Assembly: GCF_020892095.1 (NCBI RefSeq)
Contig: NZ_AP024845.1
Coordinates: 1,860,001 to 1,924,000, forward strand
Source of the DNA: Claveliimonas bilis
GTDB taxonomy: Bacteria > Bacillota > Clostridia > Lachnospirales > Lachnospiraceae
Direction: 5' to 3'
Length of the DNA: 64,000 bases
Part shown: positions 1 to 64,000 of the stretch, one piece after another
Layout of the letters: the number at the start of each line of letters is the position of its first letter
Position numbering within the stretch: the first letter of the stretch is position 1
Notes under the pieces: generated by a model
What the model was told of the DNA's origin: nothing
What the model saw: the letters and a program-made list of their open reading frames with translations, nothing else
Database searches by the model: none
Program-made: the position numbers and the translations under genes

Positions 1-753
1 TTTCGCACCGGAATATGCCGGTATTTCCCAGCGTTCCTGATTGGTTTTGATAAAACAGCCCCGGGAACCGTTTTTAATAACAACATGTTTCACTCCGCAT
101 TGAAGAAAAGCATCCGCAATATCGTCAAGGTCCGTCTCGCCGGTAAGAAGTGCGGCTTCCTCATAGTTGGGAAAGACATAGTCAAGAAGAGAGAGGCACT
201 CCTTCATATCTGCAAGTGTCTCCTTGTTTTTACACTTGGTCATATCGGCACATAAGGTCATTTTCTGATCTTTGACTCTTCGGAACAGATCCGTGAGGGC
301 GGCGTTGTCAAAAAAAGGAGATACAAAAATACTGGCAAAACAGAAAAATTTACCTCCTTCCAAAGCACTGTCAGGAATGTCTTCCGGGTACAGATTCCGA
401 AGGGTGCCCCGGGGTGAAGTGATGAAATGACGTTCTCCCTGACCGTCCACAAGAACAATATTCACACTTGTAGGGATATCACCGGAACGGCGGATGCAGC
501 TCGTGTCAATGTGGGACATGGCGCATTCCGCCATGATCGTATCCCCGGCGGTGTCCCGGCCAAGCTTGCTGATCAGACGGACCGGATTGCCAAGAGAAGA
601 GAGTGCCTTGGCCTCATTCATGGCATCGCCTCCGGTGCGCATCGTAATCCCCTTCGCCGGTATGGAACCGGTCCGAAAGACAGAAGGATCGACCGGACGG
701 GCAAGGACATCCATGATAGCGGCTCCGACAATGATAAAGATAGGATGGTTCAT
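1..753 (-). CDS. PfkB/ribokinase-family sugar kinase (3' end cut by window)
   Basis: The reading frame is open from an ATG at 753 down to base 1, so the C-terminal part lies outside the window. The N-terminus has the ribokinase-fold opening (GAAIMDV), the first PfkB signature region (TGGDAMNEA followed by LISKLGRDTAGD) and later the LLDYVFPNYEEAALLTG segment typical of the sugar kinase core. The second PfkB signature with the catalytic Asp would lie beyond the edge. The enzyme should phosphorylate a sugar or nucleoside in the cytoplasm; the substrate cannot be read. AGGAG sits about 7 bases before the ATG. The IS element ends at 767, immediately upstream of this ribosome binding site, so the gene has lost its native upstream sequence. 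It was probably co-transcribed with the glycosidase at 2459-3766. Confidence 0.85.
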   Translation of the reverse strand, partial: MNHPIFIIVGAAIMDVLARPVDPSVFRTGSIPAKGITMRTGGDAMNEAKALSSLGNPVRLISKLGRDTAGDTIMAECAMSHIDTSCIRRSGDIPTSVNIVLVDGQGERHFITSPRGTLRNLYPEDIPDSALEGGKFFCFASIFVSPFFDNAALTDLFRRVKDQKMTLCADMTKCKNKETLADMKECLSLLDYVFPNYEEAALLTGETDLDDIADAFLQCGVKHVVIKNGSRGCFIKTNQERWEIPAYSGAK

Positions 754-766
754 ATTGGCTCCTTTC

Positions 767-2415
767 TGCAGATGGGGACGTAACAAAGCTTAAAAGCAAT
801 GTCATTAAGTTTAGAAAATGAGTCCTCAAAAGAAAGACAGTGTTGGTATCCTAATCTACGCTGTCTTTCTTTTATGCAGACCGATAAAGCAGACCGCTGT
901 CTGCTTCAAATTCCTGTTCCGTATTTTCCCCTTTTATGCTATCCTATAAGTGAAATAGATCACTGCTTTTGGGGAAGGTGTTCTGGGAAAACTTCTTTCC
1001 CTTCTTATTGGGACTTTATATTTAAGCAGTAATATTTCAACATCTGGCGGCGCTGTCCCATTTGGACAGCGCCATGATTTTAAGCAGATATCTACTGCTG
1101 TACTCAGGCTGATCTGATAATCATATTTCCAAGATGTTTTTTGGGGAAGCGAGATGTGAAACAGGATGCTTTTACAATAATTGAACATGATGACTTTTGC
1201 ATACAGTTCCTGCAGGACATACTCTATTCTTTTTGAATGAAGCGCACTGGCCCCAAGATTATATTTTAGCTGGGAAAATGCTGTCTCTATCATCCAACGC
1301 ATACGGTAGAGTTCCTGGAGCATTCCAACGGGCATTTCTTCTTTGGACAGATTCGTAAAAAGGATCTCGGAAAGATCTTCGTTTACTTTCAACTTTATCA
1401 CTCGTAGTTTCATCGGATATTCCGTTTGCTCTTCCGTAAAAAAGTCAAACTTTGCACCGGATCGGATCCGTTTGTAGAGTTCCGGCTGTTCTTTGGTGCC
1501 ACGGCAGTGTTTTTTACAGATGACGACAGGACATTCCACATCGAATTGTTCCTGATCGGGAATGGCTAAACTGGAAAGGATCCCCCTGTCTCCCTGCCGT
1601 CCCCGGATCACAAAATTCCATCCTTTTTCCAAGATATGTGCAAAGGTATTATAACTTTCATATCCCCGGTCGGCAGTAAGGATGACTTTGCTGGAAATTT
1701 CCGTTTGTGCCAGCATGGTAATAAGGGCGGAGTGTTCATCTTTTTCATGGACAGGCTGAAACAGGACCTGATCAAAAATACCGCTGTTTAGATGGTATAA
1801 AGCGTTTAGATGGATTGCGTTTTTCCCTTTTTGTGTGTTAGGGATCTTTCGATGGCAGAGAGGTTCTTTTTTATTTTCCGGGAAGGAGAGCTCTGAACCG
1901 TCAGCAGCAAGAAGATGATAGCCATGGAAGTTGGAATGTTTGGGGAGAGAGGCCGTAAAAACAGAAAAGAGGACTTTCATAGTATTGGGCTTGAGTTTGC
2001 CGCGCTGTTGCAGCATGGCGGAAGAGGTAGGAAGATCCGGGCGATAGGAGAAAAAGTCCAAAAGTTCCTTATCCAAAGACTTAGCGCCTAAAGAAAGAAG
2101 GAAACGTAAGGTATCAAAAAAGGAAATTTTTCTGGAACGGGAAAAATCTTTTCCGGGACGTTTTACATAAGAATCAGAGTTGCGGGACATTTTTTTCATC
2201 ATATGCAATAATTTGTGTTTTGTAATAAGAGAATAATCAGCCATTTGAAACCTCCAAAAAAAAGAATATATTCAAATGGCTTCGCCTCAGATTTTGTATG
2301 ATTTGTCAAGTGTTTTTTATAAAAAAGCATGGAATTTTTCGTTCCATGCTTTTTTGAATCCTAATTTCTAAACTTAATGACATTGAAGCTTAAAAGTGTT
2401 ACGTCCCCATCTGCA
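767..2415 (-). mobile_element. IS4-type insertion sequence, about 1.65 kb
   Basis: The element has imperfect terminal inverted repeats of about 50 bp. The outer bases TGCAGATGGGGACGTAAC at 767-784 match the reverse complement of the right end at 2398-2415. The arms diverge briefly, then match again over AATGTCATTAAGTTTAGAAA. One transposase gene fills the interior. Both subterminal regions hold strong hairpins: 828-840 with 861-873 (13-bp arms), and 2321-2352 around the motif GCATGGAA with a T-run. These may block readthrough into or out of the element. I could not find a convincing target-site duplication beside the ends, so the insertion may be old or the exact tips may differ by a few bases. 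Confidence 0.85.
934..2244 (-). CDS. IS4-family DDE transposase
   Basis: A protein of 436 residues, about the usual length for IS4 transposases, with no internal stop. The three catalytic acidic positions are visible: the first Asp in LLAADGSELSF, the second in ILTADRGYES, and the Glu in the signature YRMRWMIETAFSQLKY (Y-x2-R-x3-E-x6-K), which defines the IS4 group. The start at 2244 is preceded by TTGGAGGTTT at good spacing. The gene is the only one in the element and reads in the same direction as its minus-strand neighbours. It looks intact, so the element may still be mobile. Confidence 0.93.
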   Translation of the reverse strand: MADYSLITKHKLLHMMKKMSRNSDSYVKRPGKDFSRSRKISFFDTLRFLLSLGAKSLDKELLDFFSYRPDLPTSSAMLQQRGKLKPNTMKVLFSVFTASLPKHSNFHGYHLLAADGSELSFPENKKEPLCHRKIPNTQKGKNAIHLNALYHLNSGIFDQVLFQPVHEKDEHSALITMLAQTEISSKVILTADRGYESYNTFAHILEKGWNFVIRGRQGDRGILSSLAIPDQEQFDVECPVVICKKHCRGTKEQPELYKRIRSGAKFDFFTEEQTEYPMKLRVIKLKVNEDLSEILFTNLSKEEMPVGMLQELYRMRWMIETAFSQLKYNLGASALHSKRIEYVLQELYAKVIMFNYCKSILFHISLPQKTSWKYDYQISLSTAVDICLKSWRCPNGTAPPDVEILLLKYKVPIRRERSFPRTPSPKAVIYFTYRIA

Positions 2416-2419
2416 ATAT

Positions 2420-2458
2420 ACCCCGTGCAAAACTGCGAAACACCCTGTGCAAAATTGC
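2420..2458. repeat. two 17-bp imperfect direct repeats after the GH13 stop
   Basis: ACCCCGTGCAAAACTGC at 2420-2436 and ACCCTGTGCAAAATTGC at 2442-2458 differ at two positions and repeat with a 22-bp period. They fill the whole gap between the GH13 stop codon and the right end of the IS. Function is unknown; they could be remnants of the insertion target. Confidence 0.5.
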
Positions 2459-3766
2459 TTAAAACACAAGATATTGTATGCTGTAGGCCGGCATTTCCAG
2501 TTTTCCGTCAAGGCTAAAAATTTTTTCATTTATCAGTTCACGGGCATTTCCCTGGAGATCGCCGTGGTATGCGGTGTAGTCAGTGTCGGAGGCGTTGATC
2601 GCCACCAACATGCGTTCTTTTTCGGATGCGCGCTCGAAAATGAGCTGATGGTTCGTAAGTACGACATTGCGGTAAGAACCGCTGCACAGTGCATCGCTTT
2701 GCTGGCGGATTCGGATTAACTTGTGGATGAGTTCTGTAAGTTCATTGGGGCTGGGTTGTTCGAAGCAGGGGCGAAGTGCATAATCGTTGTCGGGCGCTTT
2801 TTCACCTAATGTTCCCCATTCGCTTCCATAGTAAATGCAGGGAATGCCCGGCATTCCAAGAAGAATCCCGTAAGTCAGGGGAAGGTGGTTTTTGTTTGTG
2901 AGAATGCTTGCGATCCTGGTGACATCGTGATTATCTACGAAGGTCATCAGATGTTTTCCGCGGTACAGGCACCATTGTTCCGGGCCGTACTGACGCTGAA
3001 GTGAATGGGCAATCTCAAACATATTCATGGAATTAAAACTGGAATAAATTCCTTTATAACATTCGTAATTTGTACAGCTGTGGAGCATTTCATCGTTGAC
3101 AATACGATTGTAGTCTCCGAAAAGAACTTCCCCGATCAGGACAAAGTCTTCTTTCAGTTCCTGGGTATAGGAACGCAGACGGCGCATAAAATCAGGATCC
3201 AGGCAGTAGGCCACATCCAGGCGCAGGCCGTCGATATCAAAAGTATCCACCCAGAATTTGACACATTCCAGAAGATAATCCGTCACAGCGGGATTTTGCA
3301 GGTTCAGCTTTACCAGTTCAAAATGGCCTTCCCATCCTTCATACCAGAAGCCGTCATTGTAGCAGCTGTTGCCGTCAAAATTGATGTGGAACCAGTCCTT
3401 GTATGGAGAATCCCATTTCTTCTCACAGACATCTTTAAAAGCCCAGAATCCTCTGCCGACATGGTTAAATACGCCATCCAACACAATTTTTACATTGTGA
3501 TTGTGAAGATCCTGGCAGACGTCGGCAAAGTCTTCGTTTGTCCCCAGACGGCAGTCGATGGTTTTGAAATCGCGGGTATCATAACCATGATTGTCGGATT
3601 CAAAAATCGGGTTCAGTAAAATAGAATCTACACCGAGTTTTTCCAGATATTCACTCCACTCCATAATTTTACGTATACGCGGTACACATTCCCCGTCATT
3701 ATGAACCGGAGCCCCGCAAAAGCCGATAGGATATATTTGATAAAAAATGCTATTGTAAGCCCACAT
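2459..3766 (-). CDS. GH13 alpha-amylase family glycosidase
   Basis: A cytoplasmic glycosidase of 435 residues with no signal peptide. The (beta/alpha)8 barrel motifs of family GH13 are present in order: DGVFNHVG (region I), GLRLDVAY with the nucleophile Asp (region II), LIGEVLFGD with the acid/base Glu (region III) and FVDNHDVTR with the transition-state Asp (region IV). It is short and lacks the extra N-terminal domain of typical neopullulanases and cyclomaltodextrinases. It probably cleaves imported malto-oligosaccharides. AGAGAGG precedes the ATG. Only 43 bp separate its stop from the IS; before that insertion the PfkB kinase would have followed directly, suggesting a sugar-use operon. Confidence 0.92.
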   Translation of the reverse strand: MWAYNSIFYQIYPIGFCGAPVHNDGECVPRIRKIMEWSEYLEKLGVDSILLNPIFESDNHGYDTRDFKTIDCRLGTNEDFADVCQDLHNHNVKIVLDGVFNHVGRGFWAFKDVCEKKWDSPYKDWFHINFDGNSCYNDGFWYEGWEGHFELVKLNLQNPAVTDYLLECVKFWVDTFDIDGLRLDVAYCLDPDFMRRLRSYTQELKEDFVLIGEVLFGDYNRIVNDEMLHSCTNYECYKGIYSSFNSMNMFEIAHSLQRQYGPEQWCLYRGKHLMTFVDNHDVTRIASILTNKNHLPLTYGILLGMPGIPCIYYGSEWGTLGEKAPDNDYALRPCFEQPSPNELTELIHKLIRIRQQSDALCSGSYRNVVLTNHQLIFERASEKERMLVAINASDTDYTAYHGDLQGNARELINEKIFSLDGKLEMPAYSIQYLVF

Positions 3767-3868
3767 AGTTTTAACCTCTCTTTGTCATTATTATTGATTA
3801 TTATATTAGACTGGATCATTTACAGTCCTGACAGGAGCTGCTCCTGATCAGTACGTACGAAATTGTGT

Positions 3869-5272
3869 TTATATTTTACTACATTTAGAAGATTCTGTAT
3901 ACATTTTCCCACTGTCTGATATATCAACATAGTTTTTCCTGTGAGCGAGCAGATGACGGAACCATATAAATAAGATAATTCCTTTGAAAATACTGGAAAT
4001 AGTAATACTCCACCAGATTCCATTCAGTCCAAGTGGCGTATGGATCAGGAGCATAGCAAACGGGATGCGCATACCTGTCAAAACGATGCTGGTTACAGAA
4101 GGGGGCAAAGTTCTGCCAAGCCCTGCAAATGCACCGGCGGTGGTGATCTCAACACTCATGAAGAGCTGGGACACGCCAAGTATCATGAGATAATCTACTC
4201 CCATGGGGAGAATGTCTGCTTCTGTAATAAAAAGGCGGAATACAGGGGCAGGGAGGAAAATTAGCAGTAGTGTACAGAAAAGTCCCCATACAAGAACAAC
4301 TTTCATTGCGCTGTAATATCCTTTTGGGATCCGGCTGTATTTTCCGGCACCATGATTTTGAGCAAGAAAAGAGTTTACAGCAGCGGCAAATCCATCTGCA
4401 GTCATCCAGGAGATGGATTCAATCTGTGAACCAACTTTTTGCACTGCAACAGCGGCATCTCCATATCCTGCAACGAGCCGGGCAATGATCATGGAAATAC
4501 CTGTAAAAATCATATTTTGTATGCAAGTTGGGAATCCGATTCTGACAATAGAAGAAAAATGACTTCTGTCCGGGATTCGAAATAGTTTTATATGGCAAAA
4601 AATAATGTTGTCTTTTTTGGCAAAGACAAAGAAGATAAGGGTTACTGTCGCCTGTGCCAGTACAGTTGCGATAGCCGCTCCGGCCACACCCATGACAGGA
4701 AATGGTCCAAGTCCGAAGATAAGTACCGGATCCAATATCATATTGATAAGAAGGCCGGTTAAAGTTGCCATAAAAGAGGAGCGGCTATTGCCGGCTGCAG
4801 TAAATATTCCGGTAAGTGTCTGGTTTAAAAAAGAAAAAATGACACATCCGCAGGTGATTTTCAGGTAAATGCGAGCGTCGGCGATGACCTGATGTCCGGT
4901 CAGGTTAAAAAATCCGATCAGCGGATTGGAAAACAAGATACAGACCAGTCCGAAAACGAGGCCGAAAATTATAGAAATATGAAGTGCGGCTGTTGCGTAG
5001 TTGGCTGCATCCTTGGGACGGCCAGCTCCCAGCACATGCCCCACATTTACCTGACCGCCCATTTTTGGCAGAGCAGCAAGACCATTGGAGAGCCACATGT
5101 ACATTCCGGCAGCCCCCACTGACGCGACAGCATTGCTGCCGACTCTTCCAATCCAGAGCATATCCGTAAGGTTGTAGGCGGTTTGTATCAAAGAGGTGGC
5201 CATAATGGGAACGGCGAGCTGTGTCAGAGATTTCAGCACAGGGCCGTTTACGAGGTCAATATTTTTTCTCAT
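3869..5272 (-). CDS. MATE family efflux transporter
   Basis: An inner-membrane exporter of 467 residues with about 12 hydrophobic helices in two homologous halves. The N-terminal half shows the MATE pattern PIMATSLIQTAYNLTDMLWIGRVGSNAVASVG, given here only as a landmark near residues 17-47, and the second half repeats the arrangement (GFPTCIQNMIFTGISMI). Such proteins use a Na+ or H+ gradient to expel cationic drugs or metabolites; the substrate cannot be predicted. The start at 5272 has GGAGG at good spacing. The gene ends 100 bp before the GH13 gene. A long palindrome lies just upstream. It is one of three unrelated MATE genes in the window. Confidence 0.9.
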   Translation of the reverse strand: MRKNIDLVNGPVLKSLTQLAVPIMATSLIQTAYNLTDMLWIGRVGSNAVASVGAAGMYMWLSNGLAALPKMGGQVNVGHVLGAGRPKDAANYATAALHISIIFGLVFGLVCILFSNPLIGFFNLTGHQVIADARIYLKITCGCVIFSFLNQTLTGIFTAAGNSRSSFMATLTGLLINMILDPVLIFGLGPFPVMGVAGAAIATVLAQATVTLIFFVFAKKDNIIFCHIKLFRIPDRSHFSSIVRIGFPTCIQNMIFTGISMIIARLVAGYGDAAVAVQKVGSQIESISWMTADGFAAAVNSFLAQNHGAGKYSRIPKGYYSAMKVVLVWGLFCTLLLIFLPAPVFRLFITEADILPMGVDYLMILGVSQLFMSVEITTAGAFAGLGRTLPPSVTSIVLTGMRIPFAMLLIHTPLGLNGIWWSITISSIFKGIILFIWFRHLLAHRKNYVDISDSGKMYTESSKCSKI

Positions 5273-5310
5273 AGATGATTCCTCCAGAGTGTTCTTTCAT
5301 TAAAGGATGA

Positions 5311-5379
5311 TAGCGTCGGTGTACAAGGGGCAACACGGTTGGTGAAGGGTAGATTTTGTCCCCTTGTACACCGACGCTA
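5311..5379. repeat. perfect 20-bp inverted repeat with 29-bp spacer (MITE-like)
   Basis: TAGCGTCGGTGTACAAGGGG at 5311-5330 is exactly complementary to CCCCTTGTACACCGACGCTA at 5360-5379. No T-run follows on either strand, so it is not a standard terminator. It lies between the divergent MATE gene and the GNAT gene whose 5' end is damaged. It has the form of a small non-coding transposable element or of a large operator or cruciform. Confidence 0.7.
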
Positions 5380-5441
5380 AAGTAAAAAAATCTAATGCCA
5401 ACATATTATACTCTTTGCACAGGAGGGAAGGCAAGAATCAA

Positions 5442-5863
5442 ATGAGCGAATTGAGGTTAAAGGAACATCCGCTGCACTGAAAGCAGAATATAAAGTAAAC
5501 GATACAGAGCTCGCGGCTTCGGTTTTCCTGCCCTTTGTCAATCAAATATGGCAAGGCGATTATGATATAGAGCGGACTCAAATTGCATTATCTAAGACAC
5601 TGAATATTACGGCGTATGATAATGAAATGCCTGTAGGGTGTCTGCGCATTCTTACAGACGGATATTTTTTTGGAACGATTACAGAATTACTTGTTCTTCC
5701 GGAATATCAAAGGCAAGGGGTAGGCAGTAAGCTTCTTGAACTTGCAAAGGAGAACACTCCTACTATGTTATATTTTGGCGCGCAGCCGGGAGTGGAAGGA
5801 TTTTATGAAAAGAACGGATGTCAAAAAAGTCTGCAATCTTACACGATAGATAAAGCGAAATAA
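5442..5863 (+). pseudogene. GNAT family N-acetyltransferase, frameshifted near its start
   Basis: The acetyl-CoA binding core is clear: ELLVLPEYQRQGVGSKLLE contains the R/Q-x-x-G-x-G/A loop, followed by GFYEKNGC. The coding frame stays open upstream to about 5396 but holds no ATG, GTG or TTG before the internal Met at 5627, too far into the fold to be the true start. An ATG at 5442 with AGGAGG about 14 bases before it lies in another frame and stops after 12 codons. Adding one base at about 5450 joins that ATG to the core and gives MSEIEVKGTSAALK, a natural N-terminus. I read this as a one-base deletion, either real or a sequence error. If real, the gene is dead or weakly expressed. Confidence 0.7.
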
Positions 5864-5895
5864 CCGCGGTCAGTATAGCTGCATGAAAAAATAGG

Positions 5896-5946
5896 AAAGA
5901 CCTTCTATCCCTTCCTATAAGGAAATGGAAGGGATAGAGGGCCTTT
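5896..5946. terminator. bidirectional terminator between GNAT gene and nox
   Basis: A stem of about 19 bp (5896-5914 with 5927-5946, containing CTATCCCTTCC and GGAAGGGATAG) has A-rich and T-rich flanks on both sides. It serves two convergent genes. Confidence 0.8.
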
Positions 5947-5978
5947 CTTATTTTTGTCTGCCTCTTGCAGGCGGATTT

Positions 5979-7307
5979 TTATTTTGCGCTAAGTGCAGCC
6001 ATAGTAATGTAGTTATACGGCTGATTGAAATGAGGAAGGAAGAAAATGTCCAAAAGTTTCAGTTTATCAATAGTTACGCCCTCTTCGATTGCAAGGGAGA
6101 ACATATGGATTCCCATGGAAATATCTTCTGTTGAAGCCATTTGTGCACCTACAATGCGGCGGGAATCTGATTCGTATACGATACGGATTTTAACTTTTGC
6201 GTTTTCCTTCATAAATCCCGGTCTTTGCAGGTCTTCATAGTCAGTATATTCCACACTCATATTGTTTTTCTGTGCAGCGGCAACGGACAATCCGGTGGAA
6301 ACCATATTGTAGCCAAAGATGGAAATGCCGTTGGAACCCTGTACTCCAATAGCGTCAAGGGTGGTTCCGCCAATGTTGTGAGCGGCAATAATTCCTGTGC
6401 GGACTGCATTGGTGGCAAGTGCGATATAAGTCTCAGCCCGAAGCGCGTTGGAGTAGATTGTGGCGCAGTCGCCTACGGCGTATACATCCGGATCGCTTGT
6501 CTTTTGATGTTTATCTACTTTATATGCTCCGTTCCGGAAACACTCCAGATGATCTTTTCCAAGAGCGTTGTTTGGAAGAAAGCCAATTGCGTTGATGACA
6601 AGATCTGTCTTATATTCTCCTTTATCTGTCACAACTGCTTCTACATGTTCTGTGCCTTTGTAGGCAGTAGCGCGCTCGCCATAATGAAGCTCGATTCCAT
6701 GTGCAGCGAGATTTTTGTCCATATCTTCTGCAAACCACGGATCATAATAGCTGGCAAGGGAAGTGGGAGCTACATCGAAAAGGCGGACATTTTTGCCCCG
6801 GCGTTTCGCTGCTTCAGCAATTTCCACACCGATGTATCCGGCTCCGATGACAGCCACATCTTTGACGTCTGGATCGCTGATCTGGCGGTCTACATTCTGG
6901 CCGTCCTGGAAAAGTTTCAGGAAACTGATCCCTTTTAAATCACTGCCGGGAAGTGTCGGCGCAATTGGAAGAGAACCTGTAGCAAGGATCAGCTTGTCAT
7001 AATTCTCTTCAAAAGAAGAGCCATCTTTTGTTCTGCAGAAAACAATCTTCTTTTCAAAATCTACCTTTTCTACCGTTGTTTCCATGCGGATAACAGCGCC
7101 CTTTGCTTCGAAAGCACTTTTATCGGTATAGAAAAGATTTTCATAAGAATCAATCTGGCGTCCGACCCACAGTGCAGTTCCGCATCCAAGATAGCTTAAG
7201 TTAGTGTTCTGGTCAAGCATAACGACCTTCTGATCAGGATAGTTGTCCAAGAGAGTGTTGGCTGCAGCAATTCCAGCATGATTTGCTCCAATAATTACAG
7301 TTTTCAT
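5979..7307 (-). CDS. nox: Water-forming NADH oxidase / CoA-disulfide reductase family
   Basis: A flavoprotein of 442 residues that oxidises NADH with O2, probably to water, protecting an anaerobe from oxygen and regenerating NAD+. The N-terminal FAD site reads VIIGANHAG with the conserved His10. Cys42 in SYLGCGTALWVG is the redox-active cysteine of the NoxE/CoADR group. A second nucleotide-binding loop is VAVIGAGYIGVEIAEAA, and YAVGDCA closes the FAD site. GGAGG precedes the ATG. A near-ideal minus-strand promoter lies about 160 bp upstream with a dyad just downstream of it. CoA-disulfide reductases share the fold, so the exact reaction is inferred. Confidence 0.9.
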   Translation of the reverse strand: MKTVIIGANHAGIAAANTLLDNYPDQKVVMLDQNTNLSYLGCGTALWVGRQIDSYENLFYTDKSAFEAKGAVIRMETTVEKVDFEKKIVFCRTKDGSSFEENYDKLILATGSLPIAPTLPGSDLKGISFLKLFQDGQNVDRQISDPDVKDVAVIGAGYIGVEIAEAAKRRGKNVRLFDVAPTSLASYYDPWFAEDMDKNLAAHGIELHYGERATAYKGTEHVEAVVTDKGEYKTDLVINAIGFLPNNALGKDHLECFRNGAYKVDKHQKTSDPDVYAVGDCATIYSNALRAETYIALATNAVRTGIIAAHNIGGTTLDAIGVQGSNGISIFGYNMVSTGLSVAAAQKNNMSVEYTDYEDLQRPGFMKENAKVKIRIVYESDSRRIVGAQMASTEDISMGIHMFSLAIEEGVTIDKLKLLDIFFLPHFNQPYNYITMAALSAK

Positions 7308-7440
7308 AGTTGTTCCTCCTTTGATAAATAGTTTTTGATAGGATTTTACTTTTTATAAATAAAACAGCCGTATATCCGTACTGTTTGTTTTTTGGATGAT
7401 AAATCTTTCTGATGTCCGGAACACATACCTAAAAGGTAAT

Positions 7441-7459
7441 AATAACTATTACTGTTATT
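7441..7459 (-). promoter_or_regulatory. Dyad operator in the nox leader
   Basis: AATAAC-N7-GTTATT is a perfect 6-bp inverted repeat placed where transcription starts (roughly +3 to +21), a typical repressor position. It does not match the Rex or PerR consensus exactly, so the regulator is unknown. Confidence 0.5.
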
Positions 7460-7468
7460 TTTAAGACG

Positions 7469-7497
7469 ATTATAGGCTAAAAGAAGAAAATTGTCAA
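7469..7497 (-). promoter_or_regulatory. Promoter of nox
   Basis: Read on the minus strand, TTGACA (7492-7497) and TATAAT (7469-7474) are both perfect sigma-A hexamers with a 17-bp spacer. Transcription would run toward nox, with a leader of about 155 nt. Confidence 0.85.
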
Positions 7498-7599
7498 TCT
7501 ATAAACAAAGATTAGTCCGGAAATATTTATTCCAGATTTTTGCCAAATAAAATAAGGTAAAAATACTGAAGAAATACCGCAAAAAATCCATAAAAACAG

Positions 7600-7628
7600 T
7601 TGACACGCGTGGAAGCGTATAATATAAT
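7600..7628 (+). promoter_or_regulatory. Promoter of rplM-rpsI
   Basis: TTGACA (7600-7605) and TATAAT (7623-7628) with a 17-bp spacer match sigma-A consensus in both hexamers. It is the only clear promoter before rplM and implies a leader RNA of about 110 nt. Confidence 0.9.
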
Positions 7629-7744
7629 AATGCAGTATGACAAAAGGAGAAACAGCAGGCACCAAAGCCCCGGAACCTGGCTGATTTCGATATAATATCT
7701 ATAAGTAAACGCATAGAATGCAACGATTCATAGGAGGTAAACCA
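7629..7744 (+). other. Leader of the rplM-rpsI transcript
   Basis: About 110 untranslated bases lie between the promoter and the rplM start. L13 leaders with autoregulatory structure are known in Bacillota. A short stem-forming segment (GGCACC...GGAACCTGGCTG) is visible, but I cannot fold it reliably. Apart from the nox and rplM control elements, nothing else is seen in 7308-7744. Confidence 0.35.
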
Positions 7745-8173
7745 ATGAAAACTTATATGGCTAGTCCAGACAAGATTGAAAGAAAATGGTATGTAGTTGA
7801 CGCTGCAGGATATACATTAGGACGTTTAGCATCAGAAGTGGCTAAGGTTTTGAGAGGAAAGAACAAACCGGAATTTACACCGCATATTGACACAGGTGAT
7901 TACGTGATCGTGATCAATGCAAAAGACGTAAAAGTAACCGGAAAGAAAATGCTTCAGAAAATTTACTACAATCACTCTGATTATGTAGGCGGAATGAAAG
8001 AAACTACACTGGCAGAGATGATGGATAAGAAACCGGAAAAAGTAATTGAGCTGGCTGTAAAAGGAATGCTTCCGAAGGGACCTTTAGGAAGAAGCATGAT
8101 TAAGAAACTTCATGTATACGCTGGACCAGAGCATGCACATCAGGCTCAGAAACCAGAAGAACTGAAATTTTAA
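7745..8173 (+). CDS. rplM: 50S ribosomal protein L13
   Basis: A 142-residue early-assembly protein of the large ribosomal subunit. The signature region [20 protein letters not shown] near the N-terminus and the C-terminal [16 protein letters not shown] segment are diagnostic. An ATG nine codons upstream at 7718 is in frame, but AGGAGGT at 7733-7739 sits 5 bases before the ATG at 7745, and the family begins at MKTYMA, so 7745 is the start. It is followed after 28 bp by rpsI in the usual L13-S9 operon. Confidence 0.98.
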
Positions 8174-8201
8174 TCAGAGGTCGAAAGGAGGATATTAAGA
8201 A

Positions 8202-8594
8202 ATGGCTAACGGAAAATTCTACGGAACAGGAAGAAGAAAAAAATCAATCGCAAGAGTATATTTAGTACCTGGAACAGGAAAAATTACAATAAATAAAAGA
8301 GATATCGATGAGTATCTTGGACTGGAAACACTGAAAGTTATCGTTCGTCAGCCGCTTGTTGCGACAGAGACAGAAGGAAAATTTGATGTGATCGTTAACG
8401 TAAAAGGCGGCGGTTACACAGGACAGGCAGGAGCAATCCGCCACGGAATTTCCAGAGCTCTTCTTGAGGCAGATGCTGATTACAGACCGATCCTTAAGAA
8501 AGCAGGATACCTGACACGTGACCCACGTATGAAAGAGCGTAAGAAATACGGACTCAAAGCAGCTCGTAGAGCTCCGCAGTTCTCCAAACGTTAA
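8202..8594 (+). CDS. rpsI: 30S ribosomal protein S9
   Basis: A 130-residue small-subunit protein whose basic C-terminal tail (ending QFSKR) reaches the P-site tRNA. The motifs [14 protein letters not shown] near the start and [19 protein letters not shown] in the middle are typical. The GAAAGGAGG ribosome binding site is strong. Second gene of the rplM-rpsI operon, ended by a terminator at 8641. Confidence 0.98.
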
Positions 8595-8640
8595 TTCCGA
8601 CTGGAGAAACGGTCATCTAAAGAGAATATTGCAAAGCAAA

Positions 8641-8679
8641 CAACCCTCGGAAACTATATGCTTCCGGGGGTTGCTTTTT
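8641..8679 (+). terminator. Terminator of rplM-rpsI
   Basis: Stem CAACCCTCGGAA / TTCCGGGGGTTG (one G-T pair) is followed by CTTTTT. Confidence 0.88.
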
Positions 8680-8716
8680 GCCTGGAGCTGTCTGATAAAA
8701 GATCGGATCCTGTAAA

Positions 8717-9514
8717 TTATCTCCTATTCTTCATCTCGATCATATCTCCGAAAACCGGTGTAGGCATTCCGAAGCCTCCTGATACTTCCAGGATCTGACC
8801 TGTTGTGTAGGAAGACTCATCGCTTGCAAAATACAATACAGCCTGCGCAATGTTTTCCGGAGTTCCCATCCGTTTGATCGGCGTGTGCTTCAGGAAGAAA
8901 TCCTGGAAATCCTGGGTCAGGTTCTGCATAACGGCATCAGTTGCAGTCATGCCCGGGAGTACGGCATTGCAGCGGATGTTATCTCTGGCAGCCTGGGTGG
9001 CGATCAGTTTAGTGAGATAGTTGATGGCAGCTTTGCTGGTACCATAACCGATCTGTGAAATGTCCGGTACAGAACCGCCGATAGAAGAAATATTGATAAT
9101 GCTTCCGCCGCCATTTTTTGTCATATGTGAAATAGCAGCCTGGGAAGCAAGGAATACGCTTCCGATGTTTGCATTCAGGGTTCTTAGAAATTCATCATAT
9201 TCCGTGGATTTAATATCCAGATCTTTCCTTGGATCAGAAGTACCGAAGTTATTGACAAGGATATCGATTCGTCCTTCCTTTTCAACAGTCTCTTCGATCA
9301 TGCTTTTATAAGTCTCCTGCTTATAGGCATCATTATATACATAGGAAACAGAACATCCTTCTTTCGTCAGGCGGTCGATCATAGCCTGAGCACGTTCGGG
9401 ATTGCGGGCAGCCAGATAAACTTTGGCTCCTTCCTGTGCGAATGTTTCTGCAATAGCAGCTCCGATTCCTCTGGTAGATGCTGTTACAACAGCCACTTTG
9501 TCTTTTAGTCTCAT
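8717..9514 (-). CDS. hdhA: 7-alpha-hydroxysteroid dehydrogenase (SDR family)
   Basis: A classical short-chain dehydrogenase of 265 residues. The cofactor loop is VVTASTRGIG, and an Arg soon after the second strand (LAARNPERA) favours NADP(H). NNFGTSDPRKD replaces the usual NNAG. The catalytic Ser is in NISSIGGSVPD and the Tyr/Lys pair in IGYGTSKAA. From memory of the family, the N-terminus, the NNFG region, the PGMTATDAV segment and the tail GGFGMPTPVFGDM closely match the C. scindens bile-acid 7-alpha-HSDH, which interconverts cholate and 7-oxo-deoxycholate. Function by resemblance is likely but steroid specificity is inferred. AAGGAG precedes the ATG. Single-gene unit, divergent from add. 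Confidence 0.8.
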   Translation of the reverse strand: MRLKDKVAVVTASTRGIGAAIAETFAQEGAKVYLAARNPERAQAMIDRLTKEGCSVSYVYNDAYKQETYKSMIEETVEKEGRIDILVNNFGTSDPRKDLDIKSTEYDEFLRTLNANIGSVFLASQAAISHMTKNGGGSIINISSIGGSVPDISQIGYGTSKAAINYLTKLIATQAARDNIRCNAVLPGMTATDAVMQNLTQDFQDFFLKHTPIKRMGTPENIAQAVLYFASDESSYTTGQILEVSGGFGMPTPVFGDMIEMKNRR

Positions 9515-9601
9515 AAGTAATTCTCCTTTCCGGTGTTTTCTGTTATTTTATATTATAGTCCGGTAAAAAACGTATTAACAGTGATTTGGTCACATTTATA
9601 T

Positions 9602-9629
9602 TTGTTTCTTTCGGAAATTATGGTACAAT
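9602..9629 (+). promoter_or_regulatory. Probable add promoter
   Basis: TTGTTT (9602-9607), a 16-bp spacer, and TACAAT (9624-9629) preceded by TG (extended -10). Confidence 0.5.
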
Positions 9630-9688
9630 TTGCTTACACAAAATTGTATACAAAAAGTAGTTGACATGGTAGAAAGGCGGGGGAGGAT

Positions 9689-10663
9689 ATGGATTACGAA
9701 TTGCTGCGGAATTTGCCCAAGCTGGAGCTTCATTGTCATTTAGATGGCTCCTTGTCTTTAGAATTTTTAAAAGAAAGGCTAAGACAGGATATTTCTTTGT
9801 CGCAGATCCAGGCTGGATGGGAGTGTAAAAATCTGGCGGAATATTTGCAGAAATTTGATCTGCCACTTTTGGCGCTGCAGAATGAGGAAGGCTTAAAGGG
9901 AGCCGGCTATGACTTGATCCGTTCGGTGTCAAAGGAAAATGTGAAGTATATAGAGGTTCGGTTTGCCCCTTTGCTTTCTGTACACGAAAATCTGGGGACA
10001 AAACAGGTGATAGAGAGCGTTCTGCAGGGACTGGAGCAGGGGAAAAAAGAATTTCAAGTAGAGTACAATGTGATCGTCTGTGCCATGAGGCATCACAGCC
10101 TGGAGGATAATCTGCACATGATCCGGCATGCGAGAGAATTTCTTGGAGAAGGCGTGTGCGCCGCCGACCTGGCAGGAGATGAGGCAGCCTATCCGATGGA
10201 GGGATTCCTGGAACTCTTTGGGGAAGTGAAGAAAATGGATATGCCATTTACGATCCATGCCGGGGAATGCGGAAGTGCGAAGAATATCAAAGAGGCTGTA
10301 GAGGTGGGAGCTTCGAGGATCGGACACGGGATTGCTATGAGGGAAGATCCGGAAGCCCGCTGCCTTTGCAGGGAAAGACAGATTGGGATCGAAATGTGCC
10401 CGGTCAGCAATCTGCAGACGAAAGCGGTGCCGGACCGCCGGGAGTATCCCATGAATCTGTTTTTAGGAGAAGGGCTTTTGGTAACGGTGAATACAGATAA
10501 CCGGACCGTGAGCGGAACAACGGTTACGGATGAGCTAAAGTTTATTCAGAAAAATTATGGAATAAAAGACGAAGAAATTTTTAGGATGATGAGAAATGCA
10601 GTGGAAGTATCTTTTGCTGATGAAGCAGTGAAAAACCGTCTGCTTCGTCTATATGAAATATAA
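9689..10663 (+). CDS. add: Adenosine deaminase
   Basis: Converts adenosine to inosine for purine salvage in the cytoplasm. The 324-residue TIM-barrel hydrolase shows all metal and catalytic motifs: LHCHLDGS (zinc His-x-His), TIHAGECG (zinc His and proton-donor Glu), RIGHGI and VNTDNRTVSG (Asp pair). GGGGGAGG lies directly before the ATG. The next gene, 37 bp downstream, is purine nucleoside phosphorylase, which uses the inosine product, so the two form a salvage operon. Confidence 0.96.
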   Translation: MDYELLRNLPKLELHCHLDGSLSLEFLKERLRQDISLSQIQAGWECKNLAEYLQKFDLPLLALQNEEGLKGAGYDLIRSVSKENVKYIEVRFAPLLSVHENLGTKQVIESVLQGLEQGKKEFQVEYNVIVCAMRHHSLEDNLHMIRHAREFLGEGVCAADLAGDEAAYPMEGFLELFGEVKKMDMPFTIHAGECGSAKNIKEAVEVGASRIGHGIAMREDPEARCLCRERQIGIEMCPVSNLQTKAVPDRREYPMNLFLGEGLLVTVNTDNRTVSGTTVTDELKFIQKNYGIKDEEIFRMMRNAVEVSFADEAVKNRLLRLYEI

Positions 10664-10700
10664 GGTTATTGTCCAGTGATGGAAAAAGGAGGAAAGAAAT

Positions 10701-11516
10701 ATGCGTCCATATGAAAGATTGCTGAAATGCCGGGAGGAAATACGAAAAAGGACAGACTTCAGGCCCCAGGTGGGAATTGTGCTTGGATCCGGGCTTGGGG
10801 GATATGCCGATAATATGGAAATATCCTGTGAAATTCCATACCGTGAAATTCCGGGATTTCCTGTGTCCACTGTACAGGGTCACGACGGGAAGTTTTTGTT
10901 TGGCTACGTAAAAAACACTCCCGTTATTTTGATGAAAGGAAGAGTGCATTACTATGAGGGATATCCCATGGAAGATGTGGTGCTCCCGGTGCGTCTGATG
11001 GGACTTTTGGGAGCAGATACGGTTATCCTTACCAATGCGGCAGGTGGGATCAACAGGACGTTCCAGGCGGGGGATCTGATGCTGATCACGGATCATATTT
11101 CTATAGCGGTTCCGAATCCCCTCAGAGGAGAAAATATAGATGAGCTGGGAACTCGTTTTCCGGATATGAGCCATGTCTATGATCCAGGGCTTCAGGAGGC
11201 GGCGAAAGAAGCGGCGGCGCGCCAGGGTATTTCCCTTAGAGAAGGGATTTATGTGCAGTGCAGCGGTCCCAGTTATGAGACGCCGGCGGAAATAAGGATG
11301 CTGGGTGCGCTGGGTGCAGATGCGGTAGGCATGAGTACTGTCTGTGAGGCGATTGCCGCCCGTCATATGGGAATGAAAGTATGCGGGATTTCCTGTATTA
11401 CGAATATGGCCGCCGGAATTTTGGATCAGCCTCTGGATCACCGGGAGGTGCAAAAGAGCGCGGATCAGGCAAAAGAAAAATTTGAGAATCTGATTACCGG
11501 ACTGGTGGGAAAATAA
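10701..11516 (+). CDS. punA: Purine nucleoside phosphorylase (trimeric type)
   Basis: Cleaves inosine and guanosine with phosphate to give the base and ribose-1-phosphate. The 271-residue protein has the PNP-I motifs: VGIVLGSGLGG phosphate loop, GRVHYYEGY, LTNAAGGIN, GPSYETPAEIRM with the purine-site Glu region, and GMSTVCEAIAARH. AAGGAGG precedes the ATG. Its position after add matches a linear pathway, adenosine to inosine to hypoxanthine. Confidence 0.95.
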   Translation: MRPYERLLKCREEIRKRTDFRPQVGIVLGSGLGGYADNMEISCEIPYREIPGFPVSTVQGHDGKFLFGYVKNTPVILMKGRVHYYEGYPMEDVVLPVRLMGLLGADTVILTNAAGGINRTFQAGDLMLITDHISIAVPNPLRGENIDELGTRFPDMSHVYDPGLQEAAKEAAARQGISLREGIYVQCSGPSYETPAEIRMLGALGADAVGMSTVCEAIAARHMGMKVCGISCITNMAAGILDQPLDHREVQKSADQAKEKFENLITGLVGK

Positions 11517-11599
11517 CTGATTCATGAAAGAACCATTGACGAAAAAATGAGAACGAAGTAAGATAATCTGTGGTAAAAAAGTTGTATGGGGGGATTCTC

Positions 11600-12961
11600 T
11601 TGAAAAACAAAAGATATGAGATCGATATGTGCAATGGTTCGATCATGGATAAACTGATTTCCTTTTCTCTGCCGCTTATGCTGACCAGTATTCTCCAGCT
11701 TATGTTCAATGCAGTGGATATTATTGTCGTAGGGAGGTTTGACAGCAGTTCGGCTCTGGCGGCAGTAGGGTCTACAACATCTTTGATCCATATTTTTACC
11801 AATCTGTTTGTTGGGATTTCCCTGGGAGCCAATGTGCTGGCTGCCAGACATTATGCAGCAGGGCGGGACAAGGAAATGTCAGAGACAGTACATACGGCAA
11901 TTACATTTGCCCTGATTTCCGGAATTGTGATGGCCTTTGTCGGCATGTATGCCGCATATCCCGTGTTACAGCTGATGGGGACCCCGTCGGATGTGATCGG
12001 GCAGTCTGTGCGCTATATGAGGATCTACTTTATGGGGATGCCTTTTTTCATGCTTTACAATTATGGATCTGCAATTCTGCGTGCAGTGGGTGATACAAAA
12101 CGACCACTGCTCTTTCTGAGCCTGGCCGGGATGGCAAATGTGGCGCTGGATCTTTTGCTGGTTATTGTCATACCGCTCGGAGTGGCCGGCGTGGCTGTCG
12201 GTACAGTGGCATCACAGTGTGTTTCTTCTATTCTTGTGGTGCGCTGTTTGTGTAAAACAGAAGGCAGTTATCAGCTTAAGTTTTCACAGCTTAAAATCAA
12301 AACGGTTCATCTGAAACAGATTTTTCAGGTGGGGATTCCGGCAGGAATCCAGAGTGTGGTGATCAATTTTTCCAATGCACTTCTGCAGTCGTCAGTTAAT
12401 TCTTTTGGCTCCATAGCCATGGCCGGATATGCGGCGGCCAACAATATCCTTGGATTTTTATATGTGGCTATCAATGCAGTAACACAGGCATGCATGAGCT
12501 TTACAAGCCAGAATTACAGTGTGGGGAAGCACAAACGTATGGACAGAGTACTGATGAACTGTATGATATTATCAGTAGGGACAGGAGCTGTTCTGGGAGT
12601 TGGGAGCTATGTGTTCGGAGGAACGATCCTGCAGATATATACGACGGAGGAAGACGTAATACGCTGTGGGCTGGAAATCCTGTCTATTACGACAGTTCCT
12701 TATTTCCTGTGCGGCATTATGGATCTGATACCGGGCGCACTGCGGGGAATGGGACATTCGGCAGTTCCCATGGTCCTGTCGGTGATAGGAACAGTAGGAA
12801 CAAGGATTGTCTGGATTTACGCGTTGTTTCCGAATCACAGGTCGCTTTATTTTCTGTTCATTTCTTATCCGGCTTCCTGGATCATTACGATCCTTATGCA
12901 GGCGGTATGTTTCTATTTCGTGCGGAAGAAATGTATATGGCATATACTGCAGGCAACATAA
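11600..12961 (+). CDS. MATE family efflux transporter
   Basis: A 453-residue membrane exporter with about 12 transmembrane helices; SLPLMLTSILQLMFNAVD and the second-half repeat QVGIPAGIQSVVINF are MATE landmarks. I take the TTG at 11600 as start: GGGGGG lies 6 bases upstream, and the N-terminus MKNKRYEIDMCNGSIMDKL is the usual form for this Lachnospiraceae subgroup. An in-frame GTG at 11570 has no ribosome binding site. Substrate unknown. It lies 83 bp after punA and directly before the left repeat of the defence island. I predict that in island-free relatives it is followed at once by the Tet-like gene now at 25421. Confidence 0.88.
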   Translation: MKNKRYEIDMCNGSIMDKLISFSLPLMLTSILQLMFNAVDIIVVGRFDSSSALAAVGSTTSLIHIFTNLFVGISLGANVLAARHYAAGRDKEMSETVHTAITFALISGIVMAFVGMYAAYPVLQLMGTPSDVIGQSVRYMRIYFMGMPFFMLYNYGSAILRAVGDTKRPLLFLSLAGMANVALDLLLVIVIPLGVAGVAVGTVASQCVSSILVVRCLCKTEGSYQLKFSQLKIKTVHLKQIFQVGIPAGIQSVVINFSNALLQSSVNSFGSIAMAGYAAANNILGFLYVAINAVTQACMSFTSQNYSVGKHKRMDRVLMNCMILSVGTGAVLGVGSYVFGGTILQIYTTEEDVIRCGLEILSITTVPYFLCGIMDLIPGALRGMGHSAVPMVLSVIGTVGTRIVWIYALFPNHRSLYFLFISYPASWIITILMQAVCFYFVRKKCIWHILQAT

Positions 12962-12980
12962 AGTTTGCCCCTCAAAGAAC

Positions 12981-13156
12981 ACAGGACAGACAATGCTTTA
13001 TCGACTTATCCCCCTTTTTGTGCTATGATAATACAGTCATTATTACAGCGCAAAAAGGGGTTTTTTCATGGAAAATACATCCAAAAATAGAGAGAAAAAC
13101 GCATCCCAAAAACAGGCGGAGCACATCTGTGTCGGTATTCTGGCTCATGTAGATGC
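12981..13156. repeat. Left 176-bp direct repeat of the defence island
   Basis: Matches 25334-25509 with six mismatches (13103, 13104, 13107, 13108, 13114, 13145) and no gaps. The first 122 bases are identical. The repeat carries a promoter (-10 TATGAT at 13024) and the first 30 codons of the Tet-like gene, ending just before the P-loop codons. Confidence 0.97.
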
Positions 13157-13172
13157 AAACAGAGAGTTCTAA
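13068..13172 (+). pseudogene. 5' fragment of the TetM/EF-G-like gene
   Basis: Thirty codons equivalent to the start of the gene at 25421, through HVDA, then four foreign codons (NREF) and a stop. The P-loop GKTT and all later domains are missing, so the product cannot be a GTPase. It marks the left junction of the inserted island. Three of the mismatches with the intact copy change residues (P to S, G to Q, R to Q), so the fragment has diverged or came from another allele. Confidence 0.9.
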
Positions 13173-13213
13173 CAGAAAGATGGACGACTTATTATTGATA
13201 ATAGTTATGTGGT

Positions 13214-13239
13214 GGATGTTAGATTAATCTCTAACATCC
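13214..13239. other. 10-bp perfect hairpin upstream of hsdR
   Basis: GGATGTTAGA (13214-13223) pairs with TCTAACATCC (13230-13239) across a 6-base loop. No T-run follows. It could be an operator for hsd control or part of the island's left end. The rest of 13173-13341 is AT-rich and shows no gene. Confidence 0.5.
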
Positions 13240-13341
13240 TCAATTATATATATATCAAAGATATTAAGTGTGATAAAATAATAAAAATTGAACAAATATA
13301 AAATAGAGTACTAGTATTGGAATGATTGAGGAGAAGATAAA

Positions 13342-16300
13342 ATGCCGGTATTTAACGAAGATACGAGAGTAAAAATTCCTGCCACAATTCAATATTTAAG
13401 ATTAGGTTATCATTATCAGTCTTTAAAAGAGGATGATATTGATATTGATTTTAACACAAAAATTTTCGTAAACAGATTTAAGCCTGCTTTGGAGAAGATT
13501 AATGGCAGAAAATTTACTTATGATGAGATTAAGGAGATTCTTGTAAATATTCACAATCTGATTAAAAATAATGATTTGGGTAAGGAATTTTATAAATGGA
13601 TTATCGACCCATTGGACAGAGTGAAACTTATCGATTTTTCAAATGTAGATAATAACGATTTTGCTGTTGTGGATGAGTTGCCTTTCAGTGTAGTTGAGGG
13701 AACCGAAGAAGGTTCATTTAGGCCAGATATTACTGTGTTAATCAACGGAATGCCATTGGCTTTTCTAGAAGTAAAGAAACCGAATAATGAAGGTGGTATA
13801 CAGGCTGAGTTTGACAGAATGATTAATAAACGCCTGAAGAATCCAGATTACAAGAAGTTTTTTAATTTGATTCAGCTGGTCTCTTTTTCCAATAATATGG
13901 AATATGAGGAAGATGACGACGCAGAGGATGTTAAGGCTGGGTCATTTTATACAACACCAAACGGAAATAATACAAACTTTTCATTTTTTAGAGAAGATGA
14001 CGAGCTGTATCATACAAATTACCAATATCAAGAAGTGACAGATGATACTGTTAAATTTGTGATGAAAGATTGTAGCTACAATCCTGCTGAAACAGATACG
14101 GTAGAATTTCAAGAAAATCTGAAGCTAATGACTCCGTGTAACAGATTTATTACCTCTGTATTTGATAAAGAACGATTTCTGTACTTTGTGCAATATGGAA
14201 TTATGTACATAAATGAAAAAGTTCCGCAAAAACATATTATGCGGTATCCGCAGTTCTTTGCTACAAGAAAAATAATAGAACGGCTGGAATCCGGCGGAAA
14301 AGGCGGGATTATTTGGCATACACAGGGATCCGGAAAAACTGCGCTTGCAGCGTTTTCTAACCGTGTGGTTCGTGATTACTATGCAGAAAAGAAGGTGAGT
14401 ACAAGATTTTTCTTTGTGGTCGACCGTTTGGATCTGTTGACGCAGGCAAGTGTAGAATTTACAAACAGAGGATTAAAGGTAGTAAACTGCGAGGACAAGG
14501 CAGGATTTACAAAGGAATTGAACAAATCCCTATCTACAAATGTAGGAACAAAATCCATAGGAGAAATCTGCGTCGTAAACATTCAGAAATTTGAAGGGAA
14601 GATGCCGGAAGCCAAGAATGAATATAAGGCGAAAGTCCAGAGAGTTTTCTTTATCGATGAAGCGCACAGAAGCTATTCGACTACAGGAGAATTCTTTAAG
14701 AATCTAATGACGTGTGATTTGGAGGGTGTGTATATTGCTCTTACAGGCACGCCATTGTTGTCAAAAAAAGAACGGTCTAATTTGAAATTCGGAGACTATA
14801 TCCATAAATACTTTTATGATAAGTCTATTGCCGATGGCTACACACTTAGAATTAAAAAAGAAAATATAGATACTGTTGCAAAATCAGAAATTAAAAAGAA
14901 TCTAGAAATAGAAGATAACGGACTAGAAGACAAAGACGTATATGAATCGGATGCGTATGTGGATGCTCTCGGGAGATTCATCGAAAAAGATTTTGTGAAT
15001 TTTCGCCTTCAGAATTCAGACCCGACTATTGGCGGAATGATCGTCTGCCGGACCAATCCTCAGGCAAAAAAAGTACACGAATGGTTTCAAGCAAATTCAA
15101 AACTTGTTACGGGACTTGTTATTACTGATACGAACGATCCGAAGCAGAAACAGATCAATAAGAATAATCAGCTTGATTTCAGAGAGACATTTACTCCGGA
15201 TATGTTGATTGTAAATCTGATGCTGACGACAGGATATGATGTAAAGCGTCTCAAGAAAATGTATCTTTTGAGAGGTCCTCATGCCCAGTCGCTTCTTCAG
15301 ACAATCTCCAGAGTAAACAGACCTTATAAATCACAAAATGGGAAAGTGTATAAATATGGGTATATCGTAGACTTTGTGGATATTGAGCAGGAATATGATA
15401 AGACGATAGAAGCGTACATTAAAGAACTAGAAGCGGACCTGAATGATAATGGAGAAAATGAAGGCTCCTTAAACGGACTTGTTATAGACAAAGAAGATAT
15501 CAACAGAAAATATCATAAGTATATGAATGATCTGGAAGATATTATTTCAACGGATAATCTGGAAAGATTTTCTAAACAGCTTACTTATTATAACAAAGAA
15601 ACGCTGCTCAAAATAAGACGCCTTTTAAATGGTATTAAAGAGTGCCATACAGAATTTATTCTTTCCAGAGCTATGGATTATGCCACGAATATTGATTCGC
15701 AGAAGGTCAAGAAACTTTTGAAAGCAACACAGGAGAGAATCGATTTTATAAATCTGTCCACAAACACGGTTAGTATGATGGACGTGATTTCTAATGACGA
15801 AGTTGTAGAAATCTTATATGAGTTTATTAAAGTTAAAGTTATTATCATGGACTTGGGGCAGATAACGCAGGATAATCCGAAATTTAAGCGCTTTTCAGAT
15901 GTGGTCAGAAGTATACAGAACGAGATTAAGAAGAACAAAAATAAAGGCGATATCAAGATACGGAAACTTGATGAGCTGCTGCAGAAGATTTTTAATGATC
16001 TTTCCATATCAGATCTGAATGATTTGGATTCCATCACAGATGAGCTGCTGGAGGCATTGGAGCGGGCAAGAAATATCAATTATGAAAATGAACGATTGTC
16101 AAAAATTTATGGTGGAAATTATGCATTTGTAAAAACATATCAGGATGCTATAGAGACATATCCTGCTGATAAGTCGGAAATTGAAAGGACATTGGTTCTC
16201 GTATACAATGCCATAGAAGATGTGATTGATAAAGAAGTCATTATTGTACAGGGACGAAAGAATTTCGCTGATTCTGTGAAAACAAAAGTGACTAAGACTC

Positions 16301-16389
16301 TGCTTAAAGAAAAATTATATGGCAAGATAAAAGGATTTTATACACAACTGTTGAATGACTTATATACAAATATTCAACTGTTTAAATGA
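13342..16389 (+). CDS. hsdR: Type I restriction enzyme, R subunit
   Basis: The motor and nuclease subunit (1,015 residues) of a type I restriction-modification complex, which translocates and cuts unmodified foreign DNA. The N-terminal PD-(D/E)xK nuclease reads FRPDITVLINGMPLAFLEVK (Asp...Glu-x-Lys). The SF2 helicase follows: Walker A IIWHTQGSGKTALA near residue 330, DEAH box in VFFIDEAHRS, motif III ALTGTPLL, and QTISRVNRPYK as motif VI. The C-terminal third is the helical HsdM-contact region. GAGGAG precedes the ATG. First gene of hsdR-hsdM-hsdS. GC content is visibly lower than in the flanking genes, consistent with transfer. Confidence 0.96.
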   Translation: MPVFNEDTRVKIPATIQYLRLGYHYQSLKEDDIDIDFNTKIFVNRFKPALEKINGRKFTYDEIKEILVNIHNLIKNNDLGKEFYKWIIDPLDRVKLIDFSNVDNNDFAVVDELPFSVVEGTEEGSFRPDITVLINGMPLAFLEVKKPNNEGGIQAEFDRMINKRLKNPDYKKFFNLIQLVSFSNNMEYEEDDDAEDVKAGSFYTTPNGNNTNFSFFREDDELYHTNYQYQEVTDDTVKFVMKDCSYNPAETDTVEFQENLKLMTPCNRFITSVFDKERFLYFVQYGIMYINEKVPQKHIMRYPQFFATRKIIERLESGGKGGIIWHTQGSGKTALAAFSNRVVRDYYAEKKVSTRFFFVVDRLDLLTQASVEFTNRGLKVVNCEDKAGFTKELNKSLSTNVGTKSIGEICVVNIQKFEGKMPEAKNEYKAKVQRVFFIDEAHRSYSTTGEFFKNLMTCDLEGVYIALTGTPLLSKKERSNLKFGDYIHKYFYDKSIADGYTLRIKKENIDTVAKSEIKKNLEIEDNGLEDKDVYESDAYVDALGRFIEKDFVNFRLQNSDPTIGGMIVCRTNPQAKKVHEWFQANSKLVTGLVITDTNDPKQKQINKNNQLDFRETFTPDMLIVNLMLTTGYDVKRLKKMYLLRGPHAQSLLQTISRVNRPYKSQNGKVYKYGYIVDFVDIEQEYDKTIEAYIKELEADLNDNGENEGSLNGLVIDKEDINRKYHKYMNDLEDIISTDNLERFSKQLTYYNKETLLKIRRLLNGIKECHTEFILSRAMDYATNIDSQKVKKLLKATQERIDFINLSTNTVSMMDVISNDEVVEILYEFIKVKVIIMDLGQITQDNPKFKRFSDVVRSIQNEIKKNKNKGDIKIRKLDELLQKIFNDLSISDLNDLDSITDELLEALERARNINYENERLSKIYGGNYAFVKTYQDAIETYPADKSEIERTLVLVYNAIEDVIDKEVIIVQGRKNFADSVKTKVTKTLLKEKLYGKIKGFYTQLLNDLYTNIQLFK

Positions 16390-16405
16390 CAAAGGAGACG
16401 AAATA

Positions 16406-18070
16406 ATGCCGGATATATTTACGTTGGAAACAAAGATAAAACAGATGATTGATGAATTGAAAGGACTCTGCCAGACGAATGGTCTCTCTAATCAGGCAAG
16501 TGAAGAGGTAGTTATTACATCTGTGTTTCTTTATAAATTCTTGAACGATAAATTCATGGCAAATCTGAAAGATTTTGCTAATGAAATAGGGCTTAGTAGT
16601 GAAGAAGTCCTTAATGATAAGGAAGATGAGTTATCAGGTTTTTATGATTCCTATCCCCGGGATGTGGCGTTTAGGTATGAAGATACAATTGAGTGTTTAA
16701 TTAATGAGGTAGGGAATGATGATTTTTATCGCCTTTTTGATGATGCTTTGGAACGCATATCTAATTATCCACGGAACGAAGAGTTTAGTATTGATACAGC
16801 GGATGGCGGAAGAAAGCCATTGTTTACAAGGATTACAGAAAATGTAGAGGTATCCAAGCGGAATAATTTTGCTAAGAATATATTTGGGATTATAAGTCAG
16901 GACAAGTTTGATTTTGGCGAAGCCTTTAAGAATAATTTTGATTTTTACAGTGCAATCTTTGAATATCTGATCAAAGACTATAATGTTGCCAGCGGGGTCT
17001 ATGCAGAATATTTTACTCCACAGGCGATTTCCAGTATCATTGCGAAAATACTGGTGAATATGACTCCGGTAGAGGATAAGATTTATGAAATATATGATCC
17101 GTCAGCAGGATCGGGCTCTTTAGTTCTTCATCTTGCAAATGAATTGGGAGAGGGGGTTTTTGGCGACAGGGCGCAGGTATATACGCAGGATATCTCAGGA
17201 AAGTCTTCACGTTTCCTTAGGATCAATATGCTGCTGAACGGACTGACAAATTCTTTGGACAATATTATTGAAGGCGATACATTGGACGCTCCGGCGCATT
17301 ATAATATCCCTCATGATCCAGGATCTGGAGTAAAGAAATTTGATTATATTACTTCTAATCCACCGTTTAAAATGGATTTTTCTGCTACACGGGATATGAT
17401 AGAACAGAAGTGGTCGGATACTGACAGATTTTTCGCAGGTGTGCCGAAAATTCCAAATAAAAAGAAAGAGTCAATGGCAATCTATCTCTGTTTTATCCAG
17501 CATATTCTCTGGAGTTTAAAAGATGACGGGAAGGCAGCGATTGTAGTTCCAACTGGATTTATTACGGCACAGTCAGGAATTGAAAAGAAAGTGCGCCAGA
17601 AGATAGTAGACGAGCATTGGCTGAAAGGCGTGATTTCGATGCCATCCAATATTTTTGCAAATACAGGAACGAATGTCTCGGTGCTTTTTATAGATAAGTC
17701 TAATCAAGACGGAAAGATTATGCTTGTGGATGCTTCTAAGCTTGGTGAAAAAAGAAAAGAGGGAAAGAACCAAAGAACAGTTTTAAGTGAAAAGGAAGTT
17801 GAAAAAATAGAGAATACCTTTATTAATCAGGAAGTTGTAGAAGATTTCAGTGTGCAGGTGTCTTATGAAGAGATTCAGGAGAGGAATTATTCCTTATCGG
17901 CAGGGCAGTATTTTGAAGTCAAGATCGAGTATGTGGAGCTGAGTCCGGAAGAATTTAATCAGAGGATGGCGGCGTATTCTTTCCGGCTGGAGAAGTATTT
18001 TGCAGAGGGGAAAAGGCTGGAAGAAGAAATCGAGGAACGGCTAGGAGAGCTAAAATATGATAGAACTTAA
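16406..18070 (+). CDS. hsdM: Type I restriction-modification N6-adenine methyltransferase, M subunit
   Basis: The 554-residue methylase subunit, which protects host sites by methylating adenine with SAM. The N-terminal helical HsdM domain is followed by the SAM-binding motif DPSAGSGSLVLHL and the catalytic motif TSNPPFKMDF (NPPF). The start is the ATG at 16406 with AAAGGAG 8 bases before it; an in-frame upstream Met at 16355 lies inside the end of hsdR and has no such site. It overlaps hsdS by 14 bp, indicating translational coupling. Confidence 0.96.
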   Translation: MPDIFTLETKIKQMIDELKGLCQTNGLSNQASEEVVITSVFLYKFLNDKFMANLKDFANEIGLSSEEVLNDKEDELSGFYDSYPRDVAFRYEDTIECLINEVGNDDFYRLFDDALERISNYPRNEEFSIDTADGGRKPLFTRITENVEVSKRNNFAKNIFGIISQDKFDFGEAFKNNFDFYSAIFEYLIKDYNVASGVYAEYFTPQAISSIIAKILVNMTPVEDKIYEIYDPSAGSGSLVLHLANELGEGVFGDRAQVYTQDISGKSSRFLRINMLLNGLTNSLDNIIEGDTLDAPAHYNIPHDPGSGVKKFDYITSNPPFKMDFSATRDMIEQKWSDTDRFFAGVPKIPNKKKESMAIYLCFIQHILWSLKDDGKAAIVVPTGFITAQSGIEKKVRQKIVDEHWLKGVISMPSNIFANTGTNVSVLFIDKSNQDGKIMLVDASKLGEKRKEGKNQRTVLSEKEVEKIENTFINQEVVEDFSVQVSYEEIQERNYSLSAGQYFEVKIEYVELSPEEFNQRMAAYSFRLEKYFAEGKRLEEEIEERLGELKYDRT

Positions 18071-19211
18071 AGAATGTGTTGAAATTTTAGATTCAAAAAG
18101 AATTCCGCTATCCGCCTTGGAAAGAAAGCGATTAAAGAAAATATATCCATATTATGGAGCACAAGGTATTATAGATTATGTAGAAAACTATATTTTTGAC
18201 GGTGAATATATCCTAATTGCGGAGGACGGAAATAATTTAAAATCTTTGCAGCAAAATATTGCAACATGGGTAGAAGGAAAGTTCTGGGTTAATAATCATG
18301 CACACATTTTAGGTGAGAAAAAAGGGTACAATTTGCGATACATATATTATTTGCTGAGTATCTTAGATTTGCGGGGATATATTACCGGATCAGCACAACC
18401 TAAATTGAACCAAGAAAATTTGGCAAGTATACAACTTCAACTTCCAAATATCAATAGACAAAATAAAGTTGCACAAATACTCTCTTGTATTGATAATAAA
18501 ATTGCAATTAACAATAAAATAAATTCTGAGCTTGAAACAATGGGAAAAGTAATTTACGATTACTGGTTTTTGCAATTTGAATTTCCTAATGAAAAAGGAA
18601 AACCTTATAAATCATCGGGCGGTAAGATGATATGGAACGAAAAGATGAAAAGAGAAATTCCAGAAGGGTGGAAAGCTATTAAACTACAAGATGTTTTTTC
18701 GTTTGTGAAGGGGAAAACACCAAGCATAACGTTTGATAATAGTATGGAAGGGGCATATCCCTATATAACTATCGATGTCGCCAATGGTGGGAAAAGCCAA
18801 TATTGCTTTTTAGATGATATGCCTGTTTGTAATGGAGAAGTAATAATGGTTATGGATGGAGCGGCAAGTGGAGATATTTATATTGGTAATAGAGGAGTAT
18901 TGGGATCTACGTTTGCTATGTTGAAGAAAAAAAGTGAAGATATTTCTGACGCTTTAATATATGTTATTCTTAGTAGCCGGAAAAACGTATATAAGAAAGT
19001 GAATACGGGGTCAACAGTACCACACGCAAATAAAAAATTTATCGAAAACATGAGAGTTCCTGTTGCAGATAATATGAGCAGTTTTTCTAGAGTTTTTGAT
19101 GAAATATATAAAAAAATTGAATTAACTAAAAGAGAAAATCAGGAATTAATATCTCTCCGAGAGTTTTTACTTCCACTGTTAATGAACGGACAAGTTAGTT
19201 TTAAGGAATAA
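18057..19211 (+). CDS. hsdS: Type I restriction-modification specificity subunit
   Basis: A 384-residue DNA recognition subunit with two target recognition domains, each followed by a helical spacer. The first ends near residue 170 (KVAQILSCIDNKIAINNKINSELE marks the spacer start), the second begins around IPEGWKAIKLQDVF and ends in the coil ELTKRENQELISLREFLLP. The first domain is short at its N-terminus compared with most HsdS proteins. The recognised sequence cannot be read. No second hsdS or recombinase lies nearby, so there is no visible shuffling of specificity. Confidence 0.94.
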   Translation: MIELKECVEILDSKRIPLSALERKRLKKIYPYYGAQGIIDYVENYIFDGEYILIAEDGNNLKSLQQNIATWVEGKFWVNNHAHILGEKKGYNLRYIYYLLSILDLRGYITGSAQPKLNQENLASIQLQLPNINRQNKVAQILSCIDNKIAINNKINSELETMGKVIYDYWFLQFEFPNEKGKPYKSSGGKMIWNEKMKREIPEGWKAIKLQDVFSFVKGKTPSITFDNSMEGAYPYITIDVANGGKSQYCFLDDMPVCNGEVIMVMDGAASGDIYIGNRGVLGSTFAMLKKKSEDISDALIYVILSSRKNVYKKVNTGSTVPHANKKFIENMRVPVADNMSSFSRVFDEIYKKIELTKRENQELISLREFLLPLLMNGQVSFKE

Positions 19212-19227
19212 CTTAGGAGGAAGATTT

Positions 19228-22200
19228 ATGGCATATGAAAAAGGCGGAAGGGCAGATAAATATGGAAATCGCTTTGAGTATAATTGGATTATCTATAATC
19301 TGCTAGATGTAGTGAAGGAAAAAATTTCATATGTTATGATCGAAGCTATAGGTGAAGATGAAAAAGGTGTAGACCTTTGGATTGGAAATGTAGACGGTAC
19401 ACGTGAAGGGCAGCAGTGTAAAGGGCGATATGGAGATGAAGATCAATGGACATATGGTATGGTCAATGCAAAAGGAATATTTGCAAATTGGAAGAAACAG
19501 TTAGAACTTTCCCCACAGAATCATATTGCATTAGTTTCTCCATTGTCATTTACCGTATTTGAAGATCTGTTACAGAAAGCAAAGGATACTGACAATTCTA
19601 AGCCAAAAGATTTTTATGAATATCAGATTAAACAAGCAGGAAAAAATACAAAAGATTTTTTTGATAAGTATTGTAAAGTGATGGGACTGGATGAAAAAAA
19701 GGATGAAGATATACAACTTGCGATAAATTACCTGTCCCGAAGCCATTACCGTCAGATCCCTGATGCTCAGTTAAAAGAAATGATTCTCGATAAGATAAGC
19801 ATGAGATATGTTGGAAATCCTGAAGATATCTATGCTAAATTTTTGAGATTTATATTGACAGAGGATACCTATGGGCAGCGAATAGACGCGTTGCGAATCA
19901 AGAAATTTTGCGATGATACCGGTATTATTTACAGAGATTTGTCAAGAGATGATACTATCCTGCCGCGTATTGACAAGTTAAATAAAGAATATTGTAATAC
20001 CTTTTTCGGCTTTTCAAAGGGACTTCTGCCCCGCAGTCAGGCAGAATATTGCCAAAAGGCGATATTAGAGGGCAAGTCAGTCGTATTACATGGGAAAGCA
20101 GGAGAAGGTAAAAGCGGATGTGTGCAAAATCTTATTTATATCCTTGAGGACTTAAGTATACCATATCTGGCGATAAAACTTGATCATAGAGTGCCGGAGG
20201 GGACTTCGAGCAATTGGGGAAAGAAAATAGGATTACCGGATTCGATTTCGTATTGTCTGGATGCAGTCGCGAAAGATAGAAGCGGTGTACTTATATTAGA
20301 TCAGTTGGATGCACTGAGATGGACACAGTCACATTCTGGCGAAGCTCTATCAGTGTGCATGGAAATTATCCATGAAGTGGCAAACATTAATCTGGAACGT
20401 GAAAAGAAAATTTCTGTTGTTATGGTTTGCCGGACATATGATCTTGAAAATGATCGAAATATTAACGGGTTATTTATGCATGAGGAAGGGAGTGTTTCTT
20501 TAGAATGGGAAAAGATTGCTGTAGGTAAACTGAGTGCTGATGAAGTAAAAAAGATTGTAGGAAATACATATAATCTTCTGCATGCAAAATTGAAAAGTTT
20601 GCTGCAGACAGCGAGCAATCTTTATATATGGGAACAATTAGATAAATCGAAAAACTATTCTGAGATCCAGACGACACAGCAGTTGATTCAAAGATGGTGG
20701 GAGGAACTGCACAGTAAAGCGGAAAAGGCTGGGATTCAAGAAGAAAAGCTAAATGAAGTAAAAGATAGATTTGCAAATATTTGTGATAAATATGGAAAAA
20801 TAACAGTTCCACGAGCATTGTTGAATGTGTCGAGTGATTCTTGTGACTTCCTGCAGACGAATAGATTTTTTGTCGTGAACGATAATGTGGTTTCATTGGC
20901 TCATCAATCAATTTTAGATTATTTTCTGGTACAGAATATGCTGGAAAAAGTCTGTAAAGATTGTAGTATTGAAGAAATTATCGGGGGAAAAGAAAAACAG
21001 ACACCCGGACGCAGATATCAGGTTCAGATGCTTTTTCAGCAGTTACAGGAAATATGGGCTGAAAAATTTCTTGGCATGGGAGAAATGCTGCTAAATTCAG
21101 AGAGTATCAGATTCAATTTAAAATATGTGTTTATAGAAATATTATCCCAGATAGAACAGCCTGATCAGGATATATTTTTGCTTGTAAAAAAATACATACA
21201 AAATCCAGAGTGGCAGATTCATTTTCTTGATGGAGTCGTATTGGGCAAGAAACAATATTTGATATTTTTAAGAGATGTAGGTGTCTTAGATACATGGATG
21301 GAAAGCGAGGAATTGCAAGATCAGGTGATTCGATTGTATGCCAGCATTTCACCTGATTTTGATAATGCTGATATAGGATTTATAGAAAAATACGCCTTGA
21401 AAGAGAAGGAAAATATAAAATGGGGAAACTGTTTTTTAAGAAATATAGACGAAGACAGCGATGAGCTGTTTGAATTACGTTTAAAGGTGTATGATAAATA
21501 TCCTGATTTATTAGAGTACAACGTAGATATTATATCGATGCTTAAAGTATGTCAGATACGCACGGTGCGTATTCTGGCACTTATGTTAGAAAAACAGAAA
21601 AAAAGAAATGGGGAAACGCTTTATCGGTATGAGGAAAAACTAGTTTCAGAAGATGTAGAATTATTTAATTCATCATACAGGGAGGTTGTCTCGATATTGT
21701 TGCCCCATGTTCCGTTAAATGGATCTGATTTAACGAAGATATATGCTTGGTCTGCACGATATATGAGTAAATATGCACTTGAGAGAACATGTATAGAAAT
21801 TTTGAAAAAAGCGAATCGAAAATATGCGCAAAACCAACCTGAGGAATTTATGGAAATTCTTAAAACATATATGGGAACAGGCATGCATTTGCATAATGAA
21901 ATTGTTTTAGATGCACTGAAATATTTGCCAAACCAGTATGCGGATTATATAGCGGACTACCTATGCACTGGACTCGAACGAACGATGATAGAAGACACAA
22001 GTGGAAATAAAGATGCCCTTTTGTTAAGTAAGGGATTGGTAGGGGACATTACAGCAAGATGCAGTGAAGAGAGTTATAAAAAAATAGAATATGGAATTAT
22101 TCATTTCATTCCTGCAAATGCAAAAAGAACCCTTAAAGGACGTATTGAATTTAATAGGGAAAAACAAAAAAACGGTGGAATTGTTACTTGGCGGTTTTGG

Positions 22201-23733
22201 GGATTCTTTCAGAAAGAGATGCTGGGGATTTTACCCGGGTATAGAATAAGTGGAGAGGCACGCAATTTGTTAAGTGTTTTACAACGTTCAATCCCCGGGG
22301 AATATTCCCCTTATCATTATAATGATGGCCACGGTGGCAGCGTGTGGTCACCCGTTGCCCGTAAAAAATTATTTTTTCGAAATTGGAAAGGAATAATAAC
22401 AAACAAGAAAATCCCGAAGGAAAGAACGAATCATTGGAAAGAAGTGAAAGGTGGTTTTATAGAAAGTACAGTATTTGAATTTGCATCCGATTTTAGAGGA
22501 AGGGTTTCAGAGGATCCAACAGAGTTCTTGCAGAATATGCTTGATTTTGACGGTGAGGTTGTTGAAGAGTATGTGAATGCTTTGTTTGATGGCATTGCTT
22601 ATAGCGAACATCTGGATGAGATTGATATTACGCTTCTTGAGAAAATGTTTGAAAAATATGAATATGATTATGAAAAAGAGAGAGCGCAGATAATTTGCCG
22701 TATCATTGAAAAGCGGAAAGATGTATCATGGTCAGATGCTGTAATAGAAATGCTAATTGATATAGCCGGAAACCATAAGAATCCTAAACCGGGAGAAAGT
22801 TGTATTGCATCCAATGATACGAAAACAAAGAATTCTGTAGAGACTTTAGAAACAGACGCGATTAATTGTACACGAGGCGTTGCGGCAAGCGCGATTGGTC
22901 ATCTGCTGTGGGAGCGAAAAGAATTATTTGAAAAATTCAAGCCAACGATTATAAAATTAATGCAGGATGAGAATACAGCGGTTCGTTTTGCCAGCCTTGA
23001 TGCACTATGGCCAATCTATAATGTTGATAAAGCTTGGACAGTATCTAATGTTTTATCTGTCTTTAAGAGTGATAACAGAACAATCGGATGTCGAGGAAGT
23101 AAGTGCCTATTTGTATGTGAGTATGAAAGGCATAAAAGGAAAATGAAAAGGCTTTTGAAAAAGGCATTTTTTTCAAGTGATAAAAGACTGATACAGATTT
23201 CTGGATATGCTATAGCAGAAATATATTTACGATATGATGCTTTTGAAAATATACTAAATCAAATCGCCAGTCTGAATAAAGAGCAGGCAGATGCATTATT
23301 GGAAATGTTTATTGTATATCTGGGACTTGAAGAATACAATTCCAAAGTAAAAGCTATTTTATACAAGGTTATTGAGCTAGGGATTAGTATGGAACTGGAT
23401 CACACATGGGCGCGCATTTTCTATGATGAAAGAATTGAATTGAAAAGAGATAAGGAATTCTTGAAGAAATTAATGTCGTCCGATGTAGGCGGTAAATTAC
23501 TGTATGTATTTATGGATTATTTTAAAAAGGGACAAAAATTATATGATTATGCAGAAATAATAATAGATACAGGAAAAAGTATGTTCCAAGACCAGAAAAA
23601 AGTTTTGGATGCAGATTATCTTATCGAATATAATTTGTCTAAGTTGATGATTGCTCTTTATGATGAAGTCTGTAATACTGACATTGAAAAAAAAAAGAGT
23701 ATGAGGCACAATGTCTGGATATATGGGATTTGA
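19228..23733 (+). CDS. Avs-like protein: PD-(D/E)xK-type nuclease, STAND NTPase, helical repeats
   Basis: A giant cytoplasmic protein of 1,501 residues. The N-terminus (about 1-160) has a nuclease-like core: GGRADKYGNRFEY, then GVDLWIGN and GQQCKGR, an Asp...Gln-x-Lys arrangement seen in Mrr/Cap4-type DNA nucleases. An NTPase follows: Walker A VLHGKAGEGKSG near residue 289 and Walker B GVLILDQLDAL near 353, in the style of STAND ATPases. The last 900 residues look helical and HEAT-like (MQDENTAVRFASLDALWPI). This order of domains is that of Avs antiviral sensors, which recognise phage proteins and then cut DNA. It follows hsdS by 16 bp, so it may be co-expressed. The C-terminus is affected by an A10 tract (see findings); a one-base shift would extend the protein to 23792. 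Avs membership is inferred. Confidence 0.75.
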   Translation: MAYEKGGRADKYGNRFEYNWIIYNLLDVVKEKISYVMIEAIGEDEKGVDLWIGNVDGTREGQQCKGRYGDEDQWTYGMVNAKGIFANWKKQLELSPQNHIALVSPLSFTVFEDLLQKAKDTDNSKPKDFYEYQIKQAGKNTKDFFDKYCKVMGLDEKKDEDIQLAINYLSRSHYRQIPDAQLKEMILDKISMRYVGNPEDIYAKFLRFILTEDTYGQRIDALRIKKFCDDTGIIYRDLSRDDTILPRIDKLNKEYCNTFFGFSKGLLPRSQAEYCQKAILEGKSVVLHGKAGEGKSGCVQNLIYILEDLSIPYLAIKLDHRVPEGTSSNWGKKIGLPDSISYCLDAVAKDRSGVLILDQLDALRWTQSHSGEALSVCMEIIHEVANINLEREKKISVVMVCRTYDLENDRNINGLFMHEEGSVSLEWEKIAVGKLSADEVKKIVGNTYNLLHAKLKSLLQTASNLYIWEQLDKSKNYSEIQTTQQLIQRWWEELHSKAEKAGIQEEKLNEVKDRFANICDKYGKITVPRALLNVSSDSCDFLQTNRFFVVNDNVVSLAHQSILDYFLVQNMLEKVCKDCSIEEIIGGKEKQTPGRRYQVQMLFQQLQEIWAEKFLGMGEMLLNSESIRFNLKYVFIEILSQIEQPDQDIFLLVKKYIQNPEWQIHFLDGVVLGKKQYLIFLRDVGVLDTWMESEELQDQVIRLYASISPDFDNADIGFIEKYALKEKENIKWGNCFLRNIDEDSDELFELRLKVYDKYPDLLEYNVDIISMLKVCQIRTVRILALMLEKQKKRNGETLYRYEEKLVSEDVELFNSSYREVVSILLPHVPLNGSDLTKIYAWSARYMSKYALERTCIEILKKANRKYAQNQPEEFMEILKTYMGTGMHLHNEIVLDALKYLPNQYADYIADYLCTGLERTMIEDTSGNKDALLLSKGLVGDITARCSEESYKKIEYGIIHFIPANAKRTLKGRIEFNREKQKNGGIVTWRFWGFFQKEMLGILPGYRISGEARNLLSVLQRSIPGEYSPYHYNDGHGGSVWSPVARKKLFFRNWKGIITNKKIPKERTNHWKEVKGGFIESTVFEFASDFRGRVSEDPTEFLQNMLDFDGEVVEEYVNALFDGIAYSEHLDEIDITLLEKMFEKYEYDYEKERAQIICRIIEKRKDVSWSDAVIEMLIDIAGNHKNPKPGESCIASNDTKTKNSVETLETDAINCTRGVAASAIGHLLWERKELFEKFKPTIIKLMQDENTAVRFASLDALWPIYNVDKAWTVSNVLSVFKSDNRTIGCRGSKCLFVCEYERHKRKMKRLLKKAFFSSDKRLIQISGYAIAEIYLRYDAFENILNQIASLNKEQADALLEMFIVYLGLEEYNSKVKAILYKVIELGISMELDHTWARIFYDERIELKRDKEFLKKLMSSDVGGKLLYVFMDYFKKGQKLYDYAEIIIDTGKSMFQDQKKVLDADYLIEYNLSKLMIALYDEVCNTDIEKKKSMRHNVWIYGI
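23687..23696 (+). other. A10 homopolymer at a frame junction
   Basis: Ten consecutive A residues near the end of the Avs-like gene. In the annotated frame the protein ends 13 codons later at 23733. With one extra A the frame continues for 32 codons to a TAA at 23790-23792 and gives a coherent helical tail containing CLDIWDLMFENRLG. Confidence 0.7.
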
Positions 23734-23825
23734 TGTTTGAAAACAGGCTTGGCATTACCCGTGATTTAACAGAAAAACTGACAGAAATGTAATTTGATAA
23801 ATGTATGTGAAGAGAGGTGAAATCT

Positions 23826-25307
23826 GTGAATTTTGATATGTCTCAATTTGATTCCTACCGTGAAGATAACCGACGAGAGGTTAAAAGGGCGAAAGGCGGA
23901 CTTCCGGTTTCATTGTGGGAAACGTATTCTGCATTTGCTAACTGTTATGGCGGAGTTATTATCCTGGGGGTAAAAGAGAATGAAGATGGAAGCTGGCATA
24001 TGACCGGATTAGATAATGCGGCTAAGCTGCGAAAAGACTTCTGGGATATGATTAATAATAAAAATAAGGTTTCGGTAAACTTGCTGACGGATAATGATGT
24101 GGAGATATATGAAGAAAACAATAATGCTATCATGGTTATTCGTGTCCCTAAGGCAAGGAGGGAACAGAAGCCGGTATATATTAACGACGACATGTTTAAT
24201 GGTACTTTTCGCAGAAATTGGGAGGGAGACTATCATTGTGATCACAGTGAGGTGCTTGCAATGCTTCGAGATCAGCCAGAAGAAACCGCTGATATGAAAA
24301 TTTTGCAGGATATGTCTCTTGAAGTGCTTAATTCAGAAACTGTACGTGCTTATCGTAATCGGCATATGGCTTATAGAACGGAACATGTATGGGAGAGGCT
24401 AAACGATGAAGAATATTTGGAGAGAATAGGCGCTGCAAAGTTGTCTGCTAGGGATCACATGTTGCATCCTACTGTTGCAGGATTGCTGATGTTTGGAGAG
24501 GAATATAGGATTTTGTATGAATTTCCGGAATATTTCCTGGATTATCGGGAAATTCTTGATCCTAGTATCCGGTGGACGGACAGATTGCAATCTAGTTCCG
24601 GTGACTGGACAGGGAATTTATTCGATTTCTTTTTTCGAGTTTATGGGAAAGTTGTGAAAGATTTGAAAATTCCTTTTAAACTGGAAGGGATAACCAGAGT
24701 AGATGATACGCCTGTGCATAAAGCGTTGAGAGAAGCCTTGGCGAATTGTTTGGTAAATACAGATTTTTACGTTCCAAGAGGAATTGTGATTCGGAAAGAT
24801 GAAAAGACTATCGTAATGGAAAATCCGGGAAGTATCAGAACTGGAAAAGAGCAGATGCTGAAAGGAGGTATATCGGATCCCAGGAATAAAGCTTTGATGA
24901 AGATGTTTAATTTGATTGGGATTGGAGAAAGAGCAGGAAGCGGTGTGCCGGATATATATAGTGTCTGGGAGCGGCAGGGGTGGGAGCAGCCGGAGGTCAT
25001 AGAAGAATATGGACCAGACAGAACCATTTTAAAATTATCATTTGTAAAAAAAGTGGCGATAAAAAATGGCGATAAAAAAGTGGCGATAAAAAGCGGTGAT
25101 AAAAAGAAAGTGACAAAAAAGACAGAACGACAGATGGAGACTGTTTTGGAATACATGCTTCCGGACAAAGAATATAAAACAAGTGAGATAGCAGAAGTCA
25201 TCGGAGTGAAAGAGTCAAGAGCCAGAGTTTTGGTAAATGAACTTGTAAAGCGAAATAAGATAAAAGCGATCGGAAAGAACAAAGGGCGCAGATACAAAAT
25301 CAAATAG
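23826..25307 (+). CDS. AlbA_2 (Schlafen-type) ATP-binding putative regulator with C-terminal winged helix
   Basis: A 493-residue protein often found beside type I restriction systems. The N-terminal AlbA_2 domain reads REVKRAKGGLPVSLWETYSAFANCYGG and IILGVKENEDGSW, ending with GTFRRNWEGDYHCD. A middle GHKL-like part (ALREALANCLVNTDFY, GIGERAGSGVP) resembles COG2865 proteins. A lysine-rich linker with two tandem 9-residue repeats KVAIK(N/S)GDK follows, then a winged helix (KTSEIAEVIGVKESRARVLVNELVK). I chose the GTG at 23826, 6 bases after GAGAGGTG; a GTG at 23817 overlaps that site. Role in the island is unknown; RNA/DNA binding and control of restriction are possible. Confidence 0.82.
   Translation: MNFDMSQFDSYREDNRREVKRAKGGLPVSLWETYSAFANCYGGVIILGVKENEDGSWHMTGLDNAAKLRKDFWDMINNKNKVSVNLLTDNDVEIYEENNNAIMVIRVPKARREQKPVYINDDMFNGTFRRNWEGDYHCDHSEVLAMLRDQPEETADMKILQDMSLEVLNSETVRAYRNRHMAYRTEHVWERLNDEEYLERIGAAKLSARDHMLHPTVAGLLMFGEEYRILYEFPEYFLDYREILDPSIRWTDRLQSSSGDWTGNLFDFFFRVYGKVVKDLKIPFKLEGITRVDDTPVHKALREALANCLVNTDFYVPRGIVIRKDEKTIVMENPGSIRTGKEQMLKGGISDPRNKALMKMFNLIGIGERAGSGVPDIYSVWERQGWEQPEVIEEYGPDRTILKLSFVKKVAIKNGDKKVAIKSGDKKKVTKKTERQMETVLEYMLPDKEYKTSEIAEVIGVKESRARVLVNELVKRNKIKAIGKNKGRRYKIK
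25050..25103 (+). repeat. Tandem 27-bp repeat, two copies, inside the AlbA_2 gene
   Basis: 25050-25076 and 25077-25103 share AAAGTGGCGATAAAAA and differ at a few bases near the end. The unit is a multiple of three and encodes KVAIK(N/S)GDK, so copy-number change would alter linker length without a frameshift. Confidence 0.85.
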
Positions 25308-25333
25308 ATAAAGCTTTCCGCTCCTTAAACGAT

Positions 25334-25509
25334 ACAGGACAGACAATGCTTTATCGACTTATCCCCCTTTTTGTGCTATGATAATACAGTCATTATTACA
25401 GCGCAAAAAGGGGTTTTTTCATGGAAAATACATCCAAAAATAGAGAGAAAAACGCGCCCGGAAAACGGGCGGAGCACATCTGTGTCGGTATTCTGGCCCA
25501 TGTAGATGC
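25334..25509. repeat. Right 176-bp direct repeat of the defence island
   Basis: Partner of 12981-13156. It carries the promoter and first 30 codons of the intact Tet-like gene. The island proper would then be 13157-25333, about 12.2 kb. Confidence 0.97.
25354..25382 (+). promoter_or_regulatory. Promoter of the Tet-like GTPase-NYN gene
   Basis: TCGACT (25354-25359), a 17-bp spacer and TATGAT (25377-25382) preceded by TG (extended -10). An inverted repeat CCCCTTTTTGTGC / GCGCAAAAAGGGG followed by TTTTTT spans 25364-25417. On DNA it overlaps the promoter and the ribosome binding site, and in readthrough RNA it would form a terminator just before the ATG. Confidence 0.6.
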
Positions 25510-28084
25510 GGGGAAAACGACATTGGCGGAAGGCATATTATACCAGACCGGACAGATCCGTAAATTGGGCCGGGTGGATCATAAAGATGCGTTTCTTGAT
25601 ACCCATGCAATGGAGAAGGAGAGGGGGATCACCATCTTTTCCAAGCAGGCAGAACTTATCATTGGAGAGAAAGAAGTGACGCTTCTTGATACGCCGGGAC
25701 ATGTGGATTTTTCCGCAGAGATGGAGCGGACGCTGCAGGTGTTGGACTATGCGGTCCTTGTGATCAGCGGATCGGACGGGGTGCAAGGCCATGTGGAAAC
25801 GCTGTGGCACCTGCTGAAGTGTTATGATATACCAACGTTTTTGTTTGTCAATAAAATGGACCTGGAAGGAACAGACAGGGAGCAGCTTATGGAAGAGCTG
25901 AAGGAACGGCTTTCTGATGACTGTGAGGATTTTATGCGGGACGGTGAACAGGTTGATGAGGAGTTTTGTGAAAGGATCGCCCTCCATGACGAAACCCTTC
26001 TGGAAGAGTATCTTGAAGGAAATATGCCGGGGAGGGAAGACATTGCAGGCCTGGTAAAAGAAAGGAAGCTGTTTCCCTGCTTTTACGGTTCGGCCCTTAA
26101 GATGGAGGGGGTACAGCAGTTTTTGGATGGTCTGGACCGGTACATGGAATATCCTGTCTATCCCCGGGAATTTGGCGCCAGAGTCTATAAAATTTCAAGA
26201 GACAGTTCAGGTATGAGACTGACCCATCTGAAAGTGACGGGCGGAACGTTGAAAGTGAAAATGCGTCTGGATGAGACGAGCGAGGATAAGGCGGAACAGA
26301 TCCGCATTTATTCCGGGACAGGTTTTCAGAATGTAACAGAGGCCGGACCCGGAACAATCTGCGCCCTGATCGGACCGCGGACCAGTTATGCGGGGCAGGG
26401 ACTGGGCATAGAGAAACAGTCTGAAGCGCCGATTCTGGAGCCGGTGCTGACTTACCGGCTGCAGCCGCAGGTGGATTGCGACATGCACAGTCTTTGCCTG
26501 AAGCTTCGGCAATTGGAGGAAGAGATTCCGGAAATGCACATCGTATGGCAGGAGGAACTGTCGGAAATCCATATACAGATCATGGGTGAAGTGCAGATGG
26601 ATATTTTAAAAGCTCTCATTCTGGAGCGGTTTGGAGTGCCGGTTTCCTTTGGGGAGGGAAGCATTGTATATAAGGAGACGATTGCCGCCCCGGTGGAGGG
26701 AGTGGGACATTTTGAGCCTCTTAGGCATTATGCGGAAGTCCATCTTCTCCTGGAACCGGGGGAGAGAGGAGAGGGACTGCAGTTTGCAGCGGAATGCAGT
26801 GAGAATATGCTGGATGTAAACTGGCAGAGACTGATATTGACCCATCTGGAAGAGAAAAAGCACAGAGGAGTGCTGACCGGTTCTGAGATTACAGATATGA
26901 AGATCACACTCATTGCAGGACGGGCCCACCAGAAGCATACCGAAGGCGGAGACTTCCGCCAGGCTACATACCGGGCAGTGCGCCAGGGACTTCGGAAAGC
27001 GGAAAGTGTTCTTCTGGAACCGGTGTATGAATTTCGGATCGAGGTTCCCCAGGAGCAGATCGGGCGTGTGCTTGCAGATGTGCAGCGAATGAGCGGCAGT
27101 TTTGAGCCTCCCGTTGCAGAAGGGGATCGGATGATCTTAACCGGAAGCGCCCCGGTAGTCTGTATGAGAGGATATCAGACAGAACTTCTGTCCTTTACCG
27201 GCGGAAGAGGGCGGTTTTTCTGCACGCTGAAAGGATATGAGCCCTGCCACAACCAGGAAGAAATCGTAGAAAAGATGGGATATGATCCGGAGGCGGATAC
27301 TGATAATCCGACAGGATCCGTATTCTGCGCTCATGGAGCGGGATTTACCGTCAGCTGGGATCAGGTGGAAGATTATATGCATGTGGAAGGGATCCGAAAG
27401 AGAGAAGAGGCGGAGGAAGTATCGGAGCTGGAGGATCGAAGGCATAGAGTTCACACTGCCATGGCAGATGAAGAGGAGCTGAAGGCGATTTTTGCGCGAA
27501 CGTATGGTTCCGGAGAAAAGCGCACTGCATGGAAGCGCACCGTGCATTCGGAAAGCAGCGGCACCTATAGAGGAGAGAAGAAGAAAAAAGGAAAAGAATA
27601 CCTTTTGGTGGATGGATACAATATTATTTTTGCATGGGAAGATCTGAAAGAACTGGCTAAGGAGAATATTGAGGCAGCCAGAGGGAAGCTGATGGATGTT
27701 CTCTGCAATTATCAGGGTTATCGCAAAATGACGCTGATCCTTGTATTTGACGCATATAAAGTGCCGGGATACACAGGGGAAGTGCAGAAATATCATAATA
27801 TTTATGTTGTTTACACCAAGGAGGCAGAGACGGCGGATCAATATATTGAGAAGACTGTGCATGAGATCTCAAAAGAGCATCAGGTGATGGTCGCTACCTC
27901 GGACGGTCTGGAGCAGATCATCATAATGGGACAGGGGGCAAGAAGACTGTCTGCACAGGGGCTTCTTCGGGAAATAAAGGATACAGGGAAAGAAATGCGC
28001 CTGCAGCATATGGACCGCTCTGTTTCCGGAAAAGCGTATTTGTCCGAGATCATGCCGGATGATGTTTTGAACTCCGGGGAATGA
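25421..28084 (+). CDS. TetM/EF-G-like ribosomal-protection GTPase fused to a YacP/Rae1-like NYN domain
   Basis: An 887-residue protein. The GTPase domain has GILAHVDAGKTTLAEG (G1), RGITI (G2), LLDTPGHVDF (G3) and FVNKMD (G4), with the TetM-like EF-G domains II-V ending in GYQTELLSFTGGRGRFFC. A charged linker (about 690-725) leads to a C-terminal NYN/PIN-like ribonuclease domain: YLLVDGYNIIFAW, LILVFDAYKVPG, ETADQYIEK and VATSDGLEQ supply the expected acidic residues. Rae1 (YacP) of Bacillus cleaves mRNA in the ribosomal A site, and TetM-like GTPases also bind there, so the fusion could clear or cut mRNA on stalled ribosomes. Tetracycline resistance is possible but not implied. AGGGG precedes the ATG. 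The defence island abuts its 5' end. Confidence 0.88.
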   Translation: MENTSKNREKNAPGKRAEHICVGILAHVDAGKTTLAEGILYQTGQIRKLGRVDHKDAFLDTHAMEKERGITIFSKQAELIIGEKEVTLLDTPGHVDFSAEMERTLQVLDYAVLVISGSDGVQGHVETLWHLLKCYDIPTFLFVNKMDLEGTDREQLMEELKERLSDDCEDFMRDGEQVDEEFCERIALHDETLLEEYLEGNMPGREDIAGLVKERKLFPCFYGSALKMEGVQQFLDGLDRYMEYPVYPREFGARVYKISRDSSGMRLTHLKVTGGTLKVKMRLDETSEDKAEQIRIYSGTGFQNVTEAGPGTICALIGPRTSYAGQGLGIEKQSEAPILEPVLTYRLQPQVDCDMHSLCLKLRQLEEEIPEMHIVWQEELSEIHIQIMGEVQMDILKALILERFGVPVSFGEGSIVYKETIAAPVEGVGHFEPLRHYAEVHLLLEPGERGEGLQFAAECSENMLDVNWQRLILTHLEEKKHRGVLTGSEITDMKITLIAGRAHQKHTEGGDFRQATYRAVRQGLRKAESVLLEPVYEFRIEVPQEQIGRVLADVQRMSGSFEPPVAEGDRMILTGSAPVVCMRGYQTELLSFTGGRGRFFCTLKGYEPCHNQEEIVEKMGYDPEADTDNPTGSVFCAHGAGFTVSWDQVEDYMHVEGIRKREEAEEVSELEDRRHRVHTAMADEEELKAIFARTYGSGEKRTAWKRTVHSESSGTYRGEKKKKGKEYLLVDGYNIIFAWEDLKELAKENIEAARGKLMDVLCNYQGYRKMTLILVFDAYKVPGYTGEVQKYHNIYVVYTKEAETADQYIEKTVHEISKEHQVMVATSDGLEQIIIMGQGARRLSAQGLLREIKDTGKEMRLQHMDRSVSGKAYLSEIMPDDVLNSGE

Positions 28085-28092
28085 TGACTTTG

Positions 28093-28131
28093 AAAAAGAA
28101 ATGCAGGAAAAGAAAATGCAGGAAAAAATGC
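28093..28131 (+). repeat. Short tandem A-rich repeat after the Tet-like gene
   Basis: The unit AAAAGAAATGCAGG is repeated about 2.5 times with small changes. It is non-coding and of unknown role. Confidence 0.5.
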
Positions 28132-28161
28132 TTGACTTCGCATATCTGACTGTGATATAAG
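28132..28161 (+). promoter_or_regulatory. Promoter of the leader RNA and MATE gene
   Basis: TTGACT (28132-28137), an 18-bp spacer, then TATAAG (28156-28161). Start of transcription is expected near 28168. Confidence 0.75.
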
Positions 28162-28171
28162 TAGACACAAG

Positions 28172-28265
28172 CAAGAGAAAGGGCCCCATCTGCCACCGGG
28201 TAGATGGAGAAAAGTGTCCAGCCGTATTCCGGTAGGTCTTAGAAGGAATACGGCTGGATATTTTT
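28172..28265 (+). promoter_or_regulatory. Candidate guanidine-IV (mepA-like) riboswitch with terminator
   Basis: A structured leader precedes a MATE gene. Outer stem GGGC (28181) pairs with GTCC (28216). Inner stem CCATCT (28186-28191) pairs with AGATGG (28202-28207) around the loop GCCACCGGGT, followed by AGAAAAGT. A terminator stem CCAGCCGTATTCC (28218-28230) / GGAATACGGCTGG (28245-28257), then ATATTTTT, shares bases 28218-28219 with the outer stem, so the two folds exclude each other. The mepA motif (guanidine-IV) controls MATE genes in Clostridia by this mechanism. Assignment to that class is from memory of its layout, not from a covariance search. Confidence 0.5.
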
Positions 28266-28364
28266 GTTTGTCAGGAAACTTTGTTCTCGGATCAGATAAC
28301 AGTCTTTCGGGTATCGCAAAAAGTAAGTGACCTGGCAGAAAGAGGAGCAAGGAGGAAATAAGAC

Positions 28365-29666
28365 ATGAAGAGAGAATTTGGCAAATATGTATCTTTGAAT
28401 ATTTTTGGAATGCTGGGGCTGTCCTGTTATATTCTGGCGGATACATTTTTTGTTTCAGCAAAGATGGGGGCCGACGGTCTGACAGCCCTTAATCTTGCCA
28501 TTTCTATTTACAGTTTTATCAATGGAACAGGGCTGATGATCGGGATCGGAGGCGGAACAAAGTACTCTATTTATCGTTCCAGAAGAGAAGAGGAAAAGGG
28601 AAACCGTGTATTTACGGCGGCCCTTGCAATGGGATTTTTGATCGGAATCATTTTATTTGCAGTGGGAATTTTTGCGGCTCGGCCGCTATCGATCCTTCTT
28701 GGAGCGGAGGGAAAGATCATAGAGATGACTACGGTTTACCTGCGGACAATTTTATGTTTTTCCCCCTGTTTTATATGCAACAACATTTTTCTTGCCTTTG
28801 TGAGAAATGACGGCAATCCCCGGCTTTCTATGATCGGGATGCTTGTGGGAAGTTTTTCCAATGTTGTTTTAGACTATATTTTTATTTTCCCGGCGGATAT
28901 GGGAATGTTCGGAGCAGCGTTTGCGACAGGGCTTGCTCCTGTTATCAGTATGCTGATCCTTTCCCGGCACAAGTTTTCCGGAAAGAATGGCTTTCATTTG
29001 CAGACAGACGGATCCTTCTGGCGCTATGCAAAAGGGATCCCTGGTCTGGGAGCTTCATCCTTTATCAATGAAGTCTCTTCCGGCGTCGTACTGATCGTTC
29101 TGAATCTTTTGATCCTGGGGATCAGCGGAAATACGGGAGTTGCGGCTTATGGGGTGATCGCAAACCTTGCCCTGGTGGCTCTTTCGATTTTTACCGGTAT
29201 CTCACAGGGAAGCCAGCCTCTTTTGAGCAAATATTATGGGGAGGGAAACGGTGCAAAAGTGCGGGAAATATATCGTTATATGGTGATATTGGCTTTGGCA
29301 GTAGGTGTTTTTCTTGTACTGACCGCATTTTTTGCCACGGATTCTTTGATCGCTGTATTTAACAGCGAGGGGAATAAGGAGCTTGCCCGTATCGCTCATA
29401 CAGGTCTTCGTATCTACTTCCTGGGATTTCTGGCGGCAGGTGTGAATATTGTGACAGCCGCGTGCAAAGGAGCATTGGAGCAGGCAGGAGAATCCTTCCT
29501 CATTTCGGTAATGAGAGGGCTGATCTGTATTGTGATCTACGCGGCAGTCCTTTCAAAATTGTTCGGCATGACCGGCATATGGGCGGCATTTCCGGCAACA
29601 GAGGCAACGACCCTTCTCTTGTCTGTGTTTTTTGTCCGGCGCAGGAAGAATCCCTTTTCCAGGTAG
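28365..29666 (+). CDS. MATE family efflux transporter
   Basis: A 433-residue multidrug-type membrane exporter of the MepA/DinF sort, with about 12 helices. KYVSLNIFGMLGLSCYILADTFFV opens helix 1 and the second half begins KGIPGLGASSFINEVSSG. GAGG precedes the ATG. It is the only gene after the structured leader and terminator, so its expression is probably ligand-controlled. If the leader is guanidine-IV, the substrate would be guanidinium or a related cation. This MATE is only distantly similar to the other two in the window. Confidence 0.9.
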   Translation: MKREFGKYVSLNIFGMLGLSCYILADTFFVSAKMGADGLTALNLAISIYSFINGTGLMIGIGGGTKYSIYRSRREEEKGNRVFTAALAMGFLIGIILFAVGIFAARPLSILLGAEGKIIEMTTVYLRTILCFSPCFICNNIFLAFVRNDGNPRLSMIGMLVGSFSNVVLDYIFIFPADMGMFGAAFATGLAPVISMLILSRHKFSGKNGFHLQTDGSFWRYAKGIPGLGASSFINEVSSGVVLIVLNLLILGISGNTGVAAYGVIANLALVALSIFTGISQGSQPLLSKYYGEGNGAKVREIYRYMVILALAVGVFLVLTAFFATDSLIAVFNSEGNKELARIAHTGLRIYFLGFLAAGVNIVTAACKGALEQAGESFLISVMRGLICIVIYAAVLSKLFGMTGIWAAFPATEATTLLLSVFFVRRRKNPFSR

Positions 29667-29718
29667 ACGATTTATGCTATAGTGAATAAGAAGATGAAGA
29701 AATAAAGAGGTGTTAAAA

Positions 29719-30222
29719 TTGCGGGAACAGCTGACGAAGCAGGATGTGGAAAAAATACAGAAAGAAATTGAGTACCGGAAGCTGGTTGTAAGAAAAAATG
29801 CAATTGAGGCAGTAAAAGAGGCAAGAGCCCATGGCGATCTCAGTGAGAATTTTGAGTACCATGCTGCTAAAAAAGATAAGAATCAAAATGAGAGCCGGAT
29901 CCGGTATCTGGAGCGGATGCTGAAAACGGCGAAAATCGTTCAGGATGACTCTGCAGCCGACGAGGTGGGTATAGACAAGAAAGTAGAGGTCTATTTTGAA
30001 GACGATGATGAGACAGAAGTATTTAAGCTCGTCACTTCTGTGAGGGGAAGTTCTTTAAATGGAAAGATCAGCATTGAATCCCCCATTGGAAAAGCAATTT
30101 TGAAGCATAAGGCCGGTGACAGGGTTTATGTAAAAATAAATGAAAATGCCGGGTACTATGTTGTGATCCGTTCTGTGGAAAGCACAGAAGGCGAGGACGA
30201 GGATGAGATCCGTCGGTATTAG
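29719..30222 (+). CDS. GreA/GreB-family transcript cleavage factor
   Basis: A 167-residue protein with the GreA two-domain form: an N-terminal coiled coil whose tip carries the acidic motif AHGDLSENFEYHAAK, which reaches the RNA polymerase active site to rescue arrested complexes, and a C-terminal FKBP-like domain (SIESPIGKAILKHKAGD). The N-terminus starts at a TTG, since AGAGG lies 8 bases before it; a GTG nine bases earlier overlaps the site. The acidic tail EGEDEDE is unusual. It may be a GreA paralogue rather than the housekeeping copy. The degenerate kinase gene follows after 22 bp. Confidence 0.85.
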   Translation: MREQLTKQDVEKIQKEIEYRKLVVRKNAIEAVKEARAHGDLSENFEYHAAKKDKNQNESRIRYLERMLKTAKIVQDDSAADEVGIDKKVEVYFEDDDETEVFKLVTSVRGSSLNGKISIESPIGKAILKHKAGDRVYVKINENAGYYVVIRSVESTEGEDEDEIRRY

Positions 30223-30244
30223 AGGGGAGGAAGGAGAAGGGAAA

Positions 30245-30979
30245 ATGGAACAGAAAGTATTTGAGGAGATTGAACGTAAAGCAGAAATTCTGATCAGGGC
30301 GCTTCCCTATATCAGAGATTTCAACAGGCAGGTGGCGGTCATTGAATATGGGTGCCGTAAGTATTTAAGTCCTGTAGCAGAACAGGATCTGATGCAGGAT
30401 ATTGCTCTTTTAAAAACAGTAGGAATGAAACCGGTAGTTGTCCATGATGCTCCAATGGGAGTAGATAAATTCAGGGAGAATAAGCGTATTGCCAAGCTTT
30501 TGGAATTATGCGGCACGAAGGCGATCGGCGTGTGCGGCATCGATTCCCATACCCTTCACATGATGCTGGACAATGATTATATTCCGGTTATCATGCCCAA
30601 TGATATTGACAATGAAAACGTAGTGATTGATTCCAAGGATGCTGCGCTTGAAACGGCGGTGGTCCTTCATGCGGACAAGCTGATCTATCTTTCTTCCCAC
30701 AGGGGAATATGGAAGGATGAGAAAAGGACCGCAGTTTATCCTCATCTGACGGTAGAGAAGATCCAGAAGATGAAAGAAGAGGGAAAAGTGACTGAGGGCG
30801 TTATGTCCAGAGTGGAACGGGGACTTACGGCAATCGAGAAGGGAGTAAACCGTGTACATCTCCTGGATGGAAGGATGCAGCATGCCCTCCTTTTGGAATT
30901 TTTCAGTGTAGCAGGAGTAGGGACGGCCATGATTAAGGATGAAAATCAGCTCTATGCTCATGAAAAGGATGAAGATTAG
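30245..30979 (+). CDS. Acetylglutamate kinase-like protein with altered active-site loops
   Basis: A 244-residue member of the amino acid kinase fold. The C-terminal half resembles ArgB (TEGVMSRVERGLTAIEKGVNRVHLLDGRMQHALLLEFF), but the phosphate and substrate loops are changed: IEYGCRKYL stands where ArgB has K-Y-G-G, and VVHDAPMG where it has V-H-G-G-G-P. The Lys and glycines needed to hold ATP and acetylglutamate are therefore missing, so I do not expect arginine synthesis activity. No other arg gene is nearby. The start at 30245 has GGAGAAGGG before it; an in-frame GTG-type start farther upstream overlaps greA. The stop abuts the next gene's ATG. Possible role: small-molecule sensor. Confidence 0.75.
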   Translation: MEQKVFEEIERKAEILIRALPYIRDFNRQVAVIEYGCRKYLSPVAEQDLMQDIALLKTVGMKPVVVHDAPMGVDKFRENKRIAKLLELCGTKAIGVCGIDSHTLHMMLDNDYIPVIMPNDIDNENVVIDSKDAALETAVVLHADKLIYLSSHRGIWKDEKRTAVYPHLTVEKIQKMKEEGKVTEGVMSRVERGLTAIEKGVNRVHLLDGRMQHALLLEFFSVAGVGTAMIKDENQLYAHEKDED

Positions 30980-32689
30980 ATGAGAAAAGAAAAAACCTTC
31001 CGGGAAAAGCTGCTGCCGCTTATTCTGGCGCTGGCAGCCATACCGGTTGTGATTCTTTCTGTTATGGCAATCGTCAGCCTGGAAGAAACTCTTACTGACC
31101 GCTATCAGGAACAGGTAAAAAACGATCTGCAGCAGTCAGTAAGAATGCTTGATGTTACTCTGGACAAATATACTTCTATTCTGCACGAATTATCAACAGA
31201 TGAAGAATTTCAGGAAAACGTCCGGAATCTTGGAGAAGAACAGGGGAAGGGAAAAGCAGCCGGAGAAAGTATACAGCAGGACTTTGCATATATTTGCCGG
31301 AGAAACACCGGTATAGAAGGGATGAGCCTGCTGGGACCGAGGGGGACTTCGCTCTTCTATGAAAGAGAGGAAGAAGCCTCAAAGTCTGACAGCTGGATGG
31401 ATGAGAGCCTTTTTGTGGAAACAGATCAGGAGATTACTTACCATACAGATACTGCACCTGTGTTTACGAAATCAGGGGAGCAGTATCTCTTTCATATTAT
31501 CGGTCTTATAAAAGATGAGGAAGAAAATGCAATAGGTCAGGTAGTAATGAGCCTGAATGAAAGCGTGATCAGAGAAACTATTCAAAACGGCTCCAATACA
31601 ACGACTTTTATCATCGATAAAGGCAGGGTGATCAGCTCATCAGACTCTTCCGCTATCGGCATTTCTACAAAAGAGCTAAGTGATGACAGTTCTTATGTGG
31701 AGACAAGAACAATGAAGGATACAGGATGGAAGATTGAGGAGCATTACTCTCTTAGTCTGTATGCGCGGACTCTCTGGGGGCAGGTGATATTTGAATTGAT
31801 GATTGCTGTCGCTGTTATTGTTATTCTGGTAGTTGTAGCCTATTTTATGTCAGCGCCTCTGGTGCGGCAGGTGGGGCGGATTGTGACAGCTATGAATGCC
31901 GCAAGAAGCGGGGACTTTTCTGTGAGACTGACGGCAGATAAGAAGATGCCTTACGAACTGAATCGGATTTCAGAAGGGTTTAATGACATGATGCGTCAGA
32001 TCGATATTCTGGATAAGCAGGGCAGGGCGGCAGCAGAGGAACAAAGGAATGCAGAACTCCAGGCTCTTGAAGCGCAGATAGACCCTCATTTTCTCTACAA
32101 TACACTGGATGCGATTAACTGGAAAGCAATTGAAAAGGGGGAACTGGAAATCAGCCAGATGTTAGGAGATCTTGCTGATATCCTTCGTTACTCTGTGATG
32201 AACGCCGGTGAAGAAACAACGGTAAGAGGGGAGCTTTACTGGCTTCGTCAATATGTCAGGCTGCAGCAGGAAAGAATCGGGAAGGAAATTCTCATAGAGG
32301 AAGATGTGCCGGAAGATATAAAAAATAGAAAGCTCCATAAACTGCTGCTTCAGCCTTTTGCGGAAAACAGTATCCGGCACGGGTTCCGCGATCAGCAAGG
32401 AGAATGCAGGCTCCTGATACGCATGGCACAGGAGGAAGGTCTGCTTCATATTGTCATAGAAGACAATGGAAAAGGGATTGGGGAACGGGAACTGGAAAAG
32501 ATCAGGCAGAAGGAACCAGAAAACGGGCACGTAGGAATAGAAAATGTAAGGAAGAGGCTTCAGTTGTATTATTCCAGCAGAGCATCCCTGGAATTTGAAA
32601 GTGTTCCGGGAGAATTTACAAGAGTACATATGTATATTCCTACAGAAAAAGGCGGCGATATAGATGAAAATCGTGATTGTAGAAGATGA
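30980..32689 (+). CDS. YesM-type sensor histidine kinase
   Basis: A 569-residue membrane kinase: helix 1 at about 10-32, an extracytoplasmic sensor region, helix 2 at about 268-290, HAMP, then the His_kinase domain with EAQIDPHFLYNTLDAINW (phospho-His), LLQPFAENSIRHGF (N box) and VIEDNGKGIGE (G1). This class usually senses sugars or peptides and signals to an AraC-type regulator. The ATG directly follows the stop of the argB-like gene, and the end overlaps the response regulator by 26 bp. No ABC sugar transporter, the common partner, lies nearby. Confidence 0.93.
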   Translation: MRKEKTFREKLLPLILALAAIPVVILSVMAIVSLEETLTDRYQEQVKNDLQQSVRMLDVTLDKYTSILHELSTDEEFQENVRNLGEEQGKGKAAGESIQQDFAYICRRNTGIEGMSLLGPRGTSLFYEREEEASKSDSWMDESLFVETDQEITYHTDTAPVFTKSGEQYLFHIIGLIKDEEENAIGQVVMSLNESVIRETIQNGSNTTTFIIDKGRVISSSDSSAIGISTKELSDDSSYVETRTMKDTGWKIEEHYSLSLYARTLWGQVIFELMIAVAVIVILVVVAYFMSAPLVRQVGRIVTAMNAARSGDFSVRLTADKKMPYELNRISEGFNDMMRQIDILDKQGRAAAEEQRNAELQALEAQIDPHFLYNTLDAINWKAIEKGELEISQMLGDLADILRYSVMNAGEETTVRGELYWLRQYVRLQQERIGKEILIEEDVPEDIKNRKLHKLLLQPFAENSIRHGFRDQQGECRLLIRMAQEEGLLHIVIEDNGKGIGERELEKIRQKEPENGHVGIENVRKRLQLYYSSRASLEFESVPGEFTRVHMYIPTEKGGDIDENRDCRR

Positions 32690-34187
32690 AGCGGCAATAC
32701 GAAATGGAATGGGAAATATACTGAAAAAGCTGAATCCGGCATATGAGCTTGTGGGAAAAGCGTCAAACGGGATAGAAGGATTGGAAATGATCCGGAAAGA
32801 GAAGCCGGATCTGGTGATCCTGGATATCCGTATGCCCGATATGGACGGCCTTGAGATGCTGAAAGTACTCAGACAGGAGAACAATGGCTGCAGGGCAGTG
32901 GTTTTGACGGCCTATTCTGATTTTGACTATGCGAAAACAGCAATTGAACTAGGAATTGAAAATTATCTTCTTAAACCGGTAAAGCTTAAGGAACTGGAAG
33001 AGACTTTAAAGCTTGCCGAAAAAAGGATCAATGAGGAAAAAGAACAAAAGAAAAAATATTCATTGGAGTCGGCTTTAACCCTGGCTTTGGCAGAGACGCC
33101 GGAAACAGATACCTATATGAAAGAACAGCTGATGGAGAAGTATGGATTTGACGCAGATGGAAATTTGGGCATTTTCTTCGTGTGGCTGGGAGAGCGGTTT
33201 CAGGATTATGCAGAGGAGATTTACAGCAGCCTTAAGGAGGCAGGCAGGAACAGTGGGATTTTTTCTTCCTGTGCTCTCAAAAGAGAAAAGAGAGACCTTG
33301 TGATGGCAGTACTGTATCGGATGCCGGGTCAGGAAGAAGCGGCGGCATACATAGAAACAAAGCTTGCTTCTGTGATTTCGGGGCAGACAGGAGGCCGGGC
33401 GGTCATGGGGCTTCATTTTTGCCATGGGCTTAAGGGGCTGTCAGAGGCAGCGGCGGGTCTTTTTGGCGTACTCGATTATTCTCTGACCGGAGGGGGACGG
33501 GAGCTTATATATTATGACAAGATCCTGGAAATGGGGAAGGAGCCGTTCAAATATCCGCTGGAGCTGGAAACAAGAGTAAAACAGGCAGTTGCAGGGAAGA
33601 ACAGTACCGAAATATCCAGGTGTGTGGATAAGTTTATCGCTTACTGCAAGGCGGGAGATTTCCATCCGGCAGCAGTTAAAGAAGGCTGTTTCCGCTATTT
33701 CAGTGTGGTTTTCCATGCGGCGCGGGAGTACGGAAGGATCTATCAGACAGATCTTCCCGTGGCCCGGCGGATGCAGGAGATGATGGAAGCTGTGACATGG
33801 CAGCAGATCAGAGATGTATTTTCTGACTGTATGAGTCAGATTGAAGGAGAGAATGAGGAGCAGGATGAAAGTCTTCTTGTGAGAAAGGCACGTATTCTGA
33901 TTGGAGATTATTATAATCAGGGAATTACATTGGAAGAGATTGCGGATAAGCTGGGGGTGTCGGGAGAATATTTGAGTACGCGGCTGAAAAAAGAAACCGG
34001 CATGACATTTACGGAGACAATGAAAAAAGTCAGAATAGAGCGTATCAAAGAACTCCTTGTGTCTACCAGTTTAAAGCTGAACCAGATCGCAGACCAGGCA
34101 GGCTACAGTGATCCGAAATACATGAGCAGGATTTTCAGGGAAGAGACAGGAATGCTTCCTTCAGAATACCGGAAAACACATTTGTAG
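32664..34187 (+). CDS. YesN-type response regulator with AraC DNA-binding domain
   Basis: 507 residues. The receiver domain (VIVEDEAAIRNGM, phospho-Asp in VILDIRMPDMDG, TAYSDFDYAKTAIELG, LLKPV) is followed by a long central helical region and a C-terminal AraC pair of helix-turn-helices (ITLEEIADKLGVSGEYLSTRLKKE and LNQIADQAGYSDPKYMSRIF). It is the partner of the upstream kinase, with which it overlaps. Targets are unknown; the nearest downstream promoter is that of the HPr-like gene. Confidence 0.94.
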   Translation: MKIVIVEDEAAIRNGMGNILKKLNPAYELVGKASNGIEGLEMIRKEKPDLVILDIRMPDMDGLEMLKVLRQENNGCRAVVLTAYSDFDYAKTAIELGIENYLLKPVKLKELEETLKLAEKRINEEKEQKKKYSLESALTLALAETPETDTYMKEQLMEKYGFDADGNLGIFFVWLGERFQDYAEEIYSSLKEAGRNSGIFSSCALKREKRDLVMAVLYRMPGQEEAAAYIETKLASVISGQTGGRAVMGLHFCHGLKGLSEAAAGLFGVLDYSLTGGGRELIYYDKILEMGKEPFKYPLELETRVKQAVAGKNSTEISRCVDKFIAYCKAGDFHPAAVKEGCFRYFSVVFHAAREYGRIYQTDLPVARRMQEMMEAVTWQQIRDVFSDCMSQIEGENEEQDESLLVRKARILIGDYYNQGITLEEIADKLGVSGEYLSTRLKKETGMTFTETMKKVRIERIKELLVSTSLKLNQIADQAGYSDPKYMSRIFREETGMLPSEYRKTHL

Positions 34188-34296
34188 GAGGGAACGATAC
34201 AGAGGATACGGGGAAAATACACGAAAAAGATTAAAAAATTACTCCTTTTTTAAAAATATGAGCCTGTTTTTTTGGCAATAATGATATATGATAGTC

Positions 34297-34325
34297 TTGA
34301 CTTGAAAAAAAATGGAACATAATAA
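34297..34325 (+). promoter_or_regulatory. Promoter of the HPr-like gene
   Basis: TTGACT (34297-34302), 17-bp spacer, TAATAA (34320-34325). Confidence 0.7.
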
Positions 34326-34377
34326 GACAGACAAGAATATATAGTTTTAAGAAAATTTTAGGAAAAGGGGAAGACGT

Positions 34378-34614
34378 ATGAGTCAGGTAAAAGTACAATT
34401 CAAAACGCCGGAAGAAGTTATGGATTTTACAAATGTTGTTTCAAAGTATGATTACAACATGGATCTGAAGAAAAGCAGCAGAAAAGTTGTTGACGCAAAA
34501 TCGCTGCTTGGTATTCTTGCTCTCGGACTGGAAAATAACCTGGAGCTGTGTATTTATTCCGACGAAGACTGCAGTGAAGTTGTAAATGCGATCGGGAAGT
34601 ATGTCGTTGCATAG
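34378..34614 (+). CDS. HPr-family protein lacking the phosphorylatable histidine
   Basis: A 78-residue protein with the HPr fold. HPr proteins carry sugar-transport phosphate on His15 and are regulated at Ser46. Here there is no histidine anywhere in the sequence, while AKSLLGILALGL keeps the Ser46-type site at residue 42. This is the pattern of Crh, a regulator that cannot pass phosphate to sugars but can be phosphorylated by HPr kinase and signal to CcpA. Crh-like function is inferred. AAAAGGGG precedes the ATG. Single-gene unit with its own promoter and terminator. Confidence 0.85.
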   Translation: MSQVKVQFKTPEEVMDFTNVVSKYDYNMDLKKSSRKVVDAKSLLGILALGLENNLELCIYSDEDCSEVVNAIGKYVVA

Positions 34615-34636
34615 AAGTATTTAAAATGAAAAAATG

Positions 34637-34687
34637 AGGGAGAGCCGCAGATCATCAGCGATGGATGAACAGGCGGCCTCCCTTTTT
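34637..34687. terminator. Bidirectional terminator after the HPr-like gene
   Basis: GGGAGAGCCGC pairs with GCGGCCTCCC (one bulge) and is followed by TTTTT. It sits between convergent genes. Confidence 0.8.
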
Positions 34688-35720
34688 AATTTACATTTTT
34701 GTTTTCACGATAAGATTTCCCGAAAGAAGGTCTGTTGCCGGAAGGAGGAATCAGATGGGAAATCCGATCTGTAATTCTGACCAGGATATCGGAAGAACCG
34801 ATGAAAGCAAGGCTTGTGCAGAAAGCAAGCAAAAGGGTGGTCTCCGGAATAGTATTTATATTCTGCAGGATATGGGAACCGTATTTGAAGCAAGAGTATA
34901 CAAGCCCGTGAAAGATGTAGATCGGCATGGTCCGACTGCCCAGGTAAGAGAAAAATGTGCGTTTCTCCGTTATGATAAAGGCGATCAGGAAAGTCAGAGC
35001 AAATCCTGCACCATAGCAGATCAGGCGCACCAGCATTCCTTCCAGAGGAGCCTGTCCCAGGTAATGATAATTGTATCTTCCGTAGCATATCTTAGGATCA
35101 TAGCCTTTGTGGATCGGATCAGCGACAAGGAAAACGGCGGCAAAGATCAGTCCTGCAGCTGAAAGAATACGTATCCGGCGGGTACGCATCCTTGTGAAAA
35201 ATTCCCGGTTCATATGATAGCCTGCCAGGAAGTAAGGATAGAAGACCAGGATCCTTGGAATGGAGAGGAAGTTGTCTTTCATTCCGGACAGCCCGATCAG
35301 GAGTCCTGCCGCAACTGCAAGGATCATATGTCCCGGCAGCTTTTTGAAGTAGGGAGTTGCCAATCTCCATGCAAAAAGAGCCAGAATATACCACAGAGAA
35401 AATTTCGGATAGAGAAGATAGAGTCCTGTGGGCCTGTGCAGGATGAAGGTGTACAGGGCATAATAAACACATTCATATACGAGATATGGAATGAGGAGCT
35501 TTTGGATCAGCTCTGTCAAAGAATGCCGGCGTTTGGAAAAATATCCTGATATGTAGATAAAAGCCGGCATATGAAAAGATGAGATCAGCCATTTTAAATT
35601 GTATAAAAAAGCATTATTTCCATAGTTTAAGTCTGTAAAGTGTCCCATAATGACAAGGACGATCAAGATAGCTTTATAATTGTCAAAAAGAAAATCACGC
35701 TTTGCGGTTGTTGTATCCAT
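34686..35720 (-). CDS. Membrane acyltransferase (fucose 4-O-acetylase / Acyltransferase_3 type)
   Basis: A 344-residue integral membrane protein with about 10 hydrophobic helices. The opening RDFLFDNYKAILIVLVIMGHF supplies the conserved His of the family, and SSFHMPAFIYISGYF is its second signature. Members O-acetylate surface polysaccharides or antibiotics using cytoplasmic acetyl-CoA. No glycan cluster lies nearby to identify the acceptor. The ATG has GGGGG before it. Single gene on the minus strand. Confidence 0.88.
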   Translation of the reverse strand: MDTTTAKRDFLFDNYKAILIVLVIMGHFTDLNYGNNAFLYNLKWLISSFHMPAFIYISGYFSKRRHSLTELIQKLLIPYLVYECVYYALYTFILHRPTGLYLLYPKFSLWYILALFAWRLATPYFKKLPGHMILAVAAGLLIGLSGMKDNFLSIPRILVFYPYFLAGYHMNREFFTRMRTRRIRILSAAGLIFAAVFLVADPIHKGYDPKICYGRYNYHYLGQAPLEGMLVRLICYGAGFALTFLIAFIITEKRTFFSYLGSRTMPIYIFHGLVYSCFKYGSHILQNINTIPETTLLLAFCTSLAFIGSSDILVRITDRISHLIPPSGNRPSFGKSYRENKNVN

Positions 35721-35883
35721 TGGAATCCCCCTTGCTAAAATGCAGCGGCATACAGAAACATCTGTGTTTCTGCAAAGAACTGCCGAATTTCGCAGAAGAT
35801 ATCTTACTCCTTTTTGGGGAGGGAGACAAGGGTTTTCTTATAAATAATGCTAATTAATAGTGGAAAGTTATTGGTAATTCTTA

Positions 35884-35936
35884 TATAATGATAGAGGAAA
35901 ACCTCGGCTGGCAAAGAATGTGTACCTGCAGCCGGG
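35884..35936 (+). promoter_or_regulatory. -10 element and leader hairpin before the purO-like gene
   Basis: TATAAT at 35884-35889 with a weak -35 (TGGAAA, 35861). Just downstream a stem pairs CGGCTG with CAGCCG within 35903-35936. There is no T-run. Regulation by purine level is plausible but no known riboswitch fits. Confidence 0.45.
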
Positions 35937-35977
35937 GACAGATAAACCAGCAAATGGCATGAAAAGGAGAGGGATAC

Positions 35978-36691
35978 ATGGAAATGTTATCAATTGAAAA
36001 AGAATTACAGGGAAATTCTTATCCGGGCAGAGGAATCATTATTGGAAGAAGTGCAGATGGGAAAAATGCAGTGACAGCATATTTTATTATGGGAAGAAGT
36101 GAAAACAGCCGCAACCGCATTTTCGTAGAAGACGGTGACGGAATCCGTACTCAGGCATTTGATCCTTCTAAGTTGACGGACCCAAGCCTGATCATCTATG
36201 CACCGGTGCGCGTGCTGGGAAATAAGACGATCGTGACAAACGGAGATCAGACAGACACGATCTATGAAGGTATGGACAAGCAGATGACATTTGAACAATC
36301 TCTTCGCTGCAGAGAATTTGAGCCGGACGGTCCTAATTATACACCTCGCATTTCCGGTATCATGCATATAGAAGGCAGAAAATACAGCTATGCAATGTCT
36401 ATTTTAAAGAGCAATAACGGAAGCCCTGAAAGCTGTAATCGTTTTACATTTGCCTATGAGAATGCAGCTCCGGGAGAGGGACATTTTATCCATACATATA
36501 TGCATGACGGCAATCCTCTGCCAAGTTTTGAAGGTGAACCGAAGCTGATCGGGATTCCGGATGATATGGATGCTTTTGCAGAAAGTCTCTGGAGCAGTCT
36601 GAATGAGGAAAATAAGGTCTCCTTGTTTGTGCGTTATATTGATATAGAAACGGGAAAGTGGCAGACACGTATCATCAATAAAAATCAGTAG
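35978..36691 (+). CDS. IMP cyclohydrolase, PurO-like
   Basis: A 237-residue protein of the IMP_cyclohyd family, first known from archaeal PurO, catalysing ring closure of FAICAR to IMP, the last step of purine synthesis. PGRGIIIGRSADGKNAVTAYFIMGRSENSRNR and DPSLIIYAPVRV are typical segments. GGAGAGGG precedes the ATG. The next gene, 40 bp downstream, supplies the preceding activity, so together they replace the bifunctional PurH of most bacteria. Confidence 0.9.
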   Translation: MEMLSIEKELQGNSYPGRGIIIGRSADGKNAVTAYFIMGRSENSRNRIFVEDGDGIRTQAFDPSKLTDPSLIIYAPVRVLGNKTIVTNGDQTDTIYEGMDKQMTFEQSLRCREFEPDGPNYTPRISGIMHIEGRKYSYAMSILKSNNGSPESCNRFTFAYENAAPGEGHFIHTYMHDGNPLPSFEGEPKLIGIPDDMDAFAESLWSSLNEENKVSLFVRYIDIETGKWQTRIINKNQ

Positions 36692-36731
36692 TTTTTTGAA
36701 GAGAAAAAACAAAAGAAAGGAACGGATAAAA

Positions 36732-37910
36732 ATGAAAGAATTACAGTTGAAATATGGATGCAACCCTAATCAGAAACCATCCAGGATCTATGTGGCAGAC
36801 GGAAGCGATCTCCCGATCCAGGTGCTGAACGGGAAACCGGGATATATCAATTTTATGGATGCCTTCAATGGATGGCAGCTTGTAAAAGAACTGAAGAAAG
36901 CCACCGGATATCCGGCAGCCACTTCCTTTAAGCATGTATCCCCGGCAGGGGCTGCGATCGGCCTTCCATTAAGCGAAACCCTTGCCAAGATTTACTGGGT
37001 AGATGACCTGGGAGAGCTTTCTTTGCTTGCCAGCGCTTACGCAAGAGCCAGGGGAGCCGACAGAATGTCTTCCTTCGGAGATTTCATTGCTCTGTCTGAT
37101 GTTTGTGATACAGATACAGCAAGACTGATCAAGAGGGAAGTATCCGACGGAGTGATCGCGCCGGGTTATGAGCCGGAAGCGCTGGAAATCCTGAAGCAGA
37201 AGAAAAAAGGAAACTACAATATCATTCAGATCGATGAGGATTATACTCCGGCAGCTCTGGAACATAAAGAGGTTTATGGAATCACATTTGAGCAGGGAAG
37301 AAATGAGCTGAATATCGGTGAAGATTTCTTCGACAATATCGTGACAGAGAACAAGGAGCTTACCAAAGAGGCTAAGATCGATCTTGCTATCTCTATGATC
37401 ACACTGAAATATACCCAGTCTAATTCCGTGTGCTATGTGAAAGGCGGACAGGCAATCGGAATCGGAGCAGGACAGCAGTCCAGGATCCACTGTACAAGGC
37501 TGGCAGGTCAGAAGGCAGACAATTGGTACCTTCGCCAGTCACCCAAGGTAATGGGACTTGAGTTCCTTCCGTCTATCGGAAGAGCAGACAGGGACAATGC
37601 TATTGACCTGTATATCGGAGAAGACTACATGGATGTGCTGGCAGAAGGAGAATGGCAGAAAATTTTTGTAAGGAAGCCGGAAGTCTTTACAAGAGAAGAA
37701 AAAAGAGCATGGCTGGATCAGATGACAGACGTTGCTCTTGGCTCTGATGCTTTCTTCCCATTTGGGGACAATATTGAGCGCGCCCACAGAAGCGGAGTGA
37801 AATATATCGCTCAGCCGGGCGGTTCTGTGAGAGACGATAATGTCATCGAAGTGTGCAATAAATACGGCATAGTGATGTCATTTACGGGAATCCGCCTTTT
37901 CCATCATTAA
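36732..37910 (+). CDS. Stand-alone AICAR transformylase
   Basis: A 392-residue phosphoribosylaminoimidazolecarboxamide formyltransferase, which uses 10-formyl-THF. It contains the transformylase segments LKYGCNPNQKPS, TSFKHVSPAGAA (catalytic Lys-His), YTQSNSVCYVKGGQAIGIGAGQQSR and AQPGGSVRDD, but it lacks the N-terminal MGS-like cyclohydrolase domain of PurH. The ATG at 36732 follows AAAGGAACG; an earlier in-frame start at 36696 lies against the purO-like stop and has no good site. It works with the upstream cyclohydrolase. Confidence 0.95.
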   Translation: MKELQLKYGCNPNQKPSRIYVADGSDLPIQVLNGKPGYINFMDAFNGWQLVKELKKATGYPAATSFKHVSPAGAAIGLPLSETLAKIYWVDDLGELSLLASAYARARGADRMSSFGDFIALSDVCDTDTARLIKREVSDGVIAPGYEPEALEILKQKKKGNYNIIQIDEDYTPAALEHKEVYGITFEQGRNELNIGEDFFDNIVTENKELTKEAKIDLAISMITLKYTQSNSVCYVKGGQAIGIGAGQQSRIHCTRLAGQKADNWYLRQSPKVMGLEFLPSIGRADRDNAIDLYIGEDYMDVLAEGEWQKIFVRKPEVFTREEKRAWLDQMTDVALGSDAFFPFGDNIERAHRSGVKYIAQPGGSVRDDNVIEVCNKYGIVMSFTGIRLFHH

Positions 37911-37940
37911 AATTTGTTGTATATTTGACGCAAAACGATT

Positions 37941-37946
37941 ATAATA
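37941..37946 (+). promoter_or_regulatory. -10 element of glmM
   Basis: Perfect TATAAT. The best -35 at 17 bp is TTGTAT (37918-37923), which is weak; a TTGACG lies too close. Confidence 0.5.
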
Positions 37947-38021
37947 GTTTTGTGTGAGACTGATTGTGCAAAAAAAACGGACAATCGGTCAAAAATATGC
38001 GGTAAAAGGAGAATTAGTAAG

Positions 38022-39371
38022 ATGGGAAAATATTTCGGTACAGATGGCTTTCGGGGAGAAGCCAATGAAGTATTGACAGTAGAACATGCTTTTAAAGTAG
38101 GCCGGTTTCTGGGATGGTATTATGGACAGGAGCATAAGGCGAGAGTAGTGATCGGAAAAGATACAAGAAGAAGCAGTTATATGTTTGAGTATGCGCTTGT
38201 TGCAGGTCTGACCGCATCAGGTGCGGATGCGTTCCTTCTTCACGTAACAACAACTCCCAGCGTGTCCTATGTAACAAGAACAGAAAACTTTGACTGTGGT
38301 ATTATGATCTCTGCAAGCCATAACCCGTTCTATGACAATGGAATTAAGGTGATCAACGGAAAAGGGCATAAACTGGAGGCAGAGGTAGAAGAGAAAATCG
38401 AGGCCTATATTGACGGCGAGATAGGAGAACTGCCCCTTGCAAAGAAAGACAATATCGGGCGGACAACAGACTATGTGGCAGGAAGAAACCGGTATGTAGG
38501 ATATCTGATTTCTCTTGCGACCCGTTCTTTTGAAGGAATTAAAGTAGGACTTGACTGTTCCAACGGAAGCGCGTTTATGATCGCCAAAAGCGTGTATGAT
38601 GCTCTTGGAGCTAAAACATACGTCATCAATAACGAGCCAAATGGTACAAATATTAACTTAAACTGCGGCTCCACTCATATAGAAGTACTGCAGCAGTATG
38701 TCAAAGAAGAGGGCCTGGATATTGCGTTCGCCTACGATGGTGATGCAGACCGCTGCATCGCAGTAGATGAAAACGGAAATGTAGTGGACGGCGATATGAT
38801 CATGTATGTCTGCGGAAAATACATGAAAGAAAACGGACGTCTCAATGGAGATACCATTGTTACAACAATCATGTCCAATCTGGGACTTTACAAAGCCTGT
38901 GATAAAGTGGGACTGAAGTATGAAAAGACGGCAGTTGGAGATAAATATGTCTATGAAAACATGGTGAAAAACAATTTCTCCCTGGGCGGGGAACAGTCCG
39001 GACATATTATTTTCAGCAAACATGCTACAACCGGAGACGGCATCTTGACCTCCCTTATGGTTATGGAAGTTATGCTGGAGAAGAAGTTAAGCCTTGGCAA
39101 ACTGACAGAGGAAGTCAAGATTTATCCGCAGCTTCTGAAAAATGTGCGTGTAACTGACAAAAAGACAGCAAGAGAAAATCCGGCTGTTGTAAAAGCGGTA
39201 GAGGAAGTAACAGCGGCCCTTGGTGATGACGGACGTATTCTGGTAAGAGAAAGCGGAACAGAACCTGTGATCCGTGTTATGGTGGAGGCTGCTACTGACG
39301 AGCTGTGCAGCAAATATGTGGATCAGGTAGTCGAGGTTATATATAAGGAAAATCTGGTTGCCGAAGCATAA
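38022..39371 (+). CDS. glmM: Phosphoglucosamine mutase
   Basis: A 449-residue enzyme making glucosamine-1-phosphate for peptidoglycan precursors. MGKYFGTDGFRGEAN opens the protein, GIMISASHNPFYDNG carries the phospho-Ser, DGDADRCIAVD binds Mg2+, and RESGTEPVIRVMVEA is the C-terminal phosphate loop. The start is the ATG at 38022 after AAAAGGAG; the frame is open upstream to 37950 without a ribosome site. A terminator follows. Confidence 0.95.
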   Translation: MGKYFGTDGFRGEANEVLTVEHAFKVGRFLGWYYGQEHKARVVIGKDTRRSSYMFEYALVAGLTASGADAFLLHVTTTPSVSYVTRTENFDCGIMISASHNPFYDNGIKVINGKGHKLEAEVEEKIEAYIDGEIGELPLAKKDNIGRTTDYVAGRNRYVGYLISLATRSFEGIKVGLDCSNGSAFMIAKSVYDALGAKTYVINNEPNGTNINLNCGSTHIEVLQQYVKEEGLDIAFAYDGDADRCIAVDENGNVVDGDMIMYVCGKYMKENGRLNGDTIVTTIMSNLGLYKACDKVGLKYEKTAVGDKYVYENMVKNNFSLGGEQSGHIIFSKHATTGDGILTSLMVMEVMLEKKLSLGKLTEEVKIYPQLLKNVRVTDKKTARENPAVVKAVEEVTAALGDDGRILVRESGTEPVIRVMVEAATDELCSKYVDQVVEVIYKENLVAEA

Positions 39372-39394
39372 GAACATAGAGTGAAAAATCATTG

Positions 39395-39420
39395 CCCCGC
39401 AGTATTCTGCGGGGTATTTT
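39395..39420 (+). terminator. Terminator of glmM
   Basis: CCCCGCAG / CTGCGGGG with a 4-base loop, then TATTTT. Confidence 0.85.
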
Positions 39421-39469
39421 GATGAGGAAAAGGGACATACTAATTCCTGGAGCCGGCAAAACGGTTTAA

Positions 39470-40774
<1,305 letters not shown>

Positions 40775-40779
40775 AAGGT

Positions 40780-41814
40780 TTACCAGATACCAAGCACATG
40801 CTGGAGGATCAGGCTGACGGCAGTAATGCCAACCCAGCAGCAAAGGCCGAGGATAATAGGTTTGCCTCCTGTTTTTACCAGTTTCATAATGTTGGTATTC
40901 AGTCCGATGGCAGCCATGGCAACAACAATGAAAAATTTGCTCAGTTCTTTGATGGGAGCAAAAAATTCTGAAGATACACCGAATACATTTGTCGCCACTG
41001 TTGTGATGATGGAAGCGACAATAAAATAGATAATAAAGAAGGGGAAAATCTTTTTCAGGCTGACGGAGCTTCCGGAAGAAGATTTTTCCTTTTTTGTGCG
41101 ATAAAGAGCAAGCACCAGCGTGATCGGGATGATGGCCAGCGTCCGGGTGAGTTTTACGGTGACGGCTTTATCCAGGGTGGCAGATCCAAGCGCAAACATG
41201 TTGTCCCAGGTAGAAGCTGCAGCTGTAACGGATGAAGTGTCATTGATGGCTGTACCGGCAAAAATACCGAAAGCTTCGCCGCTTGTCTGGTCAAATCCCA
41301 GGAAATTTCCAAAATGTGGGAAGATTACTGCAGCCAGCACATTGAAGAAGAAAATAACGGAAATAGCCTGGGCGACTTCTTCGTCATCCGCATCAATAAC
41401 AGGAGCCGTGGCGGCAATGGCGGAACCGCCGCATATGGAGGAGCCGACGCCCACTAAAGTGGCAATACGTGCCGGAATATGCATAACTTTGCTTAAAAAG
41501 TATGCCAGGATAAGTGAAGTGGCAATGGTGCAGATAATGATAGGAAGGGATTGCTTTCCTGTATCCAGGATAACGGAAAGATTCAGTCCGAATCCAAGGA
41601 GAATAACCGCGTACTGCAGAATTTTCTTGGCGGAATAATTAATACCGTCCTGAACAGAAGATTTATCTTTTATAAATAGTGTAACGATCATTCCAAGAAT
41701 GATGGCGATCACAGGACCTCCGATGATAGGGAATGCTGTTCCGAGAAACCATGCGGGAACTGCAATGAGAAGGCACAGCAGAAGCCCTTTCATATTTTTA
41801 GTGACAACTTCCAT
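40780..41814 (-). CDS. YeiH family membrane protein (UPF0324, putative sulfate exporter)
   Basis: A 344-residue protein with about ten membrane helices. [49 protein letters not shown] and [14 protein letters not shown] are family landmarks. YeiH relatives are annotated as sulfate or sulfonate exporters on limited evidence. The gene is divergent from a LysR regulator 144 bp away, an arrangement common for yeiH and suggesting direct control. Confidence 0.9.
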
Positions 41815-41897
41815 AGTTTACCTCTTTTCTTTCTCTTTTTGAGTTTCAACAGTAGTTTCGGTCTGAACCGATGCTTTTAATTTATCACAGAAAAATA

Positions 41898-41912
41898 ATA
41901 ATGTAAAATTAT
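41898..41912. promoter_or_regulatory. LysR-type dyad between yeiH and its regulator
   Basis: ATAAT-GTAAA-ATTAT is a perfect 5-5-5 palindrome with the T-N11-A form of LysR boxes, in the divergent intergenic region. Confidence 0.55.
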
Positions 41913-41958
41913 AATAAATTATGATATGATAAAAACAATTTATATAAGGAGGGGAAAT

Positions 41959-42852
41959 ATGCTGGATTTTCGGATGGAGACATTTGTTACTGTATGCAAA
42001 TATATGAATTATACAAAGGCTGCCAACGCCCTGCATATTACGCAGCCGGCTGTGTCCCAGCACATGCGCCATATAGAAGAAGAATATGGGGTGAAACTGT
42101 TTGAATTTCAGGGGAAAAAACTGTTTTTGACAAAGGATGGGAGAGCGCTTCTGAATATGGCTGTGACCTGGCAGCATGATGACCAGGCTCTTCGGAGAAA
42201 ATTTCAGGAAAACGCTGCCGGGCAGCGCCATCTGATCTTTGGGGTGACGCTGACGATCGGAGAATATGTGATAGGTGATTATCTTGCCGGATATATGAAA
42301 AAGCACCCTCATACGCAGATCAGGCTTACCATTGCCAATACGGAGGGACTTTTGAAGAAGCTGGATGAAGGAGAAATTGATTTTGCTGTAGTAGAAGGAT
42401 ATTTTGAAAAAAGCGACTATGATTTTCAGCTTTTCCGAAAAGAACGTTACATAGGAGTAGCGAGTCCCTACGGCGCCAAGGTAAAAATGAGCGGGGAAAA
42501 ATGCGGGTGGCCCCGGATTTTCGGAGAGACATTGATCGTCCGGGAGCAGGGTTCCGGCACGAGGGAAGTGTTGGAGAGGGCGCTTAGGGAAGACGGCTAT
42601 CAGATTGGTGATTTTGACAATGTGGTGGAAATCAGCAATATGAACGCTATCAAATCTATTGTAATGGGCGGAGGAGGAATATCTTTCCTGTATGAAGCGG
42701 CGGTGAAGAAGGAGATTGGAGAAGGAAGTCTTGTGGAACTTCCTGTGGAAGGCTTTCCCAAATACCATGATTTTACTTTTATCTGGCGGAAGAACAGCAT
42801 TTTTTCACAGCAGTATAAAGAACTGCTCTGCCAGATGACAAATGCTACATAA
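41959..42852 (+). CDS. LysR family regulator, probably of yeiH
   Basis: 297 residues. The N-terminal winged helix reads FVTVCKYMNYTKAANALHITQPAVSQHMRHIEEEYGVKLF, and a periplasmic-binding-like effector domain follows (LTIGEYVIGDYLAGYMKKHP). The start at 41959 has AAGGAGGGG before it; the Met at 41926 in the same frame lacks a site. Divergent orientation toward the YeiH gene implies that it activates that gene in response to a small molecule, unknown here. Confidence 0.92.
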   Translation: MLDFRMETFVTVCKYMNYTKAANALHITQPAVSQHMRHIEEEYGVKLFEFQGKKLFLTKDGRALLNMAVTWQHDDQALRRKFQENAAGQRHLIFGVTLTIGEYVIGDYLAGYMKKHPHTQIRLTIANTEGLLKKLDEGEIDFAVVEGYFEKSDYDFQLFRKERYIGVASPYGAKVKMSGEKCGWPRIFGETLIVREQGSGTREVLERALREDGYQIGDFDNVVEISNMNAIKSIVMGGGGISFLYEAAVKKEIGEGSLVELPVEGFPKYHDFTFIWRKNSIFSQQYKELLCQMTNAT

Positions 42853-42920
42853 AAAAACCTTGCTATCCGGGGAACAGTATGATAGAATATATTTGGTTTA
42901 TCCACAGGAGGTGTGAAAAA

Positions 42921-43163
42921 GTGGAAATTTTGAAGATGGTATTAATGATTATATTTGCTATAGACTGTATCGCATTGACAATTATCGTATTGATGCAGGA
43001 AGGAAAACAGGCAGGCCTTGGAACGATCGGAGGCATGGCGGATACTTACTGGGGACAGAATAAAGGACGTTCTATGGAAGGAGCGCTTGTCAAGATCACC
43101 AGAGTTCTTGCTGTACTTTTCATTGTACTGGCAGCAGTGCTGAATATGAAAATATTTGCCTGA
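42921..43163 (+). CDS. secG: Preprotein translocase subunit SecG
   Basis: An 80-residue inner-membrane protein with two hydrophobic helices joined by a loop containing QEGKQAGLGTIGG and WGQNKGRSMEG, as in SecG; it assists SecYE during export. The GTG at 42921 is chosen because AGGAGGTG lies 6 bases before it. The order secG-rnr-smpB is common in Bacillota. Confidence 0.93.
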   Translation: MEILKMVLMIIFAIDCIALTIIVLMQEGKQAGLGTIGGMADTYWGQNKGRSMEGALVKITRVLAVLFIVLAAVLNMKIFA

Positions 43164-43183
43164 TCATTAAGATAAAAATGTCG

Positions 43184-43217
43184 AGACACTCTTGTTTGCG
43201 GATAAGAGTGTCTTTTT
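43184..43217 (+). terminator. Terminator between secG and rnr
   Basis: AGACACTCTT pairs with AAGAGTGTCT and runs into TTTT. It would separate or attenuate rnr transcription from secG. Confidence 0.8.
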
Positions 43218-43245
43218 ACGTATACAATATAGAAGGTGACAGAAA

Positions 43246-45402
43246 ATGGATGATAATTTTGAAAAAAGAAAAAAGGTTATCTATGATTTTATCTGCGATG
43301 ACCTGTATGTGCCAATGAAATTAAAAGAGATTGCCGTTATCCTTCAGGTACCCAAAGAACAGCGCACAGAGCTGAAGGAGGTGTTGGACAGTCTGATCAC
43401 AGACGGCAAGATCCGTCTCTCTCAAAAGGGGAAATACTTGAGGGGAGAAGCGGGCAGGCTTACCGGAGTATATCAGGCCCATCCAAAAGGCTTTGGGTTT
43501 GTGAGTGTAGAAGGTGAGGAGGAAGATATTTTCATCGGCGAGGCAGAGCGGTGCGGAGCCATGCAGGGAGACACCGTTGCGGTTGTGCTTCTTCGGACGC
43601 CGGAAGGAAAAAGAAAAGAGGGAAAAATCGTGGAAATCCTCTCCCGTGGGACAACCCGTATTGTAGGGTTGTATGAGAAGAGGAAAAATAAGGGATATGG
43701 TTTTGTACGCCCGGACAATGCCAGGTTCCTTCAGGATATTTTTGTGGCAGAAGAAAACAGCAAAGGGGCAATGGACGGACACAAGGTTGTGGTGCGTCTT
43801 TTAAGCTATGGAGATGAAAACAGAAAACCGGAGGGGAAAATAGAAGAGATCCTCGGGCATAAAAATGATCCGGGAACCGATATTTTATCCATTGTAAAAG
43901 GATATGATCTGCCGGTGGAATTTCCGGAGAAAGTGCTGAATCAGGCGGGAAAAGTGCCGGAGGAGATCAGCGAGGCGGATATGCAGGGCAGAAAAGATAT
44001 CCGTGAATGGCAGATGGTTACCATTGACGGGGAAGACGCCAAAGATCTGGATGACGCAGTTTCTCTTACCTGGACTGACGATCACTTTACGCTGGGAGTC
44101 CACATTGCGGATGTGTCCAACTATGTGCAGGAAAGAAGCGCTTTGGACCGGGAGGCACTGAAGAGAGGAACCAGCGTCTATCTTGCAGACCGGGTGATCC
44201 CCATGCTGCCTCACCGGCTGTCTAATGGGATATGTTCTTTGAATGAAGGTGTGGACCGCCTTGCGTTGAGCTGTATTATGACGATTGACAGGCAGGGAAA
44301 TGTGATCGATCATGAGATTGCTGAAACGGTGATCCGCGTAGATAAAAGGATGTCCTATACGGGAGTTAAGCAGATCCTTTCCGATCCTGACGGCGAGGAG
44401 GCAAAGGAGCAGGAAACTCTGGTACCTATGCTGAGACAGATGGCAGTGCTTTCGGAAATTTTGAGGAAAAAACGTCATAAAAGAGGAGCCATTGACTTTG
44501 ATTTTCCGGAGGCAAAGATCCGGCTGGATGAGCAGGGAAAACCGATAGAGATCCAGCCCTATGACCGGAATGCGGCCACAAAGATGATCGAGGACTTTAT
44601 GCTTCTTGCCAATGAGACAGTGGCGGAGGATTACTATTGGCAGGAGCTGCCGTTTGTATATCGGACCCACGAGGCTCCTGATGAGGAAAAAATCCGGAAA
44701 TTTGCCATATTTATCAATAATTTCGGTTATTCCATGCATGTGGGGCAAGGGGAGGTCCATCCGAAAGAGATGCAGAAACTTTTGGAGAGGCTGGAAGGAA
44801 AACCGGAGGAGGATCTGATCAGCCGGCTTGCCCTAAGATCTATGAGACAGGCAAGATATTCACCGGAAAATACCGGACATTTCGGTCTGGCAGCGCCCTA
44901 TTACACGCATTTTACTTCACCGATCCGCCGTTATCCGGATCTTCAGATCCACCGGATCATTAAGGATAACTTGAGAGGGCGGATGAACGACAAGAAAATA
45001 GAACATTACGAGTCGATCCTTCCGGAAGTGGCGAAACACTCCAGCGAAACGGAGAGAAAGGCAGAGGAGGCGGAGCGGGAGACTGTGAAGCTGAAAAAGG
45101 CGGAATACATGCAGGCCCATATTGGAGAGATATACGAGGGCATTATTTCGGGAATGACAAAATGGGGCATGTATGTGGAGCTTGAGAATACAATAGAAGG
45201 ACTGGTCCATGTAGCCTCCATGCGTGACGACCATTATGAGTATTATGAAGAGCGCAGTGAGATGGCGGGGCTTCATACGGGCAGAACATATCGTTTGGGA
45301 GAAAAAGTATATGTCCGTGTGTCTGCGGCGGATCGTCTTACAAGAACAGTAGATTTTGAGATTGCAGAAAAAGGAGACTTTGAAAATGGCAAAGACCAGT
45401 GA
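43246..45402 (+). CDS. rnr: Ribonuclease R
   Basis: A 718-residue 3'-5' exoribonuclease that degrades structured RNA and takes part in tmRNA-linked mRNA decay. Two cold-shock domains ([28 protein letters not shown]) are followed by the RNB catalytic domain with [16 protein letters not shown] (metal-binding Asp cluster) and [16 protein letters not shown], then a C-terminal S1 domain ([20 protein letters not shown]). AGAAGGTG precedes the ATG. The 3' end overlaps smpB by 17 bp. Confidence 0.97.
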
Positions 45403-45853
45403 AAAAATGATAGCCAATAATAAAAAAGCATATCATGATTATTTTATACTGGAAAAATATGAGGCTGGAATTTCTCTGGCTGGAACGGAAGTGAAATCTC
45501 TGCGTATGGGAAAATGCAGCATTAAAGAATCATTTATCCGTATCGAGAATGGAGAGGTTTATATTTATGGCATGCATATCAGCCCATATGAAAAAGGAAA
45601 TATTTTCAACAAAGATCCCCTTCGCATAAGAAAGCTTCTTCTTCATAAATCCGAGATCAATAAAATGGCCGGGAAAATGAAGGAAAAAGGGATTGCAATT
45701 GTACCGCTAAAGGTATATTTTAAAGGTAGTCTTGTCAAAGTGGAGATCGGCCTTGCGAAGGGTAAAAAACTGTATGACAAGAGGCAGGATATCGCAAAAA
45801 AAGATCAGCAAAGAGAAGCAAGCAGAGAATTTAAAGTAAGGAATTTCAGATAA
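45386..45853 (+). CDS. smpB: SsrA-binding protein
   Basis: A 155-residue protein that delivers tmRNA to stalled ribosomes. Motifs: [43 protein letters not shown], and a basic C-terminal tail ([18 protein letters not shown]) that folds in the A site. The ATG at 45386 has AAAGGAG before it inside rnr. The tmRNA gene itself is 2.2 kb downstream. Confidence 0.98.
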
Positions 45854-45865
45854 GGAGAAACGGGT

Positions 45866-46132
45866 ATGATTCCGACCAATAAAAAACAGCTAAGAGATCT
45901 GGTATCACAGACAACCATAGAAACTTACGAAGAGCTGACCCCACAGCTGGTTCAGCTGATCCAGGAGACTAACAGAAAAGAAGATCTGACAGAAGCGCAG
46001 AAACAGGACGAGATTTCTCTTCATATGATGGGGTATATCAAATCATGTACTAATGAGATTATTATAGAAGTCCTGGCGGAAATTCTTGGGCTGGAAGACG
46101 AGAAACAACCGGTACACATAGGAGGGAGATAA
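45866..46132 (+). CDS. Small conserved-looking protein, unknown function
   Basis: 88 residues, hydrophilic and predicted largely helical, with no membrane segment, cysteine cluster or recognised domain beyond TNEIIIEVLAEILG near the C-terminus. AAGGAG precedes the ATG. It lies 12 bp after smpB and 1 bp before the zinc-ribbon gene, so it is probably co-transcribed with both. Confidence 0.65.
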   Translation: MIPTNKKQLRDLVSQTTIETYEELTPQLVQLIQETNRKEDLTEAQKQDEISLHMMGYIKSCTNEIIIEVLAEILGLEDEKQPVHIGGR

Positions 46133-46133
46133 A

Positions 46134-46721
46134 ATGGCTTACTGTGTAAAATGCGGAGCGAAAGTACAGGATGGAGCAAAGTTCTGCCCGGAATGCGGAG
46201 CAAGTATTCCGGAGGGGCAGGCGGAAAATAAAGATAGAGAGCAGTATACTTATACAAACCAGGATACCTGGAATTACAGTTACCAGGGCGGAGGATATCA
46301 AAAGGAACAGCAAAACGGATATCAGCACAGCGGCCCGGGCGGAAATCAGCAGCATTATCAATATAAGGAAGAAAAATTTGAAAAAGAAGATGTACAGAGA
46401 AATAAAGTGATGGGAGTGCTGTCTTATATCGGGATTCTGGTTCTTGTGCCCCTTCTGGCCGGAAATAAATCTTCGCCATATCTCCGTCATCATCTGAATC
46501 AGGGGATTGTGCTTTGGATCACCTCTCTGATCCTGAATCTGATCACCAATGGTTCCTTGCTGGGTTATCAGATATTTTATCATTATTCATGGGGACTTTC
46601 TCTTGTGGGCGGCGTGCTTTCTCTGGCCCTTTTTATCCTTGCGATTGCAGGGATCGTGAGTGCATGTAAAGGAACGAAAAATCCTTTGCCGGTGGTGGGA
46701 AGCATCCGCATATTCCAGTAA
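46134..46721 (+). CDS. Zinc-ribbon membrane protein (DUF4870-like)
   Basis: 195 residues. The N-terminus is a zinc ribbon, YCVKCGAKVQDGAKFCPECG (two CxxC pairs). A Gln/Tyr-rich low-complexity segment follows (about 35-85), then four hydrophobic segments starting NKVMGVLSYIGILVLVPLLA, which resemble DUF4870. GGAGGGAG precedes the ATG. Function unknown; possibly a membrane stress or envelope protein. Confidence 0.8.
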   Translation: MAYCVKCGAKVQDGAKFCPECGASIPEGQAENKDREQYTYTNQDTWNYSYQGGGYQKEQQNGYQHSGPGGNQQHYQYKEEKFEKEDVQRNKVMGVLSYIGILVLVPLLAGNKSSPYLRHHLNQGIVLWITSLILNLITNGSLLGYQIFYHYSWGLSLVGGVLSLALFILAIAGIVSACKGTKNPLPVVGSIRIFQ

Positions 46722-46766
46722 ACATAATTTGTTATCAGTTTTAAGATATAAAAGGGAGAGAAAAAA

Positions 46767-47966
46767 GTGACAGCAGAAAGGGTAAAGCATATCGAACCTT
46801 CCAAAACAGTGGAGCTGACAGCACGCATTGCAGAGCTGAAACGGCAAGGGGAAAAAGTGATCGGCCTGAATGTGGGGGAGCCGGATTTTGTCACTCCGCC
46901 CCATATCTGTGCAGCGGCAAATCAGGCGCTGAAAGAGGGGTTCACGAAATACACGCCGGTAATGGGTATCCTGCCTCTTAGGGAGGCAATCTGCCGGAAA
47001 CTGGAAAGGGAAAATCATGTCTGTTATACTCCGGATCAGATTACCATTGGAGCAGGGGCAAAGCAATGCATTTATGCTGCTCTGATGGCGGTCTGTAATC
47101 CCGGCGAGGAGATCATCATTCCATACCCGTGCTGGGTCAGCTATACTGAAATGGTAAAGATGGCCGGAGGAACTCCGGTTCTTGTGCCCTGCAGAGAAGA
47201 TTTCAGCCTTGATGCGGAAGCGATCAGAAACGCTGTTACAGATAAGACAAGAGGAATCCTGATCAACACTCCCAATAATCCTACAGGAGCAGTCTATTCC
47301 GGAGAGGCGCTGAAGGAACTGGGACAGCTTGCGGTGCAAAAAGATTTCTATATCCTGGCGGATGAAGTGTATGAGGCCATGGTATATGACGGAGCAGAGC
47401 ATGTGAGTATCGCTTCCCTGTCGGAATCAGAAGAGTGGAAAGACCATATTATTTTGATCAACAGTTTTTCCAAGACCTACGCAATGACAGGATGGCGTCT
47501 CGGGTATCTGGCGGCCTCTCTGGAAGTGATCGGGGCGGTCAATAAGCTTCAGAGCCAGATGGTGTCCTCCATCCATTCCCTTTCACAGAAAGCGGGAATT
47601 GCGGCATTGAACGGAAGCCAGGATTCAGTGGCTGATATGGTGGCGGAATATGAAAAAAGGCGCAGATATGTGTATAGCCGCCTTGAGAGCATGGAAGGAG
47701 TAAACTGTCGTCTGGGAGAGGGGGCTTTTTACCTTTTGCCTGATATACGCGCCTATTATGGAGCTTCCTATGGAGAATGGGAAATAAAGGATGATATTGT
47801 CATGGCGGAATACCTTCTGCAGGAGGCGCATATTGCTGTTGTTCCGGGGAGTGCGTTCTATGCGCCGGGACACCTGAGGATCACCTATGCGGCCTCGCAA
47901 GCAGAACTGAAACAGGCGATGGATCAGATGGAGGAAGCGTTGGAAAAACTGCACAGAAAAAGCTGA
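46767..47966 (+). CDS. Class I PLP-dependent aminotransferase (aspartate type)
   Basis: A 399-residue fold-type I aminotransferase. GLNVGEPDF begins the substrate region, NTPNNPTGAVY and ILADEVYEAMVY bind the cofactor, SFSKTYAMTGWRLGY carries the Schiff-base Lys, and HLRITYA holds the substrate Arg. The pattern fits the aspartate aminotransferase I-gamma/PatA group; the amino donor is not certain. It starts at a GTG with AAAGGGAG 8 bases before. Confidence 0.92.
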   Translation: MTAERVKHIEPSKTVELTARIAELKRQGEKVIGLNVGEPDFVTPPHICAAANQALKEGFTKYTPVMGILPLREAICRKLERENHVCYTPDQITIGAGAKQCIYAALMAVCNPGEEIIIPYPCWVSYTEMVKMAGGTPVLVPCREDFSLDAEAIRNAVTDKTRGILINTPNNPTGAVYSGEALKELGQLAVQKDFYILADEVYEAMVYDGAEHVSIASLSESEEWKDHIILINSFSKTYAMTGWRLGYLAASLEVIGAVNKLQSQMVSSIHSLSQKAGIAALNGSQDSVADMVAEYEKRRRYVYSRLESMEGVNCRLGEGAFYLLPDIRAYYGASYGEWEIKDDIVMAEYLLQEAHIAVVPGSAFYAPGHLRITYAASQAELKQAMDQMEEALEKLHRKS

Positions 47967-47985
47967 AATACAGAGCAGTCCTTCC

Positions 47986-48014
47986 TTGACATTATGCAGC
48001 CGGTTTACTATAAT
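47986..48014 (+). promoter_or_regulatory. Promoter of ssrA
   Basis: TTGACA (47986-47991), 17-bp spacer, TATAAT (48009-48014): both hexamers are perfect consensus. Confidence 0.93.
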
Positions 48015-48062
48015 AAATAAGCGCCAACAGAAGACGTCTGCGGACCAGAAAGGCAGCAATCA

Positions 48063-48411
48063 GGGCTTGTACTGGTTTCGACGGGGGTTTGGAAGTTGGG
48101 GAAGCCATCCGTAGCGGGACACTACGTTAAAAGTTCCAATTAAATATAAACGCAGACAATAGAGAATTAGCGTACGCTGCCTAATTTCGGCGGCAGTCGG
48201 CCTTAGGTCATCCGCTGCTTAAGATCCCGGCTTCAATAAGGCGGAGCACTTCGTTTCCAAAGCTTTGAGGAAATGGAAGAATTTATGAAGCTACTGAAAC
48301 CGGAAGCTTGTCATTAAGCGTCCGGCAGAGGGAATGAAAAAGTAATGACTGTGATGGGAGATGCCCTGATGGAAAGGCTTTCGGACGCGGGTTCGATTCC
48401 CGCCAGGTCCA
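48063..48411 (+). ncRNA. ssrA: Transfer-messenger RNA
   Basis: The tRNA-like ends are recognisable: 5' GGGCTTG pairs with 3' CAGGTCC (two G-U pairs), followed by discriminator A; CCA is not encoded. ACTGGTTTCGACGGGGG follows the 5' end, and GCGGGTTCGATTCCCGCC is the T arm. The resume codon is GCA at 48152 and the tag frame encodes ADNRELAYAA with a TAA at 48182. Length is about 349 nt. It works with SmpB and RNase R encoded upstream to free stalled ribosomes and mark the product for proteolysis. Confidence 0.97.
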
Positions 48412-48467
48412 TCCTAAAGGGGGTGTCGGTTAATATCGGATTTTACCCCCTGGCATGCAAGGAAGGG

Positions 48468-48536
48468 ACAATCCCAGAGGATTCGTTTTTTAAGAACCGG
48501 ATCTTCTGTCGGATTGTCTCTTCTTTTTTTCTCGTA
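48468..48536. terminator. Hairpin between ssrA and the LysR gene
   Basis: GGGACAATCC pairs with GGATTGTCTC, and a T-rich tract follows. An earlier stem GGGGGT...ACCCCC lies at 48419-48452. One or both end ssrA transcription and may also serve the convergent LysR gene. Confidence 0.65.
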
Positions 48537-48537
48537 T

Positions 48538-49515
48538 TTAGGGTACAAAAATCTCCCGATTTGAACAATCTGTTTCCTGACAGCCTCTTATACTTTTGAT
48601 AATTGATTTTTGGGAGAAATCAGGAGAAGAGAGCACCTGTCTGCAAATATCATAAAATTGAAGGCAAAGTGGCGTGAAAAAACTATTTTTCATCCAGGCA
48701 AGGTTAATACGCGATTTTGATAAGAAATTTTTAATATATATCTGGCTGAGAAGACCATCGTCCAGCTCGTCTTGTACAACAAAACGGTAAATAAAGGAAA
48801 TCCCTGTATTTTCCATGACCAGTTTCTTAACAGCGTTGATCGTGCCTATTTCTACATAAGAACGGAAATTGGTGATATCCTGATTATACTCGTGAAGGAT
48901 TTTTATCAGATTGCGTTTGGAATTGGTTGCGCTTTCACGAAAAATCAGTCTGGAACTGTTCAGTTCTTCAAAATTTACGGTCTTTTCTGCCAAAGGATGC
49001 TTTGGCGAACAGACACAGATTGTTTCACATTCAAATAACTCCCGGCTTTCATATTCTGTGTGCGGGCAGTAGATATCAGATACGCAGAAATGTATGTTTC
49101 CGTTTTTTAACTGTTCTAAAAGGGTATCCGCTTCATCCAGATACATATAAACTTTTTTATCAGGGTATTTTCGGAGATATTCAGCAAGGATTAGTGGAAC
49201 CAGAGATTCTCCGATTGTAACGATAGAACCGATTTTAATTTCTTCCGGTTCTTTTTCAGGAGTTTTCAGATACTCTGTGATTTGAACGGAGTCTGCCTTT
49301 ACAGTCTGTGCGAAGCGGTGGAGAAGCTTGCCGTGCTCAGTCAGATGCAGTCTGCGTTTTTCATCATAATAGAACAGTTTTGTGGAGTATTGGTTTTCCA
49401 GATGTTTAATATGTTGAGTAACGGCCGGCTGCGTTATATTCAGGAGACTGGCTGTCTGGGTATAACTTCTGGTTTCGCAAAGGCTAAGAAAAGTATCTAT
49501 TCTGACGTCTAACAT
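48538..49515 (-). CDS. LysR family regulator of the aroM-opt-pepV operon
   Basis: 325 residues. The helix-turn-helix lies in FLSLCETRSYTQTASLLNITQPAVTQHIKHLE, and the effector domain starts at IKIGSIVTIGESLVPLILAEYL. GGGAGGG precedes the ATG. It is divergent from the aroM operon with 152 bp between starts, and a dyad lies in that gap, so it likely controls that operon and itself. Its C-terminal tail is longer than usual by about 25 residues. Confidence 0.92.
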   Translation of the reverse strand: MLDVRIDTFLSLCETRSYTQTASLLNITQPAVTQHIKHLENQYSTKLFYYDEKRRLHLTEHGKLLHRFAQTVKADSVQITEYLKTPEKEPEEIKIGSIVTIGESLVPLILAEYLRKYPDKKVYMYLDEADTLLEQLKNGNIHFCVSDIYCPHTEYESRELFECETICVCSPKHPLAEKTVNFEELNSSRLIFRESATNSKRNLIKILHEYNQDITNFRSYVEIGTINAVKKLVMENTGISFIYRFVVQDELDDGLLSQIYIKNFLSKSRINLAWMKNSFFTPLCLQFYDICRQVLSSPDFSQKSIIKSIRGCQETDCSNREIFVP

Positions 49516-49554
49516 AAAATCCCTCCCTGTGTAAATATTCAGATAAATTTAGGT

Positions 49555-49569
49555 ATAACGACAAGTTAT
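49555..49569. promoter_or_regulatory. LysR-type dyad upstream of aroM
   Basis: ATAAC-GACAA-GTTAT, a perfect 5-5-5 palindrome of T-N11-A form, between the LysR gene and aroM. Confidence 0.6.
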
Positions 49570-49667
49570 CGGCCTATAAGATAATATAATTTCATTTTAC
49601 TAGTTATTAGTGATAGAATCAAGGTAAAGATATTCCGGATATCAAAAAAGAGGGAGGAGGATTGCAA

Positions 49668-50354
49668 ATGAAAATTGGAGCAGTAACTATAGGACAGTCT
49701 CCTCGTGTCGATGTAACGCCAGATATTTTGCCTATTTTGGGTGATAAGATTGAGTTGCTTCAGGCGGGAGCGTTGGATGGATTGAGCCGGGAAGAGATAG
49801 AAGACATGGCGCCGGGTCCGGAGGACTACGTGCTGGTTTCCAGGCTGAATGATGGAAGTTTTGCAAAATTTGGGGAAAGTTTTATCCTGGAAAGAATGCA
49901 GAATTGTATATCTAAGCTGGAAGAACAGGGCGTTTCACTGATCATGATTTTCTGCGCAGGATCTTTCCCGGATGTTTTTCAATCGCGCGTGCCATTGGTA
50001 TATCCGGCAAAAATTTTAAACGGGCTGGCAAAAGCTCTGAGTAAGGAGTCAAATATTATTGTGATCACTCCGGACGAACAGCAGATCCAGCAGGCCTACG
50101 AGCAGTGGGGGCCAATTATGAAAAAGGTAACGCCAATACCGGCAAATCCGTATGGAGACATCAATGAGGTGTACAAAGCGGCAGAATTGGCAAAGGATGC
50201 CACAGCGGATCTTATCGTGATGGATTGTATCGGTTTTACCAGAGAAGCGAGAAGAATTGTAGCAACAATCACCGGGAAACCTGTTCTGCTCTGCAGAACC
50301 ACTATGGCACGTGTTGTAAGAGAAATGTTGGACGGTGAATTAACCGCAGATTAA
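49668..50354 (+). CDS. AroM family protein
   Basis: A 228-residue protein of the AroM family, structurally related to Asp/Glu racemase-like proteins. IGAVTIGQSPRVDVTPD is the family opening, FCAGSFPD and MDCIGFTREAR carry Cys residues placed like racemase catalytic cysteines. The ATG at 49668 lies 7 bases after AGGGAGGAGG. E. coli AroM has no settled function. First gene of an operon with a metallopeptidase-like enzyme, a peptide transporter and a dipeptidase, so a role in handling an unusual peptide or amino acid is possible. Confidence 0.85.
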   Translation: MKIGAVTIGQSPRVDVTPDILPILGDKIELLQAGALDGLSREEIEDMAPGPEDYVLVSRLNDGSFAKFGESFILERMQNCISKLEEQGVSLIMIFCAGSFPDVFQSRVPLVYPAKILNGLAKALSKESNIIVITPDEQQIQQAYEQWGPIMKKVTPIPANPYGDINEVYKAAELAKDATADLIVMDCIGFTREARRIVATITGKPVLLCRTTMARVVREMLDGELTAD

Positions 50355-50372
50355 ACTAAAGGAGGAAGGAAA

Positions 50373-51437
50373 ATGGAATACCCAATTGGAATTGAGATGT
50401 CACCAGATTATTTGTCTTATGAGGTAAGTAAAGCTGCCTATAAGCTTGTCAAAGAGGTTATGCTTGTCGAGCCGGGGGAAAATGTAGTTGTTACAGGAGA
50501 TACGTCTACAGATAAAAGAGTACTTGACGCGATTATGAACGCGGCATATATCGTAGGAGCGAACCCCGTGCTGGTCTATGTTCCTACGAATGAGAAGGCG
50601 TATGCGGAACCGATAGCACCTCTTGGTAATGCGGTTGCGGTTGCAGATGTATGGATCGAGCTGTCTTATTCGTCTATCATGCTCTGTGAGTCATGGAGAA
50701 AAGCAATCGATTTTGGATGTCGTTATATCAATCTGACAGGAATGGATGTGACGATGATTGTAAAATGTATCGGCAGAGTAGATGTCGCAAGCGTTGTAGA
50801 ATTGGGAGAGACATTGAAAGCTAAGATGGAAGCTGCAAATGAGATTATTATTAAAGACGGAAATGGAACCTATCTGACAGCTAAAAATGAGGGACGGCCT
50901 GTAAGACATTCCGGACAGCTTGCTACCTTTAAAGGTTACCCATTTATGATGTGCGGACAGATCAGCTGGTGTCCTATTGAAGAGACCATTAATGGAAAAC
51001 TCGTGTTTGATGCGGCTATTTTCCCGCCGACGGATATGGGAATCCTTTCGGGCAATGTAGAGCTGACTCTGGAAGAGGGCAGAGTTACAAAGATTGAAGG
51101 AGGAAAGGATGCAGAAAGATTTAAAGCATGGCTGGAATCCTTCGACGATCCGAATATGTTCCGCCTTGCTCACTATTCACTTGGATTTAACCCGGGTGTT
51201 ACAGAGGCAACAGGGCGGATTGTAGAAGACGAAAGAATTTTTGGCTGCATGGAGTTTGGAATCGGAAGTCAGGGAAAGATGATTCGCGGAAGTTATTGGA
51301 CAGCGGCATCCCATACAGATGGAGTTGTTTCCAAACCAACCATTATTTTGGATGGCGTCACTATGGAAGAAGATGGAAAATACGTTGATCCGGAACTCAT
51401 AGAAATCTGTAAAAAAATGGGTGCAGCAGGATACTAA
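50373..51437 (+). CDS. M29-like aminopeptidase family protein
   Basis: 354 residues resembling leucyl aminopeptidase T / M29 metallopeptidases. Likely metal-site segments are CMEFGIGSQGK and AASHTDGVVSKPTIILDG (Glu, His and Asp). The N-terminal part has NVVVTGDTSTDKRVLDAI. Some relatives in this superfamily are dioxygenases (NicX) rather than peptidases, so the reaction is uncertain. GGAGGAAGG precedes the ATG. It follows aroM by 18 bp. Confidence 0.75.
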   Translation: MEYPIGIEMSPDYLSYEVSKAAYKLVKEVMLVEPGENVVVTGDTSTDKRVLDAIMNAAYIVGANPVLVYVPTNEKAYAEPIAPLGNAVAVADVWIELSYSSIMLCESWRKAIDFGCRYINLTGMDVTMIVKCIGRVDVASVVELGETLKAKMEAANEIIIKDGNGTYLTAKNEGRPVRHSGQLATFKGYPFMMCGQISWCPIEETINGKLVFDAAIFPPTDMGILSGNVELTLEEGRVTKIEGGKDAERFKAWLESFDDPNMFRLAHYSLGFNPGVTEATGRIVEDERIFGCMEFGIGSQGKMIRGSYWTAASHTDGVVSKPTIILDGVTMEEDGKYVDPELIEICKKMGAAGY

Positions 51438-51455
51438 AGAAACATAAGAGGATAG

Positions 51456-51490
51456 GCGCCTGAACGTTTCTGCGACTCAGGCGCTTTTTT
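51456..51490 (+). terminator. Intrinsic terminator inside the aroM operon
   Basis: GCGCCTGA / TCAGGCGC with a 13-base loop and six T residues, between the M29-like gene and the OPT gene. It would lower expression of the transporter and dipeptidase relative to the first two genes. Confidence 0.88.
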
Positions 51491-51531
51491 GATACCGTCA
51501 TGTAAAGGAACAGGAGAGGAGGAAAAAAAGA

Positions 51532-53124
51532 ATGCAAGATAATCAGAAATCTAAAGCAGCGGATACATTTGAGAAAATACGATGTTCAGAGCCGATGACG
51601 ATTATTTTTGGATCGGTTCTCGCGGTATTGTCAGGCATAATATGTATGCAGATCATGGGAAAGGTCGGAGTTTCGGCTAATACATCTATATTAGGCGCGA
51701 TTTTTGCGATGCTTGTCGCAAGGATTCCGATGACAGTATTTGGGAAATTTAAAAGTGTGGAAAGACAGAATTATATCCAGACGATTGTGTCTGGCGCAGG
51801 TTTTTCCGCAGCAAACTGTGCCTTTGTGGCAGTAGCTATCCTGTTTGTGATGGGTGAATTTGACGCTATTTTGCCAATGGCGCTGGGATGTATTTTCGGA
51901 ACATTGATTTCCGTTTATACGGTAGGGGCGTTGTTTGATTCTCCTTTGTTTCCTGCCAAAGAAGCCTGGGCGCCGGGAGTGGCTACTGCGGAGGTCCTGG
52001 AGGCTGGAGATGAGGGCGGGGATAAAGCTAAACGTGTTATCCAGGGTATTGTTGTAGGAATCCTGGGAAGTATCGTAAAATTACCGGTAGGCGCCGTAGG
52101 TATCGTATTCATTGCAAACATTGTATCTATGCTGGCGTTGGGGATAGGTCTGCTGATCCGGGGATACTGTGCCCCGCTGACAGGGTTTGATCTTGGGGCG
52201 ACGAGTATCCCTCAGGGCTTTATGGTTGGAGCAGGTATTATCGCATTGATCCAGTCGGTTGTATCAATCTATCAGGGCTCTGCAAAAAGAGCAAAGAAAT
52301 CAGAGGGAGATGATGTGGAAGAGGGACTGACTGTTTCTGCGGGAAAGACTAAGTGGACGCTGATCATTGCGTTGCTCACCCATTTGGCTGGCGGCGTATT
52401 TGTAGGAGTGATCTGTGGAATATTTACTGGGATGTCTGCTGGTGAAATGGCCTTATGGGTACTCTGGACTGCGTTTGCCTCTGTTGCTTCGATGATTATT
52501 ATAGGGAAAGCTGCAATGTATTCCGGGTGGTTTCCAGGATTTGCGGTCACTACGATTTTCATGACCATCGGTGTCGTTATGGGCTTCCATCCTCTTGCTG
52601 TTGCGGTTTTGACTGGTTATATCAGCTCTGTAGGTCCATGTTTTGCGGATATGGGATATGATTTAAAAACAGGCTGGCTGATCCGTGGAAAAGCAAAAAA
52701 TCCGGAATATGAATTGTATGGAAGAAAACAACAGGTTTGGATAGAAATGCTGGGAGCTTTGATCGGAATTATTGTTGTCATCTTTTTTGCGGACATGACA
52801 TTAAAAGACGGATTGATTCCGGCTACAAGTACAGTATTTGCGACTACCGTAGAGATGGGGAGCGATATGGCGCTTATGAAGGAGCTGGCCATCTGGGCGA
52901 TTCCGGGAGCGATCATTCAGATAATCGGAAGAAAGTATATGTTTGGCGTCCTTTTGGCGACCGGGCTTTTGATCAATAATCCAATTTATGGAATAGGTGT
53001 TGTTGTAGCTGTTATTATCCGAAAGATTATCGGGGATGAATTTATGAACTGCCGTGATGCTGGTTTGATTGCAGGGGATGGATTATACAGCTTTTTCTCG
53101 AGTCTTATCAAAATGTTTATCTAA
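51532..53124 (+). CDS. OPT family oligopeptide transporter
   Basis: A 530-residue membrane protein with about 14-16 helices. EPMTIIFGSVLAVLSGIICM, ANTSILGAIFAMLVAR, GAGFSAANCAFVAV and PMALGCIFGTLIS are landmarks of the prokaryotic OPT group, proton-coupled importers of small peptides or metal chelates. GAGAGGAGG precedes the ATG. Located between a putative aminopeptidase and a dipeptidase, which supports peptide import. Confidence 0.9.
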   Translation: MQDNQKSKAADTFEKIRCSEPMTIIFGSVLAVLSGIICMQIMGKVGVSANTSILGAIFAMLVARIPMTVFGKFKSVERQNYIQTIVSGAGFSAANCAFVAVAILFVMGEFDAILPMALGCIFGTLISVYTVGALFDSPLFPAKEAWAPGVATAEVLEAGDEGGDKAKRVIQGIVVGILGSIVKLPVGAVGIVFIANIVSMLALGIGLLIRGYCAPLTGFDLGATSIPQGFMVGAGIIALIQSVVSIYQGSAKRAKKSEGDDVEEGLTVSAGKTKWTLIIALLTHLAGGVFVGVICGIFTGMSAGEMALWVLWTAFASVASMIIIGKAAMYSGWFPGFAVTTIFMTIGVVMGFHPLAVAVLTGYISSVGPCFADMGYDLKTGWLIRGKAKNPEYELYGRKQQVWIEMLGALIGIIVVIFFADMTLKDGLIPATSTVFATTVEMGSDMALMKELAIWAIPGAIIQIIGRKYMFGVLLATGLLINNPIYGIGVVVAVIIRKIIGDEFMNCRDAGLIAGDGLYSFFSSLIKMFI

Positions 53125-53154
53125 ATGCATAGAATCAGAAAGGAAGACAGTAAA

Positions 53155-54558
53155 ATGGAACAGAAAATCGATGAACTTGTGAAATCATACCGTAATGATA
53201 TGATCCAGTCTCTAGAAGAACTGGTTAAGATTCCCAGCGTGATCAATCTGGAAAGCGCCGGAGAAGGCGCCCCGTTTGGTCAGGAAATCCGAAGCGCCCT
53301 GGATGCGCTTATGGAGCTGGCCAAGACGCTTGGATTCGAAGTGCGGGATTATGACGGCTACGCGGCTGCAGTGGATTTTGGAGCAGAAGGCAGGGAGATA
53401 GGGATCTTGTCCCACATTGATGTGGTTCCGCCGGGGAACGGCTGGTCAAAGCAGCCCTTTGTCCCGGAAATTGAGAACGGGAAAATGTACGGAAGGGGCA
53501 CGATTGATGACAAAGGACCGTTGGTTGCCGCGCTTTATGCAATGAAAGCTGTGAGGGAAAGCGGCCTGCCCATTAAGAACCATGTACGGCACATCATCGG
53601 CTGTGATGAAGAGACAGGCCACCGTTGTATCAAGTATTATCTGACCAAGGAAAAAGGCCCGGATCTTGGATTTTCTCCAGATGGTATGTTTTCTGTCATC
53701 CATGCGGAGAAAGGGATCCTGCGGTTCCAGATCCAGAAGGAACGAGAGCTTCCAAACACAAAGGAACTTTGCGTGATCCGGATCAAAGGGGGAACAGTTG
53801 TAAATGCAGTACCTAACATTGCGGAGGTGTGGATTGGCGGCCCAAAGGAGCAGCTGGAAGAGATTCTTAGGGAGTTCCAGGAAAAGATTTCCAAGGGAAC
53901 TGCACAGATAAGAGAGGGAAATCTTTATCTTGCGTTTACCGGAGTCAGCGCCCACGCTATGCAGCCTTGGCTGGGAGAAAATGCGATCCTGTCCATGATC
54001 CGGTTCCTAAAGGATCTGCCGTTTGCGGATTACAAGACCAGGGAATATTTCAAAGCTCTGGCTGCTCTGTTTGAAGACGGCTGGGAAGGAAGAGGCCTGG
54101 GAATTGCCTGTGAGGATCAGCTTTCAGGAAAACTCAGTATGAATCTGGGGATCCTGAATGTGGAGAAAGAACACAGTGAACTGAAGGTAGATATCCGTTG
54201 TCCTGTCCATGTTGATCTGGACACAGTCTGGAAGACAATCCGTCTGACCTGTGAGAAACATGGATTCCAACCGGAATACTGGCAGAAACGGCCGCCGCTC
54301 TATGTACCTAAAGATGCACAGCTTGTGCAGATTCTGCTGGATGTGTACGAAGATGTGACTGGGACAAGAGAAGAGGCCATCACTATCGGGGGCGGAACCT
54401 ACTGCCGTGATGTAGAGAACTTTGTTTCTTTTGGTCCGGTATTTCCGGGTGAACCGGAGCTGGCTCACGAGGCAGATGAATTTGTTGATCTGGATGAGCT
54501 GGTACAGTGTGCAAGACTATATGCGCAGGCACTGTATCGGCTGCTGCAGATGGAGTAA
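53155..54558 (+). CDS. PepV-type M20 dipeptidase
   Basis: A 467-residue cytoplasmic zinc dipeptidase. Metal and catalytic residues: His/Asp in LSHIDVVPPGNGW, Asp in RGTIDDKGPLVAA, Glu pair in GCDEETGHR, Asp in FSPDGMF, and the final His in EPELAHEADEF. The long lid domain is present, as in PepV/Sapep. Start at the ATG at 53155 after AAAGGAAG; an ATG at 53125 abuts the transporter stop without a site. It likely hydrolyses dipeptides delivered by the OPT transporter. Confidence 0.94.
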   Translation: MEQKIDELVKSYRNDMIQSLEELVKIPSVINLESAGEGAPFGQEIRSALDALMELAKTLGFEVRDYDGYAAAVDFGAEGREIGILSHIDVVPPGNGWSKQPFVPEIENGKMYGRGTIDDKGPLVAALYAMKAVRESGLPIKNHVRHIIGCDEETGHRCIKYYLTKEKGPDLGFSPDGMFSVIHAEKGILRFQIQKERELPNTKELCVIRIKGGTVVNAVPNIAEVWIGGPKEQLEEILREFQEKISKGTAQIREGNLYLAFTGVSAHAMQPWLGENAILSMIRFLKDLPFADYKTREYFKALAALFEDGWEGRGLGIACEDQLSGKLSMNLGILNVEKEHSELKVDIRCPVHVDLDTVWKTIRLTCEKHGFQPEYWQKRPPLYVPKDAQLVQILLDVYEDVTGTREEAITIGGGTYCRDVENFVSFGPVFPGEPELAHEADEFVDLDELVQCARLYAQALYRLLQME

Positions 54559-54574
54559 GATTGCATAATTTTAA

Positions 54575-54640
54575 GAGAGGGGATGTCGGTACCGACATCC
54601 TCTCAGACTGTAGACAAAGTTGGTGCGGGAGCTTAGTTCC
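54575..54640. other. Palindrome and second stem after pepV
   Basis: GATGTCGGTACCGACATC (54582-54599) is a perfect palindrome extended by GAGAGG / CCTCTC. A second stem pairs GGTGC with GCACC around 54620-54645. T-runs are poor. They may form a weak terminator pair. The rest of 54559-54831 shows no gene. Confidence 0.45.
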
Positions 54641-54831
54641 GGCACCACTTCTTTGCCCAAATACAAATTCCCATATTTTTGTGTGAAAGATCAAAAAGAA
54701 TCCTGATTTTCTGTCCTGCCTTTCTGGATGATCACTCATCCATTCATGGAATATGCCTCAAGTGGCAATTTCGATATTTTCGCATAAGTTAATATTGAAA
54801 TTCTGCAAAAATTGACAGGAGGCAGCGAAAT

Positions 54832-56295
54832 ATGAGTTTAAATGGCATTGATATCAGCAATCATCAGGCAGGGCTTGACCTTGCGAAAGTTTCTGCTGAC
54901 TTTGTGATATGTAAGGCTACAGAAGGAACCGGTTTTGTGGATCCATACTGTAACGGATTTATTCAGAGGGCAAAAAGCCTTGGAAGAAAAACAGGAGTTT
55001 ACCATTATGCCACAGGAAAAAGTACAGGAAAAGAAGAAGCGGATTTTTTTTATAAAAATATTCGGGGGTATATCAAACAGTCGGTACTTGTTTTTGACTG
55101 GGAAGGAAAAGCAATAGAAAAAGGTCCGGGGTATGCCAAAGCGTTTCTGGACCGGATTTATGAATTGACAGGAGTAAAGCCGCTCATTTATATGAGCAAC
55201 AGTGTAGTAAACAGTTATGACTGGACAAAGGTTGTACAGGCAGATTATGGTCTGTGGAATGCCGGATATTTTGCGGGGGATCAGACAATGGGCTATACGC
55301 CGGATGCTCCTGTTTACGGCAGCCTGGGGGCGTGGAAAACCTGTGCTATGTATCAGTACACTTCGTCGGGAAGGCTGCCGGGGTGGAGCGGCAATCTTGA
55401 CCTGAATGTATTTTACGGCAGCAGGGAGGCCTGGGACAAATATGCGGGAGTTTCAAATGTCATAAATGATCCGGATGGAGCGATAAGAAATGGAGGAGAA
55501 ATGCAGGGAGATCAATCGCAGAAGGGCGAAGTATCCTACCAGGTACATGTGAGGAGACAAGGGTGGCTTTCCTGGAAATGCGACGGGGAAATGGCCGGGA
55601 CAACCGGACAGAACCGGCGGATTGAAGCGTTTCGGATCGTGCCTCCCGGAAAGACTGATGTAAAGATCCATATGAGGGGAACCGGGGACAGAGAGTATCG
55701 GGATATTACGAAAAATACGATCCTTGGAACAACGGAAGAAAAGAGACGGATAGAAGCCATTGCCATAGAAGGCAGTACAAAAGAGGAGGAGCTTCATTAT
55801 GCCTATCAGGTACACCAGAAAAGCAAAGGATGGACAGACTGGAAATTTGATGGGGAATGGGCAGGAGAAAGAGGAGGATCTCTTCAGATGGAAGCAGTGA
55901 GGATCCGGATTGCCCATCTGGTCCTGGAGGTTCATGTGCAAAGCGAAGGCTGGCTGCCGAAAGTTCCGGATGGTGAGATCACGGGAACTACAGGTAAATC
56001 CCTTCGGCTGGAAGCATTCCGGCTGGATCCTTTTGAGAACGAAATCAGGGCGAAGGCCCATATTCAGTCAGAGGGCTGGGTGGATTATGGCATCATCAGC
56101 AAAAATACAGTGATCGGTACAGTAAATGAGAAAAAGCGGCTGGAATGTCTGTGCTTTGAAGGTCCCTTTGAATGGCGGGCGCATCTTGCTCACAGCGGCT
56201 GGACAGACTGGACTTTGGCAGATGGTATTGCAACACTGGGAACGGTGGGGCAGGCGCTTGCAATGGAGGCGTTTCAGATACGCATGAAAAGATAG
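54832..56295 (+). CDS. GH25 lysozyme with six ChW repeats, no signal peptide
   Basis: A 487-residue muramidase. The GH25 domain (1-205) opens with GIDISNHQAGLD, has the acidic pair in VFDWEGKA and ends with DLNVFYG, as in phage endolysins. Residues 226-487 hold six ChW-type repeats of about 42 residues, with landmarks QGWLSWKCDGEMAGTTG, KGWTDWKFDGEWAG, EGWLPKVPDGEITGTTG and HSGWTDWTLADG; the second and fifth are degenerate. ChW repeats are common on clostridial surface proteins. There is no export signal, and no holin or other phage gene nearby. AGGAGG precedes the ATG. Possibly released by lysis or a remnant of a phage. Confidence 0.92.
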   Translation: MSLNGIDISNHQAGLDLAKVSADFVICKATEGTGFVDPYCNGFIQRAKSLGRKTGVYHYATGKSTGKEEADFFYKNIRGYIKQSVLVFDWEGKAIEKGPGYAKAFLDRIYELTGVKPLIYMSNSVVNSYDWTKVVQADYGLWNAGYFAGDQTMGYTPDAPVYGSLGAWKTCAMYQYTSSGRLPGWSGNLDLNVFYGSREAWDKYAGVSNVINDPDGAIRNGGEMQGDQSQKGEVSYQVHVRRQGWLSWKCDGEMAGTTGQNRRIEAFRIVPPGKTDVKIHMRGTGDREYRDITKNTILGTTEEKRRIEAIAIEGSTKEEELHYAYQVHQKSKGWTDWKFDGEWAGERGGSLQMEAVRIRIAHLVLEVHVQSEGWLPKVPDGEITGTTGKSLRLEAFRLDPFENEIRAKAHIQSEGWVDYGIISKNTVIGTVNEKKRLECLCFEGPFEWRAHLAHSGWTDWTLADGIATLGTVGQALAMEAFQIRMKR

Positions 56296-56386
56296 AGGTT
56301 ACGCCCGGACTTCTATGCTATAATGAAAATGGAAAATAAGAAATACAAAACAACTTTTACTGCGGCAAAAGTAAGCAGGAGGAGCG

Positions 56387-57061
56387 ATGAAGGATATCAT
56401 AAACAATATATTCAGGAGAAGGAAAGTCAATCTGACCAGGCTGCCTGCTTATGGATTTTCAGAAAATGAGGGCAGATATTTCTATCATACGGTGCTGCCG
56501 GGCAGCGGGTTTTCGATGGAGGTGGAAATTACCGGGAAGGGTTTGGTGAAAGCGACCGTAATTGACGCAGAAACAAATGAACCCTACACTTTGCATCTTA
56601 CTGACAGCGCATCGGGCAGTTTTATCACAGGAGTGAAAATGGACTATGAACAGGTGCTCACTGATATTGCAGAACACTGCTTTGAGCCGGATGTTTTTAA
56701 GGGCATACAGACAAAAGCGATAATCGCTTATGTCAGAGAAACTTATGGAGATGAACTGGAATTTCTTTGGGCGAAAACGCCTGATAATGCTATCTGGCGC
56801 CGGAAAGATACACAGAAATGGTATGCCGCAGTCCTTACAATTTCCCGCAGCAAGCTGGGACTTCCTTCTGATGAAATGGCTGAGATCATCGATCTGCGGA
56901 TCGAACCGGAACAGATGGAAGCGACTGTGGATAATAAAAAGTATTTTCCCGGCTGGCATATGAATAAAAGAAGCTGGTATACCATAATTTTGGACGGTTC
57001 AGTACCGGAAGAGGAGATATACAACAGAATCGACAGAAGTTACCGTCTGGCAACAAAATAA
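56387..57061 (+). CDS. MmcQ/YjbR-like protein
   Basis: 224 residues. The C-terminal half (about 125-224) matches the YjbR/MmcQ family, recognised by NAIWRRKDTQKWYAAVL, IIDLRIEPEQ and WHMNKRSWYTIILDG. The N-terminal 110 residues contain GYFSMEV-like strand segments seen in longer two-part members. The fold resembles a CyaY-like domain and was proposed to bind DNA, without a firm role. AGGAGG precedes the ATG. A terminator follows. Confidence 0.85.
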   Translation: MKDIINNIFRRRKVNLTRLPAYGFSENEGRYFYHTVLPGSGFSMEVEITGKGLVKATVIDAETNEPYTLHLTDSASGSFITGVKMDYEQVLTDIAEHCFEPDVFKGIQTKAIIAYVRETYGDELEFLWAKTPDNAIWRRKDTQKWYAAVLTISRSKLGLPSDEMAEIIDLRIEPEQMEATVDNKKYFPGWHMNKRSWYTIILDGSVPEEEIYNRIDRSYRLATK

Positions 57062-57062
57062 A

Positions 57063-57100
57063 TCAGGAGAAAACCTCTGTTTTAAGGGGTTTTCTCCTGA
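57063..57100 (+). terminator. Terminator of the YjbR-like gene
   Basis: TCAGGAGAAAACC pairs with GGTTTTCTCCTGA; a short T-rich tail follows. Confidence 0.75.
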
Positions 57101-57113
57101 TGCTTTAATAGAA

Positions 57114-57205
57114 CGGAGACGGAGGGATTCGAACCCTCGTACCGGCGATAAAACCGATAAACTGATTTCGAGTCAGCCCCGTTACGGCCACTTCGGTACG
57201 TCTCC
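57114..57205 (-). tRNA. tRNA-Ser (CGA)
   Basis: On the minus strand GGAGACG pairs with CGTCTCC as acceptor stem, discriminator G. The anticodon loop CTCGAAA gives anticodon CGA (codon UCG). A long variable arm (ATCGGTTTTATCGCCGGT) and GGTTCGAATCC T loop confirm the serine type. CCA is not encoded. About 92 nt. Confidence 0.95.
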
Positions 57206-57296
57206 TCGTTCATGCTGTCAGGTCAGGGAATGCATTCTCTGGCATAACAGCAGGAATATTATAACACGTCTGGACGGATTGGAAAAGGGAGAAAAT

Positions 57297-57578
57297 CTAT
57301 TTTTTCTTCCTGAAAAAAGAAAAGCGTGACCGCCGTTCTTCCTCACCGATTGCCAGGAGTTCGTCGTACGCCCGGCGCATTTCCCGTTCTCGTTTTTCCC
57401 GGACATGTTTTGGAGGGATATTGGCATATTTGGGATAATGCTCTTCCTCATCTTCGTTTTTTTCCTGCTTAGGAGCAGAGTCCGGCAGGCGGAACTTTTT
57501 ACGGCATGTATCGCAAAGAGCATAGCCTGGAGACTTTTTGCTCATCCTTAAGGGATTTCCACATTTTGGACAATTCAT
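57297..57578 (-). CDS. Small zinc-ribbon protein with charged tail
   Basis: 93 residues. MNCPKCGNPLRMSKKSPGYALCDTCRKKF forms a four-cysteine zinc ribbon at the N-terminus (Cys-x2-Cys twice); the rest is acidic then strongly basic (EKREREMRRAYDELL, ending FFRKKK). The ATG at 57578 follows GGAGG; earlier in-frame codons lack a site. Function unknown, possibly nucleic acid binding. Its end is about 90 bp from the tRNA-Ser gene, transcribed in the same direction. Confidence 0.75.
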   Translation of the reverse strand: MNCPKCGNPLRMSKKSPGYALCDTCRKKFRLPDSAPKQEKNEDEEEHYPKYANIPPKHVREKREREMRRAYDELLAIGEEERRSRFSFFRKKK

Positions 57579-57770
57579 TTTCAAAACCTCCTCACGGAAA
57601 ACAGTATAGCACAAGTTGGAAAGATTTTCACAAAAGAAACATAAATTACTGGTATACTGTACTTGAAGGTAAGTGGGCTCTTTTGGATTTCTATACGGTG
57701 AATAGAGAAATCCGGTTGCAATTACCTGAAATATTGCAGATAATAGATAATAACAGAGGAGGTGGCTTTT

Positions 57771-58448
57771 GTGGATCAGATAAAAGTTTTAGTAGTGGAT
57801 GATGAAAGCCGTATGCGCAAGCTTGTCCGGGATTTCCTTGAGCGGGAAGGATATAAGGTCCTGGAGGCAGGCGACGGTATAGAGGCTATGGATATATTTT
57901 ATGAAAATAAGGATGTCTGTCTTATTATTTTGGATGTTATGATGCCGAAGATGGATGGCTGGCAGGTGTGCAGAGAGATACGGCAGTCTTCTAAGGTACC
58001 GATCATTATGCTCACGGCACGTTCTGAAGAAAGAGATGAACTCCAGGGCTTTGATCTGGGAGTAGACGAGTATATATCAAAACCTTTCAGCCCGAAGATC
58101 CTGGTTGCCCGTGTAGAAGCAATTCTTAGACGTACCTGCAGCGCGGCAGAGGAAGATGCATTGGAAGCAGGCGGGATCCGGGTTGATAAGACAGCCCATA
58201 TTGTCACCATAGATGGAGAGAATGTGGACTTAAGCTATAAGGAATTTGAGCTTCTTGCCTATTTCATGGAGAATAAAGGAGTGGCTCTTTCCAGAGAAAA
58301 GATTTTGAACAATGTTTGGGATTACGATTATTTTGGAGATGCCAGAACCATAGATACTCATGTAAAGAAGCTTAGAAGCAAGCTGGGAGACAAAGGAGAT
58401 TATATTAAGACTGTGTGGGGCATGGGATATAAATTCGAGGTGGACTAG
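57771..58448 (+). CDS. OmpR family response regulator
   Basis: 225 residues. Receiver domain: VLVVDDESRMRKLV, phospho-Asp in IILDVMMPKMDG, MLTARSEERDE, YISKPFSP. The winged-helix output domain ends with RTIDTHVKKLRSKLGDKG and WGMGYKFEV. GTG at 57771 chosen because AGAGGAGGTGG precedes it by 5-6 bases; a GTG at 57762 lies inside that site. Directly followed by its kinase with no gap. Confidence 0.95.
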   Translation: MDQIKVLVVDDESRMRKLVRDFLEREGYKVLEAGDGIEAMDIFYENKDVCLIILDVMMPKMDGWQVCREIRQSSKVPIIMLTARSEERDELQGFDLGVDEYISKPFSPKILVARVEAILRRTCSAAEEDALEAGGIRVDKTAHIVTIDGENVDLSYKEFELLAYFMENKGVALSREKILNNVWDYDYFGDARTIDTHVKKLRSKLGDKGDYIKTVWGMGYKFEVD

Positions 58449-59909
58449 ATGAAGTATTCAATTCGCAAGCAGATGATAGGGATTTTTGTGGGCCTTATTG
58501 TCTGTATGATAATCGGTCTTTTTGTTATCAATGCTTTTTTCCTGCAGCCCTATTATGTAGAAAACAAAAAAGAAAGTTTTGTTAAAATGTACGATGATAT
58601 CGGAAAAGTTATGGACGATGGGAATATCCAGAATGATTCTGTCAGGAACACATTGGCCTATACAGCGGAACGATATAATTTTTCCTATATGGTATATAAT
58701 TTTGCGGAGCGTCAGGGCTATTCCAATGTCAGGGATACAGAAAAACTGCTGCAGCAGCTGACAGGAGTTCTTCTGAATCAGCCGGGAAGCCAGATGCTGG
58801 AGAAGACGGACTCTTATCAGATCATACGATTCAATGATGTGGACAGCGGTTCAGAGTACCTGGCTCTCTGGGGAGAAATGGGAAACGGATATAATATTTT
58901 CATCCGGAGCCCTATTGAAAGTATCAGGGAAAGCATTATGCTCTTTGACCGTTTTCTTCTTTTAGTGGGGACAAGCGTGATTGTGGCAGGCATTCTATTT
59001 GTGTGGTACTTTTCCAGAAGGCTGACAGAGCCCTTGATGGAACTTACCGCACTGTCGGTCAGGATGGCGGACCTTGATTTTGATGCCAAATATACAAGCG
59101 GCGGTAAAAATGAGATCGGTGTTCTGGGAGAGAATTTTAATGTGATGTCACAGAAGCTGGAAGAGGCGGTTTCTGAATTGAAAAGCGCCAATTACCGTCT
59201 GCAGCAGGATATCGAAAAAAAGGAAAAGCTGGAGAAAATGAGAACAGATTTCATGGGAAATGTTTCCCATGAGCTTAAAACCCCGATTGCCCTTATACAA
59301 GGATATGCGGAAGGGCTGAAGGAAGGGGTCAGTGATGATCCGGAGAGCATGCAGTTTTATTGTGATGTAATCATAGACGAAGCAGACAAAATGAATCAGA
59401 TGGTAAAAAATCTCATGACATTGAATCAGCTGGAGTTTGGAGATCAGGATATCCAGTTTGAGAGATTTGATCTGACAGAGCTTATTAAAGGCGTGCTGCA
59501 AAGTATGGAAATACTGATCCAGCAAAAGGATGCGAAGATCCAGTTCAGAACCAAGGAGCCGGTCTATGTATGGGCGGATGAATTTAAGGCGGAGCAGGTG
59601 CTTCGTAATTACGTCAATAATGCGCTCAACCACCTGGATGGGGATAAGGTGATTGATATAAAAATTCTCTGTCATGATGAGAAGGCAAAAGTAACGGTAT
59701 TCAATACAGGCATTCCGATTCCGGAAGATGATCTTCCCCATATATGGGAGAAATTTTATAAAGTGGACAAGGCTCATACAAGAGAATATGGCGGAAATGG
59801 TATAGGGCTTTCTATTGTAAAAGCGATCATGGATTCCTTTCATCAGGAATACGGAGTCAATAATTATGATAATGGCGTGGAGTTTTGGTTTGAGCTGGAC
59901 AGAAAATAA
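58449..59909 (+). CDS. Sensor histidine kinase
   Basis: 486 residues. Two membrane helices (about 11-33 and 172-194) flank an extracytoplasmic sensor. A HAMP domain follows (LTEPLMELTALSVRMADLDF), then the HisKA box MGNVSHELKTPIALIQGYAEG and the ATPase domain (NYVNNALNH, FNTGIPIPE, YGGNGIGLSIVKAIM). The start abuts the stop of the response regulator. The signal is unknown. Overall form fits VanS/ResE-like envelope stress kinases. Confidence 0.95.
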   Translation: MKYSIRKQMIGIFVGLIVCMIIGLFVINAFFLQPYYVENKKESFVKMYDDIGKVMDDGNIQNDSVRNTLAYTAERYNFSYMVYNFAERQGYSNVRDTEKLLQQLTGVLLNQPGSQMLEKTDSYQIIRFNDVDSGSEYLALWGEMGNGYNIFIRSPIESIRESIMLFDRFLLLVGTSVIVAGILFVWYFSRRLTEPLMELTALSVRMADLDFDAKYTSGGKNEIGVLGENFNVMSQKLEEAVSELKSANYRLQQDIEKKEKLEKMRTDFMGNVSHELKTPIALIQGYAEGLKEGVSDDPESMQFYCDVIIDEADKMNQMVKNLMTLNQLEFGDQDIQFERFDLTELIKGVLQSMEILIQQKDAKIQFRTKEPVYVWADEFKAEQVLRNYVNNALNHLDGDKVIDIKILCHDEKAKVTVFNTGIPIPEDDLPHIWEKFYKVDKAHTREYGGNGIGLSIVKAIMDSFHQEYGVNNYDNGVEFWFELDRK

Positions 59910-59966
59910 CCGGTGCAGTCATAGCATGCTTATACAGCGCCGGAAATAGAAAGGACAGGAAAGAGA

Positions 59967-60572
59967 ATGATAGCGATAATTGATTATGATGCGGGGAATA
60001 TCAGAAGTGTGGAAAAAGCGCTGAACTTCCTTGGACAGGAAGCGATAGTTACGAGGAAGAAGGAGCAGATTCTGGGAGCAGATAAGGTCATTTTGCCGGG
60101 CGTAGGATCTTTCGGTGATGCCATGGATAAAATACGTCAGTATGGCCTGGAGAAAGTGATCCGTCAAGTTGCAGAAAACGGAACTCCGTTTCTCGGCATT
60201 TGCCTGGGACTTCAGCTGCTTTTTGAGAGCAGCGAGGAAAGCCCCGGCGTTCAGGGACTTGGCATACTGAAGGGGCGGATACTGAAGATTCCGGAAACGG
60301 AAGGGCTGAAGATTCCCCATATGGGATGGAATACTCTGAAGCTCCAGGGAAACGGCAGACTTTTTCGAGGCCTTCCGGAGGATCCTTATGTCTATTTTGT
60401 CCATTCTTATTATCTGCAGGCGGCAGAAGAAGAGATCGTAACGGCAGTAACGGATTACGGTATCAGGATTCATGCTTCTGTGGAAAAAAATAATGTGTTT
60501 GCCTGTCAGTTCCATCCGGAAAAAAGCAGCAGCACAGGACTTGCCATTTTGAAGAATTTTGTAGAGTTATAA
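59967..60572 (+). CDS. hisH: Imidazole glycerol phosphate synthase, glutaminase subunit
   Basis: 201 residues, class I glutamine amidotransferase supplying ammonia to HisF. Catalytic Cys in [11 protein letters not shown], His and Glu in [22 protein letters not shown] is the oxyanion region. GGACAGGAAAG precedes the ATG. Followed by hisF after 16 bp. No other histidine genes are in the window, so hisHF stand apart here. Confidence 0.96.
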
Positions 60573-60588
60573 AACGGAGGAGAGAAGC

Positions 60589-61350
60589 ATGCATACAAAA
60601 CGAATCATTCCCTGTCTGGATGTTCATGGCGGGCGGGTAGTCAAAGGTGTGAATTTTGTGGATCTGAAGGACGCAGGGGATCCGGTGGAGATTGGAAAAG
60701 CTTACGACCAGGCAGGGGCAGATGAACTGGTATTTCTTGACATTACCGCGTCTTCAGACCGAAGAGCTACTGTGGTGGATATGGTGCGCAAAGTGGCAGA
60801 AACAGTATTTATCCCCTTTACCGTAGGAGGCGGGATCCGGACTGTGGAGGACTTCCGCGCGATCCTGCGGGAGGGAGCGGATAAGATCTCTATCAATTCT
60901 TCGGCAATCCAGACGCCGGAACTGATCTCGGCAGCGGCAGATAAATTCGGCAGCCAATGCGTTGTTGTCGCTATAGATGCCAAAAAGAGAGCGGACGGCA
61001 GCGGCTGGAATATCTACAAGAACGGCGGGCGTATTGATGTGGGGATTGACGCTGTAGAATGGGCGTTGAAAGCGGAAAAACTGGGGGCAGGAGAAATTCT
61101 CCTTACCAGTATGGACTGTGATGGGACGAAAGCGGGATATGACCTGGAGCTGACAAGAGCTATTGCGGACGCAGTGCGTATTCCGGTGATCGCATCCGGC
61201 GGCGCCGGTACACTGGAGCACTTCAAAGAAGCTCTGACGGAAGGGGGCGCGGATGCGGTGCTTGCGGCTTCCCTGTTCCATTATAAAGAACTGGAGATAC
61301 GGGAAGTAAAAGAATATTTGAAAAAAGAAGGGATTTCGGTGCGCCTGTAA
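60589..61350 (+). CDS. hisF: Imidazole glycerol phosphate synthase, cyclase subunit
   Basis: 253-residue TIM barrel. [19 protein letters not shown] carries the catalytic Asp, and [21 protein letters not shown] and [15 protein letters not shown] (second Asp) are conserved; [13 protein letters not shown] binds phosphate. Forms the complex with HisH that makes IGP and AICAR, the latter feeding the AICAR transformylase encoded at 36732. ACGGAGGAG precedes the ATG. Confidence 0.97.
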
Positions 61351-61385
61351 AGGCATCAAAACGGACGAAAGAGAAGGAGGATACG

Positions 61386-62054
61386 ATGGCTGCAATATCA
61401 AACGACTGGCTGGAAGCATTAAAAGGAGAATTTGGCAAAGCCTATTACAGGCAATTATTCGAGACTGTAAAAAAGGAGTATGCAACTCATTTAATCTTTC
61501 CCCCATCTGACGATATTTTTAATGCGTTTCATTTGACGCCGCTTAAAGAGGTGAAAGCGGTTATTCTGGGACAGGATCCCTATCATAATGTGGGGCAGGC
61601 CCATGGGCTTTGTTTTTCGGTGAAAAAAGGTGTGGATATTCCCCCTTCTCTTGTGAACATTTATCAGGAGCTTCACGATGATCTGGGCTGCACGATTCCG
61701 GATCATGGCTGTCTTGAAAAGTGGGCCAGGCAGGGGGTGCTGATGCTGAATACTGTTTTGACTGTACGGGCTCATCGGGCAAATTCTCATCGGGGAATCG
61801 GTTGGGAGGAATTTACAGATGCGGCGATTCGGGTGTTGGATCAGGAAGACAGACCTATTGTGTTCATCTTGTGGGGGGCGCCGGCACAGAGGAAAAAGGC
61901 AATGCTCCACAATCCGAAGCATCTGATTCTGGAAGCGCCTCATCCCAGCCCGTTGTCTGCATACAGAGGATTTTTTGGAAGCAGACCGTTCAGTCAGACT
62001 AATGCCTTTCTGGAAAAGAACGGAATGGAGCCCATTGACTGGCAGATAGAGTAA
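61386..62054 (+). CDS. ung: Uracil-DNA glycosylase, family 1
   Basis: 222 residues. Removes uracil from DNA. The water-activating loop AVILGQDPYHNVGQAHGL, the proline-rich loop and the leucine loop HPSPLSAYRGFFGSRPFSQ are all intact. GAAGGAGG precedes the ATG. Lies 35 bp after hisF, co-oriented. Confidence 0.98.
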   Translation: MAAISNDWLEALKGEFGKAYYRQLFETVKKEYATHLIFPPSDDIFNAFHLTPLKEVKAVILGQDPYHNVGQAHGLCFSVKKGVDIPPSLVNIYQELHDDLGCTIPDHGCLEKWARQGVLMLNTVLTVRAHRANSHRGIGWEEFTDAAIRVLDQEDRPIVFILWGAPAQRKKAMLHNPKHLILEAPHPSPLSAYRGFFGSRPFSQTNAFLEKNGMEPIDWQIE

Positions 62055-62100
62055 TAAAGAAATGCCAGAGAGTGATATATCTGGCAGGACAGGGGGAAAT

Positions 62101-63531
62101 ATGGAAGAGAACAGATATGATCTGGTAATTATTGGGGCAGGACCTGGAGGATATGTGGCCGCTAAAAAGGCAGCAGAACTGGGAATGAAAACAGCCGTGA
62201 TCGACAGGGGGCCTGCAGGAGGAACCTGCATGAACAGAGGATGTATTCCGGCAAAAGCGCTTCTTCATGCCGCAACTTTGTACCGGGAAATGAGAGAGTG
62301 TGAGAAGTTCGGACTTCATGCGGAAAATATCAGTTTTGATCTTCAGAAAATATATGAGTATAAAGATTGGGCATCGGAACAGATGCGGTCAGAACTGGAA
62401 AAGGATTTTGAACGCCTGGGCATTGATATGATCTATGGAAATGCCGTGCTTCAAAAGAATAAAACTGTGAAGGTTGCCAGGGAGGACGGAAGCAGCCTTC
62501 TCCTTGCCGGAGATAAGATCCTCATTGCTGCCGGGGCCAAAGCGAAGCTGGCAGATATCCCGGGGATGGAGCTTCCGGGAGTGGTTACAAGTGAAGAACT
62601 GCTTGTCAGCAAGGCCCATAAATACGAAAATATGCTTATCCTGGGAGGGGGCGTGATCGGTCTGGAACTTGCCACTGTATTCCAGGCGCTTGGTACAAAT
62701 GTGACCGTAATAGAAATCTCCGACCGGCTGCTCCCTAATATGGACCGAGAATTTTCAGATGCGCTGGAACAGATTTTGACAAAAAGAGGAATCCGGATTT
62801 ATAAAGAAAGCATTCTCGAGCGGGTGGAAAAAAAGGGAGATCTTCTGGGATGTCGATTTGTGCATGACGGAAAGAACAAAGAAGAGTCGGTGGATGTGGT
62901 ACTTGTGTCTGTGGGACGCGCGCCGGCCACAGAGGGTCTTTTTGAAGCGGATGTTCCTATCAAACTGGAAAATGGGAAAGTTGTGGTGGATGAATTTTAC
63001 CGTACCAGCATGCCGGGAGTCTATGCGGTAGGTGATGTGACCGGAGGAATACAGCTGGCCCACGTGGCTTCTGCAGAGGCTACATATGTAGTGGAGAGAA
63101 TGAATGATAAAAGAGCGTCAGTGATTCTTTCCATGGTTCCGGGTGGCTTGTTTACTTCAGTTTCGATCGTGCCAAGCTGTCTTTATACAGACCCGGAAAT
63201 CGCTTCTGTGGGGCTGACGGAAGAGGAAGCGAAGAGAAAGGGAGTGCCGGTAAGGTGCGGGAAATATATCATGGATGGAAACGGACAGTCTATTATTGCA
63301 GGCGGAGAGGGCGGATTTATCAAAGTGCTCTTTGCAGCGGACAGCGATGAGCTTTTGGGAGCGCAGATGATGTGCCCCAGGGCAACGGATATGATCGGAG
63401 AGCTTGCCACGGCTCTTGCCAACGGTCTGACAAGCTCCCAGCTTATGTATGCAATGCGTGCCCATCCTACATTCAATGAGGCAATTTCATGTGCTGTGGA
63501 GGACAGCAGAAAGGCCGCTGTTACCCGATAG
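62101..63531 (+). CDS. lpdA: Dihydrolipoyl dehydrogenase
   Basis: 476-residue FAD disulfide reductase. VIIGAGPGGYVAAKKA binds FAD; Cys43 and Cys48 in GGTCMNRGCIPAK form the active disulfide; LGGGVIGLELATVFQ binds NAD+; HAHPTFNEAIS supplies the His-Glu pair. I use the ATG at 62101 behind AGGGGGAA; a Met at 62062 lies in frame but has no site. No E1/E2 complex genes or lipoyl ligase flank it, so its partner complex (for example glycine cleavage or acetoin/pyruvate dehydrogenase) must be elsewhere. Confidence 0.94.
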   Translation: MEENRYDLVIIGAGPGGYVAAKKAAELGMKTAVIDRGPAGGTCMNRGCIPAKALLHAATLYREMRECEKFGLHAENISFDLQKIYEYKDWASEQMRSELEKDFERLGIDMIYGNAVLQKNKTVKVAREDGSSLLLAGDKILIAAGAKAKLADIPGMELPGVVTSEELLVSKAHKYENMLILGGGVIGLELATVFQALGTNVTVIEISDRLLPNMDREFSDALEQILTKRGIRIYKESILERVEKKGDLLGCRFVHDGKNKEESVDVVLVSVGRAPATEGLFEADVPIKLENGKVVVDEFYRTSMPGVYAVGDVTGGIQLAHVASAEATYVVERMNDKRASVILSMVPGGLFTSVSIVPSCLYTDPEIASVGLTEEEAKRKGVPVRCGKYIMDGNGQSIIAGGEGGFIKVLFAADSDELLGAQMMCPRATDMIGELATALANGLTSSQLMYAMRAHPTFNEAISCAVEDSRKAAVTR

Positions 63532-63575
63532 TCGGGTGCAGCGGTTTCTTGTGTGAAAATAAAGTCATTCCTCTA

Positions 63576-63605
63576 TTGACAACAGGGAGAAAATGTGTTT
63601 ATATT
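63576..63605 (+). promoter_or_regulatory. Promoter of the metal ATPase gene
   Basis: TTGACA (63576-63581), 18-bp spacer, TATATT (63600-63605). Confidence 0.78.
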
Positions 63606-63616
63606 AAAGCATGAAC

Positions 63617-63636
63617 ATATGAACAATCATTCATAT
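63617..63636. promoter_or_regulatory. SmtB/ArsR-type metal operator
   Basis: ATATGAA-N6-TTCATAT is a perfect 7-bp inverted repeat just after the start of transcription. The core TGAA-N6-TTCA is the form bound by SmtB/CzrA/CadC metal sensors. No arsR-type gene is visible inside the window, so the regulator may lie downstream or elsewhere. Confidence 0.7.
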
Positions 63637-63673
63637 AAAGATAAATTTGAAGTCAGTCAGAGGAGGGATTCGC

Positions 63674-64000
63674 ATGTCGGAAGAAAAAATGCAGGCAGAA
63701 CAGGAACACTGCCATTGTGAAGGAAAATGCAGCCATGAAGGAAATCATCATTCCCATGACCATGAGGAGCATTCCCATAGCCATGAAGGACACAGCCATG
63801 CTCATGGAGATCATCATCATACAGAAGTAATACACACAGGACATGAGTTTGACCATATAGATAAAAAGACGGAGCAGAGAATCTACATTCTGGAAGGGCT
63901 GGGATGCGCTAACTGCGCAGCGAAAATGGAACGGCAGATCTGTGCGCTTCCGGAGGTGGAGATGGCGGTTCTTACTTATGCTACCAAACAGCTTAAGGTG
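63674..64000 (+). CDS. P1B-type heavy-metal ATPase, N-terminal part (cut by window)
   Basis: The frame is open to the window end (109 codons). The first 62 residues include 19 histidines in runs such as NHHSHDHEEHSHSHEGH, a likely Zn/Cd buffer. A heavy-metal-associated domain then starts, with GLGCANCAAKMERQI giving the CxxC metal site. This order is typical of ZntA/CadA-type exporters of Zn2+, Cd2+ or Pb2+. AGAGGAGGG precedes the ATG. The upstream operator supports induction by metal. Confidence 0.88.
   Translation, partial: MSEEKMQAEQEHCHCEGKCSHEGNHHSHDHEEHSHSHEGHSHAHGDHHHTEVIHTGHEFDHIDKKTEQRIYILEGLGCANCAAKMERQICALPEVEMAVLTYATKQLKV

Follow-up and report, generated by a model that had tools for sequence, protein, structure and literature searches.

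A Schlafen-type gene and a long direct repeat of a GTPase-YacP gene's 5′ end in Claveliimonas bilis and relatives

In Claveliimonas bilis, five genes lie between two direct copies of the 5′ end of a native chromosomal gene encoding a GTPase fused to a YacP domain. We consider it most probable (about 0.6) that the repeats are a target duplication that arose when a defence unit with a Schlafen gene at its end was inserted. The constant partner of the duplication is this AlbA_2 (bacterial Schlafen) gene, not hsdRMS. In the proposed mechanism, insertion itself would generate a long target duplication of variable length, and homologous recombination within the target's 5′ region would then spread the unit. 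The defence genes would now be driven from a promoter in the left copy, and the right copy would keep the target gene working. The analysis centers on a 64,000-nucleotide stretch of the chromosome, referred to as the window, and coordinates are those of the window unless another genome or locus is named.

The repeat pair and the genes between its copies

The two copies, 12981–13156 and 25334–25509, match over 176 bp with six mismatches (13103, 13104, 13107, 13108, 13114 and 13145), all within the last 54 bp, which reproduces exactly what an earlier, sequence-only reading had described. The match can be extended leftward without gaps by 14 bp, with five further mismatches, to the full copies listed in Table 1. 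Only one second family of direct repeats of at least 30 nt was detected in 10500–28000 (34 nt, 76%). A search of the same genome with 25200–26600 gave two hits, one at each copy (six of 39 first-look candidates were scored). Each copy contains a promoter-like site and a strong hairpin, along with the target gene's start codon and first 29 codons. Promoter-like consensus sites are not enriched (one found versus 2.0 expected in shuffles), and no Rfam family reached its gathering score in 12900–25600.

Table 1. Coordinates of the repeat copies, the genes they enclose and the flanking genes in the window
Feature	Position	Strand	Basis or remark
MATE transporter gene, left neighbor of the unit	11570–12961	+	PF01554 over cut-off
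Left copy: leader and first 29 target codons	12967–13156	+	190 nt, 94% identical to 25320–25509
Promoter-like site in left copy, TCGACT-17-TATGAT	13001–13029	+	Consensus match only
34-codon open frame remaining in left copy	13068–13172	+	Sequence reading
hsdR	13342–16389	+	HSDR_N, SWI2_SNF2 and others over cut-off
hsdM	16355–18070	+	PF02384 over cut-off
hsdS	18057–19211	+	PF01420 over cut-off
1501-aa putative NTPase gene (Avs-like gene of the earlier reading)	19228–23733	+	AAA_22 E 0.013, below cut-off; PADLOC PDC-M54A E 6.7e-12
Schlafen-type gene, last gene of the unit	23817–25307	+	PF04326 and PF13749 over cut-off; structure model and fold matches
Right copy: leader and 5′ end of intact target gene	25320–25509	+	Same-species strain G061 has identical letters at the six mismatch sites
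Leader hairpin	25364–25413	+	−27.8 kcal/mol, z −5.94; identical letters at 13011–13060
Target gene: TetM/EF-G-like GTPase fused to YacP NYN domain	25421–28084	+	Pfam; tet_protect 423.4 bits, cut-off 775

The right copy begins 13 bp after the stop codon of the Schlafen gene and continues into the intact target gene, whereas the left copy ends at the codons preceding the P-loop GKT. The left copy had been called a dead fragment. It is dead as a gene, but it retains the whole leader and may be the promoter of the hsd genes. All five genes between the copies run in the direction of this leader.

The R, M and S subunits of a type I system are all present by Pfam families over cut-off and by PADLOC models; the NCBIfam scores for hsdR (237.7, cut-off 284.55) and hsdM (178.3, cut-off 242.75) are both below threshold. 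The 1501-aa protein has no Pfam family over cut-off. Its matches are limited to AAA_22, below cut-off, and PDC-M54A, and neither an Avs model nor a STAND NTPase domain exceeded its cut-off. Six other ORFs of at least 80 aa occur inside the unit (82–178 aa), all on the opposite strand and overlying unit genes. Identification of the genes between the copies from ORFs, Pfam and PADLOC found no recombinase, integrase or transposase, in agreement with the earlier reading. That reading was also right on hsdR, hsdM, hsdS and the AlbA_2 gene, and on a GC content lower than in the flanks: per kb, GC is 0.33–0.41 in 13001–25000, and outside the unit it ranges from 0.36 (7001–8000) to 0.52, mostly at or above 0.41. 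A 436-aa ORF at 934–2244 on the minus strand, about 10.7 kb from the left copy, looks DDE transposase-like by eye.

The target gene carries the extra YacP domain, and its tet_protect score falls below the curated cut-off for tetracycline ribosomal protection. Relatives of this gene were collected as 57 loci (19 plus 38, the latter being the named genome loci). In an alignment of 11 leaders, two of which are the window's identical copies, the hairpin arms are kept in most by eye, with one paired change (T-A in the window, C-G elsewhere) and one mismatch in L053. The leader hairpin and first codons (ATGGAAAATACGTCTGA-like; window 25352–25450) are unusually alike across Lachnospiraceae, which suggests that the GTPase-YacP gene has a regulated leader.

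Schlafen inserts, empty sites and flanking repeats in relatives

The Schlafen protein matches SLFN_AlbA_2 (PF04326, 39.5 bits, cut-off 25.3) and HATPase_c_4 (PF13749, 38.1 bits, cut-off 26), giving the order SLFN_AlbA_2, GHKL ATPase and a C-terminal HTH-like part. A structure model (mean pLDDT 84.7) was matched by Foldseek to 3lmm, 2kyy and the N domain of SLFN13 (5yd0, E 6e-4), with low TM-scores because the domains match singly. Glu16 and Glu21 are invariant in 38 aligned Schlafen proteins. Their spacing is that of Glu205 and Glu210 of SLFN13 (PMC5862951) and is suggestive of candidate catalytic residues. The gene product is a predicted RNase. PMC12839542 describes defence loci with Schlafen RNases that also carry a minimal histidine kinase and a wHTH.

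An AlbA_2 relative stands just upstream of the target gene in four of the 57 target loci (L021, L048, L053 and L064), whereas no hsd or NTPase match at E 1e-8 was found near the target in any of the 57, the stretch examined being short for many. Conversely, window hsd or NTPase proteins were matched near one of 59 Schlafen loci (L142, hsdM). NTPase relatives occur in six of 250 genomes, the window's own included, and the other five are 30–42% identical; with relatives this scarce, the hsdRMS-NTPase block was rejected as a known fixed unit.

The clearest separation of the duplication from hsdRMS is found in a congener, G003 (L021), where two leader copies (76 bp, 96%) surround the Schlafen gene alone. 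The sequence-only reading had tied the duplication to the hsdRMS island and had named island-free relatives with both copies as evidence against it. G003 comes close to such a relative, since it lacks hsd and the NTPase at this site and keeps both copies, but the AlbA_2 gene is present. The earlier proposal of an insertion that leaves its target gene intact is supported; the attachment of the duplication to hsdRMS is not. Because their junctions differ, the window and G003 do not represent one event.

Filled and empty sites were found within the genus of G062. A 2.5-kb stretch spanning the junction was compared with twenty genomes; the 12 top-scoring matches were taken as loci, and eight of these, G062 included, were aligned in detail. 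G062, G685 and G693 have a Schlafen gene in front of the target. In G383, G682 and G694 the site is empty: the sequence is continuous and contains an 18-bp stretch once. G062 and G685 have this stretch in duplicate, as does G693, where the right copy carries two changes. The G062 insert between the 18-bp copies is 1638 bp and holds only the Schlafen gene. Compared with G062, the three empty-site genomes are 89–96% identical over the left 755 bp and 97–99% over the first 900 bp of the target. Of the remaining two, the G678 sequence stops at the site, and G691 lacks an insert and differs on its left side.

A lone Schlafen relative also occurs at an unrelated site, between sortase and transporter genes in G236, flanked by a 62-bp duplication at 98%. 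Four genomes of that genus were searched; the sortase and transporter genes adjoin without an insert in G333 and G334, and G332 gave no match. The duplicated piece is an intergenic stretch in G236 and the 3′ end of a gene in G315. The presence and absence of Schlafen inserts among close genomes, with 18- and 62-bp repeats and empty sites, supports the insertion reading. So does the position of the right repeat, which begins 8–53 bp after the Schlafen stop in five loci, much as in the window. No recombinase gene lies within the inserts of G062, G236 and G003, and visual inspection of the G062 and G236 insert ends showed no terminal inverted repeats. In G376, a relative of G024, no Schlafen gene precedes uvrB, and the duplicated stretch is unrecognizable there.

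Relatives of the Schlafen protein at E 1e-30 or better were found in 51 of 299 family genomes. Fifty-nine Schlafen loci were oriented, 53 of them with enough flank, and a repeat was called at a score of 36 or more. A flanking repeat was present in eight of the 53 loci and in none of 29 RhuM control loci (30 fetched, one without a usable ORF). An earlier comparison gave 7/38 for Schlafen genes and 4/192 for other ORFs of at least 300 aa in the same loci. These differences correspond to Fisher p values of 0.046 (versus RhuM) and 0.0004 (versus other ORFs), or 0.085 and 0.006 once two doubtful loci are removed, in counts that exclude the window's own locus and in which loci from close relatives are non-independent. 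The greater frequency of flanking repeats at Schlafen loci argues for insertion; the lack of one at the other 45 of the 53 loci, and the doubt over two of the eight, were counted against it.

The two doubtful cases were set aside, L145 since its repeat is the Schlafen gene's own start, apparently from a deleted second copy, and L176 since it is a distant homolog. At about 7250–7600 of L145 (oriented), the start of a Schlafen gene is joined directly to its end; an intact copy lies next to this fusion, which has the look of an internal-deletion copy. Also set aside as ambiguous was a 100-bp repeat at 92% in G004 (L104, 7280–12176), whose copies stand upstream of a Schlafen relative and upstream of the neighboring flagellin gene and together span about 4.8 kb.

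Among gene clusters common to at least three loci, the target gene is the sole immediate downstream neighbor of Schlafen genes in at least three. Ten upstream neighbors were tested. Several are of defence type (a TOTE primase-helicase, two GmrSD, a Fic, an AAA protein with PD-DEXK and a weak Schlafen-group helicase match), and one is a tyrosine integrase. The last belongs to L241 (G672), where the Schlafen relative lies directly behind the integrase gene; some Schlafen units may travel with an integrase. In L149 and L151, from two genomes, Schlafen relatives are located just downstream of an EF-Tu gene, again a translation-factor neighbor.

One further genome of the same species, G061, was available. 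Its flanks are 98.9–99.1% identical to the window, with the MATE gene at 88%. The order is PNP, about 10 kb of other DNA, MATE, a truncated Schlafen (AlbA_2) remnant and one leader copy. The earlier reading had looked to a strain with MATE directly before the Tet-like gene, and none was found; G061 is not an empty site, and its Schlafen remnant was counted against the insertion reading. Other cargo near the site, which had also been anticipated, is present. By eye from ORFs, G061 C1 at about 2783500–2793300 (L103), between PNP and MATE, holds an apparent different type I system in which hsdS is represented by several pieces, together with a Fic-like gene and one resembling a tyrosine recombinase. 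Because these 10 kb differ, the stretch from PNP to the target varies in defence content within the species. One repeat copy had further been proposed to come from another strain. The clustering of the mismatches fits this proposal, and G061 has the right-copy letters at all six sites; a foreign origin is possible.

Transfer between genera and alternative explanations

The Schlafen genes have moved between genera and reached the same target, as judged from sequence comparison, because the Schlafen genes are related in a way that the target genes are not. All four full-length Schlafen genes located at the target group in one clade (support 98/99). Between G003 and L053, the Schlafen proteins are 94% identical over part of the gene and the target proteins 60%; fourfold-site identity is 0.72 and 0.35, respectively, the target values being near saturation. 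The corresponding protein identities are 91% and 62% between G003 and G062, and 84% and 70% between G003 and the window, which belong to one genus. This decoupling of the Schlafen gene from its target is a further argument for insertion.

The comparison supports transfer accompanied by recombination within the target's 5′ region, because identity between genera breaks there. From G003 to L053, identity is 89–92% in the Schlafen gene, 97% in the 34 bp behind it and 78% in the leader, and within the target it is 86% over the 35 positions after the start and 55–63% in the body. Between G069 and L048, it is 91–95% through the Schlafen end and the first 60 target columns and then 59–72%, with the alignment break about 31–40 nt after the target start codon. 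Homologous recombination between gene copies, one of the routes first suggested for this locus, thus belongs to the history of the site.

Could recombination account for everything? DNA from another strain, carrying the Schlafen or defence genes beside a piece of the target gene, might have entered in a single Campbell-type event, with no special insertion step. In favor of this account, the inter-genus breaks lie inside conserved target sequence, the window mismatches cluster at one end of the repeat, and divergence from G062 on the left flank is 11% in G694 and 4% in G383, against 1–3% on the target side. It leaves unexplained the lone Schlafen gene between unrelated 62-bp intergenic copies in G236, as well as the other repeat-flanked cases, and we regard it as unlikely.

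Placed behind it, and likewise improbable, is an integrase-type island whose fixed core would lie among the GTPase gene's P-loop codons and which would supply a new 5′ end, its integrase being lost or acting in trans. The end of the left copy before the P-loop GKT fits such a core, as do the loss of identity in G069 and L048 about 31–40 nt into the target and the integrase beside the Schlafen relative in L241. However, no integrase lies between the copies, the junctions of G062 and G003 fall within the leader rather than among the P-loop codons, the repeats differ in length (18, 62, 76 and 190 bp), and other inserts occur at unrelated sequences. Because junctions are lineage-specific and inserts occur at unrelated sequences, a fixed-site integrase was rejected as the main reading. 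A plasmid or phage vehicle was rejected as well: the 17 plasmid and 13 phage records matching the Schlafen protein are all below 60% identity, and none of nine pattern matches to viral stretches was confirmed.

A prior tandem duplication of the target start, with defence genes captured later behind a spare promoter that gave useful expression, would suit the promoter-like leader and the shared gene direction but is very improbable, given one copy at the empty sites of the G062 group, duplicated pieces in G236 and G315 that are an intergenic stretch and a 3′ gene end, and no target locus among 57 (in an unsystematic look) with two leader copies and no Schlafen gene.

The insertion reading must itself accommodate the integrase at L241, the lack of both a left copy and the usual leader in G069, the differing junctions of G003 and the window, and the possibility that the 18-bp case, taken alone, is an ordinary insertion. 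Its order of events is partly visible in G062, where a 60-column stretch upstream of the Schlafen gene matches the end of the NTPase gene and the following gap (score 44). In a narrower comparison of oriented loci with enough flank, G062 scored 41, the next best 22 and the mean 16.5. A separate alignment of G693 to the NTPase gene end scored 50. In G003 and G069 the match is short and confined to the ribosome-binding site (score 20). Because G062 and G693 retain this NTPase-end remnant ahead of the Schlafen gene, the one-gene unit found in the G062 group resembles a reduced NTPase-Schlafen unit, and at least there the one-gene form would derive from a longer NTPase-Schlafen form.

Quite unlikely, in our estimate, is the further step of making the Schlafen protein of this clade the mobility determinant of an integrase-free unit. 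It would nick target DNA or hold it open, perhaps at leader hairpins, and the unit would be copied in, with nick spacing setting the duplication length, other defence genes riding along when located ahead of the Schlafen gene and the GTPase-YacP leader preferred in several genera.

For the question of how defence genes move without an integrase, this locus offers a compact case: among close relatives some sites are filled and others empty, one target serves in multiple genera, and the units form a series from one gene to five. If the left copy drives the defence genes, insertion borrows the promoter of the target yet spares the target itself. It also places a predicted RNase beside the GTPase-YacP gene, two proteins likely acting on translation.

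Comparison with known systems

SXT integrates at the 5′ end of prfC, which regains a complete 5′ end and promoter. The present locus is similar in that a translational GTPase gene was entered at its 5′ end and has a complete 5′ end and promoter afterwards. Unlike SXT, the window has no integrase between the copies, junctions vary (window, G003 and G062), the duplications are long and of unequal length, and relatives use unrelated targets. IS elements of the IS1634/IS1549 kind also produce long target duplications of variable length, but the window has no transposase gene between the copies.

The Schlafen gene resembles the Schlafen RNases of PMC12839542, as far as that source was available, in domain order and defence-gene neighbors. 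Those are described there beside BREX and related systems, whereas the genes here have a type I system and a putative NTPase gene as neighbors or form single-gene inserts.

The closest parallel is the insertion of restriction-modification genes with long target duplication (Nobusato et al. 2000; Furuta et al. 2010, as cited in PMC1643837, PMC3031569 and PMC4978471). To the extent that these citing papers describe it, the shared features are a recombinase-free insert, a long duplication whose length varies from case to case (here 190 bp in the window, 76 bp in G003, 62 bp in G236 and 18 bp in G062) and, in the window, restriction genes in the insert. Within the same limits, three features differ: relatives here carry a lone Schlafen insert that lacks restriction genes, several genera share one target gene, and the duplicated piece includes the promoter and start of the target. 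Among the matches listed in a search of titles on bacterial Schlafens and long target duplications, with subscription literature mostly outside its reach, none described this pattern for Schlafen genes. The pattern is known for restriction genes, and it is seen here around single Schlafen genes, at a shared target, in several gut bacteria.
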